33,707 bases of DNA from an uncultured Verrucomicrobiales bacterium (lineage in GTDB: Bacteria > Verrucomicrobiota > Verrucomicrobiia > Limisphaerales > Palsa-1400). Location: positions 1-33,707 of the forward strand of contig CAIUEN010000087.1 in assembly GCA_903898185.1 (NCBI GenBank), given 5' to 3'. Under the pieces are notes generated by a model. That model was not told the DNA's origin, searched no databases, and worked only from the letters and a program-made list of their open reading frames with translations. A program made the position numbers and the translations under genes. Shown here piece after piece: positions 1 through 33,707 of the stretch; the first letter of the stretch is position 1, and each line of letters opens with the position of its first letter.

Positions 1-128
1 AATGCTTTCTCAAGTTGAACAAACAGTTCCACCGACGCTACGCCAACAACGTACTCAACAGTTTAAGAAATGTTCAACTTTGGTTCCAAAAAGTGGGAAT
101 TTTCAGAGGCTGGAAACTGGCTAGTTTT
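1..128. other. Window edge, no gene recognised
   Basis: All minus-strand frames that could continue the DrmA-like fragment to the right contain stop codons here. The overlapping plus-strand frames give low-complexity, arginine-rich translations with no recognisable family. I see no RNA gene or clear repeat. This is probably degraded sequence or the start of an insertion that removed the rest of the neighbouring gene. Confidence 0.4.
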
Positions 129-761
129 CTACGGGCTAGATGGAGCCCCTGTGACCGCGGAGCGAGAAAGGCCCGCAAATGGAGACGTTGGACCAAGAGT
201 TTTGGGAGCGAGTTTTCCAACGAGATACCGGTCGCGAACGCTCATGCCTATAACTTCCTCGAACGGGCCGTTCGCTGGCCCGAGTAGATCATCCATCACG
301 GCGAATTGGAGCAATCGGCGCAAATAGGTTTGCTCAGCGGGCGTCTTGCCTTCGAGCGGGGGCAGTTCGTCAAAGTTTTTACCAGTCGCCGATTTCAACG
401 CAGCGGCGAAAGTTGTCCAATCCAAGCGAGAGAACGGTAAAGATGAATTGGAAAAGGCTGGAGTATGTCGAATGAAGGATGAAGTTGGATGAGCGACCGG
501 GAGGATGGTGTCGAAGTAGAACGTTGTGGTTTCGGGGGAGCTACGAATCCGAAAGATGCGGGCGAAGGCGATGGTGACTGCCTGTCCATCTTGTTCGGAG
601 AGGATAGCCACGCCATCGCCTTCGATAACGCTTTTTACGAGATCGGGAGCTACCCTGAATGTGATGGAAAATGGATTGGTCTGGGCTTCTGGCTGGAGGA
701 GCCAAGCGTTGGGCTGCGGTAAAGCATTGCCTGTTGGCGTCGATTTTATCAAGTTGCTCAT
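129..761 (-). CDS. drmA: DrmA-like N-terminal fragment (truncated)
   Basis: About 210 residues. The second half contains a block around LLGPANG followed by VRDRYLVGKLAP, which I recognise as the N-terminal signature of DrmA, the large helicase of DISARM. Full DrmA proteins exceed 1000 residues and carry DEAD/DEAH helicase motifs, and none of these is present: the frame ends shortly after the signature and other frames are blocked. I chose the internal ATG at 761 because the extra 32 upstream codons look non-coding. No strong ribosome site precedes it. It is the last visible gene of the cluster holding DrmD-like and DrmMI-like genes, which supports the assignment. Seen: the truncation. Inferred: loss of DrmA function here, unless the gene is completed by a frameshift that I cannot detect. 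A separate small protein of the same fold is the alternative. Confidence 0.5.
   Translation of the reverse strand: MSNLIKSTPTGNALPQPNAWLLQPEAQTNPFSITFRVAPDLVKSVIEGDGVAILSEQDGQAVTIAFARIFRIRSSPETTTFYFDTILPVAHPTSSFIRHTPAFSNSSLPFSRLDWTTFAAALKSATGKNFDELPPLEGKTPAEQTYLRRLLQFAVMDDLLGPANGPFEEVIGMSVRDRYLVGKLAPKTLGPTSPFAGLSRSAVTGAPSSP
472..493. repeat. GGATGAA-type heptamer repeat inside drmA-like fragment
   Basis: A short run of ATGAAGGATGAAG units. On the coding strand it reads as a Ser-Ser-Phe-Ile-Arg-His peptide within the DrmA-like fragment. The same unit recurs at 7582-7610, 8801-8832, 9097-9126 and 9483-9512. Confidence 0.5.
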
Positions 762-900
762 AGCATAATCTTGGAAACTTGGCAGGCCGAAGCGAATCGG
801 CCTGGTTGCAAATCCTGCCCGGCACGTCAACTTCCGTCCATTTGACAGACATGCCATCCTTGATATTCAGGCTGGTCATGGTTCTGGAGTGCTGCGGTAC

Positions 901-1749
901 TTAATTTTCTTCGATTTTCGCAAATTCTAAGACGCTGTCTTCATTGTCCATCGTGAGGACGCGAACGTCGTGGCGTCGCAACTCGTCACAAATGTCACGG
1001 CACGCCTTGATGCGCTTTTCATTTTCGATAGCCTCACGGATCGTGAATAGCAGACCTTCCGGCAATTGGTTCACCTGGCGCAACCGCTCCACGCGTTTAA
1101 TCCACATGTCGCCATGGTCGTAAATTTTAGTTGACTCGTCGCGGTCCAAATCAAGCGTCTTGATGGCTCGACGCGCCACGCCTTGGGCGTTGCGCGCTTC
1201 CGACACGATCGGCATAAGCACATGAAACTCGTCGTTGCCAACCTTCTGGTTCAAACGGTAGTGGCGCAGAAGTTCATGGGCTCGCAACACTGCGGTCAGG
1301 CGGTGAGCCATGACGGTCTCCTGATACTCGCGAGTCTTTGCAAACTGCCGGTTGACGTAGCGTTCAAACAATTCGGCAAGTTTGCCAGCGGGATTTTCCG
1401 ACAACACCGTGCCCACTTCGCTGAAACGAAAGACCGACTCACGCATGCGAACCAATTCGCGAAACACGCCCATGCGCATCTCGTTATCCAGCTTATGAGC
1501 ATCGTCGCAAAGGAGCGTTTTCACCCGTCGCAATTCACTCTGAAAGGTCTGCCGTCCGTCCGAAAAAAGCTCCCGATCCAACTCGGGGAAGAAGTCCGTA
1601 ATGCGCTTGCGGCGCTGGGTTTCCATCGCGATGTCGAAGAATCCAGCTTCGCGACAAAACAGCACCACCCCCACGTTTACAAACTCACCGGTCTCCCGGT
1701 AAGGCAGGAAACGCACAACCGCGTAATTGCATGTTTGCATGGTCTTCAT
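901..1749 (-). CDS. DUF3037 family protein
   Basis: About 282 residues. The N-terminus reads CNYAVVRFLPYRETGEFVN, followed by VGVVLFC, which is the hallmark start of DUF3037 proteins. The rest is charged and mostly helical, without a recognised active site. I chose the ATG at 1749 because it forms an ATGA overlap with the stop of the upstream HipA-like gene, indicating translational coupling. DUF3037 genes are commonly paired with HipA_2-type kinases, as here, so the two probably act together. No biochemical role is established to my knowledge. A toxin-antitoxin-like or defence accessory function is an inference from context between DISARM-like genes. Confidence 0.8.
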   Translation of the reverse strand: MKTMQTCNYAVVRFLPYRETGEFVNVGVVLFCREAGFFDIAMETQRRKRITDFFPELDRELFSDGRQTFQSELRRVKTLLCDDAHKLDNEMRMGVFRELVRMRESVFRFSEVGTVLSENPAGKLAELFERYVNRQFAKTREYQETVMAHRLTAVLRAHELLRHYRLNQKVGNDEFHVLMPIVSEARNAQGVARRAIKTLDLDRDESTKIYDHGDMWIKRVERLRQVNQLPEGLLFTIREAIENEKRIKACRDICDELRRHDVRVLTMDNEDSVLEFAKIEEN

Positions 1750-2459
1750 TTTCGTATAGCCCAAAACTCATTCGGGCTGGTTTCAAACCGTTCTAATAAT
1801 TCTCTCACGGCAGCCAAATCCAATCCAGCTTGCGGCAACCATACTTCCGGCAATTCCTGCCAGATGGAAGGTAACTGCGCCAAGGCCCGACGCATCGTTT
1901 CCATCATTGCGGCCTTGAACTCTTCCGGCCACGCAACCCCGGCATCATTGAACACATGTGATTGCCAGAAGCGATACTCGTCGAAAGTATCATCAAAAGC
2001 CAGGTTCTGGTCAAACACTTGCAGTGAGCCGACGCTCCGCAGCAAATTCGGGTTGCCGCCGAATTCCGTCAACGTGCGATCTGCGTTACGTACCCACCAA
2101 TCGAAAAGCAGCACCTTGCGCTTAAGTTCCATGTCGATCCGGGCCACGTCGGAAAACGTAATTTCCTGAGCATCTTCAACCAATTGTGAGGCGAATACCA
2201 TCCCGGAGCCCAAATCGGACGCGTCCATACGGCCACTGTCTCGGATCAAGGGTGCCGGCACTTCGGCAATGCAAAAATGCGGGATTGGCAGGCCCACCAA
2301 CTGGCCAAAACGTCCCGCGACCCATTCGCAGCAGAGCGCCCGATAGCCCGCATACCGGCCTTTGACATAGAACAGTGCATCGTTTTCAGCGCGGCAAAGG
2401 AATGGGCGAGTTGTTCCTTGTTCGCTTCGGCTGACGATTTCAGTAATGGTCATGTGCAT
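1746..2459 (-). CDS. HipA-like kinase domain protein (HipA_2 type)
   Basis: 237 residues, about half the size of classical HipA, which fits the short HipA_2 group. Kinase-like features are visible: FYVKG with Lys33 as the candidate ATP-binding lysine, then LLFDWWVRNADR (117-128) followed by GGNPNLL as the catalytic-loop region, and VFDQNLAFD (148-156) as the metal-binding Asp motif. No HipB-type helix-turn-helix gene lies next to it; instead the partner is the DUF3037 gene, which starts inside its stop codon. An internal ATG at 2453 is an alternative start. The gene begins just after the Fic gene ends, so it probably shares its transcript. Serine/threonine kinase activity follows from family knowledge; its target is unknown. 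Confidence 0.75.
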   Translation of the reverse strand: MHMTITEIVSRSEQGTTRPFLCRAENDALFYVKGRYAGYRALCCEWVAGRFGQLVGLPIPHFCIAEVPAPLIRDSGRMDASDLGSGMVFASQLVEDAQEITFSDVARIDMELKRKVLLFDWWVRNADRTLTEFGGNPNLLRSVGSLQVFDQNLAFDDTFDEYRFWQSHVFNDAGVAWPEEFKAAMMETMRRALAQLPSIWQELPEVWLPQAGLDLAAVRELLERFETSPNEFWAIRK

Positions 2460-2473
2460 CTCAGGTCAGAATT

Positions 2474-3520
2474 TCAGCAAGACTTTTTCGTATCCTGACG
2501 TTCTGAAGCGTGACTGTTCGATAACGCTCGTCCTCGCGCGGTCAAACGATACCGTTGAGTGGGGCTGCGAGGCGAATCGGGCTGGGTGCGTTCGATGAGG
2601 CCAGCGGCAAGAGCTGGTTCGAGATAGTTTTTTCGGAAAGTGGGACGATGGGACAGGCTCAACTGGGCCATAAGATCGGCGGCAGCCGCATCGCCGCTAC
2701 GCAAGGCATCCAATAGGCGTTTTACTTGGTCGGTAGCTTGATCGCTTACTTGGTCGCTCGATACCGACTCCTTAATGGCGGCATTGAGTGCTTGGAGCAT
2801 GAATTCAATGAATGGTGTTGCGTTTGCGCGGTCGTCGGCTTGGGCCAAGGTGCGGTAGTACTCGGCCTGGCGGTCGCGAATCACCGTTTCGACCGGAAGA
2901 TATGCCAGAATCGGTTTCCACCGGCTAAGAATCAGCGTTTGCCACAGCCGACCCAGGCGGCCATTGCCATCCGGGAAGGGGTGAATGAACTCGAACTCGT
3001 AATGAAACACGCAACTGGCGACCAATGGGTGAACATCCGTTTTCTTGAGCCATCCCAGCAAATCATGCATTAGCGCACTAACACGCCCGGCTGGCGGGGC
3101 CATGTGAATCATTTCAGTTCCACGGAAAATTCCGACTCCGCCCGTGCGGTACGCGCCAGGGCGATCCACCAAACCGTGCATCAGAATCCCGTGAGCCTCC
3201 AGCAAGTCTTTGGTCGAGGTGGGATGCCAGCGTTCCAGAGACTCATAGGCGGCAAAGGCGTTGCGGACCTCTTGAATTTCGCGTGGTAGCCCGAGCACGC
3301 GTTTTCCGTCGATGACCGCAGTGACCTGTTCCAAGGTCAGGCTGTTGTTTTCGATAGCCAGCGATGCCTGAATGGACCGGAGACGGTTTCCACGGCGCAA
3401 CTGGGGCGTCATCGACACGCCGCTGGTCACAGAATACCGACCAATCCACTCGCTGATATCACCAACCAACTGGAGAATGGCGGGCGACAGAAAATAGGGT
3501 GGCTGGTAAGTGGTGTTCAT
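2474..3520 (-). CDS. Fic family AMP-transferase with C-terminal winged helix
   Basis: 348 residues. The complete Fic active-site motif HPFPDGNGRLGR is at 180-191, so the enzyme should transfer AMP (or a related group) to protein hydroxyl groups. An inhibitory helix motif of the form S/T-x-x-x-E-G/N is present near the N-terminus as SLAIEN (53-58), placing it in class II Fic proteins, where the inhibitory helix is in the same chain. The C-terminal ~90 residues (from about DQVKRLLDAL) look like a winged helix-turn-helix, suggesting DNA binding. It is separated from the upstream AbiJ-like gene by 157 bp, so it may have its own promoter. It is probably an intact enzyme. Confidence 0.92.
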   Translation of the reverse strand: MNTTYQPPYFLSPAILQLVGDISEWIGRYSVTSGVSMTPQLRRGNRLRSIQASLAIENNSLTLEQVTAVIDGKRVLGLPREIQEVRNAFAAYESLERWHPTSTKDLLEAHGILMHGLVDRPGAYRTGGVGIFRGTEMIHMAPPAGRVSALMHDLLGWLKKTDVHPLVASCVFHYEFEFIHPFPDGNGRLGRLWQTLILSRWKPILAYLPVETVIRDRQAEYYRTLAQADDRANATPFIEFMLQALNAAIKESVSSDQVSDQATDQVKRLLDALRSGDAAAADLMAQLSLSHRPTFRKNYLEPALAAGLIERTQPDSPRSPTQRYRLTARGRALSNSHASERQDTKKSC

Positions 3521-3677
3521 TGCGAGGTTAGTTTTTTAGCGTTTTCTGATCGAAACCAATGTTCCCAAGTAGTTCGTATTCTGCGCACGGGACTTTTTAC
3601 TATAGCGCGGGTCAACATTTATGCTGTATTCTTTGCTCATGTTGCTTGGGGATTCCTTATGTTAATCTGGTTCGGGT
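3521..3677. other. Intergenic gap upstream of fic
   Basis: This 157-bp AT-rich gap is one of the few breaks in the minus-strand gene string. It could hold the promoter for the fic-HipA-DUF3037-drmA segment. I could not single out a convincing -35/-10 pair. The plus-strand frame crossing it gives no recognisable protein. Confidence 0.35.
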
Positions 3678-4505
3678 TTATTTTCCCTCTGCGGGGGTTG
3701 TTTTGCGAATAAGGTATGTTGTTATACTGCCCGCCAAGCCGACGATGAGTTCGGCTTGGCAGGTGTCGAGCGTATTCCCTTCGCGAACATGGCGTGCCTG
3801 GTCGGAAGCATAGCCCCAAATCTTTTCGACGCCTTGATCCAACGGTTTGGGCAATAAGCCGGGATGATTTTTGATGATTGCGCCGAGAGTGGCATTTGGC
3901 TCGCCCGCCACATCGCGAGCAACACATTCCAAGGCGGCCATCCCGTGCTGAATCGCTCCCGTAATGTCAGGATTCGGACGTTTCGAAAGGTCATTTAAAG
4001 CTTCGTGCAACTCGCGACTCGCAACCGAGCGCCCTGATTCCTTTGCTAAATTGATCGCCGTACGAATTGATCTTTCAAATGATTCCTCGCCTCGAATTTC
4101 AATATGCCCGTCCACCAATTGCCAGCCGATGCCTTTTCGCCGAAATGCCTCATTCAGTTTTCGGGTAAACTCATTCAGTTTGTCTTCATTCCCTCCATAG
4201 CCAGACACCCCACTCGACTTCGCCAGGTGTTCGCAAATCACCTCAATGAAATCATAAACACGAAACCATTCGGCCTGGGAAATTAAGCCACGCACCTCAC
4301 CATCCACGTCGGGAAAACTCCAATTGCTTGCATCAGGGGATTCGAGGATCAGTTCGCATAAGATCTCGCGCAAGGTGGACGGACCAATATCCGCGTCATA
4401 GGCGAGGCGAACGACAAGGCTACGCAACCAATCGGGCGCTTCACTCCGGGTGATGATCGGCGCATCGGGTTGCTCAAATCCGTGGCGTTGGGAAAAAGAA
4501 CTCAT
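3678..4505 (-). CDS. AbiJ_NTD4-type protein with C-terminal HEPN-like region
   Basis: 275 residues. The first ~120 residues begin SFSQRHGF and continue PIITRSEAPDWLR and EWFRVYDFIEVICEHL, the pattern of the AbiJ_NTD4 domain found at the N-terminus of abortive-infection proteins. The C-terminal ~110 residues (AIQHGMAALECVARDVAGEP onward, ending in a GYASDQARHVREG segment) resemble the alpha-helical domain, possibly HEPN-derived, that usually follows it. It starts within the stop of the RES-domain gene (ATGA), so the two are translationally coupled and probably form a functional pair. Abortive infection by RNA cleavage is inferred from the family, not shown. The canonical Arg-x4-6-His HEPN motif is not clear here. 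Confidence 0.7.
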   Translation of the reverse strand: MSSFSQRHGFEQPDAPIITRSEAPDWLRSLVVRLAYDADIGPSTLREILCELILESPDASNWSFPDVDGEVRGLISQAEWFRVYDFIEVICEHLAKSSGVSGYGGNEDKLNEFTRKLNEAFRRKGIGWQLVDGHIEIRGEESFERSIRTAINLAKESGRSVASRELHEALNDLSKRPNPDITGAIQHGMAALECVARDVAGEPNATLGAIIKNHPGLLPKPLDQGVEKIWGYASDQARHVREGNTLDTCQAELIVGLAGSITTYLIRKTTPAEGK

Positions 4506-5005
4506 GTTGTAATACCGACGTCCTTCACAAAGAATGTGTCGTCAACCAAACTGCCGCTTTGGGGAAGGATTAGCAGACATGAGCCTGTTGCCCCAGCCGT
4601 GTGCATTCCATGGCTGTTGTAGAGGATTCCGCTCAATCCATACACACCTGTCAATTGCGCGGTAACTTGCTGGCAAACGCCATAGCCCCTCTCCGCTTTG
4701 GATTTCAGGAAATCGTCACGACACCCGTTGTCCTCCGACCAACGAGCAAGATCGAAGGCATGGACGGCTGACGCCGAACAACGATACGTCACGCGATCCT
4801 GCCAGTTCGTGACTTCCGTCTTCATGGTGGCGCTCCCACTCGCGATGTAGTAGGCGGTTTCGCCAGCTTGATTGAAACGGTTTTCCAGCAACGACACCGA
4901 ATTGATGGGAAATCTCGGATCGCGAGAGGCCACCCAATCGGCGGTGACGTCGATAGCTACCGTATATTTGTGAATGTCGTCGGGTGTGATTTGGTAGTCA
5001 CTCAT
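4502..5005 (-). CDS. RES-domain protein (putative NAD-targeting toxin)
   Basis: 167 residues. A RES-like core is visible: RFNQAGETAYYIASG (43-57) with the Arg...Gly-Glu...Tyr pattern, a following Thr-Glu segment, and GLSGILYNSHGM towards the C-terminus. RES toxins of type II RES-Xre systems degrade NAD+. The usual Xre antitoxin gene is absent; the overlapping AbiJ_NTD4-type gene takes the partner position. The stop of drmMI lies only 3 bp upstream, so the pair is probably expressed from the methylase transcript. Assignment rests on short motifs only. Confidence 0.65.
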   Translation of the reverse strand: MSDYQITPDDIHKYTVAIDVTADWVASRDPRFPINSVSLLENRFNQAGETAYYIASGSATMKTEVTNWQDRVTYRCSASAVHAFDLARWSEDNGCRDDFLKSKAERGYGVCQQVTAQLTGVYGLSGILYNSHGMHTAGATGSCLLILPQSGSLVDDTFFVKDVGITT

Positions 5006-5008
5006 AGT

Positions 5009-8000
5009 TCACAGTAGTTTCAGGCTCGGGGACTCAGCTTTAGACTTGCGACGTCGGTCAGCACCGGCCGCATTTTTCGTTTTCTCTTCGTGGAGGCCGG
5101 CTTTGACTTCTTCCTCGTAGCGCTGGTGGTTGAGTTGCAGGAGGCGGTCGAGGATGGTTCGACGGGCGGGTTCGCTGATGGTGTAGCGAATGCCTTGCTT
5201 GGTTTCGTGGAAGCCGTGGCCCAAGTCCAAATCGTTCCATCCGTAGGCGGCGGCCACGGCCTGATCCATTTCCACATGCAACGCTCGCAGCCGCGCGATG
5301 TCCGCCGACTCCTCGCCTGTATTGTGGAAGCGATTGTAGGTCTTCGTCAAACCCTCTTGCCGGGTTAGCATGATTTGTCGGCGGAATTCGTGATAACTTA
5401 ACCCAATTTGCTCCATGCCAACCAGTGACTTTGGAAATGGAAAAGTTTCAAAACAATCTGTTGGTGTATAGACGGCGTCTGTGCGAAGCGTCCCGCCTTG
5501 TTCAATCACCCAGATATGGTGCATGTGGCTGCACAAGAGGGCAAACATGGAGTCACTTTCAGAGGCTATGACAATCGCTTTTTGGTCGTAAACAAAACCA
5601 TTTGGAACAAATGCCGGATACTTGGTTTTGCTGGTCTGAGCAAAGACAATTACGCGTTTCAATGCCCGAATCGCAGAATAGAGAACAGGGCGTTTCTCCG
5701 CGTAATGCCACCACTTCTGGGGCAACGGATTTCGGAGAGCAAATTCCCCATTAGGTCGTCTGCGGGTTCGATCGGGCATCACCTTTTCTCTCAAAATCGC
5801 AAGGCAGTCGGGATAATCTTCCGCATACGGAGATCCTTGCGGATTATTGGTATCATCCTGCGCTTGGGTCAACGGCCAATCGAAAAAATTGATAACCCAT
5901 CGACTCGGCGACTGGTCTGGTTGCGTATTCAAATCTTCACCACCTAGATATGGGAAGATTACATCTCGATTCTTGGAATTCTTGACGAATAATTCCGCTG
6001 CTTGTTCTGGCGTCAGCACATACCCCAAGCCAAGAACATAGGAGCCGCTGTAACATTGCCCTTGATTGGCAACCAAACGAAACGGTTTACCGGATACCAT
6101 TGAAGTCGCTGACAAGTAAGCGTTGATTCCATCGACTCCGTGCTTATTGAGGCTACAAACGCCTCTCCAATCACCGTATCGAAGCCAAACACATGCAACT
6201 TCCAAATTAGCGTCACCCGGCCAAGGCTGGCTTGGAATAGCTCGATAAATGGTTGCTCCTTTTGACACAAGTTGATCAAGCCCAACTTCCCTTGTATCGC
6301 CTTGTGCGAGTGTATTTGTTGCCAAGAGACCTATAGTTCCGCCCTGAGATAGCAGGCAGTAGGCGCGTAAAAAGAAGTAGGCAGATAGGTCTGCATTGCC
6401 CCGCACATCGTTTGCAAGATTACGCACGAGGAAGTCGCGGTAGGAAATACCCCACGCAGATGTGATCTTCTTGCCTCCCATGAACGGCGGATTGCCAACG
6501 AAAACATCGAAGCCGCCTCGGGTGAAGACCTCAGGGAATTCCACCGGCCAATGGAATGGGCGGCGAAGGCCGCGAGCTTCGCGGGCGGCAGACACCAAGG
6601 CCGATTGGAGATTTGAAAGCTCAGATTTCAAAGCCGCATCAGCATCCCACTTGAGCAAGGTTTGAACACGGGACGCCTCGGATTCACGAGCGTCATCGTA
6701 GGAATTACCGTCGAGACCGCGCAGTTCCAGTGCAATAAGCAGATCAGCAATGGCTTTGACTTTGGTGGTGGCGGCTTCGGCTTCGGCGTATAGGCGGTTC
6801 TTGGCTTTGATCTGGGTATGGTCGTTGGATGGCAGGTCTTCGAGTTCGCGACGTTTGGCAGAGGCAGCATCCACGTAGCGGAACAAATTGGCGGTGGCAA
6901 AGGTGACTTGCCGTTCGCCAGGGCGGAGGCTGAAGTTTTCGATCTGCTGCACAGAAGTAACACCCAGCAGAGAATCGCCGGATTTGAGCGCGTGGTCCAG
7001 AAAGCTAAACGGACGGCCTTTCATCATAGTGACCAGCCACAAGCTGACTTTGGCCAACTCGACGGCCATTGGGTTGATGTCCACGCCGTACAGGCAGCGG
7101 CTGGCAATGAGACGACGAGCGATGATCATGCGTTCGGATTTGTCGCGTGGTAACAGTTCGGCATCTCCGGCTTTTTCCAGAACCTCACCCTCAATGGCGA
7201 CGGCGTGGCCGGACTTTTCCGCCGCATCCCATGCTTCGACGAGCCGATCGGCGAGCCAACGGCAGGTTTGCACGAGGAATGCACCCGAGCCCATTGCCAT
7301 ATCGCAGACTTTGAGCGCGAGGATTTCGCGAGGAGATTTGAGCCGCCATTCCGACTGCGTTTTGCCTTCCGCCGGGCCGATATAGACGAGCGGTTCGAGC
7401 GTGTGTTGGACAATGGGTTCGGTAAGAGACTTGGGGGTGTAGTGCGTGCCGGTCTCACGCCGTACCGCGCCGAGCGTGACGATGAAGGAATTCTCGCGGT
7501 ATGCCAACAGGTCGCCCCAGCTATTGGTGCGGAGGAATAGCAACCAAGGCTTGATGCGATCCGCGAGATCGGGAAGTAAAGTATGAAGGATGAGGGATGA
7601 AGGATGAAGGTCTGCGGGACCAGCCAGCGCTTTGCGCAATGCGCTTTCGCTGCGTCCGGTTTTTTCCAGGAGGTAGGCGAGCAACTGTTCGTCGCCTTTG
7701 GCCTTGGCTTCCTCCAGTTCGCGCAACGGGACATTCGGATTGACTGCCTTCTGCGAGCCGATGAGCCCGAGCGTGGTTTCGGGAACGCGCTTGACGGTAC
7801 GTTCGAGCAAACCTTCATAGACGTGGCCGATCTGTTCCACATCAAGCGCCTCATACGAGAGCAGTAACGCGCCGGTTCGTTGTTCGAGCACCTGCAACGC
7901 GGTAAGGAGCATAAGCACTGTGCGGTTGTCGATAGGCAACGGCACGGCGGAGATCGTGCGCCAACTTGTGCCGGTGGCGCGGCCTTCGAGAAACGGAAAA

Positions 8001-9091
8001 CGGTCGGGATCGAACAACGAGCCGCCGAGCGGAGGCAACCGGAGCGTTTCGTGTTCAATGCCCCCGAACACGGCGCGGAACACAGCGAGCAATCGTGCCC
8101 AGGCATCGTGCCGACGTTCCAAGACCTCGTCGCCGAGGCGTTCCTTTTCCTCGCGCAACTTGGCGCGCAACGTGGAGACGGCGTAGTTCTGATTGTAAAC
8201 CGGTTCTCCGAGCAGCAGGAGCTTCCGCTCTTCGGCGCAGAGCAGCACAACGAGCCGCATCATGACGGTGAGCCCGGCCTCATAAAGTTGCGCAGGCGAG
8301 ACGTCCTTCAAAAGCTGGCGGTCACGATCCTGGTCGGCGCGATCCAGCGCCTGCACCAAGACTTCGACGGCGCGGCGCACTTGTTCCCCAAGCGTGTCGG
8401 TGACTTCGTTCTGATGTTCGAGCGAGCGCAGGAACAGGGTTTCAAGTGCGCCTTCCGACGGGCCGAAGCACCGACGGACTTCCAACAGGGAAACGAACGC
8501 CTGCAAGGTGACCGGTTCCTGCTGCCAGACGCGCGCGAACCATGTGCCCAAGCTGGAACTGCCATCGGCAGGCACGCTGACAACGGTCCAGCGCTCGCCG
8601 TTGGTAACCAATCCGACACGGACGCCAGTAGCTCGGCACAACATGGTCATGCGCTCAATGGGCGAGGCTGACCACGACTCCCCGGCTTGCGGCGCGGTGA
8701 GATTGACATCCGGCGAGTAGCACGCGATGAGGAATCGGGCGGTCTCGCCGGAGATTACAGCGAAATCAGGTTTCACTACAGCGCCGGTGAGCGGCTCAGT
8801 GAAGGATAAAGTATGAGGGATGAAGGATGAAGATTTGAGGACGCTGGATTCGTATTCCAGGAGTTCTTCCAAGATGAGGTGAACCCATTCGCGATGGAGA
8901 GCCGCAAGTTGGTCATCCTCGTTATCAACAGCGTCCCGCCACTCGTCGTAGGCACTGCGGATGCGCTGGCGCCTGCGGGTCTCGACTTTCACCAAGCCCT
9001 GTGGAAAAGCATCTTCGAGAACGCCGACAGCCAGAAACGGCCCGGTCTTCTCGACCAAATTCAACCATTCGATATGTTGGGCGGAGCTCAT
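5009..9091 (-). CDS. drmMI: DrmMI-like Eco57I-type N6-adenine DNA methyltransferase
   Basis: 1360 residues. SAM-binding motif I is VCDMAMGSGAF (595-605) and the catalytic motif is NPPF (867-870), the pair expected for an N6-adenine methyltransferase. A GTHYTPKSLTEPIV segment (548-561) precedes motif I, as in Eco57I-type enzymes. The ~500-residue N-terminal part is typical of large methylases in DISARM class 1 (DrmMI), BREX (PglX) and type IIG systems. No PD-(D/E)xK nuclease signature is obvious. Proximity to a DrmD-like SNF2 helicase favours DrmMI. Two short heptamer-repeat insertions lie in frame and encode SSSFIPHT (87-94) and LHPSSLILHT (495-504); they do not break the frame. The ATG at 9091 lies near another heptamer repeat. 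It probably methylates host DNA for self-recognition. Confidence 0.85.
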   Translation of the reverse strand: MSSAQHIEWLNLVEKTGPFLAVGVLEDAFPQGLVKVETRRRQRIRSAYDEWRDAVDNEDDQLAALHREWVHLILEELLEYESSVLKSSSFIPHTLSFTEPLTGAVVKPDFAVISGETARFLIACYSPDVNLTAPQAGESWSASPIERMTMLCRATGVRVGLVTNGERWTVVSVPADGSSSLGTWFARVWQQEPVTLQAFVSLLEVRRCFGPSEGALETLFLRSLEHQNEVTDTLGEQVRRAVEVLVQALDRADQDRDRQLLKDVSPAQLYEAGLTVMMRLVVLLCAEERKLLLLGEPVYNQNYAVSTLRAKLREEKERLGDEVLERRHDAWARLLAVFRAVFGGIEHETLRLPPLGGSLFDPDRFPFLEGRATGTSWRTISAVPLPIDNRTVLMLLTALQVLEQRTGALLLSYEALDVEQIGHVYEGLLERTVKRVPETTLGLIGSQKAVNPNVPLRELEEAKAKGDEQLLAYLLEKTGRSESALRKALAGPADLHPSSLILHTLLPDLADRIKPWLLFLRTNSWGDLLAYRENSFIVTLGAVRRETGTHYTPKSLTEPIVQHTLEPLVYIGPAEGKTQSEWRLKSPREILALKVCDMAMGSGAFLVQTCRWLADRLVEAWDAAEKSGHAVAIEGEVLEKAGDAELLPRDKSERMIIARRLIASRCLYGVDINPMAVELAKVSLWLVTMMKGRPFSFLDHALKSGDSLLGVTSVQQIENFSLRPGERQVTFATANLFRYVDAASAKRRELEDLPSNDHTQIKAKNRLYAEAEAATTKVKAIADLLIALELRGLDGNSYDDARESEASRVQTLLKWDADAALKSELSNLQSALVSAAREARGLRRPFHWPVEFPEVFTRGGFDVFVGNPPFMGGKKITSAWGISYRDFLVRNLANDVRGNADLSAYFFLRAYCLLSQGGTIGLLATNTLAQGDTREVGLDQLVSKGATIYRAIPSQPWPGDANLEVACVWLRYGDWRGVCSLNKHGVDGINAYLSATSMVSGKPFRLVANQGQCYSGSYVLGLGYVLTPEQAAELFVKNSKNRDVIFPYLGGEDLNTQPDQSPSRWVINFFDWPLTQAQDDTNNPQGSPYAEDYPDCLAILREKVMPDRTRRRPNGEFALRNPLPQKWWHYAEKRPVLYSAIRALKRVIVFAQTSKTKYPAFVPNGFVYDQKAIVIASESDSMFALLCSHMHHIWVIEQGGTLRTDAVYTPTDCFETFPFPKSLVGMEQIGLSYHEFRRQIMLTRQEGLTKTYNRFHNTGEESADIARLRALHVEMDQAVAAAYGWNDLDLGHGFHETKQGIRYTISEPARRTILDRLLQLNHQRYEEEVKAGLHEEKTKNAAGADRRRKSKAESPSLKLL
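7582..7610. repeat. GGATGAA-type heptamer repeat inside drmMI
   Basis: Four near-tandem GGATGAA/GGATGAG units. On the coding strand they read LHPSSLILHT, in frame within the methylase, in a region between the N-terminal domain and motif I. Confidence 0.65.
8801..8832. repeat. GGATGAA-type heptamer repeat inside drmMI (second copy)
   Basis: This run of GGATGAA-like units is interrupted by ATAAAGT. It is read on the coding strand as SSSFIPHT near residue 90 of the methylase. It shares the layout GGATAAAGTATGAGGGATGA with the neighbouring copies. Confidence 0.6.
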
Positions 9092-9096
9092 GGGGA

Positions 9097-9126
9097 AAGG
9101 ATGAAGGATGAGGGATGAAGGATAAA
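9097..9126. repeat. GGATGAA-type heptamer repeat between drmMI and four-helix-bundle gene
   Basis: Tandem GGATGAAGGATGAGGGATGA units fill the short gap upstream of the drmMI start. They may affect the leader region of the methylase mRNA. Confidence 0.65.
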
Positions 9127-9131
9127 AAACC

Positions 9132-9497
9132 TCATGCGCGCGCCTTCTTGTGGATGGTGGTCAAAATGGCGGTGAGTTGATTGCATTCATCAAGGAGGGC
9201 GGTCATCCGTTTGGCGGGGACTTCGCCGCTTTCGACGAGCAACTCAAGCCAGTAGCCAGTTTCGGCGATTTCCTTCAGGGAATCACCGACTTTGGCCGCG
9301 AATTCGACCTTGGATCGCGAGCGCTGGGCTTCACGATAATTCGCGCCGACAGATGTTCCAGACCGCAATACCTGACGTCCGAGAACTTTAGCGACTTCCG
9401 TTTTGGGAAGGGCTTTGAACATCTTGATGACGCGCAGTGCAAATTCCTTCGTGCGCGGTAGCATATCTTCGGGCGGTGTCTGTCCTTCATCCCTCAT
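9132..9497 (-). CDS. Four-helix-bundle protein (TIGR02436 / S23 type)
   Basis: 121 residues, almost entirely helical, with the family landmarks LRVIKMFKALPKTE, GRQVLRSGTSVGANYREA (40-57) and the SKVEFAAKVGDSLKEIAET segment. Members occur in 23S rRNA intervening sequences and as stray cassettes, and the Avd protein of diversity-generating retroelements is related. Its function is unknown; no rRNA sequence surrounds it here. It sits between the DrmD-like and DrmMI-like genes and is flanked on both sides by GGATGAA heptamer repeats. Its first codons (Met-Arg-Asp-Glu-Gly) are themselves encoded by such a repeat. This suggests the gene and repeats entered together. Confidence 0.88.
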   Translation of the reverse strand: MRDEGQTPPEDMLPRTKEFALRVIKMFKALPKTEVAKVLGRQVLRSGTSVGANYREAQRSRSKVEFAAKVGDSLKEIAETGYWLELLVESGEVPAKRMTALLDECNQLTAILTTIHKKARA

Positions 9498-9512
9498 ATT
9501 AAGCCTTCATCC
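9483..9512. repeat. GGATGAA-type heptamer repeat at the start of the four-helix-bundle gene
   Basis: Units in the CTTCATCC orientation span the end of the DrmD-like gene and the first codons of the four-helix-bundle gene. With the 9097-9126 copy they bracket the small gene. Confidence 0.6.
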
Positions 9513-12500
9513 TTTCGTTCATCGGCACGATGAACGTTACGGCCACCGGAAATGTGCGGTGCGCGAGATTGGAATAACGATTTTCGATGGCGGCGATTTC
9601 TTTCTCGCGCTCTTCTGGAATACGCGCCAACCGGGCGCGAAGGGCGTCTAAATCACGGCGAAGTTGCATCCGCTCGTTCTCAGGCCAGAGACCAAGTTCC
9701 TGTTGCTGGAAGCGAGAGGAAGCTTCGATTTCACCCGTGATGGCTTTTGCAAGATCATTGAGAAGACCAGAGATGTCGGCGATATCGCCCAGTTTGCGTC
9801 GATCAAGGGTGTTGCGCAAAAATTTCAACCGATCATCGGATCGGGCATCGACGGCTGCTCGGACAGTCTTTTGAGATTTGTCAAAGTCTGCACGCAGCAG
9901 TCCAAGGATTGCGGCATCGACTTTTGTCGCCGTGGATTGGCTGACCAGTGCCTCCAATCGGCCAACCTGCGTGATTCTTACGAAGCCATCCGACTTCAAC
10001 TCGCCACCCGAAAGAGTCAGCTCCTCGTGTAATCTTTGATGACTGCTGCCGGTGATGATCAACCGGGAATGCACCACCACCAAGGGATGCTTCACCGAGG
10101 CGTCCATCGAACGAAGCACGGCGACGCGGTGAAGCGTCTTTCGGTCGTCCAACGCCCAAACCTCCGCACGGAGAATTCGCAGGCACATCTGGACAAGCGG
10201 GTGATTCAGATGAGCAAGCACCACGTCGTCACGGCCTTTGGCGACTTCGTGATCAAAGGTGATGGGGCGGCGCTTATGGGTGTGCGGATGATTCAGACCG
10301 GAGGTGGCACGCTGCCACGAACCGGCGAACTGTGGGACTTCAAAGACGAAATTGGTGGGTGCGTTCGGCCAGGGGATCGGCTTGAGAGCGGGCTTTTCGG
10401 CGAGTTGCATGGCGACCTGCACGGCGCGGGCGATGCGGTCGGGCGATAGATGAAAATCGTTACGGGCTTCGAGCAGCCGCTCATGCAGTTTGGCGATACG
10501 CTCTTGGAGTTTGCGCTCGGTAGCGAGAAAGCGCCGCGCCTTCTCGGCTTTCGCCTCGGCGTCGCGCGTGTCAAGGTGAGTGCGCTTGCCGGACATCGCC
10601 TCCTCGATCTGTTGTGCGATAACTGGGCCAACGCTTCCAAGGTCTTCGCGGATAGCCTCGACCTTCATGACAGCGCGCATGAGATATTCATGGTCGCCCT
10701 CAATGTCGCCAACCTTCGCATTCGGATCAGAACTTCCACCTTGGAAACCCTTGCCGACGGGGTGCCAGACGATGGGCGTCTTTTTCTGCCCGTGTCGGTC
10801 AATGCGGCCGTTGCGTTGTTCCATCACGTTTGGATTCCAAGGAATCTCGACGTGGATGAGATAGTTGCAGTGGTTCTGGAGATCGATGCCCTCGGATGCG
10901 GCATCGGTGGCGAGTAGGATGCGGACGGGCGAGTCGCCCGGCGAGGCTTGGAACGCGGCGGTCACCTTGGCTCGCTCATCGGAATCAAGGCCGCCATGCA
11001 ATTCTGCCAGCCGCTCACCGCCGCAACCATGGTTGGTGAGAATCTCGAACAACCAGCCATGTGTGGCGCGGTATTCCGTGAACAGAATGACACGAGCGCC
11101 GTTCCATTTGCCACCGGGCCGAAGATATTCGTCGATCCAGGCAAGGATGGCTTTGGCTTTGGAATCGGGACGGCCTTTGGCGGCATCGGCCCAAATGGCG
11201 AGCCGCTTGAGCATGTCGGTCTGGTCGGCGGTCAATTCGGCGGGCGCTGTGCTGGCTTCCTCGACAGCCTCGCCGATGGCCTGCTCCAGTTTTTCGTCAC
11301 TGGCATATTCTTCCTCCAGCTTGCCAATAGCCTTGCGAAGAATGCGCTCATCAAGCGATGACGCGGCATGTTTACGACCGCGACCAGCGAGGCTTTCGCG
11401 ATGCTTTTCCAATGTGATGGCGAACGCCCGGGGCGACGAGAATAGACGTTTCTTGAGGAGGTTCAGAACGAAATGGCTGCCAAACTCGAACTTGGTGCCT
11501 TGCACGGCTTTGCCAAGACTGTCGGCGTATTGGCGCAAGAGCCGATGCGCCTCGCGTTCATCCTGAGTATATGACACTTCCAACGCCTTGATTTCTCGCT
11601 TGGGATAGATGGGTTTCCCTTCGGCATCGACAAGATCGGTCTTGAGGCGACGCACCATCACACGCTGTCGTTGTTTCTCATCAGGCAGGATGTTGCGCGA
11701 GAAGCGCTGATCATCTAGCAACTCCAGCAGTGCCGTGAAGGATTCCTGATAGCCGTTGTGCGGTGTCGCACTGAGGAAGAGGCGGTGCTCGAAGTGAGGC
11801 GAGATTCGGCGGATAAGACTCGTCCGTTGACTTTTGAGCGTGTAATGCGTGGCCATGGCCGGAGCGACGTTGTGCGCTTCGTCCACTACGAGAATGTCAA
11901 ACTTGCGGGGGTAGGTGATATGGGGCGGAAGGACATCCTTGATGAGGCGCAACGCTTCGCCGGACTTCATCCAATCCATGGAGGTGATGAGGCGCGGAAA
12001 AGAGGTCCAAGGATTCGCGTGAATGCCTTGTTCGCGGCGGAGGCATTTCAGGTATTCGGTGTCCACCACGCGGAATTCGAGCCCAAACTTCTCGTGCATT
12101 TCGACCTGCCATTTGAGTTGCAGCGAGGACGGGCACACGACGAGAACGCTGCGAGCGCGGTGGCGCACGAGCAATTCCTGAATGACCAAACCGGCCTCGA
12201 TGGTCTTGCCCAAGCCCACGTCATCCGCGATGAGCAGATTTACACGCGCCATGTCGATGGCGCGAACGACCGGATCAAGCTGGTAGCTCTCAATGGAAGC
12301 GCCGCTCCGGAAAGGGGACTGAAGGAAGCTACGGTCGGCGTTGGAGGCCGCGCCCCAACTGACGGCATCAAGGAACGCTTCGAGACGCGCGGGGTCATCA
12401 AAACCAGTGATGGATGGAAGCCCCGCTCGCTCCAAGATCCGCGCACCCGGTTCCAATTGCCAGATCACCTGGAGTTCTTCGCCGAGAGAATCTTCATCGA

Positions 12501-12678
12501 CCGAGACCAAGCTGACCAAACCCTGGCGGGCAGCTCCAAACAAATTGCCGAACGCGGATGCCTCGGTGTTCCCTACGACCCATTGACGCCGCCGAACCTC
12601 GACTAATTGGCCTTGCTTCGGCACTGCGGGCGAAAAAATAATTTTATTCCGATCCACCTGTCCCTTTGGGATTGTCAT
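9499..12678 (-). CDS. drmD: DrmD-like SNF2-family helicase
   Basis: 1059 residues. Helicase motifs appear in order: DDVGLGKTIEAG (152-163, Walker A), VVDEAHN (264-270, DEAH box), LFLSATPHNG (300-309, motif III), and in the C-terminal helicase lobe ASEGIDLQ and EQRNGRIDRHGQ (motif VI). This is the SNF2/RapA-like layout of DrmD, the helicase that distinguishes class 1 DISARM, and its size fits. It starts inside the stop of the HEPN gene (ATGA) and ends 1 bp before the four-helix-bundle gene. Translocation on DNA and restriction of unmodified phage DNA with DrmA/B/C are known for DISARM generally. Whether this copy acts in a full DISARM cannot be judged because drmB and drmC are not in the window. 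Confidence 0.85.
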   Translation of the reverse strand: MTIPKGQVDRNKIIFSPAVPKQGQLVEVRRRQWVVGNTEASAFGNLFGAARQGLVSLVSVDEDSLGEELQVIWQLEPGARILERAGLPSITGFDDPARLEAFLDAVSWGAASNADRSFLQSPFRSGASIESYQLDPVVRAIDMARVNLLIADDVGLGKTIEAGLVIQELLVRHRARSVLVVCPSSLQLKWQVEMHEKFGLEFRVVDTEYLKCLRREQGIHANPWTSFPRLITSMDWMKSGEALRLIKDVLPPHITYPRKFDILVVDEAHNVAPAMATHYTLKSQRTSLIRRISPHFEHRLFLSATPHNGYQESFTALLELLDDQRFSRNILPDEKQRQRVMVRRLKTDLVDAEGKPIYPKREIKALEVSYTQDEREAHRLLRQYADSLGKAVQGTKFEFGSHFVLNLLKKRLFSSPRAFAITLEKHRESLAGRGRKHAASSLDERILRKAIGKLEEEYASDEKLEQAIGEAVEEASTAPAELTADQTDMLKRLAIWADAAKGRPDSKAKAILAWIDEYLRPGGKWNGARVILFTEYRATHGWLFEILTNHGCGGERLAELHGGLDSDERAKVTAAFQASPGDSPVRILLATDAASEGIDLQNHCNYLIHVEIPWNPNVMEQRNGRIDRHGQKKTPIVWHPVGKGFQGGSSDPNAKVGDIEGDHEYLMRAVMKVEAIREDLGSVGPVIAQQIEEAMSGKRTHLDTRDAEAKAEKARRFLATERKLQERIAKLHERLLEARNDFHLSPDRIARAVQVAMQLAEKPALKPIPWPNAPTNFVFEVPQFAGSWQRATSGLNHPHTHKRRPITFDHEVAKGRDDVVLAHLNHPLVQMCLRILRAEVWALDDRKTLHRVAVLRSMDASVKHPLVVVHSRLIITGSSHQRLHEELTLSGGELKSDGFVRITQVGRLEALVSQSTATKVDAAILGLLRADFDKSQKTVRAAVDARSDDRLKFLRNTLDRRKLGDIADISGLLNDLAKAITGEIEASSRFQQQELGLWPENERMQLRRDLDALRARLARIPEEREKEIAAIENRYSNLAHRTFPVAVTFIVPMNERMKA

Positions 12679-13448
12679 GGCGTTCTCCGATTCAAAGGTT
12701 CATCGAGAGAGAATGATGTTCCTAGTCCCGTGGAAACTGCCGAAACTGCCAGGGAACAATCAAGAAACTGTTTTTTCGAAATATACTGCCCCACGCTTTC
12801 CAGAACTTCTTCCAAAAACGCGATCACTTCATTTTTTGTCTTGAGCAGCTCCGGCGCTGAATAGTCACGGCCTACCTCCGCAAAGGACTTATTGCCGTGC
12901 GCGAGTTGGTTGCGATTATGTTTGACCAAAAAAAGTTTTTCTCCTTTCACCCTCCATTTTCGAGCAATCCCATAATCATCAACAGTTTCCCTGATCATTT
13001 GAGCATCCACATTCCCATTGAAGAGTTTTTCCTTGTGAAATGTCCGGGTCAACAGTCGGATTGCTATAGGGGAGAGTTGCGTGTGGATGTCATGAGGCGA
13101 GTATTTCTTCAGATTTCGAATAACGACTTTACGCATCTCTGCCCGGCAAGCGTCAAAATTCACACCTGATGCGCTAAGCTCGTCGAAAATCGCTTCAATC
13201 GCATTTTTCATCGTGGATTCGACCAAATTATACAGCAAAAGAAACCCCATAGCTTTCAGGGTTTTGGCCAGAGTTTCGCAGTCCTCTTGAGCCATCGCAT
13301 TTTCACCCGATGAAACCTTCTTGAAAGCAACTTCACCCTCAGCAAATGGTAAGAGGAACCGGAAATAGTTTTCGATTTCCGCCGCTCTTGAATGGGTAAG
13401 CCAATAAGAACTGATTCGATAAATTTGGACTGCCGATCCTCGGTCCAA
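12675..13448 (-). CDS. HEPN nuclease of the MAE_28990/MAE_18760 type, N-terminus replaced
   Basis: 257 residues. The helical body starts at AAEIENYFRFL (22-32) and carries the HEPN motif RNQLAH (179-184), the Arg-x4-His site of HEPN ribonucleases. These HEPN proteins usually lie beside a DUF262 gene. Here the first ~20 codons are not HEPN sequence: they are DUF262 coding sequence read in another frame, so the normal start has been lost through a deletion. The true initiation site is therefore uncertain; the start at 13448 is only the longest frame. Its stop overlaps the drmD start, so it may still be co-translated. The catalytic domain itself looks intact. Confidence 0.7.
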   Translation of the reverse strand: MDRGSAVQIYRISSYWLTHSRAAEIENYFRFLLPFAEGEVAFKKVSSGENAMAQEDCETLAKTLKAMGFLLLYNLVESTMKNAIEAIFDELSASGVNFDACRAEMRKVVIRNLKKYSPHDIHTQLSPIAIRLLTRTFHKEKLFNGNVDAQMIRETVDDYGIARKWRVKGEKLFLVKHNRNQLAHGNKSFAEVGRDYSAPELLKTKNEVIAFLEEVLESVGQYISKKQFLDCSLAVSAVSTGLGTSFSLDEPLNRRTP

Positions 13449-13696
13449 GTAAAATCCCGTTGATAATCAGGAACGAAGATTTCGTTTTGCTCCTCATCTT
13501 TGCCCGTAAGATATTTTTCAACGAGCACTTCTACAGGATACTCCTTGGTATCGTAATCGACGATTTTTTGATGTTCGACGAGTTCGGCCTCAGCTTCCGT
13601 TTTTTCCAGCTCGGTTGGCTTTCTGCGACTTCCCCCTGGAGGTAATCCAAGATCCAACTCCCCTTCCCGCAATATCTCAGGAATGTATTCGTTCAT
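13256..13696 (-). pseudogene. DUF262 (GmrSD N-terminal type) gene, truncated
   Basis: Only the DUF262 N-terminus remains: FVPDYQRDFTWTEDRQSKFI followed by ESVLIGLPI is the classic DUF262 signature (IPxYQRxFxW). After about 13391 the frame runs into HEPN-coding sequence in the wrong register and ends with a basic tail (RRFHRVKMRWLKR) of no family. Full DUF262 proteins have several hundred residues. The ATG at 13696 is preferred to 13732 because it reduces overlap with the methyltransferase end. GmrSD-type DUF262 proteins are NTP-dependent nucleases of modified DNA; this remnant lacks the nuclease part. Seen: the junction. Inferred: a deletion between two formerly adjacent genes. Confidence 0.7.
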
Positions 13697-14774
13697 GAAA
13701 TTTTTCAAGGTGCCTCTGAATTGATTTTCCAACAGCTTGACCGAGACGCACAGGAACCGCGTTTCCGATCATTCGTCCAATTGTCTTAAAACAATATTCC
13801 CCGCCGGGTTTTACGAATTCGTAATCACGCGGAAAGGATTGAAGTATGGCGCCTTCCCGCAACGAGATGCCGCGATGCTGCTCTGGATGGCCGAAACGAC
13901 CGTTACCGAAGCCATAAAATTGGGTGGTAATTGTGGGAGACGGTTTGTTCCATTCCATCCGCCCATAAACGCTCGGATAGGTTTTGCCTGTCTTGGAGCG
14001 GTGGCATTTGGCAACGAGGTGTTCTGGCCAATCGCGCCACGTTCCACCTGGACGGGAGTGGCCAATGCGAATCGCATTGAGTTCTGACAGGCTGCTGCTT
14101 CGGTGAAGAGGATCGTTCGGGCATATCTCCCCCGCTTTCAAGTTTGGTAATTTACCGATACTGGATTTCACAGTGCGCTGTTCTTTCGGCGCATGCGTAC
14201 GGGAAATGAGGTTGATAGGTCCAATGCGTGAAGCAAGCAAAACCAGTCGTTCTCGTTGTTGCGGGACCCCGTAAGCAGGACAATAAACCTTTCGAGGGGT
14301 CACATGGTAATCGAGTTTCTTGAGAGAATCGTTAAAATCATCATAAACCTTATGATCTTGGAGCTGTGGCACGTTTTCCATGCTCACAATGTCAGGTAGC
14401 AACTCTTCGACAAGGCGGCCGAAGTGGTAAAGCAACCCCCATTTGTCGTCTCCGGCACTGCTTTGACCCTGGGTGTATTTTGAAAATGGCTGGCAAGGGG
14501 CACAACCCGCTAGAATCCTCAAGCAATTTCCCGGGTAAAGAGCCGCCAAGTCCTGTCCCGTGAGTTCCGTTACGCTCATTTCTTTAAACACCGCTGGCGA
14601 ATTGTTCTTTTCGTACGGGTATCGGCATCTACCGTCGATATCGAAACCCGCAATCACCTCAATCCCTGCATCAAGCAGACCATGTGTCAGCCCTCCCGCA
14701 CCACAAAATAAATCAATGGCGCAAACCCGCCTCAGGAGCGGGGCTTTTCTCACATTGCGAACTTTAGCTTTCAT
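13677..14774 (-). CDS. C5-cytosine DNA methyltransferase
   Basis: 365 residues and complete. Motif I is DLFCGAGGLTHG (21-32); motif IV is CAPCQPFS with catalytic Cys94; motif VI is MENVP (132-136); motif VIII is QQRERLVLL (172-180). A C-terminal motif X region with GNAVPVRLG follows. It should methylate cytosine at C5 in a specific site. Downstream it overlaps the start of the broken DUF262 gene, followed by the HEPN gene. A C5 methylase, DUF262 and HEPN set looks like a modification and nuclease unit fused onto the DISARM-like operon. It resembles DrmMII in activity but its link to DISARM is only by position. It is the first gene of the minus-strand string, so a promoter should lie in 14775-14911; I could not define it. 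Confidence 0.93.
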   Translation of the reverse strand: MKAKVRNVRKAPLLRRVCAIDLFCGAGGLTHGLLDAGIEVIAGFDIDGRCRYPYEKNNSPAVFKEMSVTELTGQDLAALYPGNCLRILAGCAPCQPFSKYTQGQSSAGDDKWGLLYHFGRLVEELLPDIVSMENVPQLQDHKVYDDFNDSLKKLDYHVTPRKVYCPAYGVPQQRERLVLLASRIGPINLISRTHAPKEQRTVKSSIGKLPNLKAGEICPNDPLHRSSSLSELNAIRIGHSRPGGTWRDWPEHLVAKCHRSKTGKTYPSVYGRMEWNKPSPTITTQFYGFGNGRFGHPEQHRGISLREGAILQSFPRDYEFVKPGGEYCFKTIGRMIGNAVPVRLGQAVGKSIQRHLEKFHERIHS

Positions 14775-14911
14775 GCATTACTGAAACGGCGACCTGTGGA
14801 CGCACACTGTTTCTGATAGACCGAATCATCCATCATGGCGCATCCAGACGGCGGCGCGCTTGCAAATGCCGACCTCGCCGCCATCAACGTGATCAGCGAC
14901 AATTAGAAACG

Positions 14912-15147
14912 GCGCACTATAAGCGCCAGAAATCCGGGGTCAATCTGAATACTGCACGGCCGCGACAGGCGGGAGCAAACGCAGGATACCGCAGGGTGTT
15001 ACAAATGAGTTACTCAGAATGGCAGAAGGAGAAATTAGCTCATCGCTGACGATCTTCTGGAAAGAGGGGGACAGGCAAAGATGCACCTATGCTATTCCAC
15101 AAATCAAAAGTCCTGATCCTGAGACGTCGATCTAAAACAACGTACGA
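14912..15147. repeat. Trailer-side copy 1 of duplicated CRISPR flank
   Basis: These ~236 bp match 16652-16888 at roughly 95 percent by eye, with a constant offset of 1740 bases until a one-base indel next to the array. The copy lies at the degenerate-repeat end of array 1. It contains no convincing gene. At its left edge GGCGC and GCGCC form a short hairpin that is broken in the other copy. Bases 14775-14911 to its left are unique and hold nothing I recognise beyond the region upstream of the methyltransferase. Confidence 0.85.
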
Positions 15148-15518
15148 TCCACAACGACCGCGTTAAGCGGTCCTCCGCATGAGCTAGTCGTCATTTCGTT
15201 ATTGGTGTTAAAGGTCACAACGACCGCGTTAAGCGGTCCTCCGCATGAGCTAGTCGTCATTTCGTTATTGGTGTTAAAGGTCACAACGACCGCGTTAAGC
15301 GGTCCTCCGCATGAGGCAAGAAGAGTTTACCAGGAAAACTCGCGAAAGTCACAACGACCGCGTTAAGCGGTCCTCCGCATGAGAATATGAAAGAGATACT
15401 TCATTGGGCGAAAAGTCACAACGACCGCGTTAAGCGGTCCTCCGCATGAGGAGTGGTCAGTTCTCGCAAAGAAGGAGTTCGAGTCACAACGACCGCGTTA
15501 AGCGGTCCTCCACATGAG
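15148..15518 (-). CRISPR. CRISPR array 1: 6 repeats, 5 spacers
   Basis: The 36-bp repeats start at 15148, 15214, 15280, 15348, 15415 and 15483; spacers are 30-32 bp. On the plus strand the repeat begins GTCACAACGACCGCG and ends in GCATGAG. Repeat 1 has a degenerate 5' edge, as expected at the trailer, so the leader is on the right and transcription runs on the minus strand. The first five repeats have G at position 30; the leader-proximal one has A, as do all repeats of array 2. Spacers 1 and 2 (15184-15213 and 15250-15279) are identical, so one repeat-spacer unit has been duplicated. In the minus-strand RNA a 6-bp stem (GACCGC with GCGGTC) is followed by exactly eight nucleotides, GTTGTGAC, fitting the 8-nt handle left by Cas6. 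Confidence 0.97.
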
Positions 15519-15755
15519 GCTGCGGGAAAAAAGGCGTTGTCGTTACGCCAATTACATTCCTATTTCAAAGAACCCCTTTATTTATTACCCATAGTGGGCC
15601 TCTTTTCAAGGAGGTTTTACACGATTCTGACTTTTTTGGTAGCTAAAGCACTTTAGGAGCCCCACCCGTTGCAAAACAATCCTGTCTGCCAACTCCAACT
15701 GCGTGGATGCAAAACGACTTTAGAGAGCGCTTGGAGTTTTGGTCGGCAAATCTGG
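15519..15755 (-). repeat. Leader copy 1, with a remnant of the cas1 3' end
   Basis: About 237 bp nearly identical to 17665-17903, the leader of array 2. At its right end (15720-15755) it still encodes PDLPTKTPSAL plus stop, matching the last codons of the Cas6-RT-Cas1 gene (PDLPTKTPSAI). This shows that the unit was copied from the cas-proximal array. No cas gene continues to the right. Confidence 0.85.
15582..15609 (-). promoter_or_regulatory. Candidate leader promoter of array 1
   Basis: On the minus strand TTGAAA (15604-15609) and TAATAA (15582-15587) are separated by 16 bp, close to sigma-70 consensus, and would drive transcription into the array. The same pair is conserved in the other leader. 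Confidence 0.5.
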
Positions 15756-15775
15756 GATTCCCAATATCGTCGCCC

Positions 15776-16477
15776 CTATGTCTTCACGGAGGTTAAATGT
15801 TTTTGCGTAACAGCCTCCAATTCAGCCGTGATTTGTTCCAGCGGCACGGTGAATCGAATTTGTTTACCGAGGCTCAGCGCTACGGTGTAGGGGTGAATAT
15901 TGAGGGCGGCAGCGGGGGCCACGGCTCTTTTCTTTGCTTTGGGAACTTTTTTAGTCGCCCCTGCCCGACTCGGCAGCCGTTGCCCAACGTTGCGTGATTC
16001 ATTCATCATTCCATCATACAGCCCCATGACAAAAACACTCCGATCACTTGCGTTCACGCCGTCAACCACGCTGAATTGGTCAATGAGAGTTCGAAAGCTC
16101 TGAGCAATGTGCGCGGCAATTTCCGTCAGCTTTCTTGCCGTGCCTGACGTTGACTCGGCCAGTAAATCGCCGTTTTGATAGAAGCATGGAATACTTGTGG
16201 CCGATTCAATGGCCCATTTCACGCAATTGGCCACATCAAATTCATGGTTGCCAAAAGAGTAAATCCGCCGAGCCGTTCTCGATGGTGTGAAGCGACCAGA
16301 AAACAAATCCGGAGTCTCAGCGGGGGCTGGCGCGGTGAAGTCAAACCGCGCTTTGAGTCGCGCCAGTTTGTTTTGAGCCGAGGTTTTCTCGCCGTCAATT
16401 CCGCGTTCGGCCAGAACTTGCAGCTTATTGAATAAGGCCCACGCTTTTGCATTGGCTGGTGTTAAATTCGTTTTCAT
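15776..16477 (-). CDS. Hypothetical protein between the two arrays
   Basis: About 233 residues from the ATG at 16477 (ATG 16486 is also possible). I do not recognise the family with confidence. The N-terminal part (AWALFNKLQVLAERG, then SAQNKLARLKARFDF) has the helical look of DUF2786-like phage and plasmid proteins. The middle holds FGNHEFDVANCVKWA, and the C-terminus is lysine-rich (KKVPKAKKRA) before a conserved-looking NIHPYTVALSLGKQIRF block. It lies wholly within DNA that separates the duplicated array units and has no cas neighbour on its own segment, so it was probably inserted with or after the duplication. A mobile-element or phage origin is an inference. Confidence 0.6.
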   Translation of the reverse strand: MKTNLTPANAKAWALFNKLQVLAERGIDGEKTSAQNKLARLKARFDFTAPAPAETPDLFSGRFTPSRTARRIYSFGNHEFDVANCVKWAIESATSIPCFYQNGDLLAESTSGTARKLTEIAAHIAQSFRTLIDQFSVVDGVNASDRSVFVMGLYDGMMNESRNVGQRLPSRAGATKKVPKAKKRAVAPAAALNIHPYTVALSLGKQIRFTVPLEQITAELEAVTQKHLTSVKT

Positions 16478-16651
16478 GCCGCCCATGGTCAGGATTCGGT
16501 CCGTGAACGGAGGATGACGTTGCTGTATCAGACGGCTCGCAGTCGCCACGAAGCAAATCGGCGACTGACCAGATAAAGGAGGAAAGGTTGGGATCGCTCA
16601 TTTTGACGCTAATGAGTCAATGGAGAATTGGTTTTGGCCAGCATTCATTTT

Positions 16652-16888
16652 GCGCACTATAAGCACCAGGAATCCGGGGTCAATCTGAATACTGCACGGC
16701 CGCGACAGGCGGGAGCAAACGCAGGATACCACAGGGTGTTACAAATGAGTTACTCAGAATGGCAGAAGGAGAAATTAGCGCATCGCTGACGCTCTTCTGG
16801 AAAGAGGGGGACACGCAAAGATGCCCCTATGCTATCCCACAAATCAAAAGTCCTGATCCTGAGACGTCGATCTAAAACAACGTACCAA
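16652..16888. repeat. Trailer-side copy 2 of duplicated CRISPR flank
   Basis: This is the second copy of the 236-bp trailer sequence, next to the degenerate first repeat of array 2. With unique bases 16550-16651 it makes up a 339-bp gene-free stretch. I see no other gene or site in it. Confidence 0.85.
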
Positions 16889-17664
16889 TCCACAACGACT
16901 GCGTTAAGCGGTCCTCCACATGAGCTTAGGGGCTGATGCTGGCACGCCAGTTAGTCACAACGACCGCGTTAAGCGGTCCTCCACATGAGGCCGCGCTGAC
17001 ACTGGATTAATCTTGCCCTAAGGGTCACAACGACCGCGTTAAGCGGTCCTCCACATGAGTCAGGCGGAGGCAAGACCTATAACGAATACAAGTCACAACG
17101 ACCGCGTTAAGCGGTCCTCCACATGAGTTGTTAGGTTGAAAAATAAACAAAACAAAATGTCACAACGACCGCGTTAAGCGGTCCTCCACATGAGTAGCCC
17201 GACTTTCGCTATTCGAGACAAATTGAAGTCACAACGACCGCGTTAAGCGGTCCTCCACATGAGGGTTAGAGAACAAACAATCAAAGAATGACAAGTCACA
17301 ACGACCGCGTTAAGCGGTCCTCCACATGAGTCGTCCACGCCTCAGTCTGGTTGACAATAGTCACAACGACCGCGTTAAGCGGTCCTCCACATGAGTTTGG
17401 ACGGCGGTAAAATTTGTAATGTTTATGTCACAACGACCGCGTTAAGCGGTCCTCCACATGAGTTAGATTTCTCGCCGTAGTGGCTACTACAAACCGTCAC
17501 AACGACCGCGTTAAGCGGTCCTCCACATGAGAATGGGTCTATAATAACGCTAGTTAGGTTTGGTCACAACGACCGCGTTAAGCGGTCCTCCACATGAGAA
17601 GAAAGAATATGAAATTGAATAAAATTATGTCACAACGACCGCGTTAAGCGGTCCTCCACATGAG
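16889..17664 (-). CRISPR. CRISPR array 2: 12 repeats, 11 spacers
   Basis: Repeats start at 16889, 16954, 17024, 17092, 17159, 17228, 17295, 17360, 17427, 17496, 17563 and 17629, each 36 bp; spacers are 29-34 bp and all different by eye. All repeats have A at position 30. Repeat 1 has the same degenerate first bases as in array 1 plus a C-to-T change at position 12, marking it as the oldest. The array therefore grows at the right, next to the Cas6-RT-Cas1 gene, and is read on the minus strand like the cas operon. Several spacers are AT-rich. With a reverse transcriptase in the adaptation protein some spacers may derive from RNA; that cannot be judged without protospacer matches. Confidence 0.98.
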
Positions 17665-17903
17665 GCTGCGGGAAAAAAGGTGTTGTCGTTACGCCACTTA
17701 CATTCCTATTTCAAAGAACCTCTTTATTTATTACCCATAGTTGGCCTCTTTTCAAGGAGGTTTTACACGATTCTGACTTTTTTTGGGAGCTAAAGCACTT
17801 TAGGAGACCCACCCGTTGCAAGACAATCCTGTCTGCCAACTCCAACTGCCTGGATGCAAAACGACTTTAGATAGCGCTTGGAGTTTTGGTCGGCAGATCT
17901 GGA
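17665..17903 (-). repeat. Leader copy 2 (cas-proximal)
   Basis: A 239-bp sequence between array 2 and the adaptation gene, overlapping the last 12 codons and stop of that gene (stop at 17867). It is nearly identical to 15519-15755. It contains a candidate promoter and the AT-rich run expected of a leader. Confidence 0.85.
17728..17755 (-). promoter_or_regulatory. Candidate leader promoter of array 2
   Basis: On the minus strand TTGAAA (17750-17755) and TAATAA (17728-17733) are 16 bp apart and point into the array. The motif is identical in the array 1 leader although bases around it differ, which supports function. Confidence 0.5.
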
Positions 17904-20590
17904 GGGGTGCGCTGGTGGGCGGGCGCTTGGTTGAAATGGGGATAAAGGCGAAAATCGGCGTTGGCGACGGCCCATTGTTCGACGAAGTTGACTTGGGCAA
18001 CCAAAAGCTGGCGAAAAGTGCCTGCATCACCCCGGCGCTGGGTGGCTAGATCTCTTTCAAAAAGTTCGACAATGGAGCTCATACCCTGCTTGGTCATGCG
18101 CCAAGGCTGGTCGGGGGCGGGCTGCTCGAAATGCTCAGGGCGGATGCTGCGGAGATGGAGGCTGTTGATCACCAAGCGATCAAGGCGATAGCGAAATGGC
18201 TCCATCAAGTCATAGACGAGGGATTCATAATAGTCCTTATGACTGTGGAGAAAACCGAGGTAGGGGGAAAGCCCCATGCCGCGCACCAGCACGTTCATGC
18301 GGCTGAAAAGAAGCCAGTACGCAAAATCCATCAGGGCGTTGAAGCGATCCGGCTTCTCATGGGGAAGCCGGCTGGCGCTGGCAAATTCGGGCACGGCGAT
18401 GAGTGTCTGGATGCAGGCGAAGACACGGCGGGCACCCTCGCCCTCGCGACCACGGAGTGATTCGACATTGGCAGCCTGATCGAGAGAGTTCTCGATATCG
18501 CGCAACGCGGAGGCCACCTCACGGGCGGCAATGCCGCGAGAGTCGTGGAGCCACTGTTGGTAACTGGCAAGCTTGGCTGCGACCACGCGCCGGGCGAGGT
18601 CGAGACGCCCAGATTCACCGAGGGCTTGATGGCGGGCGAATTGACGCGCGGCGGTCTCGAAGTGCCGCCGCGAGTCAGGGCGCAGGGTGGACTGGTAGTG
18701 GCCGCCGGCAGAGCAAAACACCACGGGGATGCGGCGCTGGGTGCAGGCGCGCAGGAGTCCCGTGGTCACACAATGGTGGCCAAACAGGATGAGGCAGCCG
18801 AGGCGGCAGAGGGGAAGCCGGGCCACCAAGACCTTCTTCCTGCGGACGACAAGGCTCTCATAATCCAAGCCTATAAAAGCGGTCTCAGGCTGGATAAAAA
18901 GGGGCTGGCGCAGCGCAATGTCTGCGATGTGGACGGCATCCAGATCCGGCCCCACATCGAAGCCGAGAAAGCGAAGGCCGGAGGCGATGGGTGTAATGGA
19001 TGTTTTCTCATCCTTAAGTTCGAGGCCAAGCGAGGCGAGCAGTACGCGAACCTGGTCAAGAGCATCACGGGCAGCTTGCTCGGATTGAGTGAGCACCAAG
19101 AGGTCGTCGCCGTATCGCACGAGGCGGTGGCCAAGTGCTGCGATTCGTTCGTCAAAAGCGTCGAGGTAAAGGTTGGCCAGGAGAGGGGACAGAGGCGACC
19201 CTTGGAGCAGTCCTTTGGCGCGGGGTGGCGCCACTCCATCCACGCGTAAGGATTGGTGAATACATCGGACGAGGAGTGTGCGTGTGGCGGTGTCGCCTCG
19301 TGGCAAGATGCGGTCGAGGGTGGCTTCAAGCTGGGGCCATTCAATTTCGTCGAAAAACGCGGCAATATCGGTCTCCAAGGCGTAAGCGCAGCCTTCTTTG
19401 AGAGCCTCACGGATAAGCTGGCGGGCGGTTTCGATGGAGCGTCCGGGCCGGTAGGCGACGCTGGAATGTTCCAAGAGGCGGTCGCATACCGGGAGCAGGA
19501 GAGTATGAATGGCACGCTGCACAATGCGGTCTCGCGTGGGCAGCTCGGCGATGAGACGGCGATCGTCGCCCGCAGCGGTGCGCTTTTTTTCAATCGTGAA
19601 CCCGGTGGCAACCCCAAGCTCATAGGCCCCAGACTGGATCTCCTGAACGATGGCAGCGCATTCTCCATCACGATCCGCCATTTTGTGGGCGAAGTCATCC
19701 GGCACATCATCGTTATCGAAAAGATCGACCCAAGCGCGCTGGAAAAGGTCGGGATTGCGCAACGCGCAATCGAAAAAAGGGCGACGGCTGAAAAGGCGAA
19801 AGGCCCCTTGGCCGCGGCGCGCTTCATCGCCGGTTTCAAGCTGCAACTCCTGGGCCAGCAGAAGGAGCGGCAGGAATGGCTGCCATGCCCCACGAAGATA
19901 GAGCGGGCCACGCAGACCTTTTACCGTCTCCCCCTTCCAGCTCTCGGCGGTACTGCGGTCAGAAGTTTCGCCTCGGGGATAGACGTTCCAGTAGCAGGGG
20001 ATGATTTCGATGGCATGCCAGGGGAGGTTTTCGACACTTGATTTGGAAATGCCAAGATGTTCCAAGCGTTTGGCGAACTTACGCCCCAGTTCCTGCGTTG
20101 TCAGCAGCCAGGGGCGGTCTTGATCGAGGCGAACAAAGGTCAGCGGGGTGATAAAGTCGAGGCAAACTTCATCAATGGAAGGATCGAAGTTTGCGTTTGA
20201 AAGAGATTCCTGTTGGAGGATGGCCAGAGAGCGTTCTTCGACGAGAGGAGGAGAGTCCAGCGCAAATCCATTTTGTGGGTTGGCAAGATGGGATGCGAGA
20301 TTCTGGCAGAAATGATCGATGTCCGATGGAGCGGCTCCCGGAAAGAAAACATCCGTATGATAAATATGATCTTTGTGAAGGCGTTCACCCCACCAATCGG
20401 CTGCCGGGCGCCAGTGGAGAACGAGTTGAGGCAATGGATCGGCGGCGAAACTGCGGGCGCAATAGATGATGGCGCGAATGACAAAATGAGGGTGGCGGCG
20501 GGCCTCGCGATTGGCCGCGCAGCGCAACGCGAGACGCGCGCGATTCCAACGGATCGCATGAAGGGCGGCGAGTAGTTCAGGGGGAATCAT
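17867..20590 (-). CDS. cas6-RT-cas1: Cas6-reverse transcriptase-Cas1 fusion
   Basis: 907 residues with three domains. Residues 1 to ~270 resemble Cas6, with the glycine-rich KGLRGPLYLRG (224-234) and GDEARRGQGAFRLF (254-267). Residues ~300-550 are a reverse transcriptase: ALETDIAAFFDEIEW (404-418) gives the first catalytic Asp, GLLQGSPLSPLLANLYL follows, and YGDD is at 493-496. Residues ~572-880 are Cas1: the metal ligands appear as Glu716 (GREGEGA), His782 (LGFLH) and Asp794 (VYDLME). All three active sites look intact. Such fusions process crRNA and capture spacers from RNA as well as DNA in type III systems. The gene follows cas2 by 13 bp, and its 3' end lies inside the array leader. It should work with Cas2 and supply Cas6 for both arrays, as no other cas6 is present. 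Confidence 0.96.
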   Translation of the reverse strand: MIPPELLAALHAIRWNRARLALRCAANREARRHPHFVIRAIIYCARSFAADPLPQLVLHWRPAADWWGERLHKDHIYHTDVFFPGAAPSDIDHFCQNLASHLANPQNGFALDSPPLVEERSLAILQQESLSNANFDPSIDEVCLDFITPLTFVRLDQDRPWLLTTQELGRKFAKRLEHLGISKSSVENLPWHAIEIIPCYWNVYPRGETSDRSTAESWKGETVKGLRGPLYLRGAWQPFLPLLLLAQELQLETGDEARRGQGAFRLFSRRPFFDCALRNPDLFQRAWVDLFDNDDVPDDFAHKMADRDGECAAIVQEIQSGAYELGVATGFTIEKKRTAAGDDRRLIAELPTRDRIVQRAIHTLLLPVCDRLLEHSSVAYRPGRSIETARQLIREALKEGCAYALETDIAAFFDEIEWPQLEATLDRILPRGDTATRTLLVRCIHQSLRVDGVAPPRAKGLLQGSPLSPLLANLYLDAFDERIAALGHRLVRYGDDLLVLTQSEQAARDALDQVRVLLASLGLELKDEKTSITPIASGLRFLGFDVGPDLDAVHIADIALRQPLFIQPETAFIGLDYESLVVRRKKVLVARLPLCRLGCLILFGHHCVTTGLLRACTQRRIPVVFCSAGGHYQSTLRPDSRRHFETAARQFARHQALGESGRLDLARRVVAAKLASYQQWLHDSRGIAAREVASALRDIENSLDQAANVESLRGREGEGARRVFACIQTLIAVPEFASASRLPHEKPDRFNALMDFAYWLLFSRMNVLVRGMGLSPYLGFLHSHKDYYESLVYDLMEPFRYRLDRLVINSLHLRSIRPEHFEQPAPDQPWRMTKQGMSSIVELFERDLATQRRGDAGTFRQLLVAQVNFVEQWAVANADFRLYPHFNQAPAHQRTPPDLPTKTPSAI

Positions 20591-20603
20591 GATGAAAATT
20601 CAG

Positions 20604-20897
20604 CTATACCACCAAGGCATGGGTGGCAGCGCCCGCCAAGGGCTCGGCTGTGTATGGAGTGCCAAACTGGTAGCGGCGGGCACGATCGTCGAGCCGACAA
20701 ACGGCGATGCTGCCGGTGGTGATTTGGAGTGATTCCAATTGGCGGCAAAGGTCTGCGAGCGCCGTGCGGCTGAGGCGGCATTCGAAGACGCTGAACTGGA
20801 TGCGCAGTCCGAAAGCCTCAACCACTTTAGCCACGCGGTTGCGTTCCCGATCTTCAGTCACGTCGTAACAAACAAGGTAATTGGCAGCGCGGGGCAT
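20604..20897 (-). CDS. cas2: CRISPR-associated endonuclease Cas2
   Basis: 97 residues from the ATG at 20897 (a GTG at 20924 is less likely). The Cas2 start YLVCYDVTEDRERNRVAKVV is clear, with the conserved Asp in CYDVTED, then FGLRIQFSVFECRLS as the second strand region. Cas2 dimers bridge Cas1 dimers in the spacer-integration complex. It sits directly upstream of the Cas6-RT-Cas1 gene in one operon. Confidence 0.96.
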   Translation of the reverse strand: MPRAANYLVCYDVTEDRERNRVAKVVEAFGLRIQFSVFECRLSRTALADLCRQLESLQITTGSIAVCRLDDRARRYQFGTPYTAEPLAGAATHALVV

Positions 20898-20923
20898 GAG
20901 GTGGAAAAAGAGGTGTGGCGACA

Positions 20924-21301
20924 CTACGCCGGTAAGGGCGGCGGTAGGGGTTGGCCGTTATGCAGTTCCAGCCACCTGCGGAGTCGGATGAGCACGTCAG
21001 CGCTGGTGTGGCCATCCCATAGAGGCGCGCGCTCAAAGGTGCGGACGGCGGTGTCATTGAGTAGCGACCAGAAGGTGTCTGGAAGATGATAGGAGATGTC
21101 GCCGGTCGGCAGTCGCATTCCGCCCACCCACCATCCCGGATGGCCGGAACCATCGTCATGCAACCTGGACCTCCAAGCGAGAGCCGGGTGAGCTTGCATG
21201 AGCGCCACAAAAAGAAGACAGCGATGGTCGTAGAGTTCGCCAAAGGTATGGTAGCCGTCCGATATTTCGGAGGTGGCGCAGGGGATGGTGAGGGTGGGCA
21301 T
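20924..21301 (-). CDS. Phage-type conserved protein inside the cas operon
   Basis: 125 residues. Its pattern (ISDGYHTFGELYDHRCLLF, then AWRSRLHDDGS, GWWVGGM, ISYHLPDTFW and PLWDGHTSADVLIRLRRWL) matches a family I know from many phage genomes, of unknown function. Here it sits between the RAMP gene and cas2, on the same strand and with short gaps (42 bp upstream and 27 bp or less downstream), so it is part of the operon. The conserved Trp, His and Asp positions are all kept, so it is probably functional and not a decayed insert. Possible roles are a recruited accessory factor or a captured phage gene. An anti-CRISPR role is speculation. Confidence 0.75.
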   Translation of the reverse strand: MPTLTIPCATSEISDGYHTFGELYDHRCLLFVALMQAHPALAWRSRLHDDGSGHPGWWVGGMRLPTGDISYHLPDTFWSLLNDTAVRTFERAPLWDGHTSADVLIRLRRWLELHNGQPLPPPLPA

Positions 21302-21343
21302 GGAAACGTCTTAACTTTCTAAAGTCGCTGGCGTACTATTTGC

Positions 21344-23203
21344 TCAGATAAATCGGAAACGATAATTGGCATTACCCAAACTCAGATATTCCATCTGGTA
21401 GTCTTTGCCCTCACTGAGTTCTTGAGGAATTTCTTTCTGGTCAGATTCTTCCCAAAGGATACCGGTTTGCAGAGAGCTGCCACTGCTGATCTCAAATTTT
21501 AGCTTTAGGCTTTTGGATCTGCCAAGATATTTGCAGCTAACCGGACCGGCCCACTTAACCCCAAGTGGAACGGTTGGAGTTGTCGGTTTTGGCGGAACCA
21601 AGGCTGATTTGGGTAATACCGTGCTGGGCGTTGCAGCTTCAATTGGTATCGGGAGATTACCATCTTGCCAACAGGAGGGATAGGGAGGCTTGGAGCTTGG
21701 CTCTCGCTTCAACAAAGGCAATTCAGTAAAGCCGCAGGTGTTATCGTTTGTGAGAGGCCGCAAGAATTGGCCGGCGGCCTTCTCCTTCTCATTGGCAACA
21801 AACCACTCGTAGCTGTTACGCTCCATTTCGGGGCCGGTGACCTCAACAGGGTGGGCATCATGTGCATTATTCATTTGTCCTTCTGCGGTTGCTCTGAAAG
21901 GGCGTCTATCAGGCTGGGGATAGTGAACAGGGTTTGTGACTTTGGATGGATCACCCACTAGCTCAATCGCTTGAAGAACTGGCATCAAAGCAGGATAACG
22001 ATCCTTGATATAATCACGATATTGGTTCGCCCGGCTCATGGGACTCATTGTCGCCAAGCCAGCAGCAATCTCATAATTATAGCACGGCGGAAAGTCCGTC
22101 TCATGCTCATGGATCCATGCTTCATGGTAACGGTTACCGTTGAGAGCGTGCGCTGTGTAACGTTCCTTGCGATTGATCAAAAACAAGCCAACGGGCACGA
22201 TTTTGATTTTGCCGAGGCCGAGGGGTTTGCCCATGCCTAGCTTGTGGTGGTAGGCATTTGAAGGTTGTAAGGCGTAGCACAGAAGCTGCAATTCCAGATC
22301 TGAAAGATTGTCAAAATCAATATGGAACCAGAATCTGCCACCATTGAGCGGGGCAACTTTGGCTTTCTGATGAGCCTGATCGTTTGGATTGCATGACATC
22401 CAGTCTGAATCCATCAAACTCGCCCGGTGCAGATAAAACTTCCTGCCCTGAGGCCGGTGATAAGGAAGTTTGAGTGAAAGTTTTGGTATGAATGCTCCGT
22501 TGTTTCCGGCTGCAAAATAAAGACTTGGCGAGGGCGGCTTGGGTGAGTCGAGAATTTGAGTGCTATTTGTTGTGATTTGGTTAGACTGCATGCCGTGCTG
22601 AATAGCATGAAAGAAACGAATTCTGCTCGCTAGAGCGAACGCCTTCCAGTTCCGGTCGGCTCGGCCATCCTCTGCCAACTCCTCGACTACTCCAAACATC
22701 TGCTCAGCGATACTGAGATTTCTTCGACCATCCCGATGATGTAAAGGGAGCAGCTCGGGAGATAAGTACCTGAAGTAGTCATATGTTTTGCCTAAAGGCT
22801 GTCGCGGGAGGTCGCGACCAGCACTCAGGGATAGCGGCGCATTTTCTAGCACCCGAAGAGCTGAATTGCTGGCAGCCTCGGCCAAACTTGAGATTAATCC
22901 TCGGAGAGCACTCCCAGGAATGCCCCATTCACCATTGATCTTAAAAAGTGCCACTTCTCTTGGACTCCCGGTCTTCTTGTCGCCGGGAGTTTGAACCGCA
23001 CCAATTGCCAGAAGTTCACAAACTGTCAGGTGGCAAACCAAACGCCCGGAATATGTCTCAGGGACAAATCGATCATGTGTCAGATGAGGCGGCCAAGGAG
23101 TAGGATTGCGATATTTGTGCTCGTCCGGCTCAAGAGCAACGGCTCCAAGTCCAGTTTCGTTTGGAGTAGGAACGAAGTGGTAGGGATTATGGAAGTTAGG
23201 CAT
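21344..23203 (-). CDS. TIGR03986-like RAMP protein (Cas7-insertion-like)
   Basis: 619 residues. The start FHNPYHFVPTP and the RAMP motif IPGSALRGLISSLAEAASN (94-112) identify the TIGR03986 family of type III RAMP proteins. A glycine-rich loop occurs as KLGMGKPLGLGKIKI around 330-344. The region between looks like a large insertion in a Cas7 fold. The last ~110 residues after a proline-rich linker form a separate small, probably beta-rich domain (VPLGVKWAGPVSCKYLG onward). It should bind crRNA and/or target RNA as a backbone subunit. The preceding tandem-Cas7 gene overlaps its start by 8 bp. It resembles the Cas7-insertion subunit of type III-Dv complexes, which is inference from size and context. 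Confidence 0.85.
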   Translation of the reverse strand: MPNFHNPYHFVPTPNETGLGAVALEPDEHKYRNPTPWPPHLTHDRFVPETYSGRLVCHLTVCELLAIGAVQTPGDKKTGSPREVALFKINGEWGIPGSALRGLISSLAEAASNSALRVLENAPLSLSAGRDLPRQPLGKTYDYFRYLSPELLPLHHRDGRRNLSIAEQMFGVVEELAEDGRADRNWKAFALASRIRFFHAIQHGMQSNQITTNSTQILDSPKPPSPSLYFAAGNNGAFIPKLSLKLPYHRPQGRKFYLHRASLMDSDWMSCNPNDQAHQKAKVAPLNGGRFWFHIDFDNLSDLELQLLCYALQPSNAYHHKLGMGKPLGLGKIKIVPVGLFLINRKERYTAHALNGNRYHEAWIHEHETDFPPCYNYEIAAGLATMSPMSRANQYRDYIKDRYPALMPVLQAIELVGDPSKVTNPVHYPQPDRRPFRATAEGQMNNAHDAHPVEVTGPEMERNSYEWFVANEKEKAAGQFLRPLTNDNTCGFTELPLLKREPSSKPPYPSCWQDGNLPIPIEAATPSTVLPKSALVPPKPTTPTVPLGVKWAGPVSCKYLGRSKSLKLKFEISSGSSLQTGILWEESDQKEIPQELSEGKDYQMEYLSLGNANYRFRFI

Positions 23204-24794
23204 TGTATTTCAATGGTGGAGGTTGTGGCTCGTTTGCAAAGTGTGATGGGTTACTGTCCAATAAGCTCAGCCACTCATTAAGCTTAAGGCTGTTTCCATT
23301 ATTGAACTCTGGATCGCACACTTCGATATCAGCCCGAACACAATGGCCGTAGCCTTTTGCGGATCCAGATCCGAAGCACAGTTCACCCTCGGCAAGATCT
23401 CGCAAGGGAAAGGCGAGAAGAAGTCGCGTCTGAGCATGGTCAACCGGCCTCAACCGATGGAGAGCAACTGTAATACTGCCTTCAAGCGAGGCTCCAACGA
23501 TGGAGCGGGCATCAAACTTCTTTTTGTCGGCCACCCCACCTGTGAATCGATCCACAGCCACGAAGTCTTGGTACAAATAGGTTGGTGCGCACACAGTATT
23601 GAGCTTGAATTTGGATACCGAGGCTGCAGCCAGCCAGCCAGATCTTCCAAAAAGCTGGGCCGCAAGATCTGATTTCCAGACAGTTTCCAAGGCGTTGGCA
23701 CACGATACTCCATTGGATGTAATGGGTGAGTATTCCGAAGACTGCGGCACGGGGACGTTCAGCGTGCGGAGAATAACTTCCAGACGTGATCGCAAGACAC
23801 CCCGCACCGCCTTGGCTGGAATGAAAGGTTTACCGGTTTCGTCAAGGTGAGGAGCGGCATTCGGTTCTTTAGGCAACTGAACAATTCCTGTCCTGGTCGC
23901 ATTTTGTTCGGCTACGTTCCTAGCCTTCTCAGCGCGCACTGCTTGGAGTGGGTCACGCACTAAAAGAGGGCCTGGGAAATGGAGGGTGATGTTTACCGAG
24001 AGAAACTCGCCCCGCGATGGAATAGGAGTGGCTTTGGCTCGCAATTCGTCACGTTTGACCAGTCGAGCACAGCAGTTATATCCCGCTACAAGATTTGTTT
24101 TCCAAGCGTCCAAATCTGATGCAAGGAAACATCTCATTTCATTAGAGACTTTGCATGTGACCTGTCCCCAGGAGTTGCTGGCTTGAGCCCCAAGAGTGGC
24201 GCGTGTTCTGGAGGGGCCATTAAAGGTGTCCAGCAGATGCAATACGCGGGCAACGGCCTCATCTGAGAGGTTCGCCCCGCTTATTTCAAAGGCGAAGACT
24301 TCATCTGCCGGGACGTACTCGATATGGTAAAGAAGTTGGTCTGCCGCAGTACGGGTTCGGCGGTCGAGCGATACTGAAACCGCGACACATGTGCGGCGTT
24401 GATGGTTCCAAAAGGGCCGGTTCCGGTCGTCGATTTTTTTGTTGGGACCCGTGCCATTGGAATGAAAGGCATCCCAGAACTCCAACTGGCCACCAACCGC
24501 ATCTTGGGAATCGGGTGAACCAGAGCCTAAAAGCGCTTCCCAAGTTGCGTCCCACGTTCCGCTGGAAAACACTTGCGCCCGCAAGACTCCCTTGATGGCG
24601 GAACCAGGAATGAACGCACGCCCTTGGTAGTCAACACACACGGTGGAAGCCTCGGATTCACTGTCGTTGGCGGGGCGCGAGCGATCTCCGATCATGGCTT
24701 CACCCCCATCGCCGATGTGGAGTTCAGATTCCGTGGTCAGCGTGCCAGCGATAAGCCAGCGGTTCTCAAACTTGGGCGGCAGATTCTCGTTCAT
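23196..24794 (-). CDS. Tandem Cas7 (Csm3-like) fusion protein, Cas7-2x-like
   Basis: 532 residues with two RAMP (Cas7) domains. The first, ~13-220, has LHIGDGG, FIPGSAIKGVLR (61-72), SLDRRTRTAADQLLY (142-156) and a weak glycine loop near 201-212. The second, ~262-500, has FIPAKAVRGVLRSRLE (324-339), VDRFTGGVADKKKFD (414-428, typical of Csm3) and FGSGSAKGYGHCV (474-486). Two fused backbone subunits in one chain are the signature of the Cas7-2x protein of type III-Dv complexes. Csm3-type subunits cut target RNA at 6-nt steps using an Asp in the loop before the IPGS motif; likely candidates are present in the first domain but I cannot name the residue. The gene overlaps both neighbours, so expression is coupled. 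Confidence 0.87.
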   Translation of the reverse strand: MNENLPPKFENRWLIAGTLTTESELHIGDGGEAMIGDRSRPANDSESEASTVCVDYQGRAFIPGSAIKGVLRAQVFSSGTWDATWEALLGSGSPDSQDAVGGQLEFWDAFHSNGTGPNKKIDDRNRPFWNHQRRTCVAVSVSLDRRTRTAADQLLYHIEYVPADEVFAFEISGANLSDEAVARVLHLLDTFNGPSRTRATLGAQASNSWGQVTCKVSNEMRCFLASDLDAWKTNLVAGYNCCARLVKRDELRAKATPIPSRGEFLSVNITLHFPGPLLVRDPLQAVRAEKARNVAEQNATRTGIVQLPKEPNAAPHLDETGKPFIPAKAVRGVLRSRLEVILRTLNVPVPQSSEYSPITSNGVSCANALETVWKSDLAAQLFGRSGWLAAASVSKFKLNTVCAPTYLYQDFVAVDRFTGGVADKKKFDARSIVGASLEGSITVALHRLRPVDHAQTRLLLAFPLRDLAEGELCFGSGSAKGYGHCVRADIEVCDPEFNNGNSLKLNEWLSLLDSNPSHFANEPQPPPLKYNA

Positions 24795-26631
24795 GAGGCG
24801 GAAGGATAGACGCGGTCAGATTGACCGACTGTGTTGTTGTTGGCGGGGACACATGCTGGGCGATTTCGCCGAAACCATTCTGCGGCAGGTAAAAGTTTGT
24901 TCTCCAAGTATTTCCATAACTATCGATTGCCCACTTGGGAAGTTTCAGTCCGGTGGCCAGCCAAGACTTCAGTCTTTCATTTGCCTTTTCTGCATCAGTA
25001 ACCGTGAAGACAAATACGCTGCCTGCAGCGGTAAGGAGCCAGGGGTTATAGGCTTTGTTCCGTTGAAAGCGCTTGGCAAGGTGATTGCCTCCGGAGAGAA
25101 ATTGCCGGGCAAAGTGGTGATAGAGATCTATGGCTCCACCGGAGAGCTCTGTCCATGCGTCACGATAAAGAACAAACATTTCGGTTGCTGAGAGCGCCCC
25201 AAATTTCGGAATACCTTCCACGTTTTGGAATCTCGGATCGGCCAGCAATGCCGGCGTTTGCAACGCGAGCATGAGTGTCTGCCCCTGTGTTAATGGAGGG
25301 CCGGATACTGGGGTGGTGACGAGTTTGACATCGGCGTCACAGACGGCTTTGGTTTTGCTGAGGAAACCAAGCTGTGGCAGAAGAAAGGCAATCGCCTCCG
25401 CAACAGCTTTGCGATCCTTTGAGGGGACGTCTGCAATGTCAATAGAAGTCATCCAAGCGATGGGCGTGCCGTCTTCGGTGAATGGATGTGCCATTTCCCA
25501 AGCGAAGAGCTTTCCTCCCATGCCGTTCTCCCCTCGATGGGCCATACGCTTTTGGGGATCGATGGCAGTGCGCACACGGAGTTCTCGTGCGGGGAAGGCC
25601 CAGCCCATTTTCTTATGAACGTCGGAAGTGTCCTTCCAGTCAGGTACAAAGGCGGGGGCGACAAAGGCTCTCTTCTGATCCTGACAAAGAACCGGATCCC
25701 GGCAAACAGCCACATCATAAGGAATCTCCCCCACTTTAACTGTGGATAGAGGCACAACGGTGGGACGCCCTCCCGTCTCCAACGCTGGAAAGGCGTGCCG
25801 GAAGCGGATTAAGTCGAAGTGCAAAGCCAATTCTGCGTGGACTGGGTCCTTGGTACCGCACTCCTTGAGCGTGGAGCCTACCGGCAGTCCGCAAAGGGCG
25901 GCCCAGGTTTCCACCATGGCACCTGCAATCATGTTGCCGGGAATAATGTCATCCGACTCAAAAAGGTTATCCCCAATCTTATGTTTGGAAACGCAGAGCG
26001 GTCCCTTGGGGCGAAGAGCCACTGAGAGGGCGCAAACATCAACTGCTGTGGAGCATGAAACTGGATGTTCATCGGTTGCCTCAACTTTCACTCCTGTCAC
26101 CCTGCCGAATCCGGTGGTACGATTGGCGCCAATCTGTGTCAACCAAGAAAGCCCCTGACGTAACCGTTCACCAACACTTTCCGCAGCATTTGCATCGCCG
26201 TAATACCAAGCCTTGCCAGAAAAAGTGACGGAGGCTCCGGCTGCAAATGGGGTCTCGATATTGCGCAGCATCTGGGCCTGAGAGGATCCCAAGACATGTT
26301 CGATGGCGTTACGACTGCATGTGCCTGTGCCGCCGGACGTGGTGGCAATGAGATCTCCAAACAGGATGCGTCCACGCTGCGGCTCGTTGCCGGAACCAAT
26401 CTCCGTGTCTTGACCAAAAAAAGCACTCACCTCATCCGCATAACCAATCTCAAGCAGCGACTCGCGGACCTTGCCTTTGATGAGTGTGCCAGGCAGGTAA
26501 GGTTTTCCGGCATCAGGACCGTGAGCTATACGGGCTACAGCAGCATCAAGGCCAAAATTGGAGGGAGAGGAGGACTTGGTAAGAACCGGTCCGCGCAAGG
26601 TTAGATCAATCGTAAAAAGGTGGCGTCTCAT
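24766..26631 (-). CDS. Cas7-Cas5-like fusion RAMP protein
   Basis: About 621 residues from the ATG at 26631, which overlaps the cas10 stop (ATGA). The first ~200 residues are a Cas7-type RAMP domain: PYLPGTLIKGKVRESLLE near 45-60 and the glycine loop GANRTTGFGRV near 187-197. A second RAMP unit starts at ALSVALRPKGPLCVSKHKIG and contains IIPGNMIAGAMVETW, similar to the Csx10/Cas5-type of type III-D. The C-terminal ~190 residues are not recognised; in type III-Dv the matching protein is a Cas7-Cas5-Cas11 fusion, so a Cas11-like tail is possible but not shown. No separate small-subunit gene exists in the operon, which supports that idea. Confidence 0.8.
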   Translation of the reverse strand: MRRHLFTIDLTLRGPVLTKSSSPSNFGLDAAVARIAHGPDAGKPYLPGTLIKGKVRESLLEIGYADEVSAFFGQDTEIGSGNEPQRGRILFGDLIATTSGGTGTCSRNAIEHVLGSSQAQMLRNIETPFAAGASVTFSGKAWYYGDANAAESVGERLRQGLSWLTQIGANRTTGFGRVTGVKVEATDEHPVSCSTAVDVCALSVALRPKGPLCVSKHKIGDNLFESDDIIPGNMIAGAMVETWAALCGLPVGSTLKECGTKDPVHAELALHFDLIRFRHAFPALETGGRPTVVPLSTVKVGEIPYDVAVCRDPVLCQDQKRAFVAPAFVPDWKDTSDVHKKMGWAFPARELRVRTAIDPQKRMAHRGENGMGGKLFAWEMAHPFTEDGTPIAWMTSIDIADVPSKDRKAVAEAIAFLLPQLGFLSKTKAVCDADVKLVTTPVSGPPLTQGQTLMLALQTPALLADPRFQNVEGIPKFGALSATEMFVLYRDAWTELSGGAIDLYHHFARQFLSGGNHLAKRFQRNKAYNPWLLTAAGSVFVFTVTDAEKANERLKSWLATGLKLPKWAIDSYGNTWRTNFYLPQNGFGEIAQHVSPPTTTQSVNLTASILPPHERESAAQV

Positions 26632-27389
26632 GGCAATGCATAATCCCAAAGCTCTTCGAGTTGAATCCAGAGGGCAGCCGGGCTATTCCAAAACAGGGGG
26701 AGCAGATCATCGTGCAGATGTTTCCTTTCGATCTCGCCCGCATTCCGAAAGGCGTGAGGCGGCCACATTTCGCTATTCTTGGATTTGAACATGGCCAATT
26801 CACCGACCTTGCCTGGTGGTGCTGCCAACATCTCACTGACGAGGCGGCGCAATTGGCTGCGGGCAAAAGATTCAGATTGGCGAAGTATCGTGATGCGCTT
26901 TGCGATATCGGAAATGCAGGCAGCAAGAGGTTTTTCCGAGGTTCCCCTGAGAATAATTTGCTCCAAGGGAATGGCTTTCCTGTAGCGCTTGTTCATGGCG
27001 CTTTCAAAATCTGCCCCCAAGTGATCGAATGATTCCAAGGCAACACACACCAACTGATCGTGTTTCCTGCATGTTTTTTTAGCAAACTCCGCCATTTGGT
27101 CTTTGGCCAGGCGTTTGATGCGCTCAATGGGGGCATGATGGTGGCAGAAGACGAGGGCTGCTGCATGGGTAATAGCCTCATCAGCCGCCAAGGATGTGCA
27201 GTTGCTGGTACTGGCTTGATTCAGATTCAAGCCACCCATTTTCTCAAAGAAAAATGCCGCAAAGCGCCAGCCCAACGCTGCGGGCATCACGAACATGACT
27301 TCGTCACCCCCCCCAAAGCAGTGTTTCAAAGCGGATTTCGACTTCTGTTTCCTTTTCCAGAGCCGTCGTCCTCCATTCCCTCTTTTCAA
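26628..27389 (-). CDS. cas10: Cas10 C-terminal part (after frameshift), GGDE palm domain
   Basis: 253 codons in the longest open frame, but the first ~26 residues are out-of-frame reading of the upstream half. Cas10 sequence begins at GGDEVMFVMPAALGW, the second palm domain with a GGDE motif in place of the usual GGDD. A conserved FCHHHAPIERIKRLAKD block follows, and the rest is helical. Removing one G from the G8 run at 27307-27314 joins this piece to the upstream half as one 537-residue protein. No HD nuclease domain is present. As written, this half has no good start of its own. Cas10 organises the type III complex and makes cyclic oligonucleotide or SAM-AMP signals through the GGDD/GGDE site. 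Confidence 0.88.
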   Translation of the reverse strand: MKRGNGGRRLWKRKQKSKSALKHCFGGGDEVMFVMPAALGWRFAAFFFEKMGGLNLNQASTSNCTSLAADEAITHAAALVFCHHHAPIERIKRLAKDQMAEFAKKTCRKHDQLVCVALESFDHLGADFESAMNKRYRKAIPLEQIILRGTSEKPLAACISDIAKRITILRQSESFARSQLRRLVSEMLAAPPGKVGELAMFKSKNSEMWPPHAFRNAGEIERKHLHDDLLPLFWNSPAALWIQLEELWDYALP

Positions 27390-28242
27390 TGTTGCTAATC
27401 TCGGTCAGGATGAAATCTGTCAGAAATGATTCGCGGCGGAAACGAAGGAACTCATCAAAGGCAATTTGCCGCTCGGAATCTGTGCAGTGTTCGGTTTGCT
27501 TCTTGCCAAAGTGGTTTCCGTCCGCATAGAAGACAGCTAATTTGCCGTCCAGTGGATTGCCATTCTGTGTGGCAATTGTTTCGAAATCTTTGGCGAAAGA
27601 AGGAAGCGCCACAGAGGTTATTTTGCCCTTCTTTTCAAGGTCTGTTTCCCTCTTAGCCACGCGACCAAGGATACGAACATAAAACCTCTGTTTAGCATTC
27701 TGTCCATAATTTCGCCTCGCAAGCACAGCATCACTAATAAAAGATTCCTTATCCTGACCCCGGTTCGGCGCGCCGTGATTATTGTCCCTGACTGCGGGGC
27801 GAATACCATCCAAGGCGCAGGCGGGCTTGGCCATGCTGCCCTGAGTAATTCGACGTGGCACCGCCAAAGAGGAAGCCTGCATTTGGCGCCAACGGTTTGC
27901 TGCATAGAGGGCTTCGATGTCTCGCCGGAACTCGCCCGAGTTTGCAACCACATCAACGACGAAGGTGCAGTATTTATAACCGTCCCTAAGAGCATCACGC
28001 ACGGATGCCGCCACCGTGACGGGGTCGGTTATCTCGATTGCGAAGAGTCCAGACGACGCTCCCTGACTGAGGACGCGGACATTGCTCCGGCCAATCAAAC
28101 ATTCCAATTTCAATTTGGCCGCGCGCACGGCATTCAACAGCATCAAACTGCCGCCGCGAGTGGTGGAAAGATCACGTGTGTCGAAGACGAACGAAGCAAG
28201 ATTGACGCCTTCGATGCGAAGCAAATATGATGACGTGCTCAT
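27304..28242 (-). CDS. cas10: Cas10 N-terminal part, first palm domain, truncated by frameshift
   Basis: 312 residues. LAVFYADGNHFGK is the metal-binding strand of the first Cas10 palm domain. The preceding ~200 residues lack an HD motif, so this Cas10 is a cyclase-type protein without the ssDNase domain. The frame ends in FETLLWGG and stop, because the G8 run at 27307-27314 shifts it; with seven G the sequence would run FETLLWGGDEVMFVMP. The ATG at 28242 overlaps the stop of the CorA-like gene (ATGA). Seen: the extra base. It may be a sequencing or assembly error, a true inactivating mutation, or a reversible slippage site. Confidence 0.9.
   Translation of the reverse strand: MSTSSYLLRIEGVNLASFVFDTRDLSTTRGGSLMLLNAVRAAKLKLECLIGRSNVRVLSQGASSGLFAIEITDPVTVAASVRDALRDGYKYCTFVVDVVANSGEFRRDIEALYAANRWRQMQASSLAVPRRITQGSMAKPACALDGIRPAVRDNNHGAPNRGQDKESFISDAVLARRNYGQNAKQRFYVRILGRVAKRETDLEKKGKITSVALPSFAKDFETIATQNGNPLDGKLAVFYADGNHFGKKQTEHCTDSERQIAFDEFLRFRRESFLTDFILTEISNIEKREWRTTALEKETEVEIRFETLLWGG
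27307..27314 (-). other. G8 homopolymer at the Cas10 GGDE motif (frameshift site)
   Basis: Eight G on the coding strand encode part of Trp-Gly-Gly. Seven would keep cas10 open through GGDE; eight give a stop directly after the two glycines. Slippage by one base would therefore switch cas10 on or off at its active site. Confidence 0.85.
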
Positions 28243-29981
28243 TTATTGTTTTTCAGATAGCGCTTTTGCAGGAACCAGAAGAAAACTGACCAGACAACAA
28301 CGAAAGACACAAATATGATCAGGTTTGCGCAGGGAGAGTGAGTTGTACAGTTATTTGGAGCCTTATTAAGAGTTCCATTCATAAGCCAATCTGACAACCT
28401 AATAAGCAACCCGATAAGCCCATCTGTCACCCCCGGGATCTGGAACATGCCGAAGGCTGCCGAGACTCCAAAACCAAAGACAGCAAGCTTGTTCAAGGAG
28501 TAGGAAAGTTTGTTCCGGCGTTCTTCCACTTCTGCGCTGAGCAATTCGTCGCTACTGGCAATTTGCTTGGATACTTCAGCGTAAAGATCGTCAATGTCCA
28601 TGTTCTTTCGCGCACAAGTATACATTTCAATGGCTTGCTGCTGGTTGGAGAGCAAAGGGAACTGGTAGAGGTTCTCAAAACAGGTAAACGCACGACGCAA
28701 TTTGCGAAAAGCAATCTTCCATTCATCCAAAGGCTGTTCTGATTCCGCTTTTGCAGATGCGCAGACCACATTCCCAGTTATTGTCGTCAGTTCTCCGCTG
28801 AATCTGAACAGTGTGACCCGGAGGTAAAGCAGTAAAAGCACCTGATCAAAATACATCTGGAACCAATGCTGCCAAGTTGGCAGGTAGTCGAAGGATTCCG
28901 CCATCATTGCCGCGCTAAAACTGTTAAAACCATAATAACAGTTGTAGTGCTCCCACCGGCGGTAGGTTCGCTCGTCCACCCATTTCCGCTCAAATGCAGT
29001 TGCTATATTGGTAGTCGTCGAGGGTTCGTATCCTGCAATCTTGCCAGCGCTATAGCGGAGCGAGGGTTTGTCCACATTCAACAACTTAATCCAGTATCCA
29101 AACATTGAACGGAGGCCGGTTTCAGGATTCTCCTCGGCTCTCCACTTATCACCAGCACCTGTATGAGGAATGATGAAGTTCATTTGCGTCTCGGAACGCA
29201 ATGCCCGCGTCCAAACAAACGCCCTATCATCCGCATAGTCACCGAAGGTGGCCATCGCGATGGCCTTGGGATCTGGAGATGCTTTCTCTAACAAGACGCG
29301 ACCATCATCAAGTGGCACACAAAGCATGGACAGCCAACGTGCTTCGTAGGGATCGGACATCGTGCCGAATGCTTTGGCAATACCAACCAACTGTTGCTCA
29401 AATTCCAGATTGTGCTTCTCGTAAGGCTTGCGCCAGTAGCGGAATAGTTCGTTGAAAAGTAACAAATCATCAAGCCGTAGAGCCGCGTTGTCGCCTTCCG
29501 GGAAGGCGACCTCCACCACAAGAAAGCCGTGACGCAAGAGCTTTTCTCCGCAATGGTACTCAAACAACACCAGAGCCGGGGGGAGAACTTTTCCAACCAG
29601 TTCTTGCCCGTCGGGCGCTGTCATAGTGAGTGGCTTTGGTTCGCCGGTCATCACCCACCACGTCGCGCGAGCAAACATTACGTCTCGCGTCTCAGCGGTA
29701 AAATATTTTTCGCGAGCCTCTATGTTTTCCCAAATCCACCCATTCTTGTCCTTCTTATCCATTCTACGATAATAAGGTTTGCGGTCTGTCCCGCCAGACT
29801 CCACGCGTGGCAGTTTCTTTGCCGCTATAGACAACTTGAACGGGAGGATAAATCGTGTCGCTGAGTGCGGCCTACTTAACGTAGATGCGCTAGACCCAGG
29901 AGCCATGGGTGCATTGAGAGATGTGCCTGCTTTGCATGCGTCACCGGATGCGCTTTGGTCAGTTGCATTCTCTTGATTCAT
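28239..29981 (-). CDS. CorA-like membrane protein, probable type III CRISPR ancillary effector
   Basis: 580 residues from the ATG at 29981. A long soluble part is followed by two C-terminal membrane helices, about 497-514 (LAVFGFGVSAAFGMFQ) and 554-573 (LIIFVSFVVVWSVFFWFL), with a short basic cytoplasmic end. This is the CorA topology, and GMFQIPG after the first helix resembles the GMN loop of CorA channels in a modified form. CorA-like proteins are known effectors of some type III systems, activated by SAM-AMP made by Cas10. No NrnC-type nuclease or SAM-AMP lyase gene is visible here. It is first in the cas operon and overlaps cas10 by ATGA. The frame could start at 30263, but the extra 94 codons look non-coding. 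Confidence 0.72.
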   Translation of the reverse strand: MNQENATDQSASGDACKAGTSLNAPMAPGSSASTLSRPHSATRFILPFKLSIAAKKLPRVESGGTDRKPYYRRMDKKDKNGWIWENIEAREKYFTAETRDVMFARATWWVMTGEPKPLTMTAPDGQELVGKVLPPALVLFEYHCGEKLLRHGFLVVEVAFPEGDNAALRLDDLLLFNELFRYWRKPYEKHNLEFEQQLVGIAKAFGTMSDPYEARWLSMLCVPLDDGRVLLEKASPDPKAIAMATFGDYADDRAFVWTRALRSETQMNFIIPHTGAGDKWRAEENPETGLRSMFGYWIKLLNVDKPSLRYSAGKIAGYEPSTTTNIATAFERKWVDERTYRRWEHYNCYYGFNSFSAAMMAESFDYLPTWQHWFQMYFDQVLLLLYLRVTLFRFSGELTTITGNVVCASAKAESEQPLDEWKIAFRKLRRAFTCFENLYQFPLLSNQQQAIEMYTCARKNMDIDDLYAEVSKQIASSDELLSAEVEERRNKLSYSLNKLAVFGFGVSAAFGMFQIPGVTDGLIGLLIRLSDWLMNGTLNKAPNNCTTHSPCANLIIFVSFVVVWSVFFWFLQKRYLKNNK

Positions 29982-29987
29982 GAGGGC

Positions 29988-30015
29988 ATCATAATAATTT
30001 CTCTTAAAGTTGCAA
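29988..30015 (-). promoter_or_regulatory. Candidate promoter of the corA-cas operon, possibly leaderless
   Basis: On the minus strand TTGCAA (30010-30015) and TATGAT (29988-29993) are 16 bp apart, a strong sigma-70-like pair. The ATG at 29981 begins only 7 bases after the -10 box, so the transcript would start at or next to the start codon. That agrees with the lack of a ribosome site there. Confidence 0.4.
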
Positions 30016-30301
30016 GGCCATATTTTGCGCCTGTCATTAAACTCATAACATGTTTGTAATGCAGCCGTTGCGTCGGCAATAGATCCCGAATGTTCTATGA
30101 ACTCGAAATTCAGTTGGATTTGCGATTTATTATGAGATACTTGACTGCATCTGGGCTGGTGAGTGTGCTGATGCATTGTTTCAAGGCGCGGGGTATCCTC
30201 TCTGGAGTTCTTCGCGCTCAGTGGCCAGGGCACTCTGATGTTGAAGCATTGAGGAGTTTGCATCTTGGAAAGTTTTCACGGTGTAAACTACATTTCAGTA
30301 A

Positions 30302-30487
30302 ATGGCACACTACCCCAATCCCCGCCTAAGGACATTAAAATCGGGTTTTTCCCTATCAAAAGCAAATTGCTCCATCTATACAAAACGTATAGAATAAAAA
30401 GCATCGTTTTCCTAGGTGCAACAATTTTTTAGGCGAGGATTGGGGACACTATATGGGCTATTGTAACTATAGCATATAGTGTGCCAT
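30302..30487. mobile_element. MITE-like inverted-repeat element (186 bp)
   Basis: Terminal inverted repeats ATGGCACACTA (30302-30312) and TAGTGTGCCAT (30477-30487) are perfect over 11 bp. Inside, CCCCAATCCCCGCCTAA (30313-30329) pairs imperfectly with TTAGGCGAGGATTGGGG (30429-30445), and ACACTATATG (30446-30455) pairs with CATATAGTGT (30473-30482). No transposase frame is present, so it would be non-autonomous. It lies in the 500-bp gene-free stretch 30264-30764; nothing else is recognised there apart from CTATACaaaacGTATAG near 30376, a small palindrome inside the element. Confidence 0.5.
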
Positions 30488-30764
30488 AATAGTGTCAATC
30501 ATATCAATAAACAAAGCCAATAATCTTGCAGAAATGAGGAAAGACAACTTACCCAAACGAAATCTTCAGCGAAAGAGACCAAGCCGATCATCCTTTAAAC
30601 ATAGCCTAACCAATTAAGCCAAAGTGGATTACGAGATCACTAATCACGGCAACCGAATTTCGCGATAGTAGCTCCGCAGTTCATCTTTTCGGTGAGAAAC
30701 ATTTCTTGTGCAAAGGCTTGCAACATAAGTCGAAGGGCCGTTTTTCAGGGGCCAACCGCCGGAT

Positions 30765-31226
30765 TTAGGATAAACCAAGCATTACGACCACGGAAAACTC
30801 CAAATTGCACCAATCCACGTTCGACAGCAGATTCCACAGCCAATATGGCGACCGCTGTGTCTTAGCCAGTGTCTCCCAATGTGACTTTGCGCCAAGGGAC
30901 AATGCTGGGGGTGTGGCAGGATGCGGCTTGGAAAACGGCGGTGAGGCAGAGTTGGGGAGAGAATAACCGCCTGACCCCATCCGAAGGAACTCACGACATG
31001 CGTCTGGCTCGGAAAGGCCGGAAACACGGTGAAAAAAATCCAAGGTATCTCCGGCTTCGCCCGTGCCGTGATCCTTCCATTTGGTTCCATTGTGGAAAAC
31101 CGAAAAGCTGGGGTGACGATCTGGTCGCCAGAGACAACGACAACTTTTCATGGCCTTGCCAGAAAGCTGAAAATGAGTCCAAAGCTGATGAATGCTAAGC
31201 CGGTGTTTGGCTTCGGAAAGTTGCAT
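30765..31226 (-). CDS. CHC2-type zinc-finger primase fragment
   Basis: About 153 residues if started at the ATG at 31226; a longer frame runs to 31553 but its extra part is not recognised. The core CRCLWRPDRHPSFSVF, then WKDHGTGEAGDTLDFF, is the CHC2 zinc-finger pattern of DNA primases carried by phages and integrative elements. The Toprim catalytic domain is missing and the C-terminus (WNLLSNVDWCNLEFSVVVM) is unrelated, so it is probably a decayed remnant. It lies next to the tRNA fragment and integrase, as such genes often do in integrated elements. Confidence 0.6.
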   Translation of the reverse strand: MQLSEAKHRLSIHQLWTHFQLSGKAMKSCRCLWRPDRHPSFSVFHNGTKWKDHGTGEAGDTLDFFHRVSGLSEPDACREFLRMGSGGYSLPNSASPPFSKPHPATPPALSLGAKSHWETLAKTQRSPYWLWNLLSNVDWCNLEFSVVVMLGLS

Positions 31227-31553
31227 GACGTTATAAATTGGTTCTCCAATGAATACAAGTCGCCCAGCGATATGGATGATTCGCTTTTGGGTTCTAATGT
31301 TTTTCCTGTTTGGCCGCTTTGCCACCGCAAAGGCAATATGGCGTTCGCCTGTGGCAATGTCGTTGAGCAAATCAGGGACACTACGGGCACGACCTGGTTC
31401 ATTGATGGCAATGTATGCTTCTCGAACATGTGATGTGGCACGTTCCATGTGCCCACGGGCGGTTTCATCCAGAAAATGTGTGTGGAGATTATTGCGGAGA
31501 GCGGCTTCGGCGTGGTTCAGATTGTTGAGAAGAAAACGAGTTTCAGAATTCAT

Positions 31554-31843
31554 ATACTGGGGACTCGATTATCAGGATGGGATGCCCGCGAAGCGGGCTT
31601 AAGAACGTTGGAACAGCACACCCATAGAGCAGACCAAAGGTGCATCGTTCGCCCCAAACCCGGTTCTGTTGGCCAGTTACGGAAAATTCCACATGATGTA
31701 TCAACGACACGGTTAAATTTATACCAATTTTATACCAGTGCTTTGCCTCGGCACGAGGTATGCACAGCACCGCACCCTTTGCAAGCGTATTTTTTCTCCC
31801 TTGTAAGTCATTCAAATTGCATAGGTTAGCTGTCAGCAATTAT
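31554..31843. other. Gene-free stretch left of the tRNA fragment
   Basis: A short minus-strand frame (31543-31839) exists but its composition gives no family and no credible start context. I see no promoter or structured RNA apart from the tRNA fragment that follows. Confidence 0.4.
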
Positions 31844-31890
31844 GACTTCGGATCAGAAGGTTGCAGGTTCAAATCCTGCCGGATGCACCA
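31844..31890 (+). other. 3' part of tRNA-Arg (anticodon TCG), attachment-site copy
   Basis: From the anticodon loop onward the sequence is a normal tRNA: loop CTTCGGA, 3' anticodon stem TCAGA, T stem GCAGG with CCTGC around TTCAAAT, then acceptor CGGATGC and ACCA. The expected 5' half (starting GCATCCG) is absent upstream. A 3' tRNA fragment ending in CCA beside a tyrosine recombinase gene is the usual attachment-site scar of an integrated element. Confidence 0.8.
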
Positions 31891-31950
31891 CTTATAATCA
31901 ACAGGTTACATCGGTTTTTGACTTCTTCAAAAACCCCAAAAGAGAGGTAA

Positions 31951-31972
31951 TGTTTCACGATTGTTTCACAAA
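31951..31972 (+). repeat. Direct repeat TGTTTCAC(G/A)A near the attachment site
   Basis: Two nearly identical 11-bp units start at 31951 and 31962. They lie between the tRNA fragment and the integrase gene, where recombinase arm sites are expected. Confidence 0.4.
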
Positions 31973-31983
31973 ACGTTTTTGAT

Positions 31984-32023
31984 ATTGCCCCTTATTGCAC
32001 AGCATTGCACAGTCTTGCCCAAG
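31984..32023 (+). repeat. Four 10-bp phased repeats before the integrase start
   Basis: Units ATTGCCCCTT, ATTGCACAGC, ATTGCACAGT and CTTGCCCAAG follow each other at exact 10-bp spacing, one helical turn each, ending 6 bp before the integrase ATG. They are candidate arm-type or autoregulatory binding sites for the recombinase. Confidence 0.5.
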
Positions 32024-32029
32024 TAGCCT

Positions 32030-33577
32030 ATGTCACTCATTTTTCGCAAAACCAGCCAGTGGTGGTACGGATATTTCCGTGTTGATAACGAGGAAATGAC
32101 CGTTCGTTTGAAGGTTCGAGTCATGGGAACCCGCCCAAAGAGCTTGCGCGATGAAGGCGACGCCGCCTTTGAACGCTCTCGCGGTGAAGCCATGTCTGAA
32201 CACGACAAAATAAAACAGGAACTCGAAAACAAAAAAAACGTCTCCGAACTCACAAAAAAGCTTATCGAGATCAAAACCGGAGGGAAATCGATCAAATCGG
32301 TTCCATTGGACGATATGCCCAAACTATGGATGGAAGCACGGCGGGAACGAGGCAAGGCGGGCAAATACGCCGGTGAATGCGTGGTGATTTTAAACCGCTT
32401 TGTGAACTTCATTAAGCTCAATTACCCCAAAGTCACCGAGTTGCTGATGATCACTCCTGAAATGGCGAAAGCATTTATGGAGACGGAAGAAAAACGAGCG
32501 GTTGGAAGTCCAAAGCCTGGCAAGAACAAGACGAGGAGAACAAAGAACGTCTCGCCGACAACTTGGAATTACACGCTAAAATTGCTTCGAGGAGCTTTTC
32601 GTTCTTTGGAACCCGAATCTCCCGCCTTTAAGGAATGCTTCAATGTCATTCAACCGAAGAAAAAGGACGTCATTCATCGAAAACCTTATACCCAAGAGGA
32701 TCTCAAAGCCATTTTGGAAACTGCCGAGAACGATGATTTTATTCGACCGATCATCATCACGGGAATCTGTACGGCTATGCGCAGAGCGGATTGTTGCGGT
32801 CTCAAATGGGCAGATGTGAATCTGGCCGACAATTTCATAAACGTCACAACTCAAAAGACCGACACGCGGGTCGATATTCCAATTTTTCCGCTCCTGCGAA
32901 AGGAACTCGATCGAGCCAAGCGTACGCGTAGCCCATTTGTTTTTCCCGACCAGCAGGCGATGTTTGCAACAAACCCCAGCGGGATAACCAAGAGGGTTCA
33001 GGGAATACTGGCCAAATCTGGCTTTACGGATGGGGAGGAAGTTCTTGCCGAAGTTCAAAAGGCGACAGACTCTTTGAAAACCGACGATGCATCCCAAAAA
33101 GCCGCAGGCGCTGAACCAGCCAAGAAGCCAAGTCGAGGAGAGCTTCATAGGGAACGAGAAGTCGGTATCCGCAAAGCCAGCCTGCGAGATTTTCACAGTT
33201 TTCGGGTGACTTGGGTTACGTTGGCTTTGACCGCCGGTGTGCCGATGGATTTGGTACGCAAGGTTACAGGCCACGCTACAGTCCAGATCGTCCTTGATAA
33301 TTATTATCAGCCAGACCGAGAGCATTTCCGCACCATCATCCAAACAGCTATGCCCTCGTTCATGGCGGGCGAAGGCAAGTCACGAGACGAATTGGCGATA
33401 GAAATCCTCAAAAAGATGACTTCTGCAACCTGGGATCAAGACAGATTGCGTTTGCTGGAATTATTTGGTCAGGCGCGCAAACTGTCAGAAAGCAACCAAA
33501 GCGGGTTGCTTGCTGAGGACCTTACATCGACGGCACAGCCCAATTCATTTGATGGGCATCTCGATCCAACGCATTGA
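32030..33577 (+). CDS. int: Tyrosine recombinase (integrase)
   Basis: 515 residues, the only clear plus-strand gene. The N-terminal ~100 residues are an arm-binding-like region, then a core-binding domain and the catalytic domain. Catalytic residues are seen as Arg in CTAMRRADCC (251 or 252), Lys276 in TQKTDTR, His389 and Arg392 in HSFR, His415 in GHAT and Tyr425 or Tyr426 in DNYYQP. All are present, so it is probably active. A Lys/Ala-rich stretch at ~340-375 between the Lys and HxxR motifs is longer than in most relatives. It lies 139 bp from the tRNA-Arg 3' fragment and reads away from it. It should integrate an element at tRNA-Arg. Bases 33578-33707 downstream show nothing I recognise. 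Confidence 0.95.
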   Translation: MSLIFRKTSQWWYGYFRVDNEEMTVRLKVRVMGTRPKSLRDEGDAAFERSRGEAMSEHDKIKQELENKKNVSELTKKLIEIKTGGKSIKSVPLDDMPKLWMEARRERGKAGKYAGECVVILNRFVNFIKLNYPKVTELLMITPEMAKAFMETEEKRAVGSPKPGKNKTRRTKNVSPTTWNYTLKLLRGAFRSLEPESPAFKECFNVIQPKKKDVIHRKPYTQEDLKAILETAENDDFIRPIIITGICTAMRRADCCGLKWADVNLADNFINVTTQKTDTRVDIPIFPLLRKELDRAKRTRSPFVFPDQQAMFATNPSGITKRVQGILAKSGFTDGEEVLAEVQKATDSLKTDDASQKAAGAEPAKKPSRGELHREREVGIRKASLRDFHSFRVTWVTLALTAGVPMDLVRKVTGHATVQIVLDNYYQPDREHFRTIIQTAMPSFMAGEGKSRDELAIEILKKMTSATWDQDRLRLLELFGQARKLSESNQSGLLAEDLTSTAQPNSFDGHLDPTH

Positions 33578-33707
33578 TCCTTGATGGAACCAAGTCCACC
33601 GGCAATTCAACATGGACGGGATTATCCGTGTTCCTTCTTTTCCTGCCGAAAACACTCCACCAAGTGGTCATCAACCATTCCCACAGCCTGCATAAAGGCG
33701 TAACAAA

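What the first reader, a model, noticed from the sequence alone, without database searches (positions are those of the whole stretch)
20924..21301. Phage-type protein of unknown function built into the cas operon
The protein keeps all conserved blocks of a family I otherwise know from phage genomes, yet sits between a RAMP gene and cas2 with short gaps. It may be a recruited accessory factor (for example in spacer selection) or a captured phage gene that acts on the system.
Basis: partly seen in the sequence, partly recalled or inferred. Interest (0 to 1): 0.62.

Follow-up and report, generated by a model that had tools for sequence, protein, structure and literature searches.

The report
Phage-type WDGH gene in CRISPR operon
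A small protein otherwise known only from phages sits at the same place in a rare membrane-effector (CorA) CRISPR operon of two bacteria from different families, so it was probably recruited to serve the immune system's effector arm, perhaps by destroying its alarm molecule, although its function has not been tested.

Summary
The gene is real. Window 20924-21301(-) encodes a 125-aa WDGH-domain protein (Pfam PF25311, E=2.5e-32), full length, keeping 21 of 22 strongly conserved columns of its phage/prophage relatives. It lies 42 nt after a TIGR03986 cas7, and its stop codon overlaps a GTG start of cas2, in the operon corA-cas10-csx10-cas7-cas7-WDGH-cas2-RTcas1. It is not a one-off. Among all 320 genomes held of this order, WDGH occurs in three. 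In one (G578, another family) it again directly follows the same cas7 in a homologous corA operon. Both genomes with this effector carry it; the third copy is a fragment at a contig edge. In G578 it sits at the end of the locus away from RT-cas1, so it follows the effector module, which weakens the spacer-selection idea. The predicted structure is confident (pLDDT 92) and matches no solved fold. III-B CorA systems carry an enzyme that destroys the messenger SAM-AMP; III-D loci were reported to lack known ones, and its DHH domain is absent from these CorAs. I propose WDGH as the missing signal-degrading partner, a phage protein taken over by the host. Recruitment to the effector module is likely (about 0.75); signal degradation is a hypothesis (about 0.3).

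The parts
20924..21301 (-). WDGH-domain protein, 125 aa (the finding)
   Evidence: PF25311 E=2.5e-32; PHROG 3392/3769; AlphaFold2 model pLDDT 92
21344..23203 (-). TIGR03986-family Cas7 (RAMP), type III-D like
   Evidence: TIGR03986 E=9.4e-60; solved relative 9wxh chain D E=2.7e-53
23196..24794 (-). second Cas7 (RAMP, two domains), type III-D like
   Evidence: PF03787 E=6.6e-25; PADLOC Cas7_IIId E=3.8e-31
24766..26649 (-). Csx10/Cas5-like RAMP subunit
   Evidence: PADLOC PDLC01408 E=1.3e-64; solved relative 9wxh chain C E=1.2e-76
26628..28242 (-). Cas10, read as two overlapping frames (27304-28242 and 26628-27389) because of a G8 run in its GGDE motif at 27307-27314
   Evidence: PADLOC Cas10 hits in both frames; sequence of junction; intact homologue in G578; 9wxh chain B
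28239..30263 (-). CorA-like membrane effector without the DHH (NrN-type) domain; N-terminal ~100 aa not conserved, true start may be downstream
   Evidence: PADLOC CorA E=9e-34; alignment with G578, Arcobacter and Haliscomenobacter CorA; no DHH_CorA match
20604..20924 (-). Cas2 (GTG start overlapping the WDGH stop, or ATG at 20897)
   Evidence: TIGR01573 E=2.4e-15
17867..20590 (-). RT-Cas1 fusion, possibly with an N-terminal Cas6-like region (weak)
   Evidence: Cas1 E=5.5e-56, RVT_1 E=5.9e-30, CRISPR_Cas6 E=0.064 below cut-off
16891..17678 (-). CRISPR array (12 repeats), same repeat type as 15150-15532
   Evidence: strand taken from the operon
15150..15532 (-). second CRISPR array (6 repeats) with duplicated flanks
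   Evidence: strand taken from the operon

Best explanation
A small WDGH-domain protein of phage origin has become the last gene of the effector operon of a rare type III-D-like CRISPR system that uses a CorA membrane effector. Most likely it serves the second-messenger arm. When crRNA-bound effector meets phage RNA, Cas10 makes a nucleotide messenger (SAM-AMP or a related molecule) that opens CorA. WDGH binds and destroys that messenger, either resetting CorA or keeping it responsive, as NrN phosphodiesterases and SAM-AMP lyases do in III-B CorA systems. In phages the same domain would be a counter-signalling or other accessory protein. Shown: identity, position, recurrence with the effector module, conservation of the polar motif residues, absence of a DHH domain in these CorAs, lack of a matched known fold. 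Inferred: that it is an enzyme, that its substrate is the messenger, and the direction of transfer from phage to CRISPR.
For: Recurrence at one position: G578:C221 carries corA-cas10-csx10-cas7-cas7-WDGH (gap 25 nt). This cas7 occurs in only 2 of 293 genomes of the order and both have WDGH beside it, while WDGH is in 3 of the 320 held. It goes with the effector, not RT-Cas1: eight genomes with RT-Cas1-like hits were searched for csx10 and only G578 has it, and in G578 WDGH is at the far end from RT-Cas1. Conserved residues D15, H18, Y24, R27, H48, H72, D96, H98 are kept in both. WDGH is the best conserved protein pair of the operon (56% against 34-46%). CorA-fused DHH phosphodiesterase is found in Arcobacter and Haliscomenobacter CorA but not in these two; none found in G000, G578 or G616. 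Precedent: a phage-type SAM-AMP lyase replaces NrN beside CorA and is needed for immunity in the reconstituted system (PMC10600005, PMC12255297). III-D CorA loci were reported to lack known SAM-AMP cleavage enzymes (PMC12669027).
Against: Only two intact cases, both in one bacterial order. No biochemical or fold evidence for any activity: no Foldseek PDB match at E<=0.001 and no Z of 5 or more. WDGH does not sit beside corA but at the other end of the effector operon. [quoted passage not shown]). In the window, the G+C at third positions of WDGH (0.70) resembles cas2 (0.68) and RT-cas1 (0.65) rather than cas7 (0.49), which would fit an adaptation link. Whether these CorAs sense SAM-AMP is unknown: a putative RR pair of III-B CorAs reads R-Y here (assignment is inference). 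The gene tree neither supports nor rejects a single origin of the CRISPR copies (p-AU 0.29 and 0.40). The DHH_CorA search had no positive control inside that search.
Confidence: 0.33

Rival explanations
1. WDGH is an adaptation factor: it works with Cas2 and RT-Cas1 in choosing, trimming or reverse-transcribing prespacers.
For: In the window it is translationally coupled to cas2 (TAGTG overlap) and followed by RT-cas1. Its third-position G+C matches those two genes and not cas7. All three WDGH genomes of the order also have an RT-Cas1 hit.
Against: In G578 WDGH has no cas1/cas2 beside it and lies at the far end of the locus from RT-Cas1. Other RT-Cas1 loci, including a second one in this genome with cas2 beside it, have no WDGH.
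Confidence: 0.17
2. WDGH is an extra subunit or regulator of the RNA-guided effector complex (for example an RNA- or protein-binding clip on Cas7 or Cas10), not an enzyme on the messenger.
For: It directly follows the cas7 gene in both genomes. The effector operon is otherwise a plain Cas10/Csx10/Cas7/Cas7 set.
Against: A profile of WDGH finds no chain in the PDB, so it is not among the chains of the solved relative 9wxh. The homologous operon of Tistrella pTM1 has no WDGH among its annotated genes and a Cas6 gene at that place. Phages keep the same polar motif residues without any Cas protein.
Confidence: 0.15
3. WDGH is a captured phage anti-CRISPR or neutral passenger that does not serve the host system.
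For: The family is typical phage accessory cargo: between coat and gp4 genes in P22-like phages, 'detailed function unknown', and in prophages of cyanobacteria at up to 59% identity. The G616 copy has lost the DGH motif and sits at a contig edge.
Against: Retention at one operon position in two deeply diverged copies of the operon, with the polar motif intact. Intergenic gaps are short and no insertion scar is seen.
Confidence: 0.2
4. WDGH is an immunity protein against CorA itself: it binds the channel or keeps its leak in check instead of acting on the messenger.
For: CorA is toxic on its own in E. coli and NrN reduces that toxicity regardless of activation (PMC10600005). WDGH and CorA occur together in both intact loci.
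Against: No direct evidence. The conserved His/Arg/Asp set looks more like a catalytic or ligand site (inference).
Confidence: 0.12

Closest known systems
WDGH domain family (Pfam PF25311; PHROGs 3392 and 3769; P22-like phage Orf186 / epsilon34 gene 6)
   Same: Same domain over nearly its whole length, all motif blocks, E=2.5e-32; full-length phage homologue without extra domains, 55% identical (L003)
   Different: Known members looked at here lie in phages or prophage-like loci; this one and G578's lie in cas operons
SAM-AMP lyase of CorA type III-B systems and its phage homologue AcrIIIB4 (PMC12255297)
   Same: Phage-type small protein recruited into a CorA type III operon, with phage-borne relatives
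   Different: The lyase is a PII-like trimer; WDGH shows no match to any solved fold. The lyase sits beside corA in III-B, WDGH at the other end of a III-D-like operon. WDGH activity untested
NrN / DHH_CorA phosphodiesterase of CorA type III-B systems
   Same: Accessory gene of CorA systems; proposed same job
   Different: Unrelated sequence; in Arcobacter and Haliscomenobacter it is fused to CorA, here the DHH domain is absent
Type III-D effector solved as PDB 9wxh/9wxi/9wxj
   Same: Cas10, Csx10-like and TIGR03986 subunits are clear relatives (E=1e-31 to 1e-76)
   Different: Its TIGR03986 chain is 1235 aa, about twice the length here; no WDGH chain
Tistrella mobilis pTM1 type III-D-like operon
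   Same: cas10-csx10-cas7-cas7 in the same order
   Different: No corA annotated, no WDGH; a Cas6 gene follows cas7

Membership tests
WDGH domain family (PF25311) | Scores over the curated Pfam cut-off across the domain | tested here: met
   111.5 bits against 27, profile 2-96 of 97
WDGH domain family (PF25311) | Conserved motif residues (SDGYHTF..LY..R, H..DG, H, WDGH) | tested here: met
   21 of 22 columns kept
WDGH domain family (PF25311) | Same predicted fold as phage members | tested here: met
   BFVD models of WDGH phage proteins, TMq 0.70-0.80 for the nine best, E down to 4e-13
Type III-D CRISPR effector | Cas10 with Csx10/Cas5-like and TIGR03986-type multi-domain Cas7 subunits | tested here: met
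   Cas10 reading frame is broken in the assembly
CorA (SAM-AMP) type III systems | corA gene in the operon | tested here: met
   PADLOC CorA E=9e-34, G578 E=1.6e-36
CorA (SAM-AMP) type III systems | Associated NrN (DHH) phosphodiesterase | tested here: not met
   No DHH_CorA hit in operon proteins or CorA while the model finds it in two III-B CorAs; whole-genome search empty but without inner control
CorA (SAM-AMP) type III systems | Cas10 makes SAM-AMP and CorA binds it | not testable with these tools
   needs biochemistry; putative CorA ligand pairs only partly kept
SAM-AMP lyase | PII-like fold with catalytic Glu | tested here: inconclusive
   no lyase or other PII-like protein among the PDB matches shown, but a missing match does not exclude it
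CRISPR adaptation factor | Linked to cas1/cas2 across loci | tested here: not met
   linked in the window, not in G578; other RT-Cas1 loci of the order lack it

The most novel reading that the evidence does not exclude
WDGH is the missing signal-degrading partner of CorA-type III-D CRISPR systems, an enzyme with a fold not seen before, and its many phage relatives are unrecognised counter-signalling (anti-CRISPR-like) proteins.
Probability: 0.22. Interest if true: 0.85.

Novelty: new variant of a known kind. Interest (0 to 1): 0.58.

Why it matters
[quoted passage not shown] This finding names a concrete candidate gene, with phage relatives in well-studied laboratory phages, so the question can be tested directly. 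If right, it would also give a first function to a widespread phage protein family of unknown role and structure.

Tried and rejected
Literature search for 'WDGH' found no paper on the family. RT-Cas1 search in viral contigs found nothing. A scan of genome contigs with WDGH gave 22 loci, none with homologues of the window's cas genes and those examined prophage-like; its two exact patterns would have missed the G578 copy, so that negative is weak. WDGH hits in the phage collection and in seven plasmid records were not beside cas genes as far as looked at. Phylum samples (388 and 319 genomes) found no further WDGH or csx10. Structure comparison with the PDB gave no usable match, only weak partial hits such as FACT/Spt16 domains and ribosomal L38e (Z up to 4.3), judged as common arrangements. 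The idea that WDGH replaces the Cas6 found at the same place in Tistrella was dropped: neither sequence search nor fold comparison links WDGH to Cas6. A single capture of WDGH by this system could not be shown or excluded from the tree.

Full report
What is there. The minus-strand ORF 20924-21301 (125 aa) is a full WDGH-domain protein (PF25311, E=2.5e-32; PHROG 3392 E=9.5e-33). It keeps 21 of 22 columns that are at least 85% conserved among 44 phage and prophage relatives. It is the sixth gene of a co-directional operon: corA (28239-30263), cas10 (two frames, 26628-28242), csx10/cas5-like (24766-26649), cas7 (23196-24794), TIGR03986 cas7 (21344-23203), WDGH, cas2 (20604-20924), RT-cas1 (17867-20590), followed by two CRISPR arrays. 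The gap to cas7 is 42 nt and the WDGH stop codon overlaps a GTG start for cas2. There is no flanking duplication and no terminator-like site at the junctions.

Where else it occurs. In phages it is common accessory cargo: 155 phage records, up to 52% identity, for example between the coat and gp4 genes of P22-like phages, where it is described as of unknown function and, in P22, not essential in the laboratory. The closest sequences outside the order are prophage-like loci of cyanobacteria (59%; neighbours) and a 65-kb viral contig (55%, full length). In the window's bacterial order, all 320 genomes held were searched: three carry WDGH, the window's, G578 and G616. From the pattern of genome sizes I suspect Verrucomicrobiota, but this was not established.

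The second cas operon. In G578, contig C221, WDGH again follows the TIGR03986 cas7 (25-nt gap) as the last gene of corA-cas10-csx10-cas7-cas7-WDGH, all minus strand. The cas proteins are 34-46% identical to the window's and WDGH 56%. The cas7 query finds only these two genomes among 293, so both carriers of this effector have WDGH beside it. G616 has a WDGH C-terminal fragment at a contig edge, with the DGH motif lost and no csx10 found; it is not counted as a case. If WDGH were placed independently of the effector, both effector genomes would be among the three WDGH genomes with probability about 7e-5 (3 of 42,778 pairs; my arithmetic), before counting the exact adjacency.

Effector, not adaptation. 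In G578 the RT-Cas1 gene is on contig C125. C125 and the corA end of C221 carry the same 30-nt repeat (8 and 13 exact copies), so they belong to one system, with WDGH at the opposite end from RT-Cas1. A short array with a related but different repeat follows WDGH. Other RT-Cas1 loci in the order, including a second in this genome (G000:C34, with cas2), lack WDGH. Against this, third-position G+C of WDGH in the window (0.70) is like cas2 and RT-cas1 (0.68, 0.65), not cas7 (0.49), so an adaptation link cannot be excluded for the window alone.

What it looks like. An AlphaFold2 model from 48 relatives has mean pLDDT 92: helix, three strands, short helix, strand, helix. Foldseek finds WDGH phage proteins in the viral library but nothing at E<=0.001 in the PDB. 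A second look gives no Z of 5 or more, and a profile search of PDB sequences is empty. Many of the conserved residues are polar or glycine: D15, G16, H18, Y24, R27, H48, H72, D96, G97, H98.

Why a signal partner. III-B CorA systems make SAM-AMP, which activates CorA, and immunity in the reconstituted system requires a degrading enzyme, NrN or a SAM-AMP lyase; the lyase has phage relatives (PMC10600005, PMC12255297). For III-D CorA systems no known SAM-AMP cleavage enzyme is encoded, and the messenger is unclear (PMC12669027). I checked this here: CorA of Arcobacter and Haliscomenobacter plasmids carries a fused DHH domain (PADLOC DHH_CorA E=1.6e-64 and 1.3e-46), while the CorAs of the window and G578 align only from the sensor domain on and have none. 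WDGH is the only accessory gene common to both loci besides corA. That makes it the best candidate for the missing partner; it is not proof.

Caveats. Two intact cases within one order; genome sampling beyond it was partial, and the genome-contig scan used exact peptide patterns that the G578 copy does not match. The CRISPR copies are not shown to have a single origin. The window's cas10 has a G8 run in the GGDE motif that breaks the frame, so this copy may be inactive or the assembly wrong; the G578 cas10 is intact.

Verdict. Real, recurrent, and linked to the effector module (about 0.75). Proposed mechanism: destruction of the CorA messenger (about 0.3). New variant of a known kind: a known phage domain as a new accessory of CorA type III-D systems.

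Noticed in passing
27307-27314: A run of eight G inside the GGDE motif of cas10 puts the gene in two frames; the G578 homologue is intact (WGGDE). Assembly error, slippage or a dead copy.
   Followed up: partly
14912-15145 and 16652-16885; 15483-15755 and 17629-17902: The CRISPR array with both flanks is duplicated (95-97% identical flanks), enclosing an unknown 257-aa ORF (15776-16549).
   Followed up: no
L108 (G000:C34) 1175-3817: A second RT-Cas1 in the same genome (39% identical) with cas2, flanked by arrays on both sides; repeats share GTCACAACGA with the window's. L107 (G494) shows the same layout.
   Followed up: no
L103 4970-5142: Three repeats just after WDGH in G578 share a core (CCGGTG-CACCGGACAGG) with, but differ from, the system's main repeat.
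   Followed up: no
L116 (Tistrella mobilis pTM1) 10244-18807: Homologous III-D-like operon on a plasmid, with no corA annotated, a Cas6 gene after cas7 and a 1115-aa unknown protein next to it.
   Followed up: partly
17867-20590: The first ~300 aa of RT-Cas1 show a weak Cas6-like match (E=0.064); no separate cas6 was found in the operon.
   Followed up: no
L012, L013: In some phages the WDGH domain is part of longer proteins; a viral structural match is annotated DUF551.
   Followed up: no
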